From the NCBI GenBank assembly GCA_902826835.1, contig CADEGH010000018.1:1-64000 (forward strand): a stretch of 64,000 bases of DNA, in the 5' to 3' direction. The translations under genes were made by a program, and so were the position numbers. Shown here in pieces: positions 1-64,000 of the stretch (position 1 is the first letter of the stretch; every line of letters starts with the position of its first letter). The stretch is from an uncultured bacterium (GTDB lineage Bacteria; Planctomycetota; GCA-002687715). The notes below the pieces were generated by a model. It saw only the letters and a program-made list of their open reading frames with translations, made no database searches and was not told where the DNA came from.

Positions 1-395
<395 letters not shown>

Positions 396-424
396 AAAGA
401 GATTGATTCTGTCATTTTTGTCGC

Positions 425-470
425 TTGGCCCTCAAATAGGGCTCGAAAACTCGAGACGCTAGAGGGCCAA
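425..470 (-). promoter_or_regulatory. rRNA leader hairpin
   Basis: TTGGCCCTC (425-433) and GAGGGCCAA (462-470) are perfect 9-bp inverted repeats, and an inner arm GCTCG-AAAA-CTCGAG lies between them. The hairpin would form in the rRNA leader about 30 nt upstream of the 16S 5' end. That position suits a leader-processing or antitermination element. The structure is seen directly; its function is inferred. Confidence 0.6.
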
Positions 471-684
471 ACTGTCGCAGCGTCACCGCAGAAGCGGCTT
501 CGCTCGCACCCTCGCGTCTCCGACCGAATCTGAATTTTCAAGGAGCGACAACGATACCGTCCCGTGGCTCGGGGCCAGAGAAGCGGTCACGTTGTTCGGG
601 GCGTCTTCGCGCCCGAGGTTCCCTGAGGAACCTCAAGGGCCTTCGGAGGTCGCTCGCAAGCAACCTCCTGTCGAAGGCGGGAGC

Positions 685-712
685 AGTCTACAGGTACCCC
701 TAAGCCTTTCAA
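685..712 (-). promoter_or_regulatory. Probable rRNA promoter
   Basis: On the minus strand TTGAAA (707-712) is followed after exactly 16 bases by TAGACT (685-690). This gives a start near 678 and a leader of about 280 nt to 16S. The same TTGAA(A/G)-N16-TAGA(C/T)T arrangement precedes the ATP synthase operon at 32692-32719, which supports the call. Confidence 0.55.
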
Positions 713-811
713 GAAATTCTTCCGCTTTTTTTGGAGCAGCCCTCAAACCCTTGCCGCTACAGCACTTGCGGCGAGTCCCCCAGCCGGGGTCCGAGTCTGA
801 CCTGAGCCACA

Positions 812-842
812 CTTGAGCGGAATTGGCCAATTTGGCCTCAAA
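812..842. repeat. Imperfect palindrome with AATTGGCCAATT core
   Basis: The core AATTGGCCAATT (821-832) is a perfect 12-bp palindrome. It is extended outward by TTGAG on the left and CTCAA on the right. It lies about 100 bp upstream of the proposed rRNA -35 box, where an upstream activator site could be, but no family of regulator is identified. Confidence 0.4.
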
Positions 843-995
843 CCGCCTCTCCGAGCTTTCGCTTATTGCGGAATATTCTCTCCCGCCGGGAACTCCCCCT
901 CCCCTGGTCGCAGGATTTCTGCTCGCCCAGGCCCTCCGCCGGCCAGAAAAACGAAATTCCCGCACACTGCGCCCCCGATCCGGCGTAACCTCTGA

Positions 996-1997
996 TCACA
1001 GCTTCGTAGCCACCACTCCGAGCATGGTCTGTCGGCGAAGGGCCCACGAACTCACCCGGAGTAGTTGGGAACCAACCCCGACGAGGATCCCCGGGGGGTG
1101 CGTTTCCAGGTAACTCGGCTGATAGAAGACCTGGTCCACTCTCAGGCCAGCCCGGGCACAGGCAGTCGTCAAGGTCTTGGGCGAAAAGTAGTACAGGTGC
1201 TCTTCGTGGAAGACGTTGTCCGCGAAATTCTTGGCCCGCTTTCCAAGGAGTTTGGAGGCGAGGATCGCAAAGTGAATGATGAGGCAGGATCCTGAAGGGA
1301 CGATGGCCACCAACTCCCCCCCGGGCTTGAGGACCGCCGCAATTTCCTGGAGGGTCTCTACGGGGTCTTGGAGGTGCTCCAAGACCGAAAAAGCAGTAAC
1401 CACATCCTGGGAGCCGGGGGCCAGGCCGCTCGCCCTCAAAGTCGCGCAGCGCACGTCCAAGCCCTGCGCTTTCCCCATCGCCACTTCATCGGGGTTGATG
1501 TCCACCCCGACCATATTCCAACGATCGCCATAGCCGCGACGAGTCAACTCCGTCAGGAAGGTCGCTCGGGCCGAACCGAAGTCGAGGAGACTCCCTCCGC
1601 GAGCTGCGGCTCGACTCCGGTCGAAACAACGCACGTAGTCGCGCGCGATCTTCTGGTCGATCTCCGGAGGGTGGCAAACGTAGGCACGTTGGTAGTAGTC
1701 GCCGGTGTAGAAGGCCTGGAGATCCTCCGCTTGGAAGTGCTCGTCGGCATAGACGAGGCGGCAATCCAGGCAACGCACGACCGGAAAGTGCGCCTGCATG
1801 TAGAGCGTGGAGACTCTCCTGCCCGCGCAGAGCACGCACGGTTTGCGGGCTTCCCCGGGGCGAATCGCCGGCACCGAGTCCTTGAGCAGTCCTTCGAAGA
1901 TGGCCTGTTTTGCCTTGACGCTCGGACTCAACGAGGATCTCCAGATGCTGCCGTGGATGAGCAGCCCGCAGTAGGATAGCTCATGGAAGAAGGCCAA
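996..1997 (-). CDS. SAM-dependent methyltransferase with N-terminal zinc ribbon
   Basis: This is a class I SAM-dependent methyltransferase of the type seen in polysaccharide or natural-product gene sets; the substrate is unknown. Four cysteines in two CxxC pairs (residues 54/57 and 76/79) form a zinc ribbon. The Rossmann motif I is LLDFGSARATFL (residues 137-148), in which the usual GxGxG glycines are partly replaced. VGVDIN follows as motif II, then SVLEHLQDP and LKPGG. The late HEEHLYYFSPKTL segment is typical of the family with a zinc ribbon. As called, the ATG overlaps the divergent neighbour by 15 bp. A GTG at 1874, preceded by AAGGA, would restore a spacer and still include the zinc ribbon, so the start is uncertain. 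Confidence 0.85.
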   Translation of the reverse strand: MAFFHELSYCGLLIHGSIWRSSLSPSVKAKQAIFEGLLKDSVPAIRPGEARKPCVLCAGRRVSTLYMQAHFPVVRCLDCRLVYADEHFQAEDLQAFYTGDYYQRAYVCHPPEIDQKIARDYVRCFDRSRAAARGGSLLDFGSARATFLTELTRRGYGDRWNMVGVDINPDEVAMGKAQGLDVRCATLRASGLAPGSQDVVTAFSVLEHLQDPVETLQEIAAVLKPGGELVAIVPSGSCLIIHFAILASKLLGKRAKNFADNVFHEEHLYYFSPKTLTTACARAGLRVDQVFYQPSYLETHPPGILVGVGSQLLRVSSWALRRQTMLGVVATKL

Positions 1998-3866
1998 GCC
2001 CCCCCGAGGAAGACACTACTCCCCGCCCGGGGAACGTGGATCGCCCTCCTGCCCGCCTTGCCTTTAATCCTCTGCCTCGGCGTCGGTTTCTTGGCGGACG
2101 ATTACTTCATCCTCCGAGCAATCCACGAATTCCGAGAGGCGACTCCGTCTCTCGCTTCCGAGTTCATAGGAGCGCTGGGCCGCGTGTGGACGCCCGACTT
2201 CGACATCTTTCGCCCTCTGACCATCCTCTCGTTGCAACTAGACAGCCTTCTTTGGCCCGGAGCCGCCTCTCACTATCACCTCACCAACTGGGCCCTCTGG
2301 GTGTGCCTGGCCTGGATCGCGGCCTGGACTGCCCACCCGAAAGGCCGCCCCGCGGAACGACTCCCCTGGTTCGGGGCGATGGTCGTTTCCCCGGCGGCCT
2401 TGGAGGCGCTCGGATGGATTGTCGCCCGTGAAGACCTCTTGGTGGCGATTTTCTCCGGACTCGCCATCCGAACCGCCCTCGACCGTCCTCGGAGCGTCGC
2501 GATCCCGGTGTGGTGTGCGCTCGCCCTCTGCGCCAAAGAAACCGGCATCGTCCTGATTCCCCTGCTCGGCCTGCTCGTGGCCATCGCCCCCCGAAACACC
2601 ATCTCGCAGGGGGTGATCGTGCGGCAGATGGTGCTCCTCGGACTCACCGCCGGGGCGTGGTTCGCGGCCCGTTACCTGATCCACGGGGAACTCTCCGGCA
2701 CTTACAACGGCCGTGCATACTCAAGTTACCTCCGCGAGGAGGGGGCCATCCCTCGCACGCTTCAGCGAGTGGCGGGGTCGCTCTTTCGCGTGATTGCCCC
2801 CCTGAACGACGCCGCTTGGGCGGGAGTCGTGCCCTGGGTTCCCGCCTCGGTGTTTCGTGCCGCCCTGGGACTCGCCCTCGGAGGACTCCTCGTGGGCGGA
2901 TTGCGCAAGTCGGTCCCGAGCCTTCGTACGGCAGTCGCGGCCGTCGGCTTGCTCCTCTTGCCTCTGCTCTTACTCTGCGTCCCCCTGGAAGGCATCGGTG
3001 AGCACCTGGACCAGAGTCGCTTCGCATGCCTCCCACTTTTGGGCCTGAGCTTGATCGCCGGCCCCGGAGTGGCCGGGGCCGCCAGAGCATGCGGTCCTTC
3101 GCGAGTTGCCTGGTTTGCTTTCGTGCTCCTGTCGTCGATCAGTCTCGTCGTTTCGTTCCGGCCGTTCCACCAAGTCAAACAGATGGACTCGGAACTGCTC
3201 GCATCCCTGGTCCGCTCGGCTGGCCGCTTGCCCCGCGCGGTGATCGTCGATCTGAACCCTGCTCACCGCGGCGGGGGCATCCACCCCGACTTGCTCTCCT
3301 ACCAGGGAGTGCATCGCCTGTCCGGGGGCCTTTTTTCGGCCACGCTACCCCCGTTTCACCCACCTCCCGGCGTTCGCCTGCTTCCTTGGAATCGAGAGGT
3401 CGCGTCCACTCTCTCGATGGCCAACCGGGGTCCGCAGGAGCGATACGCGCTGATCCGATTGTCCGCCGTGGCCGATCGCATCGCCTTTCAACCAATCCTG
3501 CACGACCCCCTGGCGGATCCTTCCACGATCGTCGCCCCGGCCTGGAGCCGAGAAGGCCTTGAGATCCGAGTCCGCACGCTTGTACAGATTCAGGGAAAAC
3601 TGCAGATTGTCGCGCTGGACTCGATGGGGAGACAGGCGTCCGGCACCCTCTCCGACGACCAGTGTCTGAAGTTGCACGCGGGCTCAGAGGTATCGGTGTC
3701 CGGTGAAGCGCTGCATTTGGCCGCGTTCGACCCGCGCATCGGCCTGACCCAGCCGGTGCTCTCGCTCGTCGACGGCCCAGGATTGTGGATTCAGGCCCAG
3801 ATCATCGATTCTGTGGGCTCGCTCCAAGCCAGCTCGCTGATCCGATTCGTCCCGCGGCCGGAATGA
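1983..3866 (+). CDS. Polytopic membrane protein, GT-C glycosyltransferase-like
   Basis: This 627-residue integral membrane protein has about ten hydrophobic segments in its first two-thirds, then a soluble C-terminal domain of about 200 residues that looks beta-rich and extracytoplasmic. Immediately after the first membrane segment it has ADDYFILRA, with an Asp pair at residues 39-40. This is the position of the catalytic Asp of GT-C fold lipid-phosphosugar-dependent glycosyltransferases. The closest in-window relative by layout is the TMTC-like protein at 58905, which also has a DD pair after helix 1. AGGATAG just upstream supports the ATG. The family assignment is tentative and the substrate unknown. 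It is convergent with the complex I operon, and no terminator is evident in the 33-bp gap. Confidence 0.6.
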   Translation: MEEGQAPPRKTLLPARGTWIALLPALPLILCLGVGFLADDYFILRAIHEFREATPSLASEFIGALGRVWTPDFDIFRPLTILSLQLDSLLWPGAASHYHLTNWALWVCLAWIAAWTAHPKGRPAERLPWFGAMVVSPAALEALGWIVAREDLLVAIFSGLAIRTALDRPRSVAIPVWCALALCAKETGIVLIPLLGLLVAIAPRNTISQGVIVRQMVLLGLTAGAWFAARYLIHGELSGTYNGRAYSSYLREEGAIPRTLQRVAGSLFRVIAPLNDAAWAGVVPWVPASVFRAALGLALGGLLVGGLRKSVPSLRTAVAAVGLLLLPLLLLCVPLEGIGEHLDQSRFACLPLLGLSLIAGPGVAGAARACGPSRVAWFAFVLLSSISLVVSFRPFHQVKQMDSELLASLVRSAGRLPRAVIVDLNPAHRGGGIHPDLLSYQGVHRLSGGLFSATLPPFHPPPGVRLLPWNREVASTLSMANRGPQERYALIRLSAVADRIAFQPILHDPLADPSTIVAPAWSREGLEIRVRTLVQIQGKLQIVALDSMGRQASGTLSDDQCLKLHAGSEVSVSGEALHLAAFDPRIGLTQPVLSLVDGPGLWIQAQIIDSVGSLQASSLIRFVPRPE

Positions 3867-3899
3867 CCCGCGCTACTCACTTGAGAAGATCCCGCAGGC

Positions 3900-4661
3900 T
3901 CACTTCTTGCCCATGATCTTTTCGAGCATGCGCTGCGTCTCGAGTTCGCCAGGAGCACACTTCGTGAGGTCCTTGTCCTCGCCGTCCGCGATCGCTCGCG
4001 CGTAACCCTCGCAGTCGTAGCCACAGGCCGTGCAATCGGTTTGGGCCATGGCCGCGAAGAGTTGCTCGAAAAGTCCCATCCCCTTCACCAGGGCCATGCG
4101 CTCGTCTATCGAGAGCGCTTCGTCATGCCATGCCGGACCGGTTGGTGCCGCCGGCGCGCTCGCGCCAGCCGCGGCCGGAGCCGCCGCAGCGGTGGCCACC
4201 TTGGCGACGGCAACCCCTGCCAACGACTTGAGCGCAGCCAAAACCGAGCGGTTGGACTCTTCTTGGTCGGCCACCGCTGACCGCAGCAGACGCCCCGCCA
4301 ACTCCCCTTCCAAAGGCAGCTTCTCGAGTTGGCTCAATAGCCACGGTTGGTCTTCATTGGCGAGCCGCTCGAAAACGGACGCCAGGGACTTCGGCCGCAT
4401 GTAGTTGTAGGTCGAAGCCGAAAGCGGATAGCCCGAGGCGGGCACCCGAAGACCAGATCGACGAAAGCTGTCGATCAAACGTTCGCGGACGCTCGCGGAG
4501 ACGGCACTGGCCGACCTGAGCACCTCCAAGACCTTTCGGTCATAATCGTCGGCGACCTGCGGCACGGAAACCGAGAGCAAGTAGTCCAGGAAGTTCCGGG
4601 AGGGCAGATTCCACATTCGCACGAGCACGGAGGTCGGCGAGGTCTCGATTGGCTTCATCAT
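3900..4661 (-). CDS. Four-cysteine Fe-S domain protein at end of nuo operon
   Basis: This 253-residue protein has a C-terminal domain with cysteines at residues 210, 213, 217 and 235 in the pattern CTACGYDC...KCAPG. The pattern matches the 4Fe-4S domain found in RnfB, acetyl-CoA synthase subunits and some sulfite reductase flavoproteins (Pfam FeS, PF04060). A domain of about 145 residues with no recognised family precedes it, then an Ala-rich linker (residues 150-177). No membrane segment or signal peptide is visible. Its ATG starts 4 bases after the nuoN stop, so it is almost certainly cotranscribed with complex I. It may carry electrons to or from the complex, which here lacks the NADH-oxidising subunits. 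That role is inference. Confidence 0.75.
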   Translation of the reverse strand: MMKPIETSPTSVLVRMWNLPSRNFLDYLLSVSVPQVADDYDRKVLEVLRSASAVSASVRERLIDSFRRSGLRVPASGYPLSASTYNYMRPKSLASVFERLANEDQPWLLSQLEKLPLEGELAGRLLRSAVADQEESNRSVLAALKSLAGVAVAKVATAAAAPAAAGASAPAAPTGPAWHDEALSIDERMALVKGMGLFEQLFAAMAQTDCTACGYDCEGYARAIADGEDKDLTKCAPGELETQRMLEKIMGKK

Positions 4662-4664
4662 GGT

Positions 4665-6212
4665 TCAGAGCCCAAAACCCTTCGTCCACTCCGAGACCGG
4701 AGCAAAGAAGATTCCGAGGATCAGCAAGGGCGCAACCAACGCGGCCACGAGCAAGCGGTTGGAGATGGCGACGGCGGGGAACGACTCATCCTTCGCCTTG
4801 TCCAAGTGGATCGCTTTGATGAGCTTGAAGTAGAAGTAGGCGCTGATGGCGGTGTTGATGCCGGCGACGACCGCGAGCCAGATCAGTCCGCCCTCGACGA
4901 CTTCGCTCAGAAGGTGAAGCTTGCCGATGAATCCGCCCGTCGGAGGGATCCCGAGGAGACTGACGAGGCAAGTGGTGAGTGCCACTGCCAAGAACGGTGC
5001 GCGACGGCCGAGTCCCTTGTAGGACTCGATCGTCTCCTCCCCGGTTCGCACCGTCACCAAGTGAACCACGAAAAACGCGCCCAAATTCATCAGGAAGTAA
5101 ACAATGAAGTAGAAAAGCAGGGCGCCGAACTGTTCACTGCCGGCGTCATCCGGCTTGAGCACCGCGACCCCCATGAGGAGGTACCCGGCGTGGGCAATGC
5201 TGGAGTAGGCGAGCATGCGCCGGATGTTCTCCTGCTTGAGCGCAGCCAGATTGCCTGCGCTCATGCTGAGAGCCGAAGCGGCGGCGATGATCTCCTTCCA
5301 CCCAAAGCCAGCCCCGTCCGGGAGGCCAGCGTAATCGGTGAAGCGAATCCTGAATTCCGGCCCGAAGGCCATCAAGAAGCGGATGCACACCGCGAACCCC
5401 GCGGCCTTCGAGGCCACTGAAAGATATGCGGTGAATGGAAGCGGAGCCCCCTCGTAAACATCCGGGCACCAAAAATGCATCGGAAAGGCGGCCATTTTGT
5501 AGGCGAAGCCCGCAAATACGAGGATGCTGGCCACCGCGAGGGCGGTGGCATTCATGCCGCTGGCGGTCACCGTGCTCGCGAGATCGTCCAGCGCTAGACT
5601 CCCCGTGAGTCCGTACACGAGGCTCAGGCCGAAAATCATGATCCCGGAGGCCACTGAACCGTAGATGACGTACTTGAGTCCGGCCTCGCTGCTGCGGCGA
5701 TCCTGCTTGAAGTAGCCGACCGCGAGATAGCTCGCCATACTGGCGAACTCGATTCCGAGGTAAATCATCAGCAGGTTGGCCGAGGACGCCATGATCAGCA
5801 TGCCCAGCGATGCAGCGACCAGCAGCGCATAGAACTCGCTGGTGCTGCGTTTGTTGAGCAGTGGCGACTGCATGCACATCGGCAAGACGACGAGCGAGGC
5901 CGCGAGGACGAAGAGCTTGAAGAAGGCGGCGAAGGGGTCGTTCACCAGCAGGGGTTTGTGAACACTGCCTTCGAGCCAACCAAACAGCGGGCTCGTGCCG
6001 GCCGGAAAGTTGACCACGATCCAAAGCGCGGCGAGCCCGAGCGCGAGGCCGGCGATCCACCCCGGAACGGCGGGGCGAATCCGCCGCCGACCGAGATCGC
6101 AGAGCAAAAGAGCGATGACCGCGAGAGAGAGGATGATCTCCGGCACGAAGCCGAGCATTCCCCTCTCTAAGAGGTCCTGAATCTGGGAGAGGCGATCACC
6201 CGTCAGTTGCAT
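4665..6212 (-). CDS. nuoN: NADH-quinone oxidoreductase subunit N
   Basis: This is an antiporter-like membrane subunit of complex I with 515 residues and about 14 hydrophobic helices, the normal size. The helix-5 segment LGIEFASMASYLAVGYF carries the conserved proton-channel glutamate, and the later GIPPTGGFIGK segment is the standard NuoN discontinuous-helix motif. It lies 11 bp downstream of nuoM and directly upstream of the Fe-S protein gene. It should take part in proton translocation across the cytoplasmic membrane. Confidence 0.96.
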   Translation of the reverse strand: MQLTGDRLSQIQDLLERGMLGFVPEIILSLAVIALLLCDLGRRRIRPAVPGWIAGLALGLAALWIVVNFPAGTSPLFGWLEGSVHKPLLVNDPFAAFFKLFVLAASLVVLPMCMQSPLLNKRSTSEFYALLVAASLGMLIMASSANLLMIYLGIEFASMASYLAVGYFKQDRRSSEAGLKYVIYGSVASGIMIFGLSLVYGLTGSLALDDLASTVTASGMNATALAVASILVFAGFAYKMAAFPMHFWCPDVYEGAPLPFTAYLSVASKAAGFAVCIRFLMAFGPEFRIRFTDYAGLPDGAGFGWKEIIAAASALSMSAGNLAALKQENIRRMLAYSSIAHAGYLLMGVAVLKPDDAGSEQFGALLFYFIVYFLMNLGAFFVVHLVTVRTGEETIESYKGLGRRAPFLAVALTTCLVSLLGIPPTGGFIGKLHLLSEVVEGGLIWLAVVAGINTAISAYFYFKLIKAIHLDKAKDESFPAVAISNRLLVAALVAPLLILGIFFAPVSEWTKGFGL

Positions 6213-6223
6213 CGAGTCTCTCC

Positions 6224-8029
6224 TCAGATTCCGCTCTTGCCACCGGTCATGACGCTCAGGAGCGTCGTGAGGGTGGGGTTCATGTAGTCAAGGATGATCC
6301 AGGGCGCGACGCCGAACAGAATGCACATCGCGCCGAGCGGAACGAGCGAGAAGGTCTCGCGGGGCGCGAGATCGGGGTACGACTCGTACTCCTTCTTCTT
6401 GGGGGTACCGAGGTAAACCCGTTGTACGGTCCAGAGGATGTAACCGGCGGTCAAGACGACCGCGGTCATGCTCACGACCACGATCCAAAGCGGCAGACCA
6501 TACGGAGAAGTGCTTCCGGCCCACGTGGAGTGCGATACGAAGGCGCCTTTGAAGACCAGGAACTCGGAGATGAACCCGTTCAGGCCGGGGAGCCCGAGGC
6601 TCGCGAAAAAGCCGACGATGGCAAACGCCGTGTAATAAGGCATCGACAGCCCGATGCCGCCGAAGTTGTCGAGATCACGATGGTGCGCTCGTTCGTAGAT
6701 GACGCCGACGAGGAGGAACATCATCGCCGAGCTCACGCCGTGGTTGAACATCTGCAGAACTGAGCCCTGCATTCCCGCGGTCGTCATCGCGGCCATGCCC
6801 AGGAGCACGAAGCCCATGTGCGAAACCGACGAGTAAGCGACCAAGGACTTGAAGTCCTTCTGCGCCATCGCGCAGAACGCTCCGTAAACGATGTTGATAC
6901 ACCCGAGTAGCCCGATGACGAGGATGAATTCCTTCTCGCGTCCGGCCTCGGCGGTCATGGTGTAGTTGAATCGGAAGAGGCCGTAGCCTCCCATTTTCAG
7001 GAGCACGCCCGCCAGGACCACGGAGACCGCGGTTGGCGCCTGCACGTGGGCATCGGGCAGCCAGGTGTGGAACGGGAAGACCGGGACCTTGATTGCGAAG
7101 CCGATGAACAAGGCGGCGAAGATCCACTTCTGGAAACTCAGCGTGAAGGTGTCGCTGAGGGAGATCAAGGTGAGAATGTTGAAGGTGTCTTGCCCCTGAT
7201 GCCAATAAAGGGCCAACATCGCCACCAGCATCAGCACCGAACCCACCAAGGTGTAGATGAAGAACTTGATGGCGGCGTAAACCCGATTCGGGCCGCCCCA
7301 ATAGCCGATCAGGAAGTACATCGGCAGAAGGACGATTTCCCAGAACACGTAGAACAAGAAGAAGTCGAGGGCGCAGAAGACGCCGACCAACCCGGTCTCG
7401 AGCATCAAGAAGAGGGCGTAGTACGCCTTCACACCCTCCTTGACCCCGAAGCTGTACACGAAGCAGAGGACCCAGAGCAGACCGGTCAGGAACACGAGGG
7501 GCAAGCTGAGACCGTCCACCCCGAGGAAGTAATTGATGTTGAAGCCCGGAATCCACTTTCCGTGCTCGACGTAGCGCATGTTCTTGGTGATTGCGGCGTC
7601 CGCAGCGAGGGTGAGTTCCCAAGCATCGTGCCAACTATCCCGGGCGCCCGCGATTTTCGAGAGACTCTGCAGATCCGCCTGCGCGGCGAGCTTCGTCTTT
7701 TCGGAATCGGTGGGCTTCGCGGGATCGGCCGGCCTCCAATCGAGCAGGGCCGGCGCGTTGGTCTTCGGATCACGGAGCAGCCGCTGGATGGTTTCCTTGG
7801 CGGCCCCAGGGGCACTGGCCACCGCCGCCTGCGCCTTGTCGCGCAGGGTCTTGGCCGCCTCTTCTCCCCCGCCTTTGGCGTACCCGAAGGTCACCATGAG
7901 CATGGGAATGAACGCCGCAACCGCGAAGGCCGTCGCGGTCCACCGGATGAGCTTGGTGTTGTCCTTCGGCAGGGCAAGGACGACTCCCATGCCGACGAGG
8001 GGGAGGAAGATTGCGAGAGTCAGAAGCAT
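6224..8029 (-). CDS. nuoM: NADH-quinone oxidoreductase subunit M, with extended loop
   Basis: This proton-pumping antiporter-like subunit has 601 residues, longer than the usual roughly 500. The helix-5 motif VFWEIVLLPMYFLIG contains the key glutamate, and FLGVDGLSLPLV and LPDAHVQAPTAVSV are family hallmarks. The extra length is a hydrophilic, Ala/Lys-rich insertion at residues about 52-150. It sits between the second membrane segment and the conserved WIPGFNINYFLGVDG region, in a loop expected on the outer face. nuoL ends 50 bp upstream and nuoN starts 11 bp downstream. Confidence 0.96.
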   Translation of the reverse strand: MLLTLAIFLPLVGMGVVLALPKDNTKLIRWTATAFAVAAFIPMLMVTFGYAKGGGEEAAKTLRDKAQAAVASAPGAAKETIQRLLRDPKTNAPALLDWRPADPAKPTDSEKTKLAAQADLQSLSKIAGARDSWHDAWELTLAADAAITKNMRYVEHGKWIPGFNINYFLGVDGLSLPLVFLTGLLWVLCFVYSFGVKEGVKAYYALFLMLETGLVGVFCALDFFLFYVFWEIVLLPMYFLIGYWGGPNRVYAAIKFFIYTLVGSVLMLVAMLALYWHQGQDTFNILTLISLSDTFTLSFQKWIFAALFIGFAIKVPVFPFHTWLPDAHVQAPTAVSVVLAGVLLKMGGYGLFRFNYTMTAEAGREKEFILVIGLLGCINIVYGAFCAMAQKDFKSLVAYSSVSHMGFVLLGMAAMTTAGMQGSVLQMFNHGVSSAMMFLLVGVIYERAHHRDLDNFGGIGLSMPYYTAFAIVGFFASLGLPGLNGFISEFLVFKGAFVSHSTWAGSTSPYGLPLWIVVVSMTAVVLTAGYILWTVQRVYLGTPKKKEYESYPDLAPRETFSLVPLGAMCILFGVAPWIILDYMNPTLTTLLSVMTGGKSGI

Positions 8030-8079
8030 GCGCGAGCTCTTTCTTCAGCCAGCCCCATGAAGCGGAGCCGGCTCCCTAT

Positions 8080-10299
8080 TCAACCTTGACCGGCGAGGAC
8101 GACCCAGATCAGGAGCACGCCCAATCCGAGCACGGTGTACTGGACATAGTCCTGGATCTTCCCGCTCACCATGCGGCGGAAGAAGTCGCCCAGGATCATC
8201 ATGAATCCACCGGTACCGCGCACGCTCCCGTCCACGACGCGAGCATCGACTTGCCCAGTGAACCACGCAAAGTTGCGGCAGGAGGCGGCGGCCCCGTTGA
8301 CGGTTCCGTCCACAACCTTCTTGTCGAATTCCTTCATGCCGATCGCCACGTCCTTGACGGTGGGAACGACCCGCTTGCAGTACGCCTCGTCGACGAAGTA
8401 GAGCCGACGGAGCACCTCACGGTAGGCCGCGAGCGGCTTGATCCCCGCCACGAAGTCGCGGCCGCGGTTCTTCACAAAGAAGAACCATGCCGCTCCCACC
8501 CCGAGCACCAACACCGCCAGCGAAAACGCCATGACGGGCAAGTGCACCGCGTGGTGCGCGTGGGCGAAGTCGTGGACCACGGCCGGGGCGCTGGCAGGAA
8601 CATCGTGCTCGTGCGCGAGGTGGACCGCCTGCTCGGCAAAAATGGCCTTGCCTCGGTCCGAACCCGCTGGGCCAGTCATGAAGTCTTTGACCAACACCTG
8701 GTCGTTGACCCGCGACTGGAACCAATGCCCCCCGACCGCTCCGGGCGCCACCGGGGAGGCGATTCCACCGGAGATGATCGCCAGACTGGCCAAGACGACC
8801 AAAGGAATCACCATGGCTTTGGGTGACTCGTGGGCGTGTTCATGGCGGTGGTGGTCACCCGGCGGACCGTAGAAGGTGAGGAACAACAAACGGAACATGT
8901 AAAAGGAAGTGAGCAAGGCGGTGATGCCGGTGAGGGCGAACGGCAGCCAAGCGATCGGATGTTTGTGAAACACCCCAAACGCCGCGGCCTGGCCGAGAAT
9001 CGCTTCCTTCGACAGGAATCCACTGAAGAACGGAGTGCCGGCGATCGCGAGACAGGAGATGAAGAAGGTGGCGAAAGTAATTGGCATCTTCTTGCGAAGG
9101 CCGCCCATGTCCTTCATGTCCTGGCTGTGCACGGCATGGATCACCGAGCCGCTGCCCAAGAACATGCAAGCCTTGAAAAAGGCGTGCGTGAACAGGTGGA
9201 ACATCGCGGCCGTGATGCTGCCGACTCCCACCGCCATCACCATGTATCCGAGTTGGGAACAGGTGCTGTAGGCCAGGCCCTTCTTCAAGTCCTGTTGGAC
9301 CAAGGCGATGGTGCCCGAGAACAGGGCGGTGATTCCGCCGATTCCGGCGACGACCCAAAGCGCGGGCGACGAGAAATAGTCGCCCCCGAGGTAGCCACTG
9401 CCAGCGAGCAGCGGGAAGGTTCGCACGATCATGTAAACGCCGGCCGCCACCATGGTGGCGGCATGGATCAGAGCCGACACCGGGGTCGGACCTTCCATCG
9501 CGTCGGGCAACCAAACGTGCAGGGGAAACTGCGCGGATTTGGTCACGCAGCCCATGAAAATGAGAATGCCCGCGGCGATCAACGCGGTCTCGTGGCCCAC
9601 CCACGGTCCCTGGCCCTGCCCCAGCATCCCGATCGATTCCCAGATGCGGGGGAAAGACAGGACGCCTTCACCCGGCCACGCTTTCTGGATGGTTGCAATC
9701 ACGAGGAAGATGCCGGCCATGAAACAGGCGTCGCCGATTCGATTCGTGACAAAGGCCTTCTTCGATGCGTCCCCAGCCGACTTCTTGGTGATGAAGAACC
9801 CGATCAAGAAGTAAGAGCAGACACCCACCAGTTCCCAGAAGACGAACAGCATCGCCAGGTTGCTGGTGACGATGAGCCCGAGCATCGAGAAGGTGAACAG
9901 CGAGAGGAAGTGAAAGAAGCGTGGATAGCGATCCTCGCCGTGCATGTACGAGGTGCTGTAGAGGTGCACCAAGAACGCCACCAGGGTGACGACGAAGAAC
10001 ATGATCACCGTGAGGTTGTCCACCATCACGTCGAAATCGAGGACGAAGGCGCTGGCTCCGGCTCCGATCTTGAACCAATTGGCGCTCCAGACGTAAGCCG
10101 GCGAGATTCCCCCGCCCATGAGGACCTCGGTCACGAGCAGCCACACCGAGAGCGCAAGGCTACCGCCCACCGCCACCAGGCTGATCTTGTCGGCCGAAGC
10201 GGGTAGCCGGCGCTTGAAAAGCGCATGAAGGAATTGCGAGGTCCACGCCGCCAGCGGAAGGGCGACGATCAGGAGCGACATCAGGATAGGAGCTGGCAT
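8080..10299 (-). CDS. nuoL: NADH-quinone oxidoreductase subunit L
   Basis: This is the largest antiporter-like subunit of complex I, with 739 residues. The ATG at 10299 is chosen over an upstream-open frame because it follows GGGAGCG and begins the first hydrophobic helix (MPAPILMSLL). The longer reading frame would overlap nuoK in another frame. FVFWELVGVCSYFLIGF carries the conserved glutamate, and LPDAMEGPTPVSALIHAATM is the classical lysine-free helix motif region. The C-terminal third has a His-rich loop, then the lateral-helix and anchor region typical of NuoL. It is somewhat longer than E. coli NuoL (613 residues). Confidence 0.95.
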   Translation of the reverse strand: MPAPILMSLLIVALPLAAWTSQFLHALFKRRLPASADKISLVAVGGSLALSVWLLVTEVLMGGGISPAYVWSANWFKIGAGASAFVLDFDVMVDNLTVIMFFVVTLVAFLVHLYSTSYMHGEDRYPRFFHFLSLFTFSMLGLIVTSNLAMLFVFWELVGVCSYFLIGFFITKKSAGDASKKAFVTNRIGDACFMAGIFLVIATIQKAWPGEGVLSFPRIWESIGMLGQGQGPWVGHETALIAAGILIFMGCVTKSAQFPLHVWLPDAMEGPTPVSALIHAATMVAAGVYMIVRTFPLLAGSGYLGGDYFSSPALWVVAGIGGITALFSGTIALVQQDLKKGLAYSTCSQLGYMVMAVGVGSITAAMFHLFTHAFFKACMFLGSGSVIHAVHSQDMKDMGGLRKKMPITFATFFISCLAIAGTPFFSGFLSKEAILGQAAAFGVFHKHPIAWLPFALTGITALLTSFYMFRLLFLTFYGPPGDHHRHEHAHESPKAMVIPLVVLASLAIISGGIASPVAPGAVGGHWFQSRVNDQVLVKDFMTGPAGSDRGKAIFAEQAVHLAHEHDVPASAPAVVHDFAHAHHAVHLPVMAFSLAVLVLGVGAAWFFFVKNRGRDFVAGIKPLAAYREVLRRLYFVDEAYCKRVVPTVKDVAIGMKEFDKKVVDGTVNGAAASCRNFAWFTGQVDARVVDGSVRGTGGFMMILGDFFRRMVSGKIQDYVQYTVLGLGVLLIWVVLAGQG

Positions 10300-10316
10300 G
10301 ATCGGAGTTCGCTCCC

Positions 10317-10634
10317 CTATTCTTTCAGACTGTCCGCTTCGTCGATCAGCACACTGTCCGTGATGCTGAACACGTTGAGCAGGATGGCCAAGGCGATGGC
10401 CGCTTCCGCCGCCGCCAAGATAATGATGAAGATCGTGAAGATCTGGCCATCCAGGCGCCCCGCGGGCGCCGAATAGCGGTTGAAGGCGACGAAATTGAGC
10501 GCCGCCCCGTTGAGGATGAGTTCGACCCCGCACAACACGGCAATCGCGTTGCGCCGGGTGATGACGACCCCCATCCCGAGCGAGAAGAGAGCCGCGGCCA
10601 CCATGAGATAGGCTTTGAGCCCGACATCAGGCAT
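10317..10634 (-). CDS. nuoK: NADH-quinone oxidoreductase subunit K
   Basis: This 105-residue protein has three transmembrane helices, the normal size for NuoK. GVELILNGAALNFVAF holds the conserved glutamate of helix 2, and a second acidic helix follows (AAAEAAIALAI). It overlaps the end of nuoJ by 8 bp and is followed by nuoL after 17 bp. It belongs to the proton-channel module of complex I. Confidence 0.97.
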   Translation of the reverse strand: MPDVGLKAYLMVAAALFSLGMGVVITRRNAIAVLCGVELILNGAALNFVAFNRYSAPAGRLDGQIFTIFIIILAAAEAAIALAILLNVFSITDSVLIDEADSLKE

Positions 10635-11148
10635 GGGATTGCTCCACTCTGCGGCGGGCGAGGTAGGCAGCCCCGCAGAGGACCACCAAGAGCAGGACGG
10701 AGATCAGTTCGAACGGCAGGACGTAGTCCGTCAGGAGGGCGGTTCCGAGATCCTGAGTCGTCGGGGTCGCCGACGCCGGACGTCGGCTAGCCCAGCCCAC
10801 GCTGTTGATGACACTGGCCAGCACGAGGAAGAGCACCAAAGAGACACCCACCCCCGTCGCCATAGATCGGGTCGATTTCCGCTCGAGTTTCACGAGACCC
10901 GGATCCCGTTGCGTCATCATGATGCCGAACAGAATGAGAACGAGGATTCCCCCGATGTAGACGAGCACCTGAGTCAGCCCCAGGAAATCGGCACCAAGAT
11001 GGAGGTAGAGGCCGGCGACCGCGCTCAAACTCGAGAGCAGCCAGAACGCGACTCGCACGACATCCCTGGCGATCAGCACCATGGCACCGGAGACCACCCC
11101 GGTCGCCGCCAGGGCATAGAACACGATGATTTCGAAATCGATATTCAA
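10627..11148 (-). CDS. nuoJ: NADH-quinone oxidoreductase subunit J
   Basis: This is a five-helix membrane subunit of complex I. The start is taken as TTG at 11148 (then NIDFEIIVFYAL), because the extra upstream residues of the open frame are a basic low-complexity string that overlaps the nuoI C-terminus. This gives 173 residues, normal for NuoJ. QVLVYIGGILVLILFGIMMT is the diagnostic helix-3 motif. The gap from nuoI is 22 bp and the stop overlaps the nuoK start. Confidence 0.93.
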   Translation of the reverse strand: MNIDFEIIVFYALAATGVVSGAMVLIARDVVRVAFWLLSSLSAVAGLYLHLGADFLGLTQVLVYIGGILVLILFGIMMTQRDPGLVKLERKSTRSMATGVGVSLVLFLVLASVINSVGWASRRPASATPTTQDLGTALLTDYVLPFELISVLLLVVLCGAAYLARRRVEQSHA

Positions 11149-11170
11149 GGGTGGCTCTCTCTGTGCGGGT

Positions 11171-11755
11171 TCAAGACCCCGCCGCCGGCGGAGTTTCCTT
11201 CTTGCCCTTGGCCGCCGCCTTTTTGGCTTTGGCTTCCGCCTCGACGGCAACGATCAACTCGCGCGCCTCGCCTTCGCGGGCGCGATCCGCATCCGACCAG
11301 GGACCGTCGGTCAAGAGATTCTTGACGCCGTTCGCCCGCGAGAAACCGCTCACGTCGAACTCCTGGCCCATGTGGATGCACTCCTTCGGGCAGGGTTCGC
11401 AGCAGAGGTTACAAAAGATGCATTTGTTGAGGTCGAGGATGAACTTGGAGATGTAGGAGCCGTCCCCTTGCCACGCCCCGGCGAAGGGCTCGCGGGAACC
11501 GTCCATCTCGATGCAGTCGACCGGGCAAGCCTTCTCGCAAATATGGCAGTGGATGCACTTCTCGGTTTCGAGGTAGTGCACACCCCGGTGGCGATCCGGG
11601 ATGTAGCGCTCCTTCGGAGCTCGGGTCTTCGAGCCGTACTCGATCGTGATGATCTCTTTCGGCCGGACCATGTATCGCCAGGTGATCCCCATGCCGACGA
11701 CGATGGATTTCGCCGAGTCGCCGATCCGTTTGAAGTAACTCGCGAGTGCGCTCAT
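11171..11755 (-). CDS. nuoI: NADH-quinone oxidoreductase subunit I (2x[4Fe-4S])
   Basis: This is the ferredoxin-like peripheral-arm subunit that holds clusters N6a and N6b next to NuoB. Two full cysteine motifs are visible, CIHCHICEKACPVDC and CIFCNLCCEPCPKEC. The ATG at 11755 begins MSALASYFKR; the upstream-open part of the frame overlaps nuoH and is rejected. The predicted protein has 194 residues, with an Ala/Lys-rich tail of about 25 residues after the conserved core. It is one of only two cluster-bearing complex I subunits in the window. Confidence 0.97.
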   Translation of the reverse strand: MSALASYFKRIGDSAKSIVVGMGITWRYMVRPKEIITIEYGSKTRAPKERYIPDRHRGVHYLETEKCIHCHICEKACPVDCIEMDGSREPFAGAWQGDGSYISKFILDLNKCIFCNLCCEPCPKECIHMGQEFDVSGFSRANGVKNLLTDGPWSDADRAREGEARELIVAVEAEAKAKKAAAKGKKETPPAAGS

Positions 11756-11768
11756 CCGAATCGGCCCT

Positions 11769-13004
11769 TCAGCTCTTGTAGTTCGCGAGTTGATAGCTCT
11801 TGGTGCCGCGGATCGCGCCGCGGACCCAGATCCATCCCCCCACCGTTGCCACCAAGAAACACACGAGCCCCGAGATACTGCCGACCACCGGGAAAGCCGG
11901 TCGTTGGCTATCACCCATGAGATCCGCGGGCACTCCCGCGATTCCCTGCCAAAGCGCGGCCCCGATCAAGCAGACCATTCCGATCGGCACCATGACCTTG
12001 AGACAGAGGTACATCATCTGGTCCAGGCGGATGCGGGGAAGTGTCCAGCGGAGCCACATCTGGAGGAAGACCAGAGCGAACGATTTTGTGATGAGCACGA
12101 TCGCGCCGACCAGGTTCGCGAGCAACGCGCTCTTGGCGACCCACGCATCGACGGGGGCGATTCCGGTGTACCACCCCCCGAGGAACATCACGACGGCGAG
12201 GGCGGACACCACGTACATCGCGGCATACTCGGCAATGAAGAAAATGCCGAATCGCATGCCCGAGTACTCGGTATGGAACCCGGATACGAGTTCCGACTCG
12301 GCCTCGGGAAGGTCGAAGGGCGCCCGTTTGCACTCCGCCAAACTCGCTATGTAGTAGGAAATGAACACGATCGGCATGAACGGATTGCGGAACACGAGCC
12401 AGTTCCAAAACATCCCGTTCTGACTCTCGACCATGCCGTTCAGAGAGAGCGTTCCCGCTACCACCGCGACCGTCACGAACGCGATGCCCATCGGGATTTC
12501 GTAGGACACGACCTGCGTGGCCGCGCGCACCGACCCGAAGAGCGACCACTTGTTATTGGAGGCCCAACCGGCGGCGATGACCCCGATCGCCTCGAGTGAT
12601 CCCACTGCGGCCAGGAAGAAAATCCCAAGATCCAAGTCGGCGATGACGAGGTCCGGCCCGAAAGGCAGAACCGCGAAGCTCACGAAGGTTCCGGCAAAGG
12701 CGAGGATCGGCGCGAGCGCGAACAAAAAGCGGTCGGCTCCTTCCGGAATGATGTCTTCCTTGGCCAGGAGCTTGAGCCCATCGGCCAGAGTCTGCAGGAC
12801 TCCGTGCGGGCCGACTTCCATCGGCCCGAGTCGGCACTGGATATGCGCCGAAACCTTGCGCTCGAGCCACACGAAGAACAGCGCCGCCACCGAGACGAAG
12901 ACGGTGATTCCGACCGCCCAGGCCGCCGCGACCCCGATAAACTTGGGCAAGAACCCCGCATCCGGGTTGTCGAGGAGCCAACCGACAAAGGTGAAGAACT
13001 CCAT
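11769..13004 (-). CDS. nuoH: NADH-quinone oxidoreductase subunit H
   Basis: This is the membrane subunit that joins the peripheral arm to the proton-pumping arm and forms the quinone tunnel. It has 411 residues and about nine helices. The conserved acidic loop is visible as FDLPEAESELVSGFHTEYSG, and AHIQCRLGPMEVGPHG is the N-terminal quinone-tunnel loop. It starts 2 bp after the nuoD stop, in the place where nuoEFG would lie in a 14-gene operon. Confidence 0.97.
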   Translation of the reverse strand: MEFFTFVGWLLDNPDAGFLPKFIGVAAAWAVGITVFVSVAALFFVWLERKVSAHIQCRLGPMEVGPHGVLQTLADGLKLLAKEDIIPEGADRFLFALAPILAFAGTFVSFAVLPFGPDLVIADLDLGIFFLAAVGSLEAIGVIAAGWASNNKWSLFGSVRAATQVVSYEIPMGIAFVTVAVVAGTLSLNGMVESQNGMFWNWLVFRNPFMPIVFISYYIASLAECKRAPFDLPEAESELVSGFHTEYSGMRFGIFFIAEYAAMYVVSALAVVMFLGGWYTGIAPVDAWVAKSALLANLVGAIVLITKSFALVFLQMWLRWTLPRIRLDQMMYLCLKVMVPIGMVCLIGAALWQGIAGVPADLMGDSQRPAFPVVGSISGLVCFLVATVGGWIWVRGAIRGTKSYQLANYKS

Positions 13005-13006
13005 GG

Positions 13007-14203
13007 CTAGCGGTCAACCTCCCCGAGAACGATGTCCATGCTGCCGATGATGGCGATGAGGTCCGCGACCATCGAGCCCCGGGAGATCTCCGGGATGACG
13101 CTGATGTTGTGGAACGACGGGGCTCGACACTTCACCCGATACGCGATGTCCTTGCCGTCGGAGACGACGTAGAAACCGAGCTCGCCTCGCGAGTTCTCGA
13201 TGCGCGTGTAGGCCTCTCCCTTGGGCGGGCGTATCTTTCCTTTGATCTTGGGCGAACGATATTCGCCACCGGGAATTTTCGCGGCCGCCTGCTCGACGAT
13301 TCGCAGGCTCTGCTCCATCTCGCGGATGCGGACAATGTAGCGGTCGTAACAGTCGCCGAGAGCTCCGGCCTCGCCCTGGCCGACCACCACATCGAAATCG
13401 AAGCGGTCGTAGATGCCGTAGGGCATGTCGCGCCGCAGATCCCGCGCGAGACCACTGCCCCGCAGGACCGGTCCCGTGCAGCCGTATTGGATCGCGGTTT
13501 CGGGACGCAACACTCCGACCTTGGCGGTTCGCCGGATGAAGATGTCGTTCTTCGAAAGCAGGTCGTCGTATTCGAGCGCTTTGGGCCGGAAGTAGGCGCA
13601 GAAGTCCTTGATGGTCTGCACCATGCGATCGTCGACGTCGTAGGCGACCCCACCTGGGCGGATGTAGTTGTAGTTCAGGCGCTGTCCGCAGATCGCCTCG
13701 AAGATGGAGAGAATCTTTTCTCGTTCGCGGAAGCAGTACAAAAACGGGGTGATCGCACCGATGTCCATTCCGTAGGTGCCGATCGCGAGCAGGTGCGAGG
13801 CGATTCGATTGAGCTCTTGGCAGATGATCCGGATGTACTGGGCTCGCTCCGGGATCACCAGATCAGGGAACAGCTTTTCGATGGCCATCGAAAAGCCCCA
13901 ATTGTTGCCCATCGCGGTGAGGTAATCGAGTCGATCGGTGTAGAGAACCGACTGGAGGATCGACACGCTCTCGCAATGTTTCTCGAAGCAGCGGTGGAGA
14001 TAGCCGACATGCGGCTCGCAATCGATGACCATCTCCCCGTCGGTGCGTACCACCACCCGGAGCACCCCGTGCGTCGCGGGATGCTGAGGCCCCATGTTGA
14101 GGAGCATTTCCTCGGTGCGGAGATCCCCGTCTTGGTCGAGCATGCGGCCGCGCGATAGCCCGGCCGGCACGGGGGTCAGGGTTCGGGCGGCTTCAGACGA
14201 CAT
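13007..14203 (-). CDS. nuoD: NADH-quinone oxidoreductase subunit D
   Basis: This 398-residue peripheral-arm subunit forms the quinone-binding site with NuoB. Visible hallmarks are NMGPQHPATHGVLR, EPHVGYLHRCFEK and the C-terminal DIVLGEVDR. It is separate from nuoC, unlike the fused NuoCD of E. coli, and its start overlaps the nuoC end by 11 bp. The open frame begins with a short non-conserved tail (MSSEAART...) that contains no competing start of better quality. Confidence 0.97.
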   Translation of the reverse strand: MSSEAARTLTPVPAGLSRGRMLDQDGDLRTEEMLLNMGPQHPATHGVLRVVVRTDGEMVIDCEPHVGYLHRCFEKHCESVSILQSVLYTDRLDYLTAMGNNWGFSMAIEKLFPDLVIPERAQYIRIICQELNRIASHLLAIGTYGMDIGAITPFLYCFREREKILSIFEAICGQRLNYNYIRPGGVAYDVDDRMVQTIKDFCAYFRPKALEYDDLLSKNDIFIRRTAKVGVLRPETAIQYGCTGPVLRGSGLARDLRRDMPYGIYDRFDFDVVVGQGEAGALGDCYDRYIVRIREMEQSLRIVEQAAAKIPGGEYRSPKIKGKIRPPKGEAYTRIENSRGELGFYVVSDGKDIAYRVKCRAPSFHNISVIPEISRGSMVADLIAIIGSMDIVLGEVDR

Positions 14204-14672
14204 TGTTACGAACCCCGTGGTAGGTGTCGGGCGACTTGTAGTCCTTGCGGAGCGGATGGCCTTCCCAGTCTTCGGCGCACAAAATGCGCACGAGGTTGTG
14301 ATGGCCTTCGAATCGGAAACCCAGAAGATCGTAGGCCTCGCGCTCGTGCCAGTCGGCGGTGCGCCAGATGTGCTCGACCGTGGGGATCACGGGATTCTCG
14401 TAGGGGACGCGGATGCGCACCGAAATCGAAAGCCGGGCCGCATCCATGCGCTCGACGTGGTAGATCGCGTCGAGGCCTTGCCCTTTGCCGCGATCGATTC
14501 CGGTCAGGCACGAGAGGTAATCGAGTCGAAAATCATCGCGCAGGCTTTGGGCCAGCTCGGGCCAAGTTGCCGGCTCGATACGCACGGAAGGCACGAGCCC
14601 GTTCTCATCGCTCTCGATGATCCGGGGCCCGAACTTCTGGCGGAGTTTTTCGAAGAGAGTGGACCGGTCCAT
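14193..14672 (-). CDS. nuoC: NADH-quinone oxidoreductase subunit C
   Basis: This is a peripheral-arm subunit of 159 residues (30 kDa subunit family). The diagnostic run is HIWRTADWHEREAYDLLGF, followed by the HPLRKDYK segment. It starts 3 bp after nuoB ends and overlaps nuoD by 11 bp, which indicates translational coupling. It scaffolds the Q-module and carries no cofactor. Confidence 0.96.
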   Translation of the reverse strand: MDRSTLFEKLRQKFGPRIIESDENGLVPSVRIEPATWPELAQSLRDDFRLDYLSCLTGIDRGKGQGLDAIYHVERMDAARLSISVRIRVPYENPVIPTVEHIWRTADWHEREAYDLLGFRFEGHHNLVRILCAEDWEGHPLRKDYKSPDTYHGVRNNVV

Positions 14673-14675
14673 GCG

Positions 14676-15224
14676 TTACTCCACGAGCAGGCTGGGACGA
14701 GCTCCCACGCGGTTGCGATCCAAGATGCGCTCCTTCGCGACCTTCTCCTGGATGCGGAACAGCCCCTCGAGCAGGGCTTCCGGACGCGGCGGGCAGCCCG
14801 GCACGTAGACGTCGACCGGCACGATGCGGTCGACTCCCTTGAGCACGTGGTAGCCGTATTTGATGTAGGGCCCACCAGACACCGTGCAGGCGCCCATCGC
14901 GAGCACGTACTTCGGCTCGGGCATCTGATCGTAGAGCCGCTTCACCCGGGGCGCCATTTTGTTCGTGACGGTCCCGGCCACGATCATGAGGTCGGATTGC
15001 CGTGGCGTGGCCCGGAACGGCCCTGAGCCGAATCGGTCGATGTCGTAGGACGAAGCTCCGGTGGCCATCATCTCGATGGCGCAGCAGGCGAGCCCGAAAG
15101 TCATCGGCCACACCGAATTCTTGCGAGTCCAACCGATCAGCTTGTCCACCTGGGTGATCAGGATGTTGTCGCGCAGCGACGCGGCCTGATCCAAGGGAGT
15201 GGAGAGCGCTTTGGGTTCAGTCAT
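14676..15224 (-). CDS. nuoB: NADH-quinone oxidoreductase subunit B ([4Fe-4S] N2)
   Basis: This 182-residue subunit carries the terminal cluster N2 that reduces quinone. The tandem-cysteine motif [11 protein letters not shown] is present, together with MGACTVSGG and [14 protein letters not shown], which supply the other ligands. It lies 19 bp after nuoA. Its integrity means the quinone-reducing end of the complex is intact despite the missing NADH module. Confidence 0.97.
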
Positions 15225-15243
15225 GAGTGTGACTCCGGGCCCC

Positions 15244-15681
15244 TCAGGGCGCGCGCAGTTCTCCCCGCGGGGCCGGTGGTACGACCGCGGCCTCGCCGCT
15301 CGAAGTCGACTTCACCCACTCGAGGTCCCCCTTCGCCCAGCAATAGACGAGCCCGACTCCGAGGATCGCGACGAAGACGAAGACTTCGAGGAAGGCGAAG
15401 AGCCCCCCGATCTTGGAGAAGTGATGGAAGACGGCGGCCCAGGGGAACAGGAACGCGACTTCCACCTCAAAGATCAAGAAGACCAGGGCCACCGTGTAGA
15501 AGCGCATGTCGAAGCGCACCCACGCCGAGCCCACGGCCGGCTCGCCGCACTCGTAGGTGGTTTCCTTCGCGGGATCCTTGATCCTGGGCGCGAGGATGCG
15601 GCTCAAGACCGCGACGTTCAAGATGACGAACGCGACGCCGAAGAGGAGACCGAACAGCACGTTGGCGTACTGGAAGCCCAT
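15244..15681 (-). CDS. nuoA: NADH-quinone oxidoreductase subunit A
   Basis: This is a three-helix membrane subunit of 145 residues and the first gene of the nuo operon. The conserved loop [20 protein letters not shown], with its cysteine, and the acidic helix [17 protein letters not shown] are clear. The ATG at 15681 is preceded by CGGAGTGATCG. The 148 bp upstream show no strong promoter, so the operon may be read from its own weak promoter or from upstream. Confidence 0.96.
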
Positions 15682-15829
15682 CGATCACTCCGAAGTCTTC
15701 GCGCGGAGAACGCGGGGCCAGGGTAGGCACCCGCTCTGAGCGCTCGCCTCATCGGCCAGGGCTCACTGGATATGCTCGACCGGCGAGCGGCGGAGTTTAT
15801 CAGCGGCTTCCGGGATCCACCACCGTCGA

Positions 15830-16741
15830 TCACGGACGAATCGACACCGCCATTCCGTCGGCGACCCAATCAAAGACGGAGTGCAAATCTGCCGCATGCA
15901 GCCGCACGCAACCGTCGCTTTCGGCACGCCCGATCGAGCCGGGATCCACGGTTCCATGGATCCCCAGCGTGGTCGGCCGCCCCCCCGCGTGCAATCCGAT
16001 CCAGCGGGAACCGATCAAGTGACCGCGCTCCCCGAACCGGATGACCCGCTTGGTCTGCGGATCTGTCCAGGGCGGATCCACGATCCTCTCCCCCACCGTG
16101 AAATCGCCGGCGGGCGTGAGGTCGCCTCTCCCGAGACCAACCGGGAAAGTGGCGACGCAGAACTCCCCCATCACCACGAAGAGCCGGAATGCGGATTGGT
16201 CGACCACCACCCGAATGGCGGCCTTGGGGACTTTGAGACGCTGGCCCGCCCGCAATCTTGCCGCAGGGATTTGGTTGATGGACTCGAGGAACCCGGGGGC
16301 AACGTCAATCCCTTGCTCGCGCAACCGCTTCGCGATTTTCCAGAAGCTGTCCCCCGCCAGGACGGAGATCTCGGAGAACCACGGAACCACGGCCGGCGTC
16401 CAGAGCATTTGATCCGACAGGGTTTGGAATCGCCCGATGCTCGCGGTGCGCTCCCCATCGGGGAGGTCCTCGCTCCAGATTCTTCGCGCCAACAGTTCCC
16501 ACTCGTCCTCAGGCGGAAGGGTCTGAGCGGACAGTGCGGGAGTTGGCGGCGCTACGGGCAGCGGCCTCACCGATTCCATTTGTCGAAGGTCGACGTCGGG
16601 CGAGCCGGCCTGCAGCTCTCGATCGGGTGGCCACAGCGCCCACACCACGGCACCGCACAGCGCCAACGCCGACACCACCAACCAAAGCGGGCGGTCCGGT
16701 GACCTGGATGATTTCCTACGAGGTGCGATGGGATTGCTCAC
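15830..16741 (-). CDS. L,D-transpeptidase (YkuD) with LysM-like domain
   Basis: This cell-wall enzyme is expected to make 3-3 peptidoglycan cross-links or attach proteins to peptidoglycan. It starts with GTG at 16741 and has an N-terminal membrane anchor (residues 19-37). A LysM-like peptidoglycan-binding segment follows (about residues 124-172, including DSFWKIAKRL). The YkuD catalytic domain (about 175-303) has IHG at 261-263 and SDGCVRL, with the nucleophile Cys278. A GC-rich hairpin lies directly upstream of the start and overlaps the ribosome-binding region. Confidence 0.93.
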   Translation of the reverse strand: MSNPIAPRRKSSRSPDRPLWLVVSALALCGAVVWALWPPDRELQAGSPDVDLRQMESVRPLPVAPPTPALSAQTLPPEDEWELLARRIWSEDLPDGERTASIGRFQTLSDQMLWTPAVVPWFSEISVLAGDSFWKIAKRLREQGIDVAPGFLESINQIPAARLRAGQRLKVPKAAIRVVVDQSAFRLFVVMGEFCVATFPVGLGRGDLTPAGDFTVGERIVDPPWTDPQTKRVIRFGERGHLIGSRWIGLHAGGRPTTLGIHGTVDPGSIGRAESDGCVRLHAADLHSVFDWVADGMAVSIRP

Positions 16742-16748
16742 AAGTCTT

Positions 16749-16772
16749 CCCCGCCCGCGCGAGCGGGCGGGG
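16749..16772 (-). promoter_or_regulatory. GC-rich hairpin over the L,D-transpeptidase ribosome-binding site
   Basis: CCCCGCCCGC (16749-16758) and GCGGGCGGGG (16763-16772) are perfect 10-bp inverted repeats with a 4-base loop. In the minus-strand mRNA the 3' arm ends in GGGG, immediately followed by AAGACTT and the GTG start. The hairpin therefore shares bases with the likely Shine-Dalgarno sequence GGGGAAG. It could limit translation, or mark the end of transcripts from pheT. No U-run follows, so it does not look like an intrinsic terminator. Confidence 0.55.
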
Positions 16773-17002
16773 GGAGCTCGAAATAGTCGAGGGGACCACC
16801 AACAGGCCGTCCGGTATGTCGAGCCCCCGAACCCTCAATCCGAGGGTGGAGACCTGGAGAGCGGCATCGCTGTTCCCGAATGGGCATCAGCGCCGTCCAC
16901 CCCACGCGGCCTCCGGGGTAGATCTTCGTGGGTCGGGAGCAGTCGACCGAGACGAGCCGGGCAGACCCTCGACTGGAGTATGCTCCGACGGGAGGGGGAG
17001 CT

Positions 17003-19018
17003 TCAACCCTTACGGATGCGAGCCCCAAGTTTTTCTTCGCACATCACCATGATTTTGGCCATCTCCGCCTCGACGGCTTCGGCGGTCAGCGTTTCGGAAT
17101 CGGAACGGAAGGTGAACCTGAGCGTCCAGCTCTTCATCCCCTCCCCCAAGTTCTTGCCTCGGTAGAGGTCGACCAGTTCGAATCCCTCGAGCCCGCTCGC
17201 CCCGACGCTCAAGAGCGCGCGCTCGAAACGAGAGTAGGGGGTCGCGTCGGCCACATCGACGGTCAGATCACGCGTCGACGCGGGGAACCGCGGCAACCCC
17301 CCAAAACCTTTCCACTCCCGCTTGAGAGCGCGCACCGCTTCGAGGTCCAGCTCCCAATAGACGGGGGCATCCTTCAGTCCGAACTCCTGAACTAGCTTGC
17401 GCGCGGGTCGGCCGAAGACGGCGATGCGGCGCGCACCGACCAGGACGGATGCCCGCTGGCCGAGTTCCAGGACGGCGTCGTCGGCAACGCCGATCTCGCA
17501 TCCGATTCCGTGCGGTTCGAGAAGGCGGTCCAGAGTGAATCGTGCGTCTCGAAGATTGCCATCGATCAAACCGGCGAGGACCGGCAGTTCCTGGACGCCT
17601 CCGCTCGAAGTCTCGAGCGCATGCAAATTGGCGACCTCGAAGATCCACAGGTCCCGGTTGCCCTGATCGGCGTTGTGTTTGCGAACCCGAAGGAGGCTCC
17701 CGAGCGGGCTGCGCCGCAATCCGCTCTCGCCGCTCCGAATCGGGGCCCGCACCGACAACCCCTCACCGTCCAAGAGAAAGCGCGCCTCGCTGGCCGCGCC
17801 TTCTTTCACGAAGTCCGGAGTGAGCACTTCGGTGTAGCCGAGGGTCACCAACCGGTCGCGGAGATCCTCGCGAATCTCCCGATTCGGATGCGGGCGGATC
17901 ATCCGCACCGGCATGCGCGGCTCCGAGGAGAGGGCACTCAGGTCCGAGAGGCGCACCACCTCCTCCACCAGGTCGATTTCGCGAGTGAGGTCGCGCCGGA
18001 AGCTCGGCGGAGTGCAGAGCAAGAGCCCCGACCGCTCGTGAACCGCGACTCCGAGTGCCGTGAGCCGGTGGCGGATCGTGTCCTCGGACACTTCCGCCCC
18101 CAAGACTCGACTGACCCGAGTCGGCCTGAGCGCAATCGCCGCCGGAGTCTCTCCCGGCCCCCCGAGGTCGATCTCGGTGGTACAGAGGGTGCCACCGGCG
18201 ACTTCCATGATGAGGCGGGCAGCGCGCTCCGAGGCGATCAAACTCCGCGCGCGGTCGATGCCTCGCTCGAATCGGTAGCTCGCGTCGGAGCGCAATTGAT
18301 GATGACGCGCCGACCGACGGATTCCCCCGGGCGCAAAGAACGCGGACTCGAGCGCGATCCGTTGGGTCGCATTCGAGACTTCGGACTCGCGTCCGCCCAT
18401 GATCCCGGCCAGACCCACCGGTCCTGCCGTATCGGCGATGACGAGATCCTCGGCGCGGAGCACGATAGTCGTCCCGTTGAGGAGGTCGAGCTTCTCACCG
18501 GCCCGGGCTCGCCGCGCTTCTATGGTCGCACCGCGGAGTCGATCCAGATCAAAGGCGTGCAGGGGCTGGCCGCACTCCCAAAGCACGAAATTGGTGACGT
18601 CGACCACATTGTTCACGGGTCGAAGCCCGATCGCGGTCAACCGTTTCACGAGCCACTCGGGAGAGGGCGCAACCTTCACGCCTTCGATCACGCGGACGGT
18701 GAGGCGCGGACAAAGATCCGGCGCGCCCAGCTTGACCGAACAAACCTCGGCGGTGGGTCGCCCCCTCGCCACTGCGATGGACTCGGGAAGCACGAGCGTG
18801 GCTCCGGTGACCGCCGCCACTTCTCGCGCCAGGCCCCCGTGACAGAGTTCATCGGGGCGATTGCTCGTCACTCCCGCTTCGAGGATCCAGTCGTCACCGG
18901 CCGAAACCAGGTGAGACTCCACCTCGGTTCCGGAGAAGGTCAAGACGTCGGCCATCTGCTGGGGCGTCAGCCGCACCTGCGGAAGGTAGTCCATGATCCA
19001 CTGGAAACTAGCCTTCAC
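17003..19018 (-). CDS. pheT: Phenylalanyl-tRNA synthetase beta subunit, short form
   Basis: This subunit pairs with PheS to charge tRNA-Phe. The GTG at 19018 overlaps the pheS stop as GTGA; the long frame upstream of it is a shadow of pheS. The protein has 671 residues, against about 795 in E. coli. The N-terminus reads LTFSGTEVESHLVSAGDDW and then passes straight to VTSNRPDELCHG, where E. coli has about 110 residues of the OB-fold tRNA-binding domain in between. The B3/B4 editing domain, the B5 domain, the core (for example FGLKDAPVYWELDLEAVRAL) and the C-terminal anticodon-binding ferredoxin-like domain (PRFPASTRDLTV onward) are all present. The deletion is clean and in frame. Confidence 0.96.
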   Translation of the reverse strand: MKASFQWIMDYLPQVRLTPQQMADVLTFSGTEVESHLVSAGDDWILEAGVTSNRPDELCHGGLAREVAAVTGATLVLPESIAVARGRPTAEVCSVKLGAPDLCPRLTVRVIEGVKVAPSPEWLVKRLTAIGLRPVNNVVDVTNFVLWECGQPLHAFDLDRLRGATIEARRARAGEKLDLLNGTTIVLRAEDLVIADTAGPVGLAGIMGGRESEVSNATQRIALESAFFAPGGIRRSARHHQLRSDASYRFERGIDRARSLIASERAARLIMEVAGGTLCTTEIDLGGPGETPAAIALRPTRVSRVLGAEVSEDTIRHRLTALGVAVHERSGLLLCTPPSFRRDLTREIDLVEEVVRLSDLSALSSEPRMPVRMIRPHPNREIREDLRDRLVTLGYTEVLTPDFVKEGAASEARFLLDGEGLSVRAPIRSGESGLRRSPLGSLLRVRKHNADQGNRDLWIFEVANLHALETSSGGVQELPVLAGLIDGNLRDARFTLDRLLEPHGIGCEIGVADDAVLELGQRASVLVGARRIAVFGRPARKLVQEFGLKDAPVYWELDLEAVRALKREWKGFGGLPRFPASTRDLTVDVADATPYSRFERALLSVGASGLEGFELVDLYRGKNLGEGMKSWTLRFTFRSDSETLTAEAVEAEMAKIMVMCEEKLGARIRKG

Positions 19019-20031
19019 GACGCTCCCTCCATCTGCTGGAGGAATCGAAGGTCGTTCTCCGTGAACAAGCGGATGTCCTTCACTCCGAAGCGACGCATCG
19101 CCAATCGCTCCAGGCCCAGGCCGAACGCGAACCCACTCCACTCTTCGGGGTCGAGGCCGACCGCGGCGAGCACGGCGGGGTCGACCATGCCGGAGCCCCC
19201 GACTTCCATCCAACCTCGTCCAGGCATGCGCACGTCGATTTCGGCGCTTGGCTCCGTAAACGGGAAGAAGGAGGGACGCAGGCGGAGTTCGATCCCCTCC
19301 CCGAGCAGCGATTGGAAAAGACTGATGAGGGTCGCCTTCAGATCCGCCATGGACAAGTTGCGGTCGATCGCGAGCCCTTCGACCTGATGGAACATGTAGA
19401 AGTGGGTCGCATCCACTTCGTCGGGGCGAAACACGCGGCCGGGCGCGCACACCCGATAGGGGGGCTTTCGACTCCGGTCCCGCATGGTCCGGATCTGGAC
19501 GGTCGAAGTCTGAGACCGAAGGAGATACGGCACTCCGGCCAAGTAGAAATTGTCCGACTCGTCGCGGGCTGGGTGGTCGGCGGGAATGTTGAGAGCCACG
19601 AAGTTGTGGAACTCGTCTTCGATCTCCGGGCCCTCGGTCGGTTCGAACCCGAGCGAGCCCAAGACCTGCACCACCCGCCGTTCCATGCGCGTCAGGGGAT
19701 GCAACCGGCCAACCCGACCTCCGACTCCGGGAAGGCTGATGTCCTCCCCGAGCGACGCCAGGGTCGCGGGACCGAGGAGCGCCGATTGCTCCGCGAGCAG
19801 CGCCTCCAACTCGATCTTGAGGACGTTGATCGCCTGGCCGACTTCCCGCTTTTGGTCCTTGGCAGCCGAAGCGAGAAGTCCCATCAACTTCGGGAGAGAT
19901 CCGGTCTTGCCGAAGATGGAGCTCTTCGCCTTGGCGAGAGACTCGGCGGTGACCGCACCCCGCAATTCCGAGCGGGCCTCCTCGCCGACCCGACGGATCG
20001 TCTCTAGAGGCCCCGGCTCGGAAGCGTTCAT
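19015..20031 (-). CDS. pheS: Phenylalanyl-tRNA synthetase alpha subunit
   Basis: This is the class II catalytic subunit, with 338 residues. The N-terminal coiled-coil region is followed by the catalytic core with GFEPTEGPEIEDEFHNF, PADHPARD and motif 3 GFAFGLGLERLAM. The ATG at 20031 shares a base with the rplT stop (TGATG). The longer upstream frame overlaps rplT and is rejected. The end overlaps the pheT start as GTGA, so the two subunits should be made in matched amounts. Confidence 0.97.
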   Translation of the reverse strand: MNASEPGPLETIRRVGEEARSELRGAVTAESLAKAKSSIFGKTGSLPKLMGLLASAAKDQKREVGQAINVLKIELEALLAEQSALLGPATLASLGEDISLPGVGGRVGRLHPLTRMERRVVQVLGSLGFEPTEGPEIEDEFHNFVALNIPADHPARDESDNFYLAGVPYLLRSQTSTVQIRTMRDRSRKPPYRVCAPGRVFRPDEVDATHFYMFHQVEGLAIDRNLSMADLKATLISLFQSLLGEGIELRLRPSFFPFTEPSAEIDVRMPGRGWMEVGGSGMVDPAVLAAVGLDPEEWSGFAFGLGLERLAMRRFGVKDIRLFTENDLRFLQQMEGAS

Positions 20032-20384
20032 CAGCCGACGGCCTTCTTCGCGGTCTCGACCAGAGCGGCGAAGCCCTTGGGATCGTGGATGGCAAGCTCC
20101 GAGAGCTGCTTGCGGTCGATGACCACACCGGCCTTCTTCAGGCCCGACATGAGCTTCGAATAGGTCATGCCCAAGGGGCGCGACGCCGCGCTGATGCGCA
20201 AGATCCACAGGCGGCGGAAGTCGCGCTTCTTCAGGCGGCGGTGAATCTTCGCGTAGCGGTCGGCCCGCTGGGTGAATTCCCGAGCAATCCGGTAGAGCTT
20301 GCTCTTAGACCCGCGGTAGCCCTTGGCCCGCTTGAGGATACGCTTGACGCGACGCTTTCTCGGAACACCACTGACAGCTCTCAT
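20031..20384 (-). CDS. rplT: 50S ribosomal protein L20
   Basis: This 117-residue basic protein binds 23S rRNA early in 50S assembly. The conserved N-terminal [19 protein letters not shown] and [19 protein letters not shown]-like central helix are evident. In other bacteria L20 represses its own operon. The 97-bp gap upstream contains a small hairpin (CCGAC...GTCGG around 20430-20455) that could be relevant, though it is not proven to be an L20 site. Confidence 0.97.
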
Positions 20385-20481
20385 CTTCGATCACTCCGCG
20401 CGGTCACCGGAAGGGTGCTCGCGATGCAAGTCCGACGGGGTTTTTCCAGTCGGCGATTCCATAGGGGGTAAGCCGGGAACA

Positions 20482-20676
20482 TCAACCGCGCAGGAGATTC
20501 TCCACGGTCTTCTTGTCGGCCTTGGACACGAGCGTGCCCTTCCGAAGCTTGCGAACCCGCTTTCCGCTGAAGCTCACCATGAGATGGCTCTTGCCGGATC
20601 GGGTGCGTTTGATTTTGCCCGTGCCCGTCACGCGGAAGCGCTTGCGGGCCGCTTTGTTGGTCTTGAGTTTCGGCAT
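20482..20676 (-). CDS. rpmI: 50S ribosomal protein L35
   Basis: This 64-residue basic ribosomal protein begins MPKLKTNKAARKRFRVTGTG, the standard L35 N-terminus, and has a normal length. It lies between infC and rplT in the classical order. The gap to infC is 19 bp and the gap to rplT is 97 bp. Confidence 0.97.
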   Translation of the reverse strand: MPKLKTNKAARKRFRVTGTGKIKRTRSGKSHLMVSFSGKRVRKLRKGTLVSKADKKTVENLLRG

Positions 20677-20695
20677 GTTTTTCCTTCCACTCCCC

Positions 20696-21250
20696 TCAGG
20701 ATCGGCGGGGCAGCGGATTCATGATCATCACCATGCGCTTACCGTCGAGCCGGGGTGGACGCTCCACCTTGGCCAGGGTGGCCAGCTCTTGGGCGATGCG
20801 CTGAAGAAGTTTCAATCCGATTTCGGAGTGCACGACCTGCCGTCCTTTGAACTGCAGCATGACACTCACTTTGTTGCCTTCCTCGAGCCACCCGCGGGCC
20901 TGCCGCAACTTGGTCTCGAGGTCGTGATCTTCGGTCTGGGGGCGCACGCGAAGTTCTTTCACTTCGATGACGTGCTGCTTCTTGCGGGAGTCGGTGGCCT
21001 TCTTCTTGGACTCGTACTTGAATCGTCCGTAGTCCATGATGCGGCAGACCGGAGGAACCGCCGTGGGGCTGATTTCCACCAAGTCGAAGCCGCGTTCACG
21101 GGCCAGAGCTCTAGCCTGATCCGCGGTCATCACGCCCATCTGCTCGTTGTTTTCGTCGAGCAGTCGGACCTCGGGAACCCGGATCATGTGATTGATTCGG
21201 TGCAGCGGACGTGGTGGGCCTCCTCGGCCCCGATCCATCGGTCCGTTCAC
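20696..21250 (-). CDS. infC: Translation initiation factor IF-3
   Basis: This factor binds the 30S subunit and checks start-codon choice. It has 184 residues. The hallmarks RVPEVRLLDENNEQMG, PPVCRIMDYGRFKYE and KELRVRPQTEDHDLETK are all clear. The called start is GTG at 21250, after GGGGTGAACGCTC; the first family-conserved residue comes about 20 codons later, so an internal ATG is possible. Many bacteria use a rare start codon for infC as part of autoregulation, and a GTG would be a mild form of that. Confidence 0.95.
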   Translation of the reverse strand: MNGPMDRGRGGPPRPLHRINHMIRVPEVRLLDENNEQMGVMTADQARALARERGFDLVEISPTAVPPVCRIMDYGRFKYESKKKATDSRKKQHVIEVKELRVRPQTEDHDLETKLRQARGWLEEGNKVSVMLQFKGRQVVHSEIGLKLLQRIAQELATLAKVERPPRLDGKRMVMIMNPLPRRS

Positions 21251-21272
21251 GAGCGTTCACCCCAGGTCAACA

Positions 21273-23210
21273 TCATTGTTTGCGATTCTCCTGATCACGG
21301 AAGAGTTCGAGCAGCCGGTCGATCGAGATACTCCCTCGGTCGATGTCCGGTCGCTCCCTGAGCGCCACGGTCTGGTCCGCAATTTCCTTCGCGCCGACGA
21401 CCAGCACGTAGGGAATGCGCGCCAAGCGGGCGTCCCGGATCTTCGCTCCGGTCTTGGAATTCGAGAAGTCCTCGTCCACCCGGAAGCCGGCCTCGCTCAG
21501 GCGAGCGGTCAGACTTTGCGCGTAGGGAACGTGGTCGTCGTTGATGGTCAAAACCCGCGCCTGCACCGGCGAGAGCCAGAACGGGAACTGCCCGCTGTAG
21601 TGCTCGATGATGATGCCGATGAAACGCTCGAGCGACCCGAGGATGGCGCGGTGGATCATCACCGGCCTCGCCTCGGATCCTTCGGAGGTGATGTACTTGA
21701 GATCGAATCGTTCGGGCAGATTGAAGTCGAGTTGGATGGTTCCGAGCTGCCATTCGCGGCCGATCGCATCCAGCACTCGGAAGTCGATCTTCGGCCCGTA
21801 GAAGGCGCCATCGCCCGGATTGATCGTGTAGTTCACGCCGCTGGCCTGGAGCGCTCCCGCCAAGGCCGATTCCGCCTTCTCCCACACCTCGGCCGACCCG
21901 ATCGAGGCGGCGGGGCGAGTGCTCAGGGCCACCCGCACCTCCGGGAATCCGAACAGGCCGTAGACCTCGTTGATCATGGCCAAGAGCCGCCCGACTTCGG
22001 CCTGGATCTGCTCCGGCGCCGCGAAGATGTGGGCGTCGTCTTGGCAGAAGGTGCGCACTCGAGTGAGTCCGGCGGTGGCGCCCGAACGTTCGTAGCGGTG
22101 GAGTCGACCGAAGTCGGCAATGCGCAAGGGTAGTTCGCGGTAGGAGCGACGCTCCATCCCGAAGATGAACGTATGCGACGGGCAGTTCATGGGCTTCACC
22201 GCGCACTCGCGCTCGTCGATGATGGTGAAGTACATGTTCTCTTTGTAATGCTCGTAGTGGCCGGAGGTGTGCCAAAGCTGCGAGTCGAAGACCTGCGGAG
22301 TGATGACTTCCTGGTACCCGTAGCGGACATACAAGTCCCGCATGAGGCGAACGAGCCGGTTGTAGATGACCGTGCCCTTCGGCAGGAAGAACGGGCTGGC
22401 CGGGGCCACCGGGTGCATCATGAAGAGCCCGAGCTCTTTGCCCAGCTTGCGGTGGTCTCGCTTCTCGGCCTCCTCGATCCGATGCAGGTACTCCTTCAAG
22501 TCCTTTTCGCGCGCGAAGGCCGTGCCGTAGATGCGCTGCAACATCGCGTTGTTTTCGTCGCCTCGCCAATAGGCGCCAGCAGTGCGCAGCAGCTTGAACG
22601 CCTTGACGTAGCCGGTCGAAGGGACGTGCGGTCCCCGGCACAGATCTTCGAACTGACCGTGCCGGTAAAAGGTGACTTCCTCCCCGATCGGCAGGCCGTC
22701 GAGAATTTCCGCCTTGTAAACATCGCCGTGGTCACGAGCCTTGCGGGTCTCGTCGGCCCGATCCACCGAGCAGCGTTCGAACGGGCGATCCTCCTTCACG
22801 ATCTTGGCCATGGCGGCTTCGATCTTTGGAAGGTCGTCCGGAGTGATCCGGTGCGCTAGGTCGACGTCGTAGTAGAAGCCCTCTTCGGTCGCCGGTCCGA
22901 TCGCCAACTTGGTGTCCGGCCAAAGGCTCAGCAGAGCGTCCGCCAGGATGTGCGCGGCAGAGTGACGGATGACCTGCCAGCCGTCTTTCGAGTCGGCAGT
23001 CACGATTTCCAGGCGGGCATCGCGGCGGAGGGGCGTGCGGAGATCCAGGATCGCGCCTTGGCCGTCGATACGACCGCCGACGCAGGCTTTGCCGAGGCCT
23101 TCTCCGATCGAAAAGGCCACTTCACGGATCGTGGTCCCAAGCGCAAAGCTGCGCGGGACCCCATCCTTGAGGGTCACGGAAATGACCCCAGAAGTGTTGG
23201 TTTCTGGCAT
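21273..23210 (-). CDS. thrS: Threonyl-tRNA synthetase
   Basis: This is a class II synthetase of 645 residues in the usual order. It has an N-terminal TGS domain, an editing domain with HSAAHILADAL (zinc-type HxxxH) and a catalytic core with the zinc-ligand segment MNCPSH. It also has class II motif 2 RYERSGATAGLTRVR and a C-terminal anticodon-binding domain. It is the first gene of the thrS-infC-rpmI-rplT-pheS-pheT operon. The leader from the proposed promoter is about 157 nt, long enough for post-transcriptional control. Confidence 0.97.
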   Translation of the reverse strand: MPETNTSGVISVTLKDGVPRSFALGTTIREVAFSIGEGLGKACVGGRIDGQGAILDLRTPLRRDARLEIVTADSKDGWQVIRHSAAHILADALLSLWPDTKLAIGPATEEGFYYDVDLAHRITPDDLPKIEAAMAKIVKEDRPFERCSVDRADETRKARDHGDVYKAEILDGLPIGEEVTFYRHGQFEDLCRGPHVPSTGYVKAFKLLRTAGAYWRGDENNAMLQRIYGTAFAREKDLKEYLHRIEEAEKRDHRKLGKELGLFMMHPVAPASPFFLPKGTVIYNRLVRLMRDLYVRYGYQEVITPQVFDSQLWHTSGHYEHYKENMYFTIIDERECAVKPMNCPSHTFIFGMERRSYRELPLRIADFGRLHRYERSGATAGLTRVRTFCQDDAHIFAAPEQIQAEVGRLLAMINEVYGLFGFPEVRVALSTRPAASIGSAEVWEKAESALAGALQASGVNYTINPGDGAFYGPKIDFRVLDAIGREWQLGTIQLDFNLPERFDLKYITSEGSEARPVMIHRAILGSLERFIGIIIEHYSGQFPFWLSPVQARVLTINDDHVPYAQSLTARLSEAGFRVDEDFSNSKTGAKIRDARLARIPYVLVVGAKEIADQTVALRERPDIDRGSISIDRLLELFRDQENRKQ

Positions 23211-23373
23211 ACGCTCTCGTTTCCTGGCGCCCCAAGGACGCCTGCCCGGACCGAAGCCAGGGCGAACCGAGTCGGAATCGTGGGCCCGAGGGCCATCCGA
23301 CCGGAAAAGACCGCGAAGGTCGTCACGTGGCGATCAGGGCAGAGCGTCCCCCTGGCACCAACGCGCCTGGGGT

Positions 23374-23401
23374 CTTATCAGCGCCCCCGCCCGTCTGTCA
23401 A
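23374..23401 (-). promoter_or_regulatory. Promoter of the thrS translation operon
   Basis: On the minus strand a perfect TTGACA (23396-23401) is followed after 16 bases by GATAAG (23374-23379). The -35 box overlaps the aspS stop codon. The predicted start near 23367 leaves a leader of about 157 nt before thrS. Confidence 0.62.
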
Positions 23402-25167
23402 GGCTCGGGTGGTCCCCGCCGCTGGAACAGGATGCCGAGCTCATCGAGTTGGCGCTGGTCGGGAACCGACGGCGAGTCGGTCATGAGGCAGGAACCACTG
23501 GCCGTTTTCGGGAAGGCGATCGTGTCCCGGAGGGAGCTGGCCCCGGTCATGATCATGACCATTCGATCGATCCCGAGGGCGATCCCGCCGTGGGGCGGCG
23601 CCCCGTAGTCGAGGACCCGGAGGAACCACCCGAACTTGCCCTCGGCCTCTTCGCGGGTCAGGCCCACGTGCTCAAAAATGCGTGACTGAATTTCCGGTCG
23701 GTGGATGCGGATCGACCCGGAGGCGATCTCGTTTCCGTTCAGGACGAGGTCGTAGAGCACCCCGGTCACCTTCGACAAGTCCTCGCCCGGAGCGGGAAGT
23801 TCCTGTCTTGGTGCGGTGAACATGTGGTGCATCGCCTCCCATCGCTTTTCGTCGGGATTCCACGCGAAGAGAGGGAAGTCGGTAATCCACAGAAGGTGGG
23901 TCTTCGACCGATCGATCAGGTCCAACGCACGTCCGAAATGGAGGCGCACTTGCCCGATGGCGGTGAGGGCGATCTCGAAGCGGTCGGCCCCGAAGAGGAG
24001 CAGGTCGCCGGTTCTTGCGTTCAGTTTGGCCCGCAGAACTGCGAGTTCCGCCTCCGTGACGAACTTGGAGATTCCGCCCGTCGCTCCTCCGTCGGTGAGC
24101 TTCAGCCAGGCGAGCCCCTTTGCTCCGTACGACTTGGCCACCCCCTCCGCTTCATCGATGAGGCGGCGAGGGATCGCTTCCGCGTCGGGAATGCGCAGGA
24201 CGGGAATGCACCCATGGGGCTTGGCCAGGGCCTCCTGGAACACCCGAAAGTGACTCCCCCGCAACTCGTCGCTCACCATCGCCAACTCAAGCCCGAAGCG
24301 CGTATCGGGCTTGTCGCTGCCGTAGCGGGTCATCGCTTCGTGGTAGGTCAAGTGCGGGAACGGCGCCGACACTTTTTGTCCGAGCAGTTCGTCGTACAGG
24401 GTCATCATGAGGCGTTCGATGACCCGGAACACGTCCTCCTGGCGGACGAACGACATCTCGACGTCGAGCTGGGTGAATTCGGGTTGACGATCCGCGCGCA
24501 GATCTTCATCGCGGAAGCACTTGCAGATTTGGAAGTACCGGTCGAGCCCCGACACCATCAGCGTCTGTTTGAAGAGCTGAGGCGACTGCGGAAGACCGTA
24601 AACCGTGCCCGGCTGCACCCGGCTCGGCACCAGGAAGTCGCGCGCCCCTTCCGGTGAGGTTTTCATCAGGATCGGAGTCTCGATCTCGATGAATTGCTGA
24701 TCCTGCATGACCCGCCGGATGAGCCCCGTCATGCGCCCGCGGAACTCGATCGCGTTCAGGGCAGGCCGGCGTCGGAGGTCCAAGAAGCGATACTCAAGCC
24801 GCAATTCCTCGCGTGTCTTCGAATCGTCGACGATCTCGAAGGGCGGCGTCTTGCTGCGGTTCAGGAGTTCGACATCCAACGCCTCCACCTCGATTTCGCC
24901 CGTGGGCTTGGCGGCGTTCTTGGCGTCCCCCGGCCGCAGCCGGACCTGGCCGCCGACGGCGACGACAAACTCGGCGCGGAGTTCCCGGACGAGCGGGTGA
25001 CGCTCGGGATCGACCACCACTTGGGTGTAGCCGTAACGATCGCGGAGCTCCAAAAACAAAAGCCCGCCGTGGTCGCGGACGGAATCGACCCAACCGTTCA
25101 GGACCACCGACGATCCCGCATCCGACGCTCGAAGTTCTCCGCATGTGCGGGTGCGCTGCAGGCGCAT
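23398..25167 (-). CDS. aspS: Aspartyl-tRNA synthetase
   Basis: This is a bacterial-type AspRS of 589 residues. The N-terminal OB-fold anticodon domain includes GWVDSVRDHGGLLFLELRDRYG. The class II core has FRDEDLRADRQPEFTQLDVEMSF-like motif 2 and a GAD insertion domain, and it ends with GIALGIDRMVMIM as motif 3. Whether it also charges tRNA-Asn cannot be told from the sequence alone. It lies between the atp operon terminator and the thrS promoter and is probably its own transcription unit. Confidence 0.97.
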   Translation of the reverse strand: MRLQRTRTCGELRASDAGSSVVLNGWVDSVRDHGGLLFLELRDRYGYTQVVVDPERHPLVRELRAEFVVAVGGQVRLRPGDAKNAAKPTGEIEVEALDVELLNRSKTPPFEIVDDSKTREELRLEYRFLDLRRRPALNAIEFRGRMTGLIRRVMQDQQFIEIETPILMKTSPEGARDFLVPSRVQPGTVYGLPQSPQLFKQTLMVSGLDRYFQICKCFRDEDLRADRQPEFTQLDVEMSFVRQEDVFRVIERLMMTLYDELLGQKVSAPFPHLTYHEAMTRYGSDKPDTRFGLELAMVSDELRGSHFRVFQEALAKPHGCIPVLRIPDAEAIPRRLIDEAEGVAKSYGAKGLAWLKLTDGGATGGISKFVTEAELAVLRAKLNARTGDLLLFGADRFEIALTAIGQVRLHFGRALDLIDRSKTHLLWITDFPLFAWNPDEKRWEAMHHMFTAPRQELPAPGEDLSKVTGVLYDLVLNGNEIASGSIRIHRPEIQSRIFEHVGLTREEAEGKFGWFLRVLDYGAPPHGGIALGIDRMVMIMTGASSLRDTIAFPKTASGSCLMTDSPSVPDQRQLDELGILFQRRGPPEP

Positions 25168-25210
25168 GATTCAATCCTCCGCGGCCGTCCCGGGTTAGGG
25201 ATGGCGGACG

Positions 25211-25240
25211 ATGGTACGTGGAGATGCCCCGGCCAAAAAA
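25211..25240 (-). promoter_or_regulatory. Possible aspS promoter
   Basis: TACCAT (25211-25216, minus strand) matches the -10 box of two other promoters in the window. The -35 region, about 17 bases upstream, falls in the T-rich tail of the atp terminator and is weak (TTTTTG). It is offered because a terminator directly upstream means aspS needs its own start. Confidence 0.35.
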
Positions 25241-25274
25241 GGCGAGGCTGCGACCCCGAAGGATCGCAGCCTCG
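25235..25274 (-). terminator. Intrinsic terminator of the ATP synthase operon
   Basis: CGAGGCTGCGA (25243-25253) and TCGCAGCCTCG (25264-25274) form a perfect 11-bp stem with a 10-base loop. On the minus strand the stem is followed by CCTTTTTTGG (T6 at 25235-25240). It lies 24 bp after the atpC stop. It is the clearest rho-independent terminator in the window. Confidence 0.92.
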
Positions 25275-25297
25275 ATTCCGTCTTCTCGAGAAAGGTC

Positions 25298-25729
25298 TCA
25301 GGGATGCCGCGAGTCTCTCGCGGGCCTGAGGTCCCGCACGATTTTCTTGCGAACAAGGGCGCGGGCGAGAGCCGCCTCCGCCCGCACCAAGTCGAGGTCT
25401 CCGGCTTTGGACTTGAGGCGCTCGCGCGCCCGTCGCTCGGATTCCTCGGCCCGTTTCAGGTCGATGGTGTCTTCGGGCTCACCGACATCGGCAAGCACGC
25501 GGACGTGGTTGTGGGTGACCTCGACGAAGCCGTCGCCCAGCATGAGCCAGGACTTGGTTCCGTCCGCCTTCACCACCTTGGCCGGCCCGATTTCGAGGGT
25601 GGCGACCAAGGGGGCGTGGCCGGCCAAGACACTCATGGCACCGTCTTCGGCAGGCAGAGTGACACTCTGCACGTCGCCGTCGAACACCGTGCGTTCGGGA
25701 GTGATGACTTCGAGTCGAAAGACCTTCAT
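25298..25729 (-). CDS. atpC: ATP synthase epsilon subunit
   Basis: This F1 rotor subunit has 143 residues. The N-terminal beta-sandwich includes LPAEDGAMSVLAGHAPL, the conserved epsilon motif, followed by a C-terminal helical region. The ATG at 25729 is preferred because AAGGG lies at proper spacing. A GTG at 25735 that overlaps the atpD stop as GTGA is an alternative adding two residues. It is the last gene of the operon, followed by an intrinsic terminator. Confidence 0.95.
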   Translation of the reverse strand: MKVFRLEVITPERTVFDGDVQSVTLPAEDGAMSVLAGHAPLVATLEIGPAKVVKADGTKSWLMLGDGFVEVTHNHVRVLADVGEPEDTIDLKRAEESERRARERLKSKAGDLDLVRAEAALARALVRKKIVRDLRPARDSRHP

Positions 25730-25731
25730 GA

Positions 25732-28010
<2,279 letters not shown>

Positions 28011-28024
28011 GTGCGGTCACCGCC

Positions 28025-29533
<1,509 letters not shown>

Positions 29534-29563
29534 CGGTCACTCCGTAAGCCCAGGAACTCTTTC

Positions 29564-30118
29564 TCATGCCTTGGCGACCGGCGCTTCGCGCAGGCCACGG
29601 GCGATTCGATCCAGGCGACTCTGGATGCTCCCGTCGATGAGACGGGAGCCGATGAGGAAGCGGAGACCGCCCAGAAGCTCGGGCACGACGCGCGCCTCGA
29701 GCACGACCGGTTGACCGGTCGCCTCCGCAACCTTTTGTCGAATGGCCTCGGCCGTCTCCGCGGAAAGTGCGGAGGCGGACGACACCTCGACCCTGAGGAT
29801 TCCCGACCTCGCTTCGTGCACGTCGAGGTAGGTCCGGAAGAACTCCTTGAGCTCATCCGCCCTCCCGTTGCGCACCATCAACACCAGCGTGTTGCGAACG
29901 AGGTCGTGGCGGCCCCGCAAAGGTCCGCTCACGAGGGAATCCACTTTGACCTCGGGGCTGATGCGAGGGTGGAACAAGCGGGATACGAGGCCAGTGTCGG
30001 ACTCGAGGGCGACTTTCGTGCCCGCGAGGTCGGCGAGGACCAGGTCCAATAGGCCCGCTTCCTTGGCGGCGGAGTAGAGCGCCTCCGCGTACCTGATTGC
30101 CACACTTTGGTCAGCCAT
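29564..30118 (-). CDS. atpH: ATP synthase delta subunit
   Basis: This 184-residue subunit joins the peripheral stalk to F1. It has the N-terminal RYAEALYSAA motif of the delta/OSCP family and the C-terminal VVPELLGGLRFLIGSRLIDG segment. It starts 9 bp after atpF ends, as is usual. Confidence 0.95.
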   Translation of the reverse strand: MADQSVAIRYAEALYSAAKEAGLLDLVLADLAGTKVALESDTGLVSRLFHPRISPEVKVDSLVSGPLRGRHDLVRNTLVLMVRNGRADELKEFFRTYLDVHEARSGILRVEVSSASALSAETAEAIRQKVAEATGQPVVLEARVVPELLGGLRFLIGSRLIDGSIQSRLDRIARGLREAPVAKA

Positions 30119-30127
30119 GGGAGTCGC

Positions 30128-30688
30128 TCACGAGCGGTGGACCTTGACCTTTTCGAGAAGCCGATCGGCTTCCTTCAGATGGTCTTCGCGACCGACTTCG
30201 CGTCCGACGAGACGGCGGCTGATCTCCACGGAGAGATCCACCACTTGATCCCTGATCTCGCGAATGGCTTGCGCCTTTTCGGCTTCGATCTGGGCGTGAG
30301 CCTTTTGAATCATCGACTCGGCTTGGGCCCGGGCCTGCGACTCCAGGTCCGTCTTGAGTTTGGCGGCTCGAGCTTCGGCCTCGGCCAGCATCGACTTGGC
30401 CGAAGCCGATGCCTGGTCGAGCTCGCGCTGCAGCTTCGCTCGGGACTCGTCGGCGGTGCGACGGGCCTCCTCGGCGCTGGCCAAGTCCGACTGGATCTTC
30501 TTCTCGCGCTCGTTCACGGTCTTCATGAGCGGTCCCCACACCTTCCAAAGCAGGATGGTGAAGAGCAGCCCGAAGATCACGACCTGCCAGAAGAGCAGCG
30601 ACTTGTTGCCGATATCGATCGGATTGAACGGGCCATCCGGCCCTCCGAGGAGGAGGAACGGATCTCCCGCGAGCCACCAAGCAGTCAT
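30128..30688 (-). CDS. atpF: ATP synthase b subunit
   Basis: This peripheral-stalk subunit has 186 residues. A short N-terminal polar lead (residues 1-29) precedes one membrane helix (FWQVVIFGLLFTILLW). A long charged Ala/Glu/Lys-rich helix then forms the dimeric stalk. Only one b gene is present, which implies a homodimeric stalk. The gap from atpE contains a hairpin at 30705-30729. Confidence 0.95.
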   Translation of the reverse strand: MTAWWLAGDPFLLLGGPDGPFNPIDIGNKSLLFWQVVIFGLLFTILLWKVWGPLMKTVNEREKKIQSDLASAEEARRTADESRAKLQRELDQASASAKSMLAEAEARAAKLKTDLESQARAQAESMIQKAHAQIEAEKAQAIREIRDQVVDLSVEISRRLVGREVGREDHLKEADRLLEKVKVHRS

Positions 30689-30704
30689 GCGAGACCTCTA
30701 AGAA

Positions 30705-30729
30705 CGCGGGTGCCACGTCGGCAACCGCG
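30705..30729 (-). promoter_or_regulatory. Hairpin between atpE and atpF
   Basis: CGCGGGTGCC (30705-30714) and GGCAACCGCG (30720-30729) form a 10-position stem with one mismatch and a 5-base loop. It lies between the atpE stop and the atpF start and has no T-run. A structure here could stabilise the 3' end of an atpE-containing transcript or attenuate readthrough, helping to make more c subunit than b. That role is inference. Confidence 0.5.
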
Positions 30730-30763
30730 GGACGAGGAAGCTAAACCCTTACCCGACGGGCGA

Positions 30764-31114
30764 TCACTTGGTCGCGATCATGCACACGATCAGAGCGAAG
30801 AGCGTGAAGCCCTCGATGAGCGCGGCCGCGATGATCATCGAGGTGCGGATGGCTCCCCCGGCTTCGGGCTGGCGAGCGGTGCCTTCCATGGCAGCCGTCG
30901 CGAGACGACCGATGGCGAAGGCGCCACCGAGGACGACGATGCCCGCGCCCACCGCCACGAGGGGACGGAGGAGGTTGGTGTCGTGCTTCGCCTCTTCGGC
31001 CACTACTGCCGCGGGGCTGGTGGGCTCGGCCGCGATGGCCGGGGCCGCGAGGATTCCGAACGCGATGGTGGCGGCGAGGACGATGCGCAGCGACTTCTCG
31101 AGCGAGGACGTCAT
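30764..31114 (-). CDS. atpE: ATP synthase c subunit with N-terminal signal-like extension
   Basis: This is the proteolipid of the rotor ring. It has 116 residues, against the usual 70-90. Residues 1-28 look like a cleavable signal peptide (basic start, hydrophobic core, then APAIAAE), with a polar linker to residue 48. Two helices follow, joined by the polar loop ARQPEAGG. The ion-binding glutamate lies in helix 2 (ALIEGFTLFAL). There is no Ser/Thr after this Glu and no Gln at the helix-1 sodium position, so proton coupling is likely. A strong AAGGAG lies upstream. Confidence 0.95.
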   Translation of the reverse strand: MTSSLEKSLRIVLAATIAFGILAAPAIAAEPTSPAAVVAEEAKHDTNLLRPLVAVGAGIVVLGGAFAIGRLATAAMEGTARQPEAGGAIRTSMIIAAALIEGFTLFALIVCMIATK

Positions 31115-31124
31115 GACAGCGGTT

Positions 31125-31130
31125 CTCCTT
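31125..31130 (-). promoter_or_regulatory. Strong ribosome-binding site of atpE
   Basis: AAGGAG lies 10 bases before the atpE ATG on the minus strand and is the strongest Shine-Dalgarno match noticed in this operon. It fits the need for many c subunits per complex. Confidence 0.75.
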
Positions 31131-31197
31131 GGATGACGATCAGAATTTGGTGACCTGAGGCGGGCTCTCACGCCCACCCCCCAGTCTGTGCTCGGGC

Positions 31198-31965
31198 TCA
31201 GTGCTCGGGATGGACCATCCCCCCGATGAAGAGCGCCGAGAGCATAGTGAAGACGTAGGCCTGGAGGAACGCGACGAGCAACTCCAGGAAAGACACGAAG
31301 AGCGCCAAGGGCACGGACAAAAACGCGCCGACGAGGTAGCTCTTGAACACCCAGACCATGCCGATGAACGCCCCGATGACCAAGTGGCCCGCGATCATGT
31401 TCGCGAAGAGACGCAGCATCAGCACGCCGTGTTTGACGAAAAAGCCGATGAACTCGAGCAGGAACAACAGGGGCACCACCAGCTTTGGCACGCCGCTCGG
31501 AACGAAGAGCTGGAAGAAGTGGCCTTTGTGGATGACCACGCCGCTCACGAGGGAGACGAGGAGCACGATCGCGGCCAAAGCCCCGGTGATGAGGATGTTC
31601 GAGGTGGCGGTGCCGCAGCTGGGCACGAGCCCGATGAGGTTCATCGTGAAAATCGAGACGAAGAGGGTGCAGAAGAACGGGACGTAGTGGTCGCCATGGT
31701 GCGTTCCCATGACGGGGCGCACGAGTTCGTCGCGGACGAAGAGCAGGATGCTCTCGAAGGCGTTGCGGAAGAACCCGCGGGGAACGAGGTTCGTCTTGTT
31801 CGCCACGAGACCGGCCAGGATCACGAGGATGCTCGAAATCAGCATCATGGCCTGGAAGGTGGTGACGGGCAGGCCCATCCAATTATCGTGATCGAGGGCA
31901 TGCTTGAACACGAAGTCGAAGGGATCGGCCCCCGCTCCGGGCTCACCGCTCGCGAGTACGAACAT
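31198..31965 (-). CDS. atpB: ATP synthase a subunit
   Basis: This membrane stator subunit forms the two proton half-channels and has 255 residues. The essential arginine is in LMLRLFANMIAGHLV, and the matching last helix is LEGLVAFLQAYVFTML-like (here LELLVAFLQAYVFTML). The ATG at 31965 begins MFVLASGEPG and overlaps the end of the upstream small membrane gene by 23 bp. The longer open frame upstream lies in that gene and is rejected. Confidence 0.95.
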   Translation of the reverse strand: MFVLASGEPGAGADPFDFVFKHALDHDNWMGLPVTTFQAMMLISSILVILAGLVANKTNLVPRGFFRNAFESILLFVRDELVRPVMGTHHGDHYVPFFCTLFVSIFTMNLIGLVPSCGTATSNILITGALAAIVLLVSLVSGVVIHKGHFFQLFVPSGVPKLVVPLLFLLEFIGFFVKHGVLMLRLFANMIAGHLVIGAFIGMVWVFKSYLVGAFLSVPLALFVSFLELLVAFLQAYVFTMLSALFIGGMVHPEH

Positions 31966-32398
31966 GCTCACCACCTCCGGTACTCGAACCCGCCACCAGG
32001 CGCTTTCGTCGGTGCTCCTCGTCCGAGAAGCGGACCAGGAGAGCCACGTGGTGCGCCGAAAAGACCAAAAATGCTGCCCCCACCGCGAGGAGGAAAGCAT
32101 CCAAATGGCGTTCCCTTGCGAGGATCGCCACGCCGATCACGCCCCCAAACCACCCCAGCTTGAAGAGGGACGCTATCCCCCACCAAAGCAGGAATCGTTC
32201 CGGAACCGCGAGTAGACCAATCGCGAGAAGGACGTAGATCACCACATCGGCCAAGGCCGTGATCCAAATCCCTTCAAGGATCGCGTTCGCGACCCCCGAC
32301 TGGCCCGCCCACTTTTCGATGCCGTATCCCAGAACCGAAAGCACCCCGCCGACCAAAAGCCAGCCGGCGGTGAACCGGACTGGTCTTAGGCGAATCAA
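31943..32398 (-). CDS. AtpI-position small membrane protein
   Basis: This 151-residue protein has about four hydrophobic helices and sits where atpI (the assembly factor for the c-ring) normally lies, between atpZ and atpB. I see no diagnostic motif, so the family call rests on position, size and topology. The start is TTG at 32398, which overlaps the atpZ stop as TTGA. Its last 23 bp overlap the start of atpB. Confidence 0.7.
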   Translation of the reverse strand: MIRLRPVRFTAGWLLVGGVLSVLGYGIEKWAGQSGVANAILEGIWITALADVVIYVLLAIGLLAVPERFLLWWGIASLFKLGWFGGVIGVAILARERHLDAFLLAVGAAFLVFSAHHVALLVRFSDEEHRRKRLVAGSSTGGGEHVRTRER

Positions 32399-32634
32399 GG
32401 TTTCGAGTCCTGGCGACCCTCGCGCGCTTCGACCGCATTCACGGTCTTCAAGAGTTCGTAGGTCGCCATTCCCACTCCGAGCAGGGCGCCGACGATCAAG
32501 AGCCAGGGGGCGGATTCGAGACGCTGGTCGAGCCAGTGGCCGAGCAGCGCCATCCCCCCCACCACCGCTGAGAATGTGAACCCCGCGCCGAGATAGGCGA
32601 GGCCGCGACTCATCGATGGACGAGGACGAGGCAT
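32395..32634 (-). CDS. atpZ: AtpZ-like ATP synthase accessory protein
   Basis: This 79-residue protein has two membrane helices. The segment GGMALLGHWLDQRLESAPW followed by a second GALLGVGMATYELL helix matches the ATPase_gene1/AtpZ family. It is the first gene of the atp operon, 58 bp downstream of the proposed -10 box. In other bacteria AtpZ, with AtpI, is linked to magnesium supply or assembly of the ATP synthase. Confidence 0.8.
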   Translation of the reverse strand: MPRPRPSMSRGLAYLGAGFTFSAVVGGMALLGHWLDQRLESAPWLLIVGALLGVGMATYELLKTVNAVEAREGRQDSKP

Positions 32635-32691
32635 GTGGTCGTGTCGTACTCGGGAGGGGCGCCGGTCATGACGCTCCCCCGAAGTCGGCGC

Positions 32692-32719
32692 AATCTACCG
32701 GCTTCCCCCACCCCTTCAA
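32692..32719 (-). promoter_or_regulatory. Promoter of the ATP synthase operon
   Basis: TTGAAG (32714-32719) and TAGATT (32692-32697) on the minus strand are separated by 16 bases. The arrangement is almost identical to the proposed rRNA promoter (TTGAAA-N16-TAGACT). The predicted start near 32685 gives a leader of about 50 nt. Confidence 0.6.
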
Positions 32720-32806
32720 GGATTGTGGCACCCCGGAAAAACGCGGCAAATTACGCCCCACCACTGCGGCAATTCTGCGTTCCCTGATCGGCGGCCCGCC
32801 CTCGAT

Positions 32807-32835
32807 TTGTCGATTGAATGCGCGGGACCTACCAT
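32807..32835 (+). promoter_or_regulatory. Promoter of ndk-rqcH
   Basis: TTGTCG (32807-32812) and TACCAT (32830-32835) are separated by 17 bases. The start is predicted near 32842, with a leader of about 34 nt to ndk. The same TTG-N17-TACCAT layout precedes the lipoprotein-rnpA unit. Confidence 0.48.
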
Positions 32836-32875
32836 CGCGGACTCGCGGCCATCCTGGTCGCCATTGGAGTTCTCC

Positions 32876-33349
32876 ATGCCACTCGAAACCACCCTTCTGA
32901 TCGTCAAACCCGATGGGGTCCAACGGGGCCTCGTCGGTCGCATCATCACGCGCCTCGAAGAAAAAGGCCTCCAGCTCGCCGGCCTCAAGATGATGCGCAT
33001 TCCTCGCGAACTCGCCGAGCGCCACTACGAGTCTCACAAGGCCAAGAAGTTCTACCCCGGCCTCGTCCGCTTCATGACCTCCTCGCCGGTGGTCGTCCTG
33101 GCGGTCCGCGGCGTGAATGCCATTGCGATCAGCCGCAATCTCATGGGATCCACCTTCGGTCCCGACGCGGCCCCCGGCACCATCCGAGGTGATTTCGGCG
33201 CCTCCCGGTCCTTCAACCTGATCCACGGAAGCGACAGCCCGGATGCCGCCCGCCGTGAGCTCGAGCTCTTCTTCGGAGCCGGCGAGGTGGTGGATTGGAG
33301 CCCCGTCAACCTCGACTGGGTGTACGACCGCTCCGAAGAGCTGGCTTGA
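32876..33349 (+). CDS. ndk: Nucleoside-diphosphate kinase
   Basis: This enzyme balances NTP and dNTP pools by phosphate transfer from ATP through a phosphohistidine. It has 157 residues. LIVKPDGVQRGLVG is the N-terminal signature, and the active-site histidine lies in FNLIHGSDSPDAARRELELFF. The ATG at 32876 follows GGAG with good spacing; the open frame extends upstream without family similarity and is rejected. rqcH starts 16 bp after its stop. Confidence 0.97.
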   Translation: MPLETTLLIVKPDGVQRGLVGRIITRLEEKGLQLAGLKMMRIPRELAERHYESHKAKKFYPGLVRFMTSSPVVVLAVRGVNAIAISRNLMGSTFGPDAAPGTIRGDFGASRSFNLIHGSDSPDAARRELELFFGAGEVVDWSPVNLDWVYDRSEELA

Positions 33350-33365
33350 TCTTCGACCCACGCCG

Positions 33366-34847
33366 ATGCTGAACGCCGCCGAACTCCTGCTCCTCTCCGA
33401 GGAGCTCGACCAAACGATCGGCGGTGGCATGATCCGGAAATTGCGCCGCCTAGGGGCCGACCGCTTCTTGATCGAGGTCTGGAAGGGCCAAAATCACCAC
33501 TTGCTGATTGCCCTCGAGGCGCCCTATTTCCGATCGCACCTGATCGACCAGGGCCTGCCGTTCCCCACTCCCACGTCGGCGGATCAACCCGACTCGCTCC
33601 TCAAGCGCGAGCTCGAAGGCGCGCACATCGTGCGCATCGAGAGCCTCCCCGGGGAGCGAATTCTTCACTGGACCTTGGGTCGAGGGGGAGAACCGCCGTG
33701 GGTGCGACACTTGTGGATCGAGTTGTTCGGATCGAGTCGCAACCTGATCCTCACCCAAGACTCCGGTCAGATCGCGTTTGCGCTGCGCGAAGGTGGGGCG
33801 TCCCGACCCACGATCAAATTCCAGGGCCACTACGCGCCTCCCCGCCCGCGCCCCGACGGGACCAAGACGAACCAGGCGCCATTCGCTTATCTGGATTCCC
33901 TGCAGCCCAGCATTTCGCAGGCGCTGGATCGGCACATCCGGCCGCGCGAGACGGAGGTGCGCGAGTCGGCCGACCGCGAGCAGTGGGTCGCGCTGCTTGC
34001 CCGCAAGCTCAAGAAGACCGAGCAGCGAATCAGCGGCCTCGACCTGGAGATCGCCGAGGCTGCCCACGCGGCGAGCTTGCGGCGTCAAGCCGAACTCGTG
34101 CAGATCAACTTGAGCACACTTCCGAAAGGCGTTGAGACTCTCGAACTCGAAGATCCGATGGCCCCGGAACTCCCGCCGGTCCTCCTGACCCTCAAGCCCA
34201 GGGAGACCGCGGCGGCCGCGATGGCCCGGCTCTTTCGCGAAGCGGAGAAAGTCGAGGGAAGGGTGGCCCGGGCCGCATCCGAAAAGGGCCGGTTCGAGGA
34301 CATCCTCGTCGCGTTGCGGGAGGGCCTGGCCGCGGCCGCAAACGAGGAAACGCCCCTCGAAGTCCTGCGAGCAGACGCCGTCAAGCTCGGGATTCTCCGC
34401 GAGGACGAAGGCCCAAAGGAGTCGTCCCCGCCCGGCACGCGGAAAAAGAAGGAGCCGCCGCCCGCCCGCGAGCCCTTCCGACGCTACCGCTCGAAAGAGG
34501 ATATTGAGATCCTCGTGGGCCGCTCCTCGGAGGACAACGACGAACTCACGTTCAAAATCGCGCGAGGCAACGACGTGTGGCTGCACGTCGCGGACTACCC
34601 GGGGTCCCACGTGGTGATCCGCCACGACGGAGAGGTCCCGCGCGAAACTCTCCTGGACGCCGCCAGCTTAGCCCTGCACTGGTCTAAAGCCGGTCCAGGC
34701 GCACGGGCCCCCGTCTCTTGGACCCAGCGCAAACACGTCAAGAAATTCCGAGGCGCCAAGCCGGGCCAAGTGCAGCTCGCGGATCGAAAGACGATCATTC
34801 CGAAAGACGGCGCCGAACGGCTCAAGCGCCTGCTCGGTAAAAGTTGA
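33366..34847 (+). CDS. rqcH: RqcH/Rqc2-type ribosome quality control protein (NFACT)
   Basis: This protein is expected to bind stalled 50S-peptidyl-tRNA complexes and add C-terminal alanine tails. It has 493 residues: an NFACT-N-like domain (about 1-200), a charged helical region (about 220-390) and the NFACT-R domain (about 395-493). The last contains FRRYRSKEDIEILVGRSSED and WLHVADYPGSHVVIR. The Asp-Arg pair needed for tailing in B. subtilis RqcH (D97-R98) appears here as Glu97-Arg98 in LPGERILHW. The start at 33366 is the first ATG after ndk; earlier in-frame codons overlap ndk. Confidence 0.9.
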   Translation: MLNAAELLLLSEELDQTIGGGMIRKLRRLGADRFLIEVWKGQNHHLLIALEAPYFRSHLIDQGLPFPTPTSADQPDSLLKRELEGAHIVRIESLPGERILHWTLGRGGEPPWVRHLWIELFGSSRNLILTQDSGQIAFALREGGASRPTIKFQGHYAPPRPRPDGTKTNQAPFAYLDSLQPSISQALDRHIRPRETEVRESADREQWVALLARKLKKTEQRISGLDLEIAEAAHAASLRRQAELVQINLSTLPKGVETLELEDPMAPELPPVLLTLKPRETAAAAMARLFREAEKVEGRVARAASEKGRFEDILVALREGLAAAANEETPLEVLRADAVKLGILREDEGPKESSPPGTRKKKEPPPAREPFRRYRSKEDIEILVGRSSEDNDELTFKIARGNDVWLHVADYPGSHVVIRHDGEVPRETLLDAASLALHWSKAGPGARAPVSWTQRKHVKKFRGAKPGQVQLADRKTIIPKDGAERLKRLLGKS

Positions 34848-34860
34848 GCTTGCCCGGCGC

Positions 34861-34889
34861 TTGATCGGGCGAAGCGGGCCCCCTACCAT
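34861..34889 (+). promoter_or_regulatory. Promoter of the TPR lipoprotein-rnpA-yidD unit
   Basis: TTGATC (34861-34866) and TACCAT (34884-34889) are separated by 17 bases. This is the same spacing and the same -10 box as the ndk promoter. A bulged hairpin just after rqcH (GCTTGCCCG...CGGGCGAAGC, about 34848-34876) overlaps the -35 box. Confidence 0.5.
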
Positions 34890-34940
34890 CCGGGTTGACC
34901 TCTTCTCCCTGCGGGTCAGCTTGTCACTTCGAGTCCATCC

Positions 34941-36158
34941 ATGCGCCCAAGAACGTGGTGCTTCTCCGCATTGATCCTCCTCGGCTCCCTCGGTGGCTGC
35001 CAATTCCTCTACCCCGAAGACGACCAGGTCGAGCCCGAAGCCACCCGCTCCGAGAAGCCCCTGTTCGAGGCGGAGTTCTACGCCCGCAATGCCGCGGAGT
35101 ATTTCGATGCCGGCCGCTACGCGCTGGCCAAGGACCAGTGGGGCTACCAGATCAAGCTCGAGCCGGACAATTGGCTTGCGAAGTTGGGCATGGCTTCGGC
35201 CGATCAGTACCTGGGTCGCCAAGCGCTGGATCGCGGCGATTGGAAGCAGAGCCGGGAGTTGTTCGAAAGCGCGGAGGCCAGCATCCGCGAGCTGTGGGAT
35301 GGCACGATCGAGCCCGATACTCTCCCCACCATTGAGTTGCCGGTGCGTCAATGGCAGGCCGCGCTCATGCTCGCCCGCACCCAGCGCGGCGCCGGTGACG
35401 TCGACCGGATGGCCGCCCTGCGCCTGGCGCAGCGCGAGCTCGCGAGCGATGGTCAGGCCCGGAGCGAACTCGCCGCCGAACGGACCAAGCTCGAGGGGCA
35501 AGCCCGCGAAAATCATCGGGCCGCCAAAGAGCTGTTCGCCCGCCTCGCCAACATGAAGAACATGAGCGAGGATGCCGTCATCAACTACGCTGAAATGCTG
35601 GCCCAGTCGGAAGACCCCGGGGCCGCCGAGCCCTGGTTCGCGCAGTACCTGGATATCGCGCAGCGTACGCGCACTTCGCGTCAAGAACTCCGCAAAAAGA
35701 TCGAGGCGGAAACCGCCAACGCCGAGCAGAAGGCCCTCTCCCTCCAGCTCTTGGACGAGAGCCTGAAGCGCAACGCCGAAATCCAGGTCGGAGTCTACGA
35801 TCGCCTCGGCGGCCTGCGCTACGACGCGGGTCGAGCCCTCAAGGCGCAGAGCCTGACCGGAAGCGTGCCACCCCTGCGCGCAAAAGAAACCCAGCGACGC
35901 GCCGCCACGGAATTCGAGGCGGCGATCCGTCACCTGGAAAACGGGCGCACTTTGGATCCCGAGCGAGTGGACCTGTTGGTCAAGCGCGCCCAGTGCGAAG
36001 GGGAGCTCGGGCGATACCGGGAGGCGATCGACCACCTCACCGCCTACATCGACGCGTGCAGCGCTCGCAACATCCCCTACAACGCCGATTTGAACCGCGC
36101 CTACAAGCTTCGCGAGGAATACGAGGCCCAGTTCAAGCTCCAAATGGCGGGGTCGTGA
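34941..36158 (+). CDS. TPR-like lipoprotein
   Basis: This 405-residue protein has a lipoprotein signal peptide ending in SLGGC (lipidation Cys20). It then has helical repeats that look like TPR units near residues 40-110 and 310-385, with a charged coiled-coil-like middle. No enzyme motif is seen. It is likely an envelope lipoprotein that acts as a scaffold. Its stop overlaps the rnpA start as GTGA, so it is translated together with rnpA and yidD. A functional link is not obvious, but YidD also acts at the membrane. Confidence 0.75.
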   Translation: MRPRTWCFSALILLGSLGGCQFLYPEDDQVEPEATRSEKPLFEAEFYARNAAEYFDAGRYALAKDQWGYQIKLEPDNWLAKLGMASADQYLGRQALDRGDWKQSRELFESAEASIRELWDGTIEPDTLPTIELPVRQWQAALMLARTQRGAGDVDRMAALRLAQRELASDGQARSELAAERTKLEGQARENHRAAKELFARLANMKNMSEDAVINYAEMLAQSEDPGAAEPWFAQYLDIAQRTRTSRQELRKKIEAETANAEQKALSLQLLDESLKRNAEIQVGVYDRLGGLRYDAGRALKAQSLTGSVPPLRAKETQRRAATEFEAAIRHLENGRTLDPERVDLLVKRAQCEGELGRYREAIDHLTAYIDACSARNIPYNADLNRAYKLREEYEAQFKLQMAGS

Positions 36159-36529
36159 TCGCGGGCGATCACACGTTCACGAAAGCCGATCGGCTCCTCG
36201 GTCGTCGAGATTTCCTTCGGCTGGAGAAGTCGGGGGCGCGCTTTCGCGAAGGCGAATTGCGGGCCACGATGCTGCCCAACGAACTCGGTCGACCCCGGCT
36301 CGGGCTGGCGGTTTCGAAGCGCGTCGGCAACGCGGTCGCCCGCAATCGCGTGAAACGTGTGCTCCGCGAGGTTTTCCGACTTCACCGGGATCGTCTGCCC
36401 TCGTCGATCGACCTCGTGCTCTTTCCGACCGGCGGAGAGCGATGCTCCCACTACGGCCTGGCGAGGGAGGACTTTCTTCGCTTGGCGACTAAGCTCGGCC
36501 GCACCAATCGGGCAAGCCCCCGGCCGTGA
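36155..36529 (+). CDS. rnpA: Ribonuclease P protein component
   Basis: This protein cofactor of RNase P matures tRNA 5' ends. It has 124 residues. The signature RNRVKRVLREVFR and the N-terminal FTKADRLLGRRDFLRL are clear. The GTG at 36155 overlaps the upstream stop as GTGA, and its end overlaps the yidD start the same way. rpmH, normally just upstream, is absent and is replaced here by the lipoprotein gene. Confidence 0.95.
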   Translation: MIAGDHTFTKADRLLGRRDFLRLEKSGARFREGELRATMLPNELGRPRLGLAVSKRVGNAVARNRVKRVLREVFRLHRDRLPSSIDLVLFPTGGERCSHYGLAREDFLRLATKLGRTNRASPRP

Positions 36530-36753
36530 AGTTCCTCCTCCTATTTGGGATCAAGGTCTACCAGTTCGTCATTGCGCCCCTGCTGAAGCCGAGTTGCCGC
36601 CACTACCCGAGTTGTAGTCGCTACACGGCCGAAGCCATCCGCGAGCACGGGGCGTGGCGGGGCTCCAAACTCGGAGTGGCGCGAGTCCTTCGTTGCCGCC
36701 CCGGGGTTCCGCCTGCCTATGATCCGGTTCCGCCGCCTCCGCCCCCAACATAG
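36526..36753 (+). CDS. yidD: Membrane protein insertion efficiency factor YidD
   Basis: This small membrane-associated protein has 75 residues. The family core CRHYPSCSRYTAEAIREHG is present, preceded by the hydrophobic N-terminus. The start is GTG at 36526, overlapping rnpA. It ends in a proline-rich tail (PVPPPPPPT). It helps insertion by YidC in other bacteria, but yidC, usually next, is not here. The 234-bp gap to the convergent gene shows no gene or clear terminator. Confidence 0.93.
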   Translation: MKFLLLFGIKVYQFVIAPLLKPSCRHYPSCSRYTAEAIREHGAWRGSKLGVARVLRCRPGVPPAYDPVPPPPPPT

Positions 36754-36987
36754 TAGGTGTGGCCGCAGATTGGTACACCGCCAGCGCCTGACGGCCGCGG
36801 CGAGCCCCCACCTCAGTCGCGGCCCTATAGCGTCGGAACCGGAACGCCTCCCCCGCCCGGACCATCGAGCCCGCGTCCCCCCCATCGTCGTGGCCGGCGG
36901 GCCTTGGCACTCATCCTTACGCCCGCCGCTCCCCGGTCAGCCCCGCAGTCGGGATGAACCGTCTCTCTCCAGGCTGCTCGGCGCGGA

Positions 36988-39228
36988 TCAGCGCCCCTGT
37001 TCGGTCGGCGGCGGCGCCGGCGTCGGCGCCGGGGTATTCTCGGGAGCCGGCGGCTTCTGGGCTTCGGCCAGGCGCTTCTCTTCGACCAACCGCAAGACTT
37101 CGGCGAAGTTCTTGCGCGCGTCCTCGCGCTGGATCCGGGTGTCCTCGGCGGCGCGGACTTTGGTCTCCTCCTCCTGATACGCCTTGCGGGCCATGAGCGC
37201 CGGCGCCGACAGCCCGAACCAACCAGCGTTGGTCAAGTTGTTGAAGGAAAACGGCGATGCCCTCGGACCACGAGGCGCCGGGATTGCCGCCAGTTCCTTC
37301 ATCTTGGCCGGCCATGCCACGAAGTCGGCGGGCGCAGGACCACGCTTCTCGTCGAGAATCACGATCGCCCCGAGCCCGCTCAACGAGTCGGCCCCGATGG
37401 GTTCGTTCGCTTGCCCGGGCTTGAGCGCCGCGAGCTGGTAGATCACGGCCGAGGAACGCAGGAAACGATTGCGACGCTCCTCCGGCGTGAGCGTGTCCGG
37501 GTAGGCGATTTGGGCCCCGGTTTGGCTCTTCTTGAGCCAAGGGACCGGCACGATGGGAATGTTCTGCTCGGCGCAGAGTTCCGCGACACCCGCTCCGATG
37601 TGAGCAGCCTCTGCTTCGCGGACCTTCTGCTTCATCAGGAAGTCTTCCTGGGACTCGATGCCCGTGATCTGATCTTTATGCTCGGCGTTGTCGCGGGAGA
37701 GCTTGAGCTCCTCCAGCTTCTTCGCCACCGCCTGGTCACGCTCCGACTTGGCGGTTTCGGCTTTGGCCTTCACCTCGGCAACCCCGGTTTGCACCTTGAG
37801 GCTGGCGTCCTCCCGGAATTTTTTCATGCGCGCCGTGAGTTCCTCCCCGGCCTGAGCCTTCTGCCAGCGCTCGACGACGACATCGCGAATCTCGCGCAGC
37901 TCCGAGTCGCGTTCTTTGCGGTGGTCGAGCAGGCGGTAGATCGCGAGGAACTGGCCCGGTTCATCAAAAATCTTGGGCAGGAACTGCGCGGCGTTGGTGC
38001 TTTCGTAGGTCACCACGCTGCCCAATTTGAAGGTTCCGGCCGGGGGGAGCTTTTGCACTGCCGATCCCCAGATCATCTGCATCGCACGAACGTTGCCCAC
38101 TTCCGGCTGGGTCTGCAACTTCTCGCGATCGATCTTCTCGATGAGAGCGATCGGCAGGCTGTACTTGGAAGCGAGGTCCTTCATGACCGCGCCGGCGCCG
38201 ATGTCGTCGATGATTTTCGCGAGCAACTTGCCCGCCGCCATTTCGCGCTTGAGGTGATCCTTCAAGCGCTCGAACTCCGACGGCTGGTCGGCCGGCGAGA
38301 GATTCTTAGGCTCGCGATTCTCTTCCTTGGCGCGGGCATTCTCTTCGTCCTGCGCCTTCTTGAGAGCGTCCGCCTCAAGCTTGAGCAAGCCGGTGTACGA
38401 CTCGCGGTGATTGTTCCAACGCGCTTGGGCTTCCTCGTCCGTCACCGGGAATCCCGCGAGGGTTTCCTTCCACGGCTCGCACTTCGTGGCGAACTCCGCG
38501 ACGTTCATTCCCGACTGGCGGACGTAGATCACCTCGAGGTCGACCTGCTCCTTCACCTTCTTGTCCGAGAAGCGCCACTTGTTGGAGTCGAACCAAGCGA
38601 CGAGTTTGTTCATCTCGGCCGGGTCTTCGAGATTGATGGCGAATTCCGTATGGGGCTTGGGCTCGAACAGCGCCACGCGCCCGCGGAATTCCTCCTGCTC
38701 GGACTTGAACCGCTCGAACGCGTCTTTGTAGAGCGGTCCGACCTTTTCGCTGTTCACTTCGCCCGCGAATGCCATCGTGCGGAAGAAGTCCGTGAGGAAG
38801 CCGCGAGCGTCATCCGGCATTTGAAACTTGCGCTCCGGCGGGATGCCGTTTTGCGAGCGATAGAAATTCTCGACATCCACCGGATTCACCGGGGCCCCAC
38901 TCTTGCGCGCCGCCTCCCGCATCGCGATGTAGGAGTACACCGTGTCGGTGGGGGAAGTGTCTTGGATACCGAGGAACTGCGCCGCGCCGCGGATTCCCCC
39001 CATGCGCGCAAAGTAGTTGTCCAGGTTGCGCCCGGTCATGGAGTGATCCATCGCGGTGACGACAAAATCCTGGCTCTCCCCGGGGACGCGAAATCGGCCG
39101 ATCTCGGGGTTGGGGATTTCGTTCCCCCCGAACAGGCTTTGGACCGCGCTCCAGGCGCCCCAACCGAAGAGGCCAACCAACAGGAGGCACATGATCCAAA
39201 CGCGGTGCTTATTCAGCTTGTCGAACAT
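36988..39228 (-). CDS. Membrane-anchored PpiD/SurA-like periplasmic protein
   Basis: This 746-residue protein has one N-terminal membrane helix (residues about 11-28) with a short basic cytoplasmic tail, and a large extracytoplasmic part. The layout, helical charged regions and N-terminal MFDKLNKHRVWI resemble the PpiD-type folding factors. I do not see a confident parvulin active site, so it may be a chaperone without isomerase activity. It has a Lys/Glu-rich coiled-coil region (about 480-560) and a Pro/Ala-rich C-terminus. A good promoter at 39279-39307 suggests its own transcript. Close to the pseudopilin operon, it may help fold exported parts. Confidence 0.55.
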   Translation of the reverse strand: MFDKLNKHRVWIMCLLLVGLFGWGAWSAVQSLFGGNEIPNPEIGRFRVPGESQDFVVTAMDHSMTGRNLDNYFARMGGIRGAAQFLGIQDTSPTDTVYSYIAMREAARKSGAPVNPVDVENFYRSQNGIPPERKFQMPDDARGFLTDFFRTMAFAGEVNSEKVGPLYKDAFERFKSEQEEFRGRVALFEPKPHTEFAINLEDPAEMNKLVAWFDSNKWRFSDKKVKEQVDLEVIYVRQSGMNVAEFATKCEPWKETLAGFPVTDEEAQARWNNHRESYTGLLKLEADALKKAQDEENARAKEENREPKNLSPADQPSEFERLKDHLKREMAAGKLLAKIIDDIGAGAVMKDLASKYSLPIALIEKIDREKLQTQPEVGNVRAMQMIWGSAVQKLPPAGTFKLGSVVTYESTNAAQFLPKIFDEPGQFLAIYRLLDHRKERDSELREIRDVVVERWQKAQAGEELTARMKKFREDASLKVQTGVAEVKAKAETAKSERDQAVAKKLEELKLSRDNAEHKDQITGIESQEDFLMKQKVREAEAAHIGAGVAELCAEQNIPIVPVPWLKKSQTGAQIAYPDTLTPEERRNRFLRSSAVIYQLAALKPGQANEPIGADSLSGLGAIVILDEKRGPAPADFVAWPAKMKELAAIPAPRGPRASPFSFNNLTNAGWFGLSAPALMARKAYQEEETKVRAAEDTRIQREDARKNFAEVLRLVEEKRLAEAQKPPAPENTPAPTPAPPPTEQGR

Positions 39229-39278
39229 CGAGGGGAACTCCGGCCCGCGGTGGCCGCGGGAGAATGGGGTGAAGGGCG

Positions 39279-39307
39279 ATTATCTGCCGCCCCCGGCTCT
39301 GCTTCAA
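39279..39307 (-). promoter_or_regulatory. Promoter of the PpiD-like gene
   Basis: TTGAAG (39302-39307) and GATAAT (39279-39284) on the minus strand are separated by 17 bases. The -10 box matches the consensus at five of six positions. The leader is about 44 nt. It lies just after the scpB stop. Confidence 0.62.
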
Positions 39308-39326
39308 GGAACGGCGCAACCAGGAC

Positions 39327-39977
39327 TTAGGACGGCTCGGCGGCCGGCTCCGGGGCGGGCGGGGTCTCCTCCCGGCTCGGCTTGGACCGCTCTCGGCCCT
39401 GTTCCGAGAGAATCCGGCCCCACTCCTTGACGTCCGGTAGGTCCCTTACGGTCCGAAGGCCGAAGTGGCTCAAGAATTCTTTGGTGGTCCCATAGGTGAA
39501 AGGGGCTCCGGGCACCTCCGACCGGCCGGCGACCCGCACGAGCCCCCGGTCCATGAGGGTTCGCAGGATCGGCCCCGAGGCCGCCCCGCGGATGGCGTCG
39601 ACTTCGGCCCGGGTCACCGGCTGTTTGTAGGCCACGACCGCCAGGGTCTCGATCCCGGCTGGGGTCAAGCGCTCCTGCTCCCTCGTCTTGGCGATCTTCT
39701 TGACCAGGCCGAACATCTCGGGGCGCGTCAGGAACTGCCACCCCCCCGCCACCTCGGCAAGCACGATCCCGCGACCCGGCGCGCTGGTCTGTTGCCTCAG
39801 GAGTTCAAGGCCGCAGCGGAGCGTCTCCAGGGCCAAATCGTCGCCAAAGACCTGAAGGATCGCTTTCTCGGCCAGCGGCTCAGGGGCGCTGAACAGCACC
39901 GCCTCGAGGGCGGGGACGAGGGTCTCGGCCTGCGCGAAACTGGGGTCGGCCATGGGAGCGGAAACTTCGTCGGACAT
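39327..39977 (-). CDS. scpB: Segregation and condensation protein B
   Basis: This winged-helix subunit of the SMC-ScpAB condensin acts in chromosome organisation. It has 216 residues from the ATG at 39977; a TTG nine bases earlier is possible. The family segments LAVVAYKQPVTRAEVDAIRG and FTYGTTKEFLSHFGL are clear, followed by a Pro/Glu-rich tail. scpA and smc are not in the window. It lies 48 bp after the SurA-like lipoprotein and probably shares its transcript. Confidence 0.93.
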   Translation of the reverse strand: MSDEVSAPMADPSFAQAETLVPALEAVLFSAPEPLAEKAILQVFGDDLALETLRCGLELLRQQTSAPGRGIVLAEVAGGWQFLTRPEMFGLVKKIAKTREQERLTPAGIETLAVVAYKQPVTRAEVDAIRGAASGPILRTLMDRGLVRVAGRSEVPGAPFTYGTTKEFLSHFGLRTVRDLPDVKEWGRILSEQGRERSKPSREETPPAPEPAAEPS

Positions 39978-40025
39978 GCGCAGCAAACTACCAGGAAGCG
40001 TCTCCTGGCTCCGCGCGGGTCTCGC

Positions 40026-41012
40026 TCAAATCCGAAGGGATAGACCGAACTCCGCCTCCAAACTCAAATACCAGGCCTGCCACTCGTCGACGTCGACCGG
40101 TCGCCGAATCAAGTCCTGCTCGATCGCCGTGGCCAGGGTCGCGTAATCGCCACCTTGAGCCGGGATACGGCGGCGAAGTCTCACGAGTTCCCGGACCGGA
40201 GTCCCTCGGCCGCCCGGCACCTCCAAGACGGGACTGACGTCCCCATCCTTCATCCCTGCGAGAGCTCGGCGGACCGGTTCGCTCAACGAAGAAACCGCGA
40301 GCGGGGCCAGGTTTCCACCCTGGGTTCGGCTGGGATGCCGCGAGTAGAGGGTGGCCAATCGTTCGAAGTCAGCCCCAGCTCGAAGCTTTCCGGAGATTTC
40401 CTGGGCTACCGCCGGTTCATCGACGACCAGAATCGAAATCTCCACCCGTTCGGTGGTCAAAGCGTGGTACCGGATGACCCGACTCAGAATCCACCGATCT
40501 TGGGCGGACGCGACCCGAGCGTCCAATTCGGCTTCGAGGCTCCGCCCGAGCACAGATTCCGCATAGAGCTCCGGCGCGGCGCCCGCGCCAAAGTTCTGGG
40601 CGGCCTCACCGATCACCGCCTGACGGGCGCGTCCCCGCTCCGCGTCGCTCTCTCCCGCCGGAAAGGTGATGCCCAATCGACGCGCTTCGCTGTCCGCGAC
40701 ATGTTTGGCGATCAGGCGCGACAGCTCCGCCACCGCCTCGCGGCGCCGCATCGTGAGGTAGGAACGACCGAGGTCGGAGGAGCGAATCTCCTGACCGCCG
40801 ATCGTGGCCAAGACCATGTCTCCACGCTCCGAGCGCCAATCCAGGCTTCGAGCCGAGTCGGCCATCCCATTTGTGGGATGCTCGAGGCGTTTTCCGTCGG
40901 CAACCGATAGGGTCTCGCCCGACGCCCGATCCGGCGCGGGCTGGTGAAGGATCTGGGAATGGCACGCCCCCAGGGCGAGCAGCAGCCCGGCCGAAAGCCA
41001 GCGTGAGCTCAG
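40026..41012 (-). CDS. SurA-like parvulin-type lipoprotein, apparent CTG start
   Basis: This 328-residue protein appears to be an outer-envelope folding factor. The first 17 residues (SSRWLSAGLLLALGAC) form a typical lipoprotein signal with Cys17. A SurA-like N-terminal helical part follows. A parvulin-like domain (about residues 189-283) includes SRTQGGNLAPL, a typical PpiC/SurA segment. No ATG, GTG or TTG lies at the start of this signal. The codon there is CTG at 41012, overlapping the upstream stop as CTGA. The next upstream ATG in frame is at 41120 and would add a long basic extension. The internal ATG at residue 50 would remove the signal. Confidence 0.72.
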   Translation of the reverse strand: MSSRWLSAGLLLALGACHSQILHQPAPDRASGETLSVADGKRLEHPTNGMADSARSLDWRSERGDMVLATIGGQEIRSSDLGRSYLTMRRREAVAELSRLIAKHVADSEARRLGITFPAGESDAERGRARQAVIGEAAQNFGAGAAPELYAESVLGRSLEAELDARVASAQDRWILSRVIRYHALTTERVEISILVVDEPAVAQEISGKLRAGADFERLATLYSRHPSRTQGGNLAPLAVSSLSEPVRRALAGMKDGDVSPVLEVPGGRGTPVRELVRLRRRIPAQGGDYATLATAIEQDLIRRPVDVDEWQAWYLSLEAEFGLSLRI

Positions 41013-42457
41013 CGGAATCGGACTCTCCGATCCGTGCGGTGCCCGTGGCAGCGCGGGCAGGTCGCGGGAATATTCTCTCCCTGGCTGCCCGCGATCATGA
41101 CGGTGCCGGAAGCGCCGCATCGCGAGCAATCTTCGGTGCCCCCACCCTCGAGCGTCAGGACCTTCCCGTACTCGGCAAAGTAGGCCTTCAGCCAGTCCGC
41201 CCGGGAACTCGAATCGGTGGCCTTCCACCACTCGTCGGGGGTCGGCGGCTTGGGAATGCGCACGGAGTCCAACGAAGCGAATTGGTTGCCGCTCTGATTG
41301 CGATTACGGGCCTGTTGTTCCGCCAGCGCCCGAGCGCTAGCCTGTTCGAGCGCCTGCTGGCGCTGTTGAGCGCCTGGTGCCTGACCCAACACGATGAACG
41401 AGCCTGAGCCGTAGTTGGCGACTCGAGGGCTGTTCATGACCCGCTCCTCGAAGAGTTTTTGGACTTCCTTCTTTGGATCGAGGCCGTGCCGGGTCGCGAT
41501 GTCCTTCAGGATCTCGTCGTGGAGTTTGCGGCTGGCCGCTTGACGCGCGTCTTTGAGCGTCAACTTGATGTCACGCGCCAGCGCCCGACACTTTTCTTCG
41601 AGAACGCTGAAGTACTCGTTGCGCACGATCCGCTTGTAGTACTCCCACCGCGCCTTGAGCACCGCCTCCTTGGTCATCTCGGCCTGGCCCCGGATGGCCG
41701 GCGACAGGTCGCCGATCGAGAGCAAATCATCGAGGATCGCGATCGCCTTCGGGAATCGGTTGTAGACCGACTCACTCTTGGCTGCCCGAATGGCCGCAGT
41801 GCGTTCCTTCTCCCGGGACAGAGCCTCCATGCGCTGGAGGTGGTTCGCGACGTATTCAGGGCGATAGTCTTGGTCGATCTCGCGGAGCTTCAGGAGATGG
41901 AGGACGGCCTTCTCGTAGTGTTCGATGGCCATGCTGTACTTGGCGAGGGCAAGGTGCCCTTCGACGTCGTCGTCGGCGGGCAGCCCGGCGGTGGTCTTGC
42001 GCTCGTAGAGCTGGTCGGCGGTAAAGGCCTCAAGTGCCGGTACTTCCGACGCCTCGAGCACCCGTACGACTTCCCTCTTGAAGGTGATCTTGCGGCCCTT
42101 GTTCCAGATGGAGAATTCAGCCGGGATCTCCTGGGCGGGCAGGGGCTCGACGGGAACTCCCAGGTACTCGTCGCCGGAACTGGTGACGAGCCGCACCCCC
42201 TCCTCAACGGCCTTCGCCGCCTCCTCGTCCTCGGCATAGCCGTAGAGGACCATGAGGGGCTTCCGGTATTCCTCGCGGATGAGGGGCCAAGGGATGCTGA
42301 GCTCGCCCCCTGTGGCCAAGTTGCGCACGATGAGCATTTGCTCGTTCGCCCGGAGCCGCTCGATGTGCAAATAGCGCCCGTCCACGAGGACGATCTCGTC
42401 GCCAAGAGCCAGATGCGAGAACAAACAAAGGGCAATCAGGATTCGGTAGCTCGACAT
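41009..42457 (-). CDS. Secreted helical protein with C-terminal zinc ribbon
   Basis: This 482-residue protein begins with a Sec signal peptide (MSSYRILIALCLFSHLALG, cleavage before DEIVL). A short beta-rich part follows, then TPR-like helices (about 195-350) and a Gln/Ala-rich segment. At the C-terminus two CxxC pairs (CSRCG and CPRCHG) resemble a DnaJ-type zinc ribbon. No enzyme function is recognised. It sits between the pseudopilin genes and the SurA-like lipoprotein, coupled to the latter by a 4-base overlap, so a part in the same envelope system is likely. Confidence 0.65.
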   Translation of the reverse strand: MSSYRILIALCLFSHLALGDEIVLVDGRYLHIERLRANEQMLIVRNLATGGELSIPWPLIREEYRKPLMVLYGYAEDEEAAKAVEEGVRLVTSSGDEYLGVPVEPLPAQEIPAEFSIWNKGRKITFKREVVRVLEASEVPALEAFTADQLYERKTTAGLPADDDVEGHLALAKYSMAIEHYEKAVLHLLKLREIDQDYRPEYVANHLQRMEALSREKERTAAIRAAKSESVYNRFPKAIAILDDLLSIGDLSPAIRGQAEMTKEAVLKARWEYYKRIVRNEYFSVLEEKCRALARDIKLTLKDARQAASRKLHDEILKDIATRHGLDPKKEVQKLFEERVMNSPRVANYGSGSFIVLGQAPGAQQRQQALEQASARALAEQQARNRNQSGNQFASLDSVRIPKPPTPDEWWKATDSSSRADWLKAYFAEYGKVLTLEGGGTEDCSRCGASGTVMIAGSQGENIPATCPRCHGHRTDRRVRFR

Positions 42458-42468
42458 AGGAGTAATCC

Positions 42469-42909
42469 TCAGCGGTTCAGCATACCGCGAATCAGGGCGT
42501 CGTTGGTGCGTTCCGGGATGAGTGGGACATAGCCCAGGTCGTAGACCCGTTCTTGGCCCCGGGATCGGGCAATGAGTTCGATGCGCCCCCAAAAGCCGCG
42601 GCCGGTGGGATCGTCGGACATTGCCTCGAGGGTGACCCGGTAGCGGAGCCCCGGCTCCCCGGGGACCGGGAAGTCCTTTCCGGCCAAGTCTCCCGGACCC
42701 GCCTTCGTGGATCCGTTCAGCCGGTCCCCAAGGTCGCGCTCCACCTCGGACTGAACTTGGTGCAGATTGATTCCGGCGTCCCAGCGCTCGGTCGCCTCTT
42801 TCTGGAGGGAGAGGGCCACCGTGAAGATGGACATGATTCCGGTCATGCCGATGACCAAGAGGGACATGGCGAGCAGCACCTCGATGACCGTGAAGCCACG
42901 ATTCTTCAC
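42469..42909 (-). CDS. Type II secretion pseudopilin, GspI-like
   Basis: This 146-residue protein begins MKNRGFTVIEVLLAMSLLVIGM, a classical type IV prepilin leader cut before Phe6, with Glu at +5. The short size and position after the GspJ-like gene fit the minor pseudopilin I. The C-terminal domain is beta-rich with no unusual motif. Its start overlaps the upstream gene as ATGA. Confidence 0.8.
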   Translation of the reverse strand: MKNRGFTVIEVLLAMSLLVIGMTGIMSIFTVALSLQKEATERWDAGINLHQVQSEVERDLGDRLNGSTKAGPGDLAGKDFPVPGEPGLRYRVTLEAMSDDPTGRGFWGRIELIARSRGQERVYDLGYVPLIPERTNDALIRGMLNR

Positions 42910-44048
42910 CGAGAGTTCTCCAGGAAGTGAGACCTTTTTTGGGACATCGACATGGTCTTGCGGAAAACCTTACCGACGAACACCGGGCTGCCTACCGGCA
43001 GACTTTCGTGGGCGTTTCCGGAGCGGCGAACCCGCCGGCGCACGCGCAGGTCACCGCCGTCTTTTCCGACGATTTCGACCCATTCGTGCCCGACCTTGGC
43101 GTAGAGGGGGACCCCCTCGGTCGGTTCGGGAATTTCATCACTGGCGGTGACGCGGAGGAGATTGTCATCGGGGCTGGCGGAACGCCGAAGCCGGGTTTCC
43201 GGTCGGGAACCACGAGCCAATTGGAGGACGACCCGGATCGACCTCGGAAAGATGTCGTCCCGAGCATCGGTCAACGAACCCGGGCCAACTGCGAGCGCGA
43301 ACCGATCCTTGGCCAGGATGCCGCGCGTGCTGTCGAAGCGCAAAAGCGAGGTGCCCGCCGCGGTGCTTCCGTCGATCGCCGCATCCTCAAGCCAATCTTC
43401 GCTGGTCTGAGCAAAACTGAGCACCCAAAGGCCGAGAATGTTCGAGGCCACCGGAACCAAGTTTTGGCGCACCCAGTTTGCATCGCGGCTTCCCTCGAGG
43501 GAGGGGTCAAAAAAACCGCCCTGTCCCAAGGCAGGGGCGCGCACTCCGCGATAGAGAGTCAGGAGTCCCTCGCGATCCCCTTGGTCTTGGTCGTCGGGCA
43601 ATAGGACCCAAGCCACCTCGAGAAGCCCACTCGGAGGCGCAATGGACGTGCGTCGTTCCGCTCCGGGATCCGCGCCGATAAAGGCCTCGCCGGCGTTGAT
43701 CGAAGTGCCGGCGCGCCGCAGCACTCCGTGGCCCTGCTCGCCGTCCGGAATCCCTCGGACGATGCGCATGAAGAAACCGTCCCCCCGCGCCGACTGTCCA
43801 CCGAGAGTGTCCGTGTCGACCAGGAATCGACCACTCGCCCCTCCGTGCAGATCCAAGATGTCCCGCTCCAAGTCCTCGAGGATGGGCACGGCTTCGAGAT
43901 AGATTTCGCCCCGCCGCTCACCCTGGCGGTACAGCGCAAAGCTGTTGCGCACCAATTGCGCGAGGAAGACCCCGAGGCTGCCGAGGAGGGCGATCGCCAC
44001 GAGCAATTCGAGCACGGTAAACCCGCGCTCTCGGATGCGTCCGGCCAT
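42906..44048 (-). CDS. Type II secretion pseudopilin, GspJ-like
   Basis: This 380-residue protein has the prepilin leader MAGRIRERGFTVLELLVAIA, with the processing site before Phe10 and Glu at +5. It is longer than the usual GspJ (about 200 residues), and the extra part lies in the C-terminal globular domain. The ATG at 44048 shares one base with the upstream stop (TGATG). The longer open frame upstream runs inside the giant gene and is rejected. It is expected to sit in the I-J-K tip complex. Confidence 0.8.
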   Translation of the reverse strand: MAGRIRERGFTVLELLVAIALLGSLGVFLAQLVRNSFALYRQGERRGEIYLEAVPILEDLERDILDLHGGASGRFLVDTDTLGGQSARGDGFFMRIVRGIPDGEQGHGVLRRAGTSINAGEAFIGADPGAERRTSIAPPSGLLEVAWVLLPDDQDQGDREGLLTLYRGVRAPALGQGGFFDPSLEGSRDANWVRQNLVPVASNILGLWVLSFAQTSEDWLEDAAIDGSTAAGTSLLRFDSTRGILAKDRFALAVGPGSLTDARDDIFPRSIRVVLQLARGSRPETRLRRSASPDDNLLRVTASDEIPEPTEGVPLYAKVGHEWVEIVGKDGGDLRVRRRVRRSGNAHESLPVGSPVFVGKVFRKTMSMSQKRSHFLENSR

Positions 44049-47000
44049 CACCGCAACTCCTCTCGACCGAGGACTCGCGTCTCGTCCAGGTATTCCACTC
44101 GCAATCGTTCGAGATCCGCCGATCGTTTCCAATCGTGAGCCGTGAGCAGATCGGGGGCAAAGGCCCCCGGCAGATACTTGAACCGGACTCTCACGTCGAG
44201 TCCCCGACCCGAGGTGAGAATCATCCCCGGCTCTTTTTCCGTCGGGTCGGAGAATTCGAAGAGCCCGCGGGTTTGGGCCGGATTCACCGACCAAGGCACC
44301 TGGGGATCGGTGCGGCAAATGAGGTCGACATCCACGTGTTGGCCCGGCCGTACTTTTTCGATGGAGATCGAGCGGAAGAACGCGTCGGGGAGGTCGAGAG
44401 AGAAACCGAAGTACGAAAGCTCCGCCGAGTCTTGGCGCGCAACGTAACGATCCCAGTAGCGGAACGGCATCTCCAGAACGATGGAATCCGCGGCGTGACC
44501 GGCCGGCGCGGAGCCGTAACGGCCACGCAGCAAGCCTCCCACCGCTTCACCCTGCTCGTTCAACGCGAGGGGCATGACCAGTTCGCCCCCCTCAATGCTC
44601 GTGTAGTGCAGCATCTCGCTGTCGATGAGCACCGTTCCCCCGTTCTGCGGGAAGATGCGGGCTTCCCCCACCGGGAAGCGTGAGGAGGTCCCATCCACCG
44701 CCGAACCGAGGTCGGAAACGGTGAAAAAATCGAGGAACACCACCTCGGCGCCCAGCCCGTGGTCCGTCGCGATCGAGCCCATGAATCCGCGGGTGCACTC
44801 GAGGAGAGCGGCTCCCCCGTCCGAACTCGCTCCGATCGAGCGAAACGCGATGATCTCCTCGTCGATCTTCACGAGCCCGGCCCGGTTGTTCGGCAACCCC
44901 TGGGGCATGGTCTCGGAGTAGAGAATCTGCCGGCCGTCCGGCAGAACGTAGTAGCGCGGTTCGACGGCCGGATTCCTCGGCTCGCCCAACAACCACTCGT
45001 AACGGGAGATCGGAATTTCGGAGCTACCGGCATCCACGCCGACGGCGCGGCCTCCCCCGGCCCCGGTTCCGGTGCCGGTGACTTGGTTGAACGCGGCGGC
45101 GCTGTGGCTCCAGACGCAGAAGCGTTCAGGGTCGAAGGGGGTGACCCTCAATTCATCGATGGTGGCATCTGCCGACGCGGTATCTCCAGCTGCATTGCCC
45201 CCGGCCAGGCTGCGCGCCTGAGCGCCCAAATTCGGCAACTCGCCGCTCGGGAATTTCAGCAAGCGGCAATAGCCCGTGCGTTCGGCCGGCGATTGGACTT
45301 CGCCATTGCGGGGCAAGCCACGCTGCCGATACTCGGTGCCGACGCTCTCCGTGAACGCGATCCACCCTTGCGCGTCGTAGTCGGGCGCCCGCGGGAAGGT
45401 GACATTTTGCGGCTGCCCGTTTTGCCCGGGCAGCGGAGTCGGCACATTGGCGGGATAATCGATCGCAGCCCAAGCGACCCGAGCGAGCCGGCGATCACGA
45501 CCGTTTTGGCCTTCGATGGTGACGGAGTCCCCGAAACCGGCCGAGGACCACGGCTCGCCGCGGCTCGGCGAGTCCGGCGTCTGCGGGGTCCAATTGGGGT
45601 TATTGATGCTGCCTCGAGCGGAGAAGGAGGCCGTGCGAATGCAGGGCACGACCTCGGTGCCGGACTGCGGACGTCCGTCCGACAAGTCCCGGGTGCCGCA
45701 CTGCTGGCGCATCGGGAAAATTTCCCGCAGCGTCACGTGGGCATTCTGCAGGGAACCGCCCCCCAGGTAATAGTTGCGCAGGATGAAGGCGGCATTCAGC
45801 AGGTACACGCCTTCGTCGCACAGCAGATGGCCGTTTTCCTCGTCGATGTGGTTGTAGCGAATCCACTCGACCAGGTTTTGCTCGAGGGTGTCCGTATTCG
45901 GACTCCCAACTTGCACGAACTCCGGCAGGACGGTCCAGATATTCTGGCCACCAGCGCCCGGAGCATTGCCGCGATACATCTCCGGAGTCTTGTACCCGGA
46001 GACGTCGGTCACCGCGATGCTGATCGGGAACACGCAGCTCAGAATCGGCAGATTGGGAGCTGGCCCGGACCCGGCCAGTCGGACCGGATGAATATGGCGC
46101 AGAGTATCAATGACGGGAGTCCCCGCGGCGCCCGTTCCCGCCCCGGCCGCCAAGATCTCGTTTGGGGGGTTGGGTACGGCCTCGAGGCCGATGAGCTGAT
46201 TCCCGGATCGGCTGCGATAACGAGCGACTTCCAGCGAACCCTGCGGTCCTCCATTCACTGGAACGTCGAGGGAGACGATCATCACGTAGCCGCCACTGCG
46301 CGGGAAGGCGTCAAAGCTCGCGGTACCCAGCGAAGTGGTGGAAAGCGAGAGGATATTGCCGCCCGGCTTGCTCGGATCGTGCACTTCGAGCTGGATAGTG
46401 ATCGGAATCCCGCCTTGACCCTGGAGGGTGATGGGCATCATGGCGTTCGGTTCGAAACTCGCCACGACAAAGGGCCCGAGCGTGTCTTTGAGCTGCCCCC
46501 CGCCGCGCGGGATGGCAATTCCTTGATTGCGGTTGGCGGTAATCGGCGGCAGGGAGTAGCCGAAGATCTCAACCGGCGTTCCCGTGGCATGAGGGAGCGC
46601 TCGGCTTCCCCTCTGGCCTCGCCCCCAAGGTTGCCCCTGGAGAGTGACCACCTGGAAACTCTCCCCCGAGCGTTCGAAAGCGATGGCCTCGGATCCCACG
46701 AGGGCGACGCCTTGGTCCGGCCAGCCCTCCGCACTCTCGACCTGAAAACTCGTGTCGGTGGCCGACATGGTGCCCAGGAGGCGGGTCGTGTATTTGCTCT
46801 TCCCCCGCTTGTAGCCGTCCACTACGAGCGAGAGGTCCGCGGGCTTGGTGCCACGGTAAGCGAATCCCAAGTGGTACCAGGTCTTCGGGAGCCAGAAGCC
46901 CGGGTTCTCCGGCGTCCAGCGAACCTCGGCCACTTCTTCGAGGCGGTCGGTGCGGTCGTCGATGGTGCGATCGTCCACCCGACCCACGAGGTCTCCATTC

Positions 47001-49237
47001 GCGGCGCGCGAGAACTTGACCCAGTCCTCCTGCTCCTCGGCGCCGACGAGATCCAAGAGGGGTGCGTCGCCACCCGCTCCGTTGCCCGTCTCGAACCACA
47101 GATCGAATCGCACCGGATTGGGAGTCGTGCGCTGCATCAGCGAGCCCTGGAAGCGCGGATCCCCGCCGCCCCGACGGCCACCCCGTCGGCCGCCCCCGCG
47201 ACCACCAAAATTGCCAAAGCCGCCCGCGGAGTCGCGCGGATCAAACTCGAAGGGTCCTTTTCCGAGGCGCCAGCCTTGGTCGTCGATGCGTTCGAGGGGC
47301 ACCGAGGGATCAGGAATCCCGAATGCTGGTCCGTCGAAGTGCTGCGTGTAACCCAATTCGTCGACCCGCGCCGTGGCGAGGCGCACGAATCCCTGCTCAC
47401 GATCCGGAAAGACGCCGTTTTGGAACGCCGCGTCCTCGTTCTCCTCGCCGGCTTTTTGGCCGAACATCTCGCCGACATCGAAACCGCCCAGGCGATAGAG
47501 CATCCGGGGGATGCGAGTGGGCGGCACCGCCGTTGGGCTCACCCAGCGGTCGATCGGATGCGGATAGGTCGCGACGTACTTGCCGGCCCGCGCTCTCAGA
47601 ATGGGATCCTCAAAGTCGGCTTGGGTGTCGAGAAGGTGGGTCAAGAGACCGGTCGGCGCCACGTGCACACGTTCTCGCACGCGCAGTCGGGCCAATTCGC
47701 GCCCGCTTTGATCGGCTACCACGGAAGCCCCTTCGAGCCGGAAGTGATCGTAGGACGCGAAGCAGAATGGGACCGTCGAATGAAATAGAAGAGAGTCGTT
47801 TGAATCCACCGCGTTGCGGAAGATCGCGTGCAGATGATCGGGAGAGAAAATTCCCAGACTGCCGACGGTCAAGCTCTCGAGCACTTGACGGAGCTGCTGG
47901 AAGTCGGCAATTGGTCGGCTCTGGATGATGGCCTCAGCGGCCACCACCGCCGCTTGACGCGTGACCCGGCCGGTCGAGCCCCGAGGCCGACCGAAACTCA
48001 ATTGAACGCCTTCCATCACCCGGAGGAGGACCTCCTTCGGAGCGGTGTTGATATTGACAGGCTGGCGCAGAAGCGGTTGGACGTAAGTTCTTCCGGCGAC
48101 GTAAGGCCGCGAGGTCGGCCCCGCGAGAATGATCATTCCGAACCCGCCGCCTCGTCCTCCCCCTCCGCCGCCGCCTCCCCCGCCGCGATTCGACACGATC
48201 ATGCCGAACTCGATGGATTGGCCGTCGTAGATGCGCACGACGGTGCCCGGATTGAAGCCCTCGGAGGAGGCGACGTTGACGGGAAAGCCGTTGCCGTCGT
48301 CGGTCGCGGGATCGATATCGCGAGTCACCCGGACCGGCTCTCCGAACGCCCCCGATTGCGGCCGCCGACCTTGGAAGGAAAACGTCCGGTCGATCAGATC
48401 GACTTCGTTCGCCGACAGGGTGGAACGACCGAGCAGAGCAATTTCCTTGACGTAACCGACGAGGGTCGGCTCGCGATACCCACCCTCGGCGCGCGGCGAA
48501 GCAAACGGCAACATCGCCAATTCCCGGGCGCGATCGTCGAGAACAAAAGCTTCCGCGGCGTGGGCGCGGGCGCGCATTCCACCCTTGAGTCCACGCTGGC
48601 ATTGGAGGAAACGATTCCCGTCGCGACGCCCGTAGGAAATCACCTCACCCTCGATATTGATGAATCCGCCGGTGGCCGGGAATGCCGAGGCGTCTTCGAC
48701 CAGGATTTCGGCCGCGGTGTCCGTGAGCTCGTCGGTGAGCTCGGTTCGCCCGAGCGTGGCTGCGATCAGAAAGGTCGGCGAAGCGTGCAGGTTGGGATAC
48801 GCATGTTCGTCACGCACCCGAAGATCGACGGTGGCTCCTCTGGAGTTCTGATTGCGAAACAGAGGCACCCCGTCGGGATCGGTGACCGGTTCACCCTTCT
48901 TATTGAGCAAGTCGAGGGGAACCCGCATCTCCTCCTCGGTGTCCACGTCGGCCTGGCCGATTCCGACCGCCGCATTCAAATTGCCGCCGGCGCCGAGGAT
49001 CTGCTCTTCGGCGGCATGCCCGGACTCAAGTCGGAAGCGGGCGTATTTCAACATGGCGTCGAGGCGAGCCCTCGCCTGCGCCCGCGCCTCCGGCTTCACA
49101 CTCGCTCGGCTCTGATGAGTGGCGGTGAGGAGAAACGGCGCCGCCAACATCATCAGCGCCATCAGGATGGTCAAAACCATCAAGAAGGCGACTCCGGCGT
49201 CAGGACGAATCTCGGTCGAAGGCGGCCGCTGGTTCAT
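44048..49237 (-). CDS. Giant GspK-like pseudopilin with repeats and LamG-like domain
   Basis: This 1,729-residue protein has the short N-terminal membrane helix of GspK (GVAFLMVLTILMALMMLAAP, residues 15-34), without the Glu+5 that other pseudopilins carry. The GspK hallmark VNINTAPKEVLLRVMEG (394-410), followed by a helical part, marks the SAM-like domain. A Gly-rich run interrupts it at 351-366 and another lies at 672-692. A LamG-like lectin segment spans about 707-815 (FDLWFET, then TWYHLGFAYRG and LVVDG). Four repeats of G-x-[VI]-x-I-x2-E-x-[IL]-x-[YF]...RG-x2-G...H lie near 190-233, 842-892, 1453-1504 and 1533-1590. Standard GspK is about 320 residues. ATG at 49237 is chosen because it starts the membrane segment. 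Confidence 0.8.
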   Translation of the reverse strand: MNQRPPSTEIRPDAGVAFLMVLTILMALMMLAAPFLLTATHQSRASVKPEARAQARARLDAMLKYARFRLESGHAAEEQILGAGGNLNAAVGIGQADVDTEEEMRVPLDLLNKKGEPVTDPDGVPLFRNQNSRGATVDLRVRDEHAYPNLHASPTFLIAATLGRTELTDELTDTAAEILVEDASAFPATGGFINIEGEVISYGRRDGNRFLQCQRGLKGGMRARAHAAEAFVLDDRARELAMLPFASPRAEGGYREPTLVGYVKEIALLGRSTLSANEVDLIDRTFSFQGRRPQSGAFGEPVRVTRDIDPATDDGNGFPVNVASSEGFNPGTVVRIYDGQSIEFGMIVSNRGGGGGGGGGGRGGGFGMIILAGPTSRPYVAGRTYVQPLLRQPVNINTAPKEVLLRVMEGVQLSFGRPRGSTGRVTRQAAVVAAEAIIQSRPIADFQQLRQVLESLTVGSLGIFSPDHLHAIFRNAVDSNDSLLFHSTVPFCFASYDHFRLEGASVVADQSGRELARLRVRERVHVAPTGLLTHLLDTQADFEDPILRARAGKYVATYPHPIDRWVSPTAVPPTRIPRMLYRLGGFDVGEMFGQKAGEENEDAAFQNGVFPDREQGFVRLATARVDELGYTQHFDGPAFGIPDPSVPLERIDDQGWRLGKGPFEFDPRDSAGGFGNFGGRGGGRRGGRRGGGDPRFQGSLMQRTTPNPVRFDLWFETGNGAGGDAPLLDLVGAEEQEDWVKFSRAANGDLVGRVDDRTIDDRTDRLEEVAEVRWTPENPGFWLPKTWYHLGFAYRGTKPADLSLVVDGYKRGKSKYTTRLLGTMSATDTSFQVESAEGWPDQGVALVGSEAIAFERSGESFQVVTLQGQPWGRGQRGSRALPHATGTPVEIFGYSLPPITANRNQGIAIPRGGGQLKDTLGPFVVASFEPNAMMPITLQGQGGIPITIQLEVHDPSKPGGNILSLSTTSLGTASFDAFPRSGGYVMIVSLDVPVNGGPQGSLEVARYRSRSGNQLIGLEAVPNPPNEILAAGAGTGAAGTPVIDTLRHIHPVRLAGSGPAPNLPILSCVFPISIAVTDVSGYKTPEMYRGNAPGAGGQNIWTVLPEFVQVGSPNTDTLEQNLVEWIRYNHIDEENGHLLCDEGVYLLNAAFILRNYYLGGGSLQNAHVTLREIFPMRQQCGTRDLSDGRPQSGTEVVPCIRTASFSARGSINNPNWTPQTPDSPSRGEPWSSAGFGDSVTIEGQNGRDRRLARVAWAAIDYPANVPTPLPGQNGQPQNVTFPRAPDYDAQGWIAFTESVGTEYRQRGLPRNGEVQSPAERTGYCRLLKFPSGELPNLGAQARSLAGGNAAGDTASADATIDELRVTPFDPERFCVWSHSAAAFNQVTGTGTGAGGGRAVGVDAGSSEIPISRYEWLLGEPRNPAVEPRYYVLPDGRQILYSETMPQGLPNNRAGLVKIDEEIIAFRSIGASSDGGAALLECTRGFMGSIATDHGLGAEVVFLDFFTVSDLGSAVDGTSSRFPVGEARIFPQNGGTVLIDSEMLHYTSIEGGELVMPLALNEQGEAVGGLLRGRYGSAPAGHAADSIVLEMPFRYWDRYVARQDSAELSYFGFSLDLPDAFFRSISIEKVRPGQHVDVDLICRTDPQVPWSVNPAQTRGLFEFSDPTEKEPGMILTSGRGLDVRVRFKYLPGAFAPDLLTAHDWKRSADLERLRVEYLDETRVLGREELR

Positions 49238-50259
49238 CGCACGACTCCTGACAAATCGACTTTGAGCTCGCGCCGCTCGTCTTCGAGGCGGACCGGGATA
49301 CTGAGGGGAGACGAATGCAACCTCGGATCGAGTCGACCCTCGGAATCGAAGCGAACCTCGATGGGATTTTCCATGTCGAGCCGAACTCCCCGCTCCAACT
49401 CGATGACCTCCGCCTCTTCCATGGTGCGATAATTGATTTCGTCCAAGAATCCGTGGAATCCGCGACCCCCGAGGCGGAGGCGGTCGCTCACGTCGCCTTC
49501 CGCGAGGCGACGCAGGGGGACGTTGGCGTCCCCCACCTTCTTGGTGGCCTCGATCACGCCGTGAACGCGCAACAGCGCTTCGAACCCGTCGAAGGCGAGT
49601 TCCAGCCGAACCCACGCTTCCTTCGCAACCACCCCCGGTGCCGTTTTCAGCTCCAGGCTCGAACCCTGTCCGTCAATTTCAAAGGTGGCTTGCACGGCCC
49701 CGTTCTCTTCGAGTTTCCACTGGAAGAGCCGCCCGTAACTGGCCAGTTCCCCACCCATCGGGTCGGAGTCCGGCCACACGTCCATCGTGAGCACAAAGCC
49801 ACGCTGCGGGTTCAAGTCATCGGCGGGATCGACCACGATGGTGTCCTGACCGTCCAACTCCGCGCAGTCGCGCACACTGCCCCCCGTGACGACCTTGGCA
49901 CCCCCGAGCGCCGCAAACCGATTGCGCCCGGCCAAAACCCGCCCCCCACTGCTCTCCCCGAAGCCCACCGAAACGGCGTCGCGCGCCAATTCCAAACGCA
50001 CTTGGCTTGGATCGCCAGGCATGAACAGCACGCGGGCCAACGCCCCCTGGTCCCGCGCGGAGTGGCGAGCCATCTGGAGCGCGGACCTCGCCATGCGGAT
50101 TCCCCCGTCGAGGGCCGTCCCCTGCGACGTGCGCGACAGTCCACCCAGGCTGATCCCGAGCAGCACACCGACAATGGCCATGACCGCCAACATCTCCATC
50201 AGGCTGAATCCGCCGCGCGCGGGAGCGCCGGGGAAGGGTGCTTCTGCCATCGCGCTCAT
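49234..50259 (-). CDS. Pseudopilin GspH-like with lectin-like domain
   Basis: This 341-residue protein has the prepilin leader ARGGFSLMEMLAVMAIVGVLL (processing before Phe18, Glu at +5). An N-terminal pseudopilin part is followed by a beta-sandwich segment of about 130 residues (about 160-285), including VRLELAFDGFEALLRVHGVIE and RGFHGFLDEINYR. This is the pattern of LamG-like or concanavalin-type lectin domains. GspH is normally about 170 residues. It overlaps both neighbours by 4 bases (ATGA). Confidence 0.78.
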   Translation of the reverse strand: MSAMAEAPFPGAPARGGFSLMEMLAVMAIVGVLLGISLGGLSRTSQGTALDGGIRMARSALQMARHSARDQGALARVLFMPGDPSQVRLELARDAVSVGFGESSGGRVLAGRNRFAALGGAKVVTGGSVRDCAELDGQDTIVVDPADDLNPQRGFVLTMDVWPDSDPMGGELASYGRLFQWKLEENGAVQATFEIDGQGSSLELKTAPGVVAKEAWVRLELAFDGFEALLRVHGVIEATKKVGDANVPLRRLAEGDVSDRLRLGGRGFHGFLDEINYRTMEEAEVIELERGVRLDMENPIEVRFDSEGRLDPRLHSSPLSIPVRLEDERRELKVDLSGVVR

Positions 50260-50921
50260 TCTTTCTTGAAATTGGTGACATCGTCGTCGGTGTTGAACTC
50301 GCGGTCCATGCCCGCGCTGATCAACTGGAACGACGTTTTATTGAAGTATTCCTTCGTCTTCGGATGCCGATACGGCTTGGCCCGCAGCACGTCTTCGATG
50401 CCACTGATGCGCCCCTGGCTCTTGGCCTCGATCGAGGCGTAATCGCGCCAATGGAAATAGGCGAGCGGAGTGCCCCAGACATCACACAGCTCGAAGAGAT
50501 CCTTGTCGGCAAAGGTAGTCACCTGTGCCTGGGTACGATCGCCATCGAGATTTTCGAGCACAAAGCCCTCGAGTTGGTCAATCGCGATCGCGGCGTTGGC
50601 ACCCCGCCTCGAAAGGCAGACGACCACCGATTCGATCCCGAGGTTTTCCTCGTTTCCGCCGGCGCCAATTCCCGGGAAGCTCTCGGCATCGAGTTCCGAA
50701 GGAGGGTAGTCGCCATTCTTGGGGTCGTTCTGGTATCCCTCCAGCGCCGTCGCCAAGGCGGTCAGCGCGGTTCGAACCTTCGTTTCGTCGCCCTGCCGCA
50801 AGAGCCTCGGCAGTCCCACGACCCCCAAACCTATGAGGGTGGCCATGATCGCCATCACCACCAAGAGCTCGATGAGGGAAAAGCCGCGAGTCCGCACAAA
50901 TCCGGTTCCTTGGTCTTTCAT
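50256..50921 (-). CDS. Major pseudopilin GspG-like
   Basis: This 221-residue protein has the leader FVRTRGFSLIELLVVMAIM, cut before Phe15, with Glu at +5. GspG is usually the major pseudopilin, about 140 residues; this one is longer. The C-terminal part keeps the GspG-like layout LCDVWGTPLAYF followed by SAGMDREFNTDDDVTNF, which matches the typical GxDG.. calcium-type end of GspG. It is coupled by ATGA overlaps to the TPR protein upstream and the H-like pseudopilin downstream. Confidence 0.85.
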   Translation of the reverse strand: MKDQGTGFVRTRGFSLIELLVVMAIMATLIGLGVVGLPRLLRQGDETKVRTALTALATALEGYQNDPKNGDYPPSELDAESFPGIGAGGNEENLGIESVVVCLSRRGANAAIAIDQLEGFVLENLDGDRTQAQVTTFADKDLFELCDVWGTPLAYFHWRDYASIEAKSQGRISGIEDVLRAKPYRHPKTKEYFNKTSFQLISAGMDREFNTDDDVTNFKKE

Positions 50922-53734
50922 GACTTCTTCAGGGTGATCATGGTGACGTTGTCCGCGGCGAGGCGGACCGGCTTGTCCAGCAAAGCATGAGCAAAGAGTT
51001 GCAATTCGATCTTCCCCGGCCGCTTGGAGAGGCCTGGCAGTTCGAGATTGGACACCGCCGCCACCTGATTCACCAAGATGCGGTAGGTGCTCTTTTGGAT
51101 GTCCTGCACTTCGATTCCGATGCGGACGGAACCACCGCCCGTTGCCACCGACTCGGGCAAGTCGATCCACTCCGTCGCCTTCGATTGTTGAATGGTCCGA
51201 TATGCGAGCTTGCCCGCTGGTGTCATGGCGACCTGCAATCCGATGAACGGAACCAGGCGTCCGTCCCGGCGTTGCAGGCCTGGGTAAGTTTCGGGCTCTT
51301 TGGCGGTGGGGTTGAACGCGAGCAGGCCCACTCCTTTGGTGGCTCCCGATTCGGGATCCAACGCGACATCGACCGAGAAGCTCGAGAACTGCCGGCCGTT
51401 CAGCTCCTGGTAGAGCACCGTCGGATCGTCCGAGATCTCTTTCTGAGTGCCCTGGATCAGGAGCCGACCGTCCTCAAGCGCCAGATTCAGGCCGCGGCTC
51501 AACACCCGCTGCCAACCACGCAGGATCTGGCCCGTGCGATTGAAGTCGTCGGTCCAGACTTCCTTGTTCAGGTCGTCTTCGAGTGCGTTCAGCGAGCTCT
51601 CGGCCCAGGCGACGAGAGTCGGATCCGGTTTGGGATCCTTGCGTTCGATCAGCAGGCGAAGGCGCCGGCGCACCTCTTCCGTTTTTTCGCGCGAGTAGTG
51701 GTAGTAGGCGGTGGCGGATTGGATGAACGACTCGCGTTCGATCGGTCCGTCGACTCGCTTGAGAAGGGTCTCCGCGTCGCCGAGGCGCCGCCGGCGGACT
51801 TCAGTCACGATTCGACGCCCGAGCAGGTCGGGGAACGACGACTCGAGGCTTTCGGCTCGTTCGTAGTATCGCGCCGCCTCGACCGGATTGCCGAGTCGGA
51901 ACGCCACGTCCCCGAGCGCCACCAGCACGTCGGCGCGATCGGGCTCCCGCTCGAGCACCCATTGGAATCCCGTACGGGCTTGCTCGAGATCGCCGACCGC
52001 CAAGAGCAGGCGCGCGCGCTGCCACTGCGTCGCCTGATCGCTCGGATCGGCCTTGGCCGCCAGTTCGACGGCGCCCAGGGCCCCTTCGAGATCCCCGGTC
52101 GCTTCCGCCAAGTAGGACAGCGCGGTGTGGATCCAAGCGGCCGAGACGGGGTCCTGACTCAGCGCCAAATCGAGACGGCTGCGAGCCTCGGAGAACTGGC
52201 GCTCTCTCAAAGCCACGATTCCGCTCAAGAATGACAAGGTTCCCGAGTTCGGATGGGCGGTCCCGGCCCTGGCCAAAATGTCTCTCGCCGCGGCCGGTCC
52301 CCGCCCCATCAGGGCCGTAATTACGAGTCCGGCCTGGGCCCATGGCTCACCTCCGCTGCGGTCGACCGAGCGGCTGAAGTACGCCTCCGAGTTTCCGAGT
52401 TCGCCCAGCGCGAGCCAGCAGCGGCCGATCAACCACAGGGCATGAGCATGCTGATCCCGGTCGAGTCCGCCCCCGCCGTCCAGTCGCTTCAGCGATTGGA
52501 GGGCCAGGTCGTACTGCGCCGCGATGACTTGAGTCTCACCGAGACCAAGATGCGCGGGCGGACACTGCGGATCCTGCTCCAACGCGGCCATGAACGCCTC
52601 GCGAGCTCGCTCCGGAAGGCCCAGGTCGAGGAAGAGCCGACCGCGGCGAACGAGTAACGGCACGCTCTTCGGAGCGGTCGCCAGCGCCTCCTCCAAGACC
52701 TCCATTTCCCGTTCGTAGCGGTAGCGCTTGCGCTGGGTATCCGCCAACAGGACCGCCGCCTTCTCCGACCAGAGTCCCTTGGCCTTCATGCCCCGCAGGT
52801 GGTCCTCGGCGAGCTGAATCTCGCCCGCGTCGAACACAAATTTGGCGAGATCCTCGTTCCCCGCGAGATCTTCGGCGGGGACCTGATGCCGACGGATTCC
52901 GTAGGAGTTGCGGGGCGTGTCCGCGAAGTCGATGCGTTGCACCAGCGAGCCGTTGATGTTGTTGCGCGGGCGGGCCTTGCCGGCGCCCCGATCCTCCTTG
53001 AACACCAACTTGATCGCTTCGAGAGCCCTTCGCCGATCCGCTTCGGAGACAACCACATCGCCGCGGATGCGCTCGATCTCAAGCTTCGCGAGCCAGCGGT
53101 CCGGCCCTTTCTTTTCGTACTCGACGACTTCGCCGAACGCAATTTCTCCGGACTGCCACGTCACCCGATCGAGGCCCTTTTTGCGATCGTCCTCGGCGAG
53201 GCTGCTGCGGCGTTCCGCTTCCTTGCGGCGCAGACGTTCCTCTTCGGTGAGGCGGATGCGGTCCGCTAGGGTAAGTCCGACGGAGCTTCGGTCGACCTGA
53301 GACAGGTCTGATTCGGGCGACTCGGGGTCGGTGGCGGACGCGACGGTATCCGTCGCAGACTTACCGGGTGCCGCCGCCTTCGCGGTGGCGTCCGGCACGA
53401 TTTCGTGGCGCTGCTTCGTGGCGAGCTTGGGGCCGACCGGCAAGCCGACCGGCAGGCCGGGATGCAGCAGGCGGGGAAACGGCGGTGGGACCAGCGGCCG
53501 CAGCTCAAGGTCCTTCGTCTCACGCGGCGCCAGGAAGGTGTTGCGCCCACTCGCCGACCAACTCGTCTCCTCGGGGCTCAACCGAAAGGGCGTGAGCGCG
53601 AGGGCCGTCGGCACGGCGTCGGGAGCGCGACCGCGGCGCGTCGCTCGCGGCGCGGCCTCGCTCGACTGACCGAGGAACCAAATTCCGGCGAGGAGGCCTA
53701 GGACCACGAGAAAGGAGATCTGTTCCTTGGTCAT
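50918..53734 (-). CDS. Membrane TPR protein with concanavalin-like C-terminal domain
   Basis: This 938-residue protein has an N-terminal membrane helix (about 7-21), then a Pro/Ala-rich low-complexity stretch and a charged helical region. An array of TPR-like repeats (about 325-700) follows. The C-terminal 230 residues begin WTDDFNR and run through beta-rich segments with VGLLAF and GIEVQD. They look like the jelly-roll domains of DUF1080 or concanavalin-type proteins. It replaces, in position, the GspC/PilP gene of standard systems. It may link inner-membrane parts to the pseudopilus. Confidence 0.65.
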   Translation of the reverse strand: MTKEQISFLVVLGLLAGIWFLGQSSEAAPRATRRGRAPDAVPTALALTPFRLSPEETSWSASGRNTFLAPRETKDLELRPLVPPPFPRLLHPGLPVGLPVGPKLATKQRHEIVPDATAKAAAPGKSATDTVASATDPESPESDLSQVDRSSVGLTLADRIRLTEEERLRRKEAERRSSLAEDDRKKGLDRVTWQSGEIAFGEVVEYEKKGPDRWLAKLEIERIRGDVVVSEADRRRALEAIKLVFKEDRGAGKARPRNNINGSLVQRIDFADTPRNSYGIRRHQVPAEDLAGNEDLAKFVFDAGEIQLAEDHLRGMKAKGLWSEKAAVLLADTQRKRYRYEREMEVLEEALATAPKSVPLLVRRGRLFLDLGLPERAREAFMAALEQDPQCPPAHLGLGETQVIAAQYDLALQSLKRLDGGGGLDRDQHAHALWLIGRCWLALGELGNSEAYFSRSVDRSGGEPWAQAGLVITALMGRGPAAARDILARAGTAHPNSGTLSFLSGIVALRERQFSEARSRLDLALSQDPVSAAWIHTALSYLAEATGDLEGALGAVELAAKADPSDQATQWQRARLLLAVGDLEQARTGFQWVLEREPDRADVLVALGDVAFRLGNPVEAARYYERAESLESSFPDLLGRRIVTEVRRRRLGDAETLLKRVDGPIERESFIQSATAYYHYSREKTEEVRRRLRLLIERKDPKPDPTLVAWAESSLNALEDDLNKEVWTDDFNRTGQILRGWQRVLSRGLNLALEDGRLLIQGTQKEISDDPTVLYQELNGRQFSSFSVDVALDPESGATKGVGLLAFNPTAKEPETYPGLQRRDGRLVPFIGLQVAMTPAGKLAYRTIQQSKATEWIDLPESVATGGGSVRIGIEVQDIQKSTYRILVNQVAAVSNLELPGLSKRPGKIELQLFAHALLDKPVRLAADNVTMITLKKS

Positions 53735-54591
53735 GGAGTCTTTCCTTCCGGCTCGGCGGCCCCATCTCGCTGGATGTCCACCGCAGCCACCGTGAGTTTC
53801 AGTTCCACACGTCCCCGATCGAGAGGGTCACCGGCTCGCACTCCACGGTTGGCTGCCCCGGGAGGCAGATCGAGGCTGCGGATCGTCGCTTCCTCCACCA
53901 CCAGGCCGCGTCCCACCGGAAGCGGTCGCGAGTACTCTTCCGTCAGCGAAAAAATCGCCCGCGGATGTCCCACGATCACGAAGCTCACGGGATGTTTCAC
54001 GACAAACGCGGGCGCGGCGGTTCCCCCGCCGATCTTGGCTTTGCCTTGCCCCGCGATCTCGATCCGCTCGATCCGGGCAATCCCGCTCTCGAGCACCGAA
54101 GTGTCGATGCGAATGACCGATTCGAGCACCTGTTGCACGACATCCAAGCCACGCAGGTACCAATCGATATCGCGCCGGGTCGTAGGGATCGAATCCGGCA
54201 AGCCGAGGCGCATGTCGACGTCCACGCTGCGAACCGCGCATGCCTCGACGAGGCCGCGCCGAAGTCCGTCGGCGATGCGGTTGTAGTGAAGGTCGGGATC
54301 ACGCACCTCCGCGGTGAGTTGGAAGCCGGGAGCCGGCACTCGATGCAGGGCCGCGGTCAGCTCGCGCAAAGCGGTATCCGCCTGATCGCGCTGCACTCGC
54401 AGTTTCTGGAGGTCCACACCCGCGGGCAGACTGCGCTCGATGTCGCCGCGCGCTTTGCGAATCTCGTTGCGCGCCCGCATCGTGGACGAATCGAAGAAGG
54501 CGCCGATGACGAGATACAGCACGAAGAAGGCAAGCGCCCCCAAAATGAGGGTGACAAAGAAGCGCTTGTGCTCTTGGAAAAGTTCGCCCAT
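53731..54591 (-). CDS. PilO/GspM-like inner-membrane protein
   Basis: This 286-residue protein has one N-terminal helix (about 12-31), a coiled-coil (about 45-90) and a ferredoxin-like C-terminal domain, the standard PilO/GspM layout. The ATG at 54591 begins MGELFQEHKR, one base after the upstream stop; earlier in-frame codons overlap the PilM-like gene. It should pair with the PilN half of the upstream fusion protein. Sequence identity to known PilO cannot be judged, so the call is by layout and context. Confidence 0.72.
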   Translation of the reverse strand: MGELFQEHKRFFVTLILGALAFFVLYLVIGAFFDSSTMRARNEIRKARGDIERSLPAGVDLQKLRVQRDQADTALRELTAALHRVPAPGFQLTAEVRDPDLHYNRIADGLRRGLVEACAVRSVDVDMRLGLPDSIPTTRRDIDWYLRGLDVVQQVLESVIRIDTSVLESGIARIERIEIAGQGKAKIGGGTAAPAFVVKHPVSFVIVGHPRAIFSLTEEYSRPLPVGRGLVVEEATIRSLDLPPGAANRGVRAGDPLDRGRVELKLTVAAVDIQRDGAAEPEGKTP

Positions 54592-54592
54592 G

Positions 54593-56287
54593 TCAGTTCC
54601 CTCCCCCCGAGGTTGGAGCTGGATCCGCGGGTTCCGGGAAGACATCGATGGTGGCCTCGAAGCGAAGCCGCTTCGAGCCGACCGCCTCACCGCCCGATGT
54701 CTTGGTCAGATCTACGGACGGACGTCCCTCCGAGCCCTGAATACCGGTCTGCATCTGCTCGAGGGCGGTACTCGATTGCACGTCGACCCCCAAAACCTCG
54801 CCGGTCACCTTCGCCAGGGAGCGTGAAATTTTCCCCTTCTTCGGATCAGCCGGATCGACGGGGACCGCGATACGTCGGACATCCACTTGTTCGACCCAAA
54901 TGCTGTCCGGGCTGTGGTCCTGAAGGAGGCGGGGGGCCTTGCCGAGGGTGAACCCGGGGCGGGTGAGCTCCTGCAAGATGCGCTGGCGGTCCCCCGTGGC
55001 CTGGATCCGATTGCGCAACGCATCGAACTCGTCACTTTGACGCCGCGCCTGCTGCGCCTGCGAAGTCATACGACGAGCCTCGTTTTTCAGGTCGGTCTCG
55101 GTGGACTTGAGCGAGAAGAAACGAAGGCCGAGGAAGGCCAAACAGGCCGCGCCCGCGGCCATGAGCCAGGCGGTGCGCCGCTTGAACTCGCGGCTCTTGC
55201 GCGTCGCATCCGAGACGATGTCGAGGACGAAGGACTCCGGCTTGGCACCCGTAACTGCCAAACCGAGAGCGACCGCGTAGCGGCCCGGATCTTCGTTCCA
55301 GGCATCCGCTTCGTCGCCCGGCAGAGCCGACAAATCGAGGCCGGAGCTCGGCTGAAAGCGCTCAACCTTGCAACGCATGCTCGACGCCAAGTACTCGTCG
55401 AGTCCGCGGAGCGCACCGGTGCCGCCCGAGAGGAGGATCCGGGCGAGATTGAGATCTTTGATGCCGGTCTGAGCGCGGCTGAACGCGAGGCTCGACTGAA
55501 CCATCGAAGCCAACTGGCCGGCCGGCCCGAGCAAGGCATTGGCCACTCGTTCCTCCTTGCCGGAGGAATAGGCGGCCTTCCCGCGGGGAGCGACGTTGCC
55601 CAGTTGGTCCTTTTGGTGCTCGGCGTCTTCCTTGGAAAGTCCTAGAGTCTGCGCGACGGATTCGGTCAGAAGCGCGCCCCCCACCGGCAGATTGCGGGCG
55701 AAGAGGAGTTCGCTGTCCTTCAGGATCACGATCTCGGTGTTGCGATCACCGATGTCCACGAGCCCCACGTACTCCCCGTCATGCAGTTCTCCGGCCTGCA
55801 AGTACGCGTTGAACAGGGCGATCGAGGAGGGCGTCGCGCCGCGAGGCGGGCCCAGGGACTGCGCGAGAGCTCGGGTGCGCGCGTCGAGAATGCGCTCTTT
55901 GACCACCGCCACGAGAACGCTGTCCCCGTCGCCCTTGCCGGGAATGTCCAGCAGGTTGTAGTCGCACGCGAGAGGTTCACCGGCTTGGTGAGCCATCTCC
56001 CGGACCTCGAAGTCCATGAGGAGGCGCAGACGCCACGTCGGTACCGGCGGCACCGACGTGTAGCGGATGATGAGTTCTTTGCCGCTGATTCCGTAGCGAG
56101 CCCCCGGGGCCTTGACCAAAGCCTTGGCCACGGCGGGGATGGTGGCGAGCGAACCCTCGTCCCCGTCGCTGCGGTCCTCGACGGGGATGGTCAGGACGCG
56201 CTGGAGCTTGAACACCGGTCCGGCGTATTCACCTACCACCACCCGGGTCGCCGTAGAGCCGAGGTCGATTCCAATCGTGCGAGCCAT
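54593..56287 (-). CDS. PilM-PilN fusion (GspL-like)
   Basis: This 564-residue protein starts with an actin-like PilM domain. The phosphate motifs are IGIDLGSTATRVVV (5-18), VGLVDIGDRNTEI (174-186) and LLSGGTGALRGL (285-296). One membrane helix follows (372-391), then a PilN-like part with a coiled-coil and a periplasmic alpha-beta domain. In type IV pili these are two proteins; GspL of type II systems has a similar fused layout. Its start shares one base with the FHA gene stop (TGATG). Confidence 0.8.
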   Translation of the reverse strand: MARTIGIDLGSTATRVVVGEYAGPVFKLQRVLTIPVEDRSDGDEGSLATIPAVAKALVKAPGARYGISGKELIIRYTSVPPVPTWRLRLLMDFEVREMAHQAGEPLACDYNLLDIPGKGDGDSVLVAVVKERILDARTRALAQSLGPPRGATPSSIALFNAYLQAGELHDGEYVGLVDIGDRNTEIVILKDSELLFARNLPVGGALLTESVAQTLGLSKEDAEHQKDQLGNVAPRGKAAYSSGKEERVANALLGPAGQLASMVQSSLAFSRAQTGIKDLNLARILLSGGTGALRGLDEYLASSMRCKVERFQPSSGLDLSALPGDEADAWNEDPGRYAVALGLAVTGAKPESFVLDIVSDATRKSREFKRRTAWLMAAGAACLAFLGLRFFSLKSTETDLKNEARRMTSQAQQARRQSDEFDALRNRIQATGDRQRILQELTRPGFTLGKAPRLLQDHSPDSIWVEQVDVRRIAVPVDPADPKKGKISRSLAKVTGEVLGVDVQSSTALEQMQTGIQGSEGRPSVDLTKTSGGEAVGSKRLRFEATIDVFPEPADPAPTSGGGN

Positions 56288-58764
56288 CAGCGTTCTCCCT
56301 CCGGCTTCGAGCGTAGTCGATCGATCAACGCCTTCGCTTCCGTGGCCGCCTCCGTCGAGGGAAAGCCGGAGACGATGGAAGCGGCCAAGAGCTCGGTGAG
56401 CACTCGTTTTCCCGAGCCCTCGTAGGCTTTGGCTCGCAAGAGGCGGCGATTGGCCTCCGCCGTTCTTCCTGGGGCCAGCGAGGATTCGAGAGCCTGACTG
56501 GCCGCGGTGGCGATTTCGTCGAACTGGGAGCCGAGGCTCGTTCCCGAGTAGCGGGCCCGCTCCGCCCCGAGTTCCGCAAAGAGCGTGGTGTCACGGCTCA
56601 GGGTCCGGAAGAAAATCGCGTCTTCGGCGCGCCGCTTCAGGGCGGCGACCCGCGACTTCCCGGCTTCCTGGATCTCCGACTCGAGCCGACTCGCGTCGGC
56701 CACGATGCGGGTGGCGAACGGGAAGCGCGCTCGCAAGTCGTCGAGGAGAGCGAGGGCGGTTCCACTCTTGCCTTCTCGCGAGGCGGTAGTCGCTTGGCGC
56801 AAGAGCGCGGTTGCATCCTCCTCGTCTTTCTCGAAGGCCAACCGGAAGCTCATGTCCACCGCGTCAAGCCCGGTGGCGACGATGGAGAGTCGGCCGGTCT
56901 TTGCATCGAAGTTGCAGTTGAGCCTCTGGGCGGCGCCGCCCGACGCGACGAAGTCGACGCGGGCGCGATCATCGCCGCTGCCCACGATCAGCGCGGTGGC
57001 CGGCAGTCCGGCAAAGTCGGTGGTGTAACGACGACCGGTCTCACCATCGAGCACCGTCACTTCGAGATCGACGCCCGCCCGCGGCACGAGGGGCAGGGTT
57101 ACGAGCCCCGCCTTCCCGACGGCCTGGCCTTCGAGCGCGAAGCGGAACTTCCCTTCACCCGGCTCGAGCCGAGCGCGCAAATCGCCGAGGCCATGCAGAA
57201 GAGAGCCGGTCAGGACGCCGCCCTGCGGCGAGGCGCTTGGTACCCAGAGTTCCGCCTGCGGAGCCGTCAAGCCACCGGCGAGGGAATGGCTGACTCCGAC
57301 CCCGTCGATCACGGTGCGCCCGTAGCGCAGAAGACGCATCGTGCCCACCGGATCGAGACAGGCTCGGAAGGGGGCAGCATCGACGGTGCTTCCGGCAGGG
57401 GGAGAGCCCGTCAGCACAAACAAATCGTCCAAAGCCACTTCGCCCTGGCCCAAGGCCCCGACCAGCACGGTGGCCGCGTCAGCGCCGGCCGGTGGCCACA
57501 CGGTGGCTTCGTACTCCGACCATTCGGTCGCACTCTTCGGGCGCAAGTTGAACCAAGTGCGGCCGATCTCGGCCCGGCCCTGTTCGCCCTCGCCTCGGGT
57601 CATCCACGCGAGACCCATGACCGCCAACGCCCCCTCGCCGGTCGCGGAGAAGCGAACGAGGTAGGGCGTGTCCGGTGAAAGCGGAACCACTTCCGACAGC
57701 GCCACGAACGAAAGGGGGGCGGCGGCTTCCGATCTCGACCAATGAAACCCGGAGCGCCCGCTGCGCGCCCACTCCGGGGACTCGCTCCCCGAGGCGCTGG
57801 AGACTTCGTCGCCGCGCAACCACTGGGGAGGATTTTCGACCGTTTCCGGCGCCGCTTCGAAAGACCACGCGTGGTCGGCAATGAGGTTCGCCCCTCGGTC
57901 CAGCGCGCGGGTACCAGATGTGGTACTTCCGGTGGCGCGCGTCAAGAGCCACGCCACCGCTCCCCCGAGGAGGAGAATGACGCCGAGGCTCACCAGGTTC
58001 CAAATCTTCTCGCTCTTCGGAACCGCCGCGGAGAATTCGAAGCTCGTGTCATCGGCGAGCTCCGATGAGTCCATCGTGCGGGTGAACTCCGCCGATTCGC
58101 TGCCCCCCCCGGGCGCGGTGAAGTCCTTCGGATCGCCGACCCCGTAGGTGGCCTCGATGCTGCCGAAGCGCACGACGTCCCCCTTCTCGAGGGTGGCTTG
58201 GCTGCATTTGCGACCATTGACGTAGGTGCCGTTGCTCGAGCCGACGTCCCGAAGCTCGCACTCCGATCCGGAGCGGCGCAGCTCGGCGTGATCGCCGGAG
58301 ACCGACGCATCCTTCAGGATGAGATGGTGGCGAGCGTTGCGCCCGACGGTGACACTCCCCTCCGGGAGCATCACCACCTCGCCCGCGCGGCCGGCGCCGC
58401 CCAGAACAAGGAAGTGCTTTTCCTCGAGGGAGATGTCGTCGTCGCCCCAGGCCGCGGCCGGAGCGGCGGTGACCGCGGGCTCCTCGGCGTCCAGGAAGCG
58501 CATCGTCGCTTTACCGATGCTGATTTCGTCGCCGTCCTGGAGCTCGAACTTCGTCACCTTGCGTCCATTGACGAGGGTTCCGTTGCTCGAACCCTGGTCT
58601 TCGACGAACCAGGCATCCTTTTCGCGGGTGAACTTACAATGGGTACGCGAGGCTTCCGCGACTTTCAGAACGATCGCATTCTGGGCAACGCGGCCCAGAG
58701 TGTCTCCGTCCTTGAGATAGACGTCACGGACATCCTCGCCCTCACGGATGACGAGCTTGGGCAT
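56287..58764 (-). CDS. Tandem-FHA membrane protein with sugar-binding-like periplasmic domain
   Basis: This 825-residue protein has two cytoplasmic FHA domains that read phosphothreonine. The first (about 3-92) has SSNGTLVNGRKV at 59-70. The second (about 118-207) has GR at 141-142 and SSNGTYVNGRK at 176-186. One membrane helix (254-276) follows. The periplasmic part begins with a CBM4/9-like galactose-binding fold (about 292-451), with the classic PDTPYLVRFSA, EWSEYEA and LDDLFVL segments. The rest is a helical coiled part. It is the first gene of the operon and could pass a phosphorylation signal to the secretion machinery. No kinase is in the window. Confidence 0.8.
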   Translation of the reverse strand: MPKLVIREGEDVRDVYLKDGDTLGRVAQNAIVLKVAEASRTHCKFTREKDAWFVEDQGSSNGTLVNGRKVTKFELQDGDEISIGKATMRFLDAEEPAVTAAPAAAWGDDDISLEEKHFLVLGGAGRAGEVVMLPEGSVTVGRNARHHLILKDASVSGDHAELRRSGSECELRDVGSSNGTYVNGRKCSQATLEKGDVVRFGSIEATYGVGDPKDFTAPGGGSESAEFTRTMDSSELADDTSFEFSAAVPKSEKIWNLVSLGVILLLGGAVAWLLTRATGSTTSGTRALDRGANLIADHAWSFEAAPETVENPPQWLRGDEVSSASGSESPEWARSGRSGFHWSRSEAAAPLSFVALSEVVPLSPDTPYLVRFSATGEGALAVMGLAWMTRGEGEQGRAEIGRTWFNLRPKSATEWSEYEATVWPPAGADAATVLVGALGQGEVALDDLFVLTGSPPAGSTVDAAPFRACLDPVGTMRLLRYGRTVIDGVGVSHSLAGGLTAPQAELWVPSASPQGGVLTGSLLHGLGDLRARLEPGEGKFRFALEGQAVGKAGLVTLPLVPRAGVDLEVTVLDGETGRRYTTDFAGLPATALIVGSGDDRARVDFVASGGAAQRLNCNFDAKTGRLSIVATGLDAVDMSFRLAFEKDEEDATALLRQATTASREGKSGTALALLDDLRARFPFATRIVADASRLESEIQEAGKSRVAALKRRAEDAIFFRTLSRDTTLFAELGAERARYSGTSLGSQFDEIATAASQALESSLAPGRTAEANRRLLRAKAYEGSGKRVLTELLAASIVSGFPSTEAATEAKALIDRLRSKPEGER

Positions 58765-58861
58765 GCGTTCAGGTCCTCGGTGCGGCGGCGTCGGGGGTGA
58801 ATCGGCGGGACGAGAGGGGGGTCGTCAGGCGAGTCCCGGCCAGCACCGGAATCGTGGTCCG

Positions 58862-58890
58862 AGTATAGCGGAGGGCGCTCGCCAGGACTA
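58862..58890 (-). promoter_or_regulatory. Possible promoter of the pseudopilin operon
   Basis: TATACT (58862-58867, minus strand) matches the -10 consensus at five of six positions. The -35 position, 17 bases upstream, is TAGTCC (58885-58890), a weak match. The leader to the FHA gene would be about 90 nt. It is the only candidate seen between 58765 and 58904. Confidence 0.45.
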
Positions 58891-58904
58891 CCCGAGCTTT
58901 TCGG

Positions 58905-61811
58905 CTACCGCTCGGTAAGACGCAGAATTTCTCGCATGGCCTGGAGGGCAGGCTCGAGGCCGCTCGGATCCGCTCGCTTCGCTACCTCCTGGAGAAAAGC
59001 CTCGGCGTGGAGGCGCGCCGCGGCCGATTCCCCCCGGATGTACGCGACTTCCGCGGCGATCTTTCGGGCCGAGAGCGAGGTAGGTTCGAAGCTCAGGGCC
59101 CGTTCGGCGCTCGCTTGGGAGGCGGCGAAGCGGCTGAGATCCCGTTCGGCCTGGGCCATGTAGAGGTGAATTTCGGGATCGTCGGGCTGCACGCGGAGGG
59201 CGGACTCGAGGAAGCCGAGCGCGAGCTCGGGTTCCCCGCGCCGTCCCGCTCGCCGCGCCTGCTCCTTCAGGTCCGCCACCGTGGAGGTGCGATTCTCCGC
59301 CTCTTGGTCCTGGACGTAGCGGCGGGCCAGCGCGATGTCGTCCGACTCTCCTCCGAGTTCCACCGCCGAGCGCATCTCGGCCAACGCACGATCACGGAGC
59401 GTTTGCTCGCGGGCCGCGCGCTCTTCCGCCGGCGCCTGCTCCACCTGTTTTTTCAGGTCGGCCAGGATGCCGAGACCCCGGGCTTGCCGGCAGCGAGCGA
59501 GGCCTCGCCGCGCATCGGCCGCCGCCGGTTCGATCTCGAGGGCCCTCTGGAATTCCGTTTCCGCTTCGGGGTAACGACCCGCGCTCTCCGCGACCTCCCC
59601 CAAGAGGGTGCGCGCGCCGGCGGACTTCGGATCAAACTCAAGGGCCTGCGCCCCGGCTTGCCCGGCCTTTCCCCGGTCCTGCATCAGAAGGTGGTGAGTC
59701 CCTTGCGCAATCAGGAGATCCGCCATCTCGAGCTTCAAGAATTCCTGGGTAGGGTCGAGTTCGAGCCCCGCCCGCAGGGTGGCAACCGCCCGCAAGTTCT
59801 CCCCCACTCCGCGCAGGGTGCGGGCGAGTCTCGCCCTGATCTTCGGTTCGGCGGGAGCCCGTTCCATCGCCTCGGTGAGGGCGACGATCGCCGAGGCTTG
59901 GTCACCCGCTTCCTCGGCAATCAGCGCCCGGGCCAAGGGGGCTTCGCTCGAGCGTGGCGCGAGCCGTGCGAGCGCACGTTCGTGGCGCAGGGCCGCGGTC
60001 AGCCGATCCGGTCGCCAGGGCGCCCGCACCAGCATCCGCACGAGTTCGTAGCGCGCGCGCTGTTCGACAGGAGTCTCGACCTCGGATCGCACGCAGAGTC
60101 CCTCCAGCCCCGCAATGGCCCGATCGACCAAGGCTCGTCCGTCGGCACTCACCTCGCTGGCCGACAAAAGGGCATAACCCTCGGCTGCGTCGAGCAACGC
60201 GAGCGAGAGTGTGGCTTCCCCGAATCCGGGTCGTTCGCGCAGGACCGAGTCCAAGAGCTCCCGACCCTCGGCATCGCGTCCCTGCCCCAAGATCGCCTGC
60301 GCCCGGTTGTGCCGCAGGACGACGGGATCCAGGCCGGCGTGCTCGGCGCTCGAGCCCAAACTGCGCGCCTGCTCTTCCAGGCTCCGAAATCGGGGCTCGG
60401 CCTGGGCGAACCGCGCCTGACGCAGCTCCAAGTCGGCGAGCCTCGTCTGGGCGCGCAGCGACTGCACGACATCGCGAGTCTGATCCGCGACTTGAATGGC
60501 CTTCGAAAACCGACGGCTCGCCTCATCCTCTGCCGCGGGATCGTGCCGTCCCTGCGCCAACCGGTGTTCGGCCAACTGGGACCAGGCGACCGGGTTTTCG
60601 GGATCGTGGCGCACCACGGCTTGGAACACCGTTTCGGTGTCAAGAAACTGCCGCGTGCGCTGGAAGGTGAGGATGGCGAGAACGGCGAGCGCGGCCAGCC
60701 CGAGCCAGCGGCCGGCTCGGCTCACCGCACACGCGTTACCCATGGCCAACGCCGCTCCCACCAAACCGATCGCGAGGTACCGGTCCGCCAGCGCCACCGA
60801 AGTGCGCGGGAAGACATTGTTGAATGGCAAGAGGGCCAGGAACCACCACGCGACTCCCAGGCTCGGAATCGTTGGTCTTCGCCAAAAGCGGACAAGCATC
60901 GCCAAGAGGAGGAGTAGGGCCGCCGCGCCGGCCGCGATTCTCCACGGCAAGACTCGACTAGGAATCAGGTGGTAGTGAATCGACAACGGGTAAGGCGCGA
61001 GAGTGTGCTGGGCGTAGTGGCTGAGCGCTTCGAGGCCCAGTGCCAACCGATCGAGCGCGGGAGTGGGAACCAGTTCGTGGGTCGTCCCGGCCTCCCGAGC
61101 CAACCCCGTGTGCAGGACCACCAGAGCCGTGGAACTCGCTATCCACGGCATGAGCCATCGGCGCAGCCGCAGTTTCGGTTCTCCTTCGCGGACCGTCCAC
61201 AATCGCCACAGCAGCAGGCCGAGGAAGGGGGCCACCACGACGCTGCCCTTGGCCAAGCCCGCGATGGACAATGCGACCACCGACCCGATCAACGACCCGG
61301 TGCGTCCGCTTCGCCACGCGCGCATGAGCAGCAGCAGGGCGATCACGAGGAACGCGAGAGAGACTTGATCCTTGCGTCCCGATACCCAAGCGACCGACTC
61401 CACCGTGACCGGATGGAGTAGGAAAGCGAGCGCCACGCCAACCGCGCACCACTCCCGGAGTCCCAAGCGCCGTGCGAGGCCCAGAAGCAGCAGGCCATTC
61501 AGCCAGTGCCAAACGAGCGAGCTTCCGTGAAAACCACGCGGCTCGGTTCCGAGCAGACGGGCATCGAGATGCAGGGCCGCTTCGTAGACCGGCAGATAGG
61601 CATCGTTGCACAGCCGTCCGAAAGTGCCGACAAGGCTGGCCCAGGTGCCTCTCTGCAGAGCATCGTTCTCGATGACCATTGCCGGGTCATCGAAATTGAG
61701 GAACCCGTTCTTCAGGCCTGGACCGTGGGCCAGAGCCACCACCACCGCCAGCAAGAGCGCGATGCCGATCGATCGCATCGGAGACGTTCGCACTGCAGCT
61801 TCACTCGGCAT
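58905..61811 (-). CDS. TMTC-like membrane protein with TPR repeats
   Basis: This 968-residue protein has about ten N-terminal helices (first 400 residues) and a long TPR array (about 410-965). After helix 1 comes GFLNFDDPAM with the Asp pair at 41-42, then WHWLNGLLLL and HPVTVESVAWVSGRKD. These are the hallmarks of the TMTC/GT-C family that O-mannosylates proteins in animals and is common in Planctomycetota-type genomes. The ATG at 61811 is chosen; a TTG 6 bases upstream is possible. It overlaps the asnB end by 11 bp. The acceptor is unknown. Confidence 0.78.
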   Translation of the reverse strand: MPSEAAVRTSPMRSIGIALLLAVVVALAHGPGLKNGFLNFDDPAMVIENDALQRGTWASLVGTFGRLCNDAYLPVYEAALHLDARLLGTEPRGFHGSSLVWHWLNGLLLLGLARRLGLREWCAVGVALAFLLHPVTVESVAWVSGRKDQVSLAFLVIALLLLMRAWRSGRTGSLIGSVVALSIAGLAKGSVVVAPFLGLLLWRLWTVREGEPKLRLRRWLMPWIASSTALVVLHTGLAREAGTTHELVPTPALDRLALGLEALSHYAQHTLAPYPLSIHYHLIPSRVLPWRIAAGAAALLLLLAMLVRFWRRPTIPSLGVAWWFLALLPFNNVFPRTSVALADRYLAIGLVGAALAMGNACAVSRAGRWLGLAALAVLAILTFQRTRQFLDTETVFQAVVRHDPENPVAWSQLAEHRLAQGRHDPAAEDEASRRFSKAIQVADQTRDVVQSLRAQTRLADLELRQARFAQAEPRFRSLEEQARSLGSSAEHAGLDPVVLRHNRAQAILGQGRDAEGRELLDSVLRERPGFGEATLSLALLDAAEGYALLSASEVSADGRALVDRAIAGLEGLCVRSEVETPVEQRARYELVRMLVRAPWRPDRLTAALRHERALARLAPRSSEAPLARALIAEEAGDQASAIVALTEAMERAPAEPKIRARLARTLRGVGENLRAVATLRAGLELDPTQEFLKLEMADLLIAQGTHHLLMQDRGKAGQAGAQALEFDPKSAGARTLLGEVAESAGRYPEAETEFQRALEIEPAAADARRGLARCRQARGLGILADLKKQVEQAPAEERAAREQTLRDRALAEMRSAVELGGESDDIALARRYVQDQEAENRTSTVADLKEQARRAGRRGEPELALGFLESALRVQPDDPEIHLYMAQAERDLSRFAASQASAERALSFEPTSLSARKIAAEVAYIRGESAAARLHAEAFLQEVAKRADPSGLEPALQAMREILRLTER

Positions 61812-63537
61812 GGGCAACCCGCCGACTTTTTCCCGATGCGAGGTTCTCTCCCGACGACTGTTCCGCCATCGCTGCCGCGAGCAGGAACCACCGCGCGCGC
61901 GGACTCAACTGGTCGGCCTTTCGCCTGAGCGCGGCGCGATTGAAACCGAGATCTTGCAAGCTGGACTCCACCCGCGAATCGGAGAGGCGGCCTCGCCAGG
62001 GTCCGGCGAGCCACGCCTCGAGAGGTACCGGAAATCCCATCTTGTCCGTTCGTTGCCGAACCACCATCGGAAGTGCCGGGCCAAGCAGCTCTCGGAAGAG
62101 CTCCCGCGGGGCCCGGGCGGGACTCTTGACCAAGAAGGGAATCTGCCGCGCGAGTCTCGCCAATCCCGGATCCAGGAGCGGGACCCGTCCCTCGATCCCG
62201 AACGCCCCGAGCGCCCGATCGTCCACCGCCAGCAGGCCCGGCAAAAGTGTGCGGATTTCGAATTCGAGCACCTCCTCCACGTTTGTGAAGGTCGAGAGCT
62301 CCGTCGCCGCGCGGGTGACGCCCGCCCGACGCTCCGGTTCGAGCAAATCCCAATACTCCCGCCCACGGAATAGCGCGGCCGAGACCGGATCCGACGAGCC
62401 CGCGAGCAGGCTCTCGTAACCCGAAGCGGGCGAAAGAGGTTGACCCGACCAGCGAGACGCGATCTGACGGTGCCGCTCGTAGCCACCGAACAGCTCGTCG
62501 CCCCCCTGACCGGTGAAGACGACGCGCACCCCCAAGCGAGCTGCGGTCTCCGCCAAGCACCATGCACTCGGCCCTCCGGGTCCGGCTTCTGGACCGCCGT
62601 GCGCGGCGATCAGCTTGTGCAGATTCGACCAGTGCGCGTCGGCGTCGATCGCGACTTCGACGAGTTCGATGCCCAATTCGCGGGCCACGGCCCGAGCGTA
62701 GGGCCGCTCGTCCGCCTGCGGCGGGCCGTCGGGAAAGTAGCCCACGATCGCGTAGTCCGGTCGACCCGCGGCGCGGTGCAAAAGACCGAGCACCCCCGAA
62801 GAGTCGAGACCTCCGCTCAAGAAGATTCCCGAGCGCAACGGCGATGCCACCTGAAGCCCCACTGCCGACGCGAGCGTTTCGGTGGAGAGAGCTTCGCGTT
62901 TCGCAGCTTGGAACTCGAAGCGGCCCGAGGTCTCAACCAGGTCGCCGCCTCTCCTCGAAAATCGCCGCCATGTCCCAGGCTCGAGTGACCGGACCTCGCG
63001 CCTCGTGGTCCGTCCCGAAGGTAGAAAATGGAATGCGAGAAGATGATCCCAGGCCAAATCGTCCCGGGTGAGCCGAGACAGGCGATTGGCCAAAGCCGGG
63101 AATTCGCTCGCGACCAGCACTCCCTCGGGCACGAGGGCATAGTGCAATGGGCGAACCCCATACTCGTCGCGCGCGATCGTGAGGGACTGGTCGCGACGAT
63201 CCCAGACCGCGAGGGCGAAGGGGCCGCGCAAATCGGCCAAACACGTCACCCCGCGCTGCTCCCAGAGATCGGCCAAACCTCGAAGATCGCTGCCCGTGCC
63301 GGGAAAGAGCTCCCGATGGTTGAAGATCTCTCCGTTGGCAACCAGGGACACGAGGCCGCTTCGCGAGCGGAGCGGCATGTCACCTCGGAAATCGTCGGTG
63401 ATGCGGAGGCGCGCGGCCCCGAGGAACCCGGGCCCATGCGCAATCCAACCCAAGTGATCCGGTCCGCGGTGACCGATGTCAGCCAGAAGCGCCGAGCGGG
63501 GTGCGGCTTCCCCCAGGGCGGCGACGATTCCACACAT
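61801..63537 (-). CDS. asnB: Asparagine synthase (glutamine-hydrolysing)
   Basis: This 578-residue enzyme has an N-terminal glutaminase domain with the nucleophile Cys2 in MCGIVAALG, then RGPDHLGW and a VANGEIFNHREL segment. The synthetase domain has the ATP-binding loop SGGLDSSG (241-248) and VFTGQGGDELFGGYERH. The C-terminal tail after RWFLLAAAMAEQ is shorter than in E. coli AsnB. Homologues next to glycan genes often modify polysaccharide or peptide substrates, so free asparagine may not be the product. Two bases separate it from the HAD gene, and it overlaps the TMTC-like gene. Confidence 0.9.
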   Translation of the reverse strand: MCGIVAALGEAAPRSALLADIGHRGPDHLGWIAHGPGFLGAARLRITDDFRGDMPLRSRSGLVSLVANGEIFNHRELFPGTGSDLRGLADLWEQRGVTCLADLRGPFALAVWDRRDQSLTIARDEYGVRPLHYALVPEGVLVASEFPALANRLSRLTRDDLAWDHLLAFHFLPSGRTTRREVRSLEPGTWRRFSRRGGDLVETSGRFEFQAAKREALSTETLASAVGLQVASPLRSGIFLSGGLDSSGVLGLLHRAAGRPDYAIVGYFPDGPPQADERPYARAVARELGIELVEVAIDADAHWSNLHKLIAAHGGPEAGPGGPSAWCLAETAARLGVRVVFTGQGGDELFGGYERHRQIASRWSGQPLSPASGYESLLAGSSDPVSAALFRGREYWDLLEPERRAGVTRAATELSTFTNVEEVLEFEIRTLLPGLLAVDDRALGAFGIEGRVPLLDPGLARLARQIPFLVKSPARAPRELFRELLGPALPMVVRQRTDKMGFPVPLEAWLAGPWRGRLSDSRVESSLQDLGFNRAALRRKADQLSPRARWFLLAAAMAEQSSGENLASGKSRRVAHAE

Positions 63538-63539
63538 GA

Positions 63540-64000
63540 TCAGCTCCGCGGTCGCCGGCGCTCGACAAACTTCGTGGACGGCGCCGAGGTGGCGGTCGGG
63601 AGCGATCCTTCCTTCGTGAGACGATCGGTCACGACGTCAAGGAGGTCCCAGAAGTTGTAGATCACGTGATCGGGCTTGGTGCGACCGACCAAGTCGAGAT
63701 GTTTGCCCTCGCGGCGATTCCACACCGTCACGAAGCCGGCGCCCTTAGCGGCATCCACATCGTGGATGGGATGGTCACCCACGTACATCGCTTCCTCGGG
63801 CCGGACTCGCACCCGTTCGGCCGCCCGCAGATAGAGCTTGGGATTAGGCTTGCCGATGCCCACGTGATCCGAAATGAGGATCGCGCTGGGGTTGATCCAG
63901 GGATACACCCGAAGACGAATCAACTTCTCCATCTGTTTGAGGGTAAGGCCAGAGCTGACCACCCCGAGGATCAGAGGCATTTCCGCCAGGAGGCGCAGCA
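63540..64000 (-). CDS. HAD-superfamily hydrolase, 3' part
   Basis: This frame remains open through the right edge of the window, so the N-terminus is missing; the ATG at 63980 is internal. Visible family segments are LGVVSSGLT (the second motif, with Ser), GIGKPNPKLYLRAAERV (motif 3, with Lys) and YVGDHPIHDVDAAKGAG (motif 4, with Asp pair-like GDHPIHD). These fit subfamily IA phosphatases such as phosphoglycolate phosphatase-like enzymes. The nucleophile Asp would be in the missing part. The substrate is unknown. Confidence 0.9.
   Translation of the reverse strand, partial: LRLLAEMPLILGVVSSGLTLKQMEKLIRLRVYPWINPSAILISDHVGIGKPNPKLYLRAAERVRVRPEEAMYVGDHPIHDVDAAKGAGFVTVWNRREGKHLDLVGRTKPDHVIYNFWDLLDVVTDRLTKEGSLPTATSAPSTKFVERRRPRS

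Follow-up and report, generated by a model that had tools for sequence, protein, structure and literature searches.

It is not settled how large polysaccharides pass across the outer membrane of planctomycetes; crateriform structures and fibres are on record, with their genes unassigned, and dextran binds pili-like fibres and is taken up in an energy-dependent, CCCP-sensitive process (PMC5394234). An operon found in a window of 64,000 nucleotides from an uncultured planctomycete (contig CADEGH010000018.1) bears on this question by combining pseudopilins with sugar-binding-type domains, and it may be asked which machine it encodes and what that machine handles. The operon belongs to a gene cluster of approximately 45 kb found across uncultured planctomycetes, of which no published description was found in the open-access literature searched. 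Since the cluster is a defined gene set, kept in roughly half of the planctomycete genomes sampled and with lectin-type domains in fitting parts, it makes the question of polysaccharide transport testable and is a concrete candidate for gripping, import or export of large carbohydrate-bearing molecules.

Composition of the operon

The nine genes listed in the preliminary description are all present on the minus strand (42469-58764), and are tightly coupled, neighbours either overlapping at stop and start or lying a few bases apart. Their products are a membrane protein with two FHA domains, a PilM-PilN fusion, a PilO/GspM-like protein, a TPR protein and five pseudopilins, of the G, H, K, J and I types. 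The first gene product (56287..58764) carries two N-terminal FHA domains (Pfam FHA, 9e-38, two domains), one transmembrane segment, placed by hydropathy at approximately residues 253-278, and a periplasmic ectodomain. The PilM-PilN fusion (54593..56287; PilM_2, 7.9e-19) has a GspL-like architecture, in that a profile search of the PDB matched PilM (3.7e-39) and then PilN (3.5e-6) on one chain, and it also resembles Amuc_1101 of Akkermansia (NCBIfam Amuc_1101_fam, 1.2e-40); in a scan of genome contigs, the single protein as a query returned no relatives. The profile of the PilO/GspM-like protein (53731..54591) matches Amuc_1100 (3e-4), and T2SSM_b is found weakly in 3 of its 32 relatives (best, 5.7e-4). 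This protein and the membrane-anchored TPR protein (50918..53734; TPR families down to 2.4e-22) each have an N-terminal transmembrane segment by hydropathy. By sequence, the PilM-PilN fusion and the PilO-like protein are the counterparts of GspL and GspM, respectively. No locus protein matched the GspC families, and the N-terminus of the TPR protein could be a stand-in for GspC.

Four pseudopilins exceed the Pfam N_methyl cut-off, namely those of the GspG (50256..50921; 1.3e-6), GspH (49234..50259; 3.4e-5), GspJ (42906..44048; 1.5e-4) and GspI (42469..42909; 2e-5) types, the H type being assigned also from the alignment, the J type from gspJ (0.0074) and position, and the I type from pilV (2.1e-5) and position. 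The major pseudopilin GspG is by itself under the NCBIfam cut-off; T2SSG is detected in 20 of 32 relatives, among which the C-terminal D..DD calcium-site motif of the type II proteins is conserved. GspK (44048..49237) is a giant of 1,729 residues recognized at its N-terminus by NCBIfam T2SS_GspK (1.6e-7), with T2SSK in 12 of 24 relatives, and its sequence lacks Glu5, as is normal for GspK. An iterated HMM revealed four copies of a repeat module in this protein, at residues 183-238 (48524..48691, 7.6e-19), 837-895 (46553..46729, 1.5e-14), 1446-1507 (44717..44902, 3.1e-17) and 1528-1595 (44453..44656, 8.8e-21). Against the PDB, the repeat profile gave weak matches at most (phage tip protein J, E 0.5), and that of the full-length protein nothing useful.

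The flanking genes, also on the minus strand, are largely kept in relatives. Downstream, an exported protein with a zinc-ribbon-like C-terminus (41009..42457) holds the same position in most of them, and is followed by a PPIase (40026-40979; Rotamase, 3.6e-7), ScpB (39327-39986) and a PpiD/SurA-like protein (36988-39228) in an order that is kept. Upstream, a PMT-like TPR membrane protein (58905-61817; PMT_2, 1e-4, and TPR) and an asparagine synthase (61801-63537), both kept, form a bridge (58905..63537) between the operon and the secretin genes described below. A 'sulfatase' of the cluster was considered as a polysaccharide sulfatase and the reading was dropped because T-L-P-A-H stands at the position of the catalytic Cys/Ser-x-P-x-R motif.

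Sugar-binding-type beta-sandwich domains

The preliminary description placed beta-sandwich domains of sugar-binding type in four of the components, and all four were recovered. Taken singly, the window proteins fall below the Pfam cut-offs for each domain, and it is the family-wide scans of their relatives that reveal them. In GspH, a LamG region (approx. residues 130-285; 49405..49872) corresponds to Laminin_G_3 in 27 of 35 relatives (best, 5.5e-18), and the profile matched the LamG domains of neurexin and arabinanase in the PDB. The GspK LamG core (approx. residues 708-815; 46793..47116) is seen as Laminin_G_3 in 8 of 24 relatives (best, 8.8e-8) and aligns with that of GspH in a profile-profile comparison by hhalign (probability 94%, E 8.8e-8). 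In the FHA protein, a CBM4/9-type beta-sandwich (approx. residues 293-455; 57400..57888) was identified from matches of the ectodomain profile to the CBMs of hyaluronate lyase and xylanase in the PDB (E 3.3e-5 and 8e-5), together with Pfam CBM_4_9 in 3 of 28 relatives (best, 2.3e-4). Sequence searches gave no usable match for the C-terminus of the TPR protein (residues 712-938; 50921..51601); its AF2 model (pLDDT 94.4, pTM 0.91) is a ConA-like jelly roll for which Foldseek returned GH16 glucanases and ConA-type lectins (E 1.5e-7). Structure prediction, which had been suggested as a check, yielded lectin-like folds both here and for the GspK LamG, whose AF2 model matched mostly laminin-G/neurexin domains in Foldseek. 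The four domains are not a chance occurrence, because the same components hold them in many planctomycete families. The host genome as a whole is rich in LamG folds (19 matches).

The initial statement that standard secretion or pilus parts lack domains of this type was too strong, as the joining of pilins to ConA-like modules is already on record as a widespread architecture, and one such pilin binds glycans (PMC8179133, PMC9934059). Like these modular pilins (Streptococcus sanguinis PilC and the PF13385 pilins), GspH, with N_methyl and Laminin_G_3, and GspK, with its LamG, join a pilin N-terminus with a class III signal peptide to a ConA/LamG-type module. However, the operon distributes such domains among two pseudopilins and two inner-membrane proteins that belong to a single envelope machine, and the LamG of GspH is apparently inserted inside the protein rather than appended.

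Neighbouring genes, conservation and known systems

The secretin, ATPase and GspF had been supposed to be encoded elsewhere. This holds for the last two, which lie on other contigs, and fails for the secretin: two TPR-secretins are found just beyond the end of the window, encoded by genes whose ends lie 5.7 and 16.8 kb upstream of that for the FHA protein, so that a missing secretin can be rejected. The same region holds ExbB, a pair of ExbDs and a second PilM set, and other families keep this whole group together with the operon and in unchanged order. For both secretins, the MshL, Amuc_1098, PilQ and GspD models score alike, all below their cut-offs. No GspE ATPase or GspF was found within positions 1-95000 of the contig (C18), the nearest being on contigs C1, C3, C7 and C35. 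The GspF/PilB/PilT module of C7 was considered as the motor on the basis of co-occurrence, and cannot be so assigned, since genomes that lack the operon contain this GspF type as well. A canonical type II secretion system is encoded separately in the genome, as is a type IV pilus, on C35. The operon would thus belong to a third, divergent type IV filament machine, of which it very probably represents the pseudopilus and inner-membrane-platform half, and this machine probably does something other than the two canonical ones.

Gene order and domain architecture recur across Planctomycetota, as a survey of the kind initially recommended demonstrated, with a GspK of the giant LamG type in 195 of 392 sampled planctomycete genomes. 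Among all those sampled, the highly complete, isolate-like genomes mostly lack the giant GspK and contain only remote pieces, e.g. a short GspH, a PilM or a TPR-secretin. The operon shares its phylum with the crateriform-structure fibres of P. limnophila and G. obscuriglobus, which are pili-like, bind a polysaccharide and are associated with energy-dependent uptake (PMC5394234); in view of the distribution of the giant GspK, another machine may account for the uptake phenotypes published so far.

The type II secretion system shares with the cluster the pseudopilins G, H, I, J and K, the GspL-like PilM-PilN fusion, a GspM-like protein and secretins, but not the LamG and repeats of a giant GspK, the LamG of GspH, the FHA and TPR-ConA proteins, the TPR-secretins or ExbBD; conversely, GspE and GspF are absent from the cluster and no GspC is recognized. 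The type IVa pilus has homologues of PilM, PilN and PilO and a secretin in common with it, whereas the operon has minor pseudopilins of the type II kind, including GspK, and no PilA-like major pilin, PilB, PilT or PilC is found in the cluster. The closest models and structures for the TPR-secretin, PilM-like and PilO-like proteins are those of the Amuc_1098-1101 complex of Akkermansia, which belongs, as does the host of the operon, to the PVC superphylum, and whose secretin also carries N-terminal TPRs (PMC4960237). Matches to the Amuc_1101, Amuc_1100 and Amuc_1098 models are significant and far below the equivalog cut-offs (140 versus 650 and 97 versus 750 bits). Sequence similarities of PilM-PilN, PilO and one secretin point to this pilus complex.

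Proposed function and alternatives

The best overall explanation, with a probability of roughly 0.42, is that of a divergent type IV filament machine handling glycan-bearing cargo. The original proposal of a glycan-handling secretion or uptake machine stands as regards a type II/type IV pilus-type machine with sugar-binding-type folds in its components, the evidence for glycans being the conserved domains. Points against it are the abundance of LamG folds in the genome, the lack of an ATPase and GspF in the cluster, Akkermansia matches far under the equivalog cut-offs and the scarcity of the giant GspK among isolate-like genomes. In the mechanism envisaged, an ATPase and GspF from other loci would push out and draw back a GspG pseudopilus with a K/J/I/H complex at its tip. 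This tip, bearing LamG and the repeat modules, would engage large glycan-bearing cargo at the secretin. The TPR and FHA proteins would receive the cargo or hand it over through their ConA and CBM domains, respectively, in the periplasm, and the FHA pair may couple the platform to phosphorylation signalling. Tentatively, the cargo may be a glycan and the direction uptake into the periplasm. Uptake is slightly favoured over secretion by analogy with the pilus and mucin-use genes of Akkermansia, in which mucin accumulation requires pili genes (PMC12418764).

Outward flow would instead be expected of a second, divergent type II system exporting large glycoside hydrolases or glycoproteins, with the jelly rolls recognizing sugar- or CBM-bearing cargo. 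The type II-like pseudopilin set, the presence of L and M equivalents and the two downstream PPIase-type chaperones, as expected for the folding of exported proteins, are consistent with this reading; it is rather doubtful when set against the canonical system already in the genome, ExbBD and TPR-secretins that are not type II parts, and models from other systems that fit the secretins and PilM-PilN equally well or better. If, on the other hand, the jelly rolls were structural or protein-binding only, the operon would encode an envelope-spanning filament system without glycan. LamG domains often bind proteins, and for both GspH and GspK the LamG structures that come closest are of the neurexin/laminin kind; two of the four domains belong to proteins anchored in the inner membrane, and no conserved ligand-binding residues are evident in the GspH alignment beyond those of the fold core. 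Against these observations, the gathering in one system of four independent domains from two or three fold families typical of sugar binding makes the absence of a glycan unlikely.

A surface-exposed, lectin-tipped pilus mediating attachment without transport, by analogy with S. sanguinis PilC, would account for GspH and GspK, which bear the same kind of module as pilins known to be adhesins (PMC9934059), but it leaves the CBM and ConA domains on inner-membrane proteins, the twin secretins and ExbBD unexplained and is very improbable. A conventional type II system that had acquired random insertions, for which the type II-like component types speak, is refuted by the conservation of architecture and order across Planctomycetota, with the same insertions recurring in the same components of many families, and by the genome's ordinary type II system being encoded elsewhere; its likelihood is negligible.

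Returning to the glycan-handling machine, its broadest version, a phylum-wide import machine distinct from TonB/SusCD systems and combining a lectin-tipped pseudopilus, TPR-secretins and an ExbB/ExbD proton motor as the counterpart of the Akkermansia mucin pili, is doubtful in its entirety. If import were the case, polysaccharides or glycoproteins would be drawn into the planctomycete periplasm, and a glycan machine of this kind would carry the idea of modular pilins beyond individual adhesive proteins to an envelope machine in its entirety.

Operon architecture and beta-sandwich domains

In this planctomycete genome (6.09 Mb; G+C of the window, 64%), the nine coupled genes of the preliminary description were all found on the minus strand at 42469–58764, where neighbours overlap or almost touch. 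Their products are a membrane protein with two FHA domains (FHA, 9e-38), a PilM–PilN fusion, a PilO-like protein, a TPR protein anchored in the membrane, and pseudopilins of the G, H, K, J and I types. The fusion profile matched PilM (3.7e-39) and then PilN (3.5e-6) in the PDB, the same architecture as in GspL. T2SSM_b was matched by 3/32 members of the PilO-like family and T2SSG by 20/32 GspG members, the alignment of which retains a C-terminal D..DD motif. GspK (1,729 aa) lacks Glu5 and has an N-terminus matching the GspK family. Downstream, an exported protein with a C-terminal, zinc-ribbon/DnaJ-like CxxC motif (41009–42457) adjoins GspI and is kept in most relatives.

Single-protein scans of the four putative sugar-binding-type domains were weak, and each family was rebuilt from up to 40 relatives; family profiles and AF2 models bore out all four initial assignments. 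Laminin_G_3 was found in 27/35 GspH members (best, 5.5e-18), with the profile also matching LamG chains in the PDB. In the alignment the pilin part at the N-terminus precedes LamG, and a conserved C-terminal segment, read as GspH strands, follows it, so that the domain looks inserted rather than appended. For GspK, Laminin_G_3 was found in 8/24 members (best, 8.8e-8), and the profile–profile match with GspH reached 94%. Structure prediction, which had been proposed as a check, recovered LamG or lectin-like folds in the models of GspK and the TPR protein. The model of GspK residues 535–1729 (mean pLDDT, 74.8; 85–93 in much of the core) matched laminin-G and neurexin domains, where the match is confined to single domains and the TM-scores over the whole chain are therefore low; it also matched LamG-bearing phage proteins. 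At the C-terminus of the TPR protein sequence searches gave no usable signal; its last 227 residues are modelled as a ConA-like jelly roll (pLDDT, 94.4) whose closest structural matches are GH16 glucanases and ConA-type lectins, and its sequence lacks the GH16 catalytic motif. The FHA ectodomain profile matched CBMs of hyaluronate lyase (3e-5) and xylanase (8e-5), with CBM_4_9 in 3/28 family members.

Repeat modules span 44453–48691 of GspK, the relatives of which mostly carry four to five copies each of a module of approximately 55 residues (consensus FP..G.v.I..E.I.Y....C.RG..GT....H..G..V). The module resembles Rcc01698_C, which we take to be a gene-transfer-agent tail domain, in 9/24 GspK members (best, 7.7e-6) and, weakly, phage tip protein J.

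The secretin cluster and candidate motors

The reported absence of a secretin was an edge effect, since a conserved secretin cluster lies just past the window end on the same contig (C18) and strand, tracking the operon in relatives. Upstream of the operon, all on the minus strand, a PMT-like TPR membrane protein and the asparagine synthase AsnB (58905–63537) are followed by a HAD hydrolase, TPR-secretin 2 (C18:64433–67165, in locus L021), a sulfatase-fold protein with TPRs (C18:67286–69151; L021:5287–7152), two ExbDs, ExbB and two TPR proteins, and TPR-secretin 1 (C18:75525–78875, also L021). Beyond these lie a membrane protein that has no Pfam match but, judged from its sequence, carries fibronectin-like repeats; a second PilO-like protein, assigned by position; and, farthest from the operon, a second PilM–N fusion. 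In the sulfatase-fold protein Thr replaces the catalytic Cys/Ser, the Cys/Ser-x-P-x-R motif reading T-L-P-A-H.

The arrangement with a TPR-fused secretin on either side of ExbB and two ExbDs is kept across families of the phylum: the core order secretin 1-ExbB-ExbD-ExbD-secretin 2-HAD recurs in genomes of families f1, f15, f18, f27, f32 and f49, and also in an f6 contig, there with no ExbB/D detected. The cluster is directly upstream of the operon in f1 and f15 genomes and adjoins it on the opposite strand in an f27 genome. Among 46 genomes, secretin 2 scored >200 bits in 38/39 operon carriers and >160 bits in 0/7 non-carriers. Most relatives also have the sulfatase-fold protein between ExbD and secretin 2. 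In relatives, the PMT-like protein and asparagine synthase likewise keep their place between the operon and secretin 2; they may serve glycosylation or other modification of machine components.

The genome search for GspD, GspE and GspF returned a canonical T2SS on contig C1 (GspE above its NCBIfam cut-off; GspD and GspG within approximately 10 bits of theirs; also GspF, H and J), and a GspK of 414 aa is encoded on C5. A T4P is found on C35 (PilM above its cut-off, PilQ, PilC, PilT and pilins). C7 (182–187 kb; L024) carries a candidate motor module with no pilins nearby: one PilT, one GspF and two ATPases of the PilB type, of which one has an MshE-type c-di-GMP motif. The genome holds three GspF proteins, and therefore a third motor is available; assigning the C7 module to the operon machine is a guess, since GspF of the C7 type is also found in genomes where the operon is missing.

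Relation to known systems and direction of transport

Lectin-bearing forms of modular pilins are already known (PMC8179133, PMC9934059), and the machine is a member of the type IV filament superfamily, in whose published census the main text lacks the word 'Planctomycetes' (PMC6668835). A conserved machine that has such domains in four components, together with ExbBD, two TPR-secretins and a giant GspK with repeats, appears to be undescribed in the papers searched. Several parts resemble those of the Akkermansia pilus complex. Both PilM–N fusions of C18 score better with Amuc_1101_fam than with pilM (1.2e-40 versus 1.6e-21; 6.4e-39 versus 3e-29), whereas the T4P PilM of the same genome, a built-in control, does the reverse (pilM, 8e-70; Amuc_1101_fam, 5.6e-42). 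Amuc_1100 is the best PDB match of the operon PilO-like profile (3e-4), ranking before PilO, and secretin 1 has a long match to Amuc_1098_fam; N-terminal TPRs are also present in the Akkermansia secretin (PMC4960237). As all Amuc-family matches fall far under the equivalog cut-offs, the likeness is a lead to common ancestry rather than membership.

On these established parts and folds, with their conservation, dedicated secretins and ExbBD, a K/J/I/H complex would, from T2SS and T4P biology, form the pseudopilus tip, so that on H and K the LamG domains would point into the secretin lumen or to the exterior. With the FHA-CBM and TPR-ConA domains predicted in the periplasm, the lectin-type domains would form a path from tip to inner membrane, which fits the handling of glycan-bearing cargo. 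Inward transport is favoured on these grounds: the genome already has a canonical T2SS, the machine includes an ExbBD motor, Akkermansia offers an analogy, and planctomycetes have dextran-binding fibres and CCCP-sensitive uptake (PMC5394234). A review reports that, for mucin products to accumulate in internal compartments, Akkermansia requires its pilus genes and those of a periplasmic complex, the mucin use locus (PMC12418764), and a mucin-enzyme study depicts import of large mucin sections (PMC11790493). Against a glycan cargo and inward transport, no conserved ligand site is visible in the GspH alignment, and isolates showing uptake may lack the operon. LamG folds could instead be protein-binding modules, given how common they are in this genome (19 matches).

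Distribution across the phylum

The same gene order was surveyed, as had been suggested, in 40 loci taken around the best PilM–N matches in relatives, the named ones being MAGs of uncultured Planctomycetota. It is complete for all nine genes in 23/40 (two of them apart from an ORF-extension artefact) and consistent up to the fragment end in approximately nine more. Loci L071, L072, L082 and L084 lack GspK at its operon place, and their genomes have a large GspK, or a match, elsewhere. The GspK C-terminal profile was positive in 195 of the 392 genomes sampled from the phylum, the matching frames being mostly 1,300–2,300 aa long; those of 99–100% completeness, probably isolates, are mostly without the giant GspK. 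A remote version with TPR-secretin and PilM–N, perhaps an ancestral or reduced form, is present in G095 (L182) and G058 (L185), two planctomycete genomes of high completeness that lack the full operon with the giant GspK; in G095 it also includes short pseudopilins.
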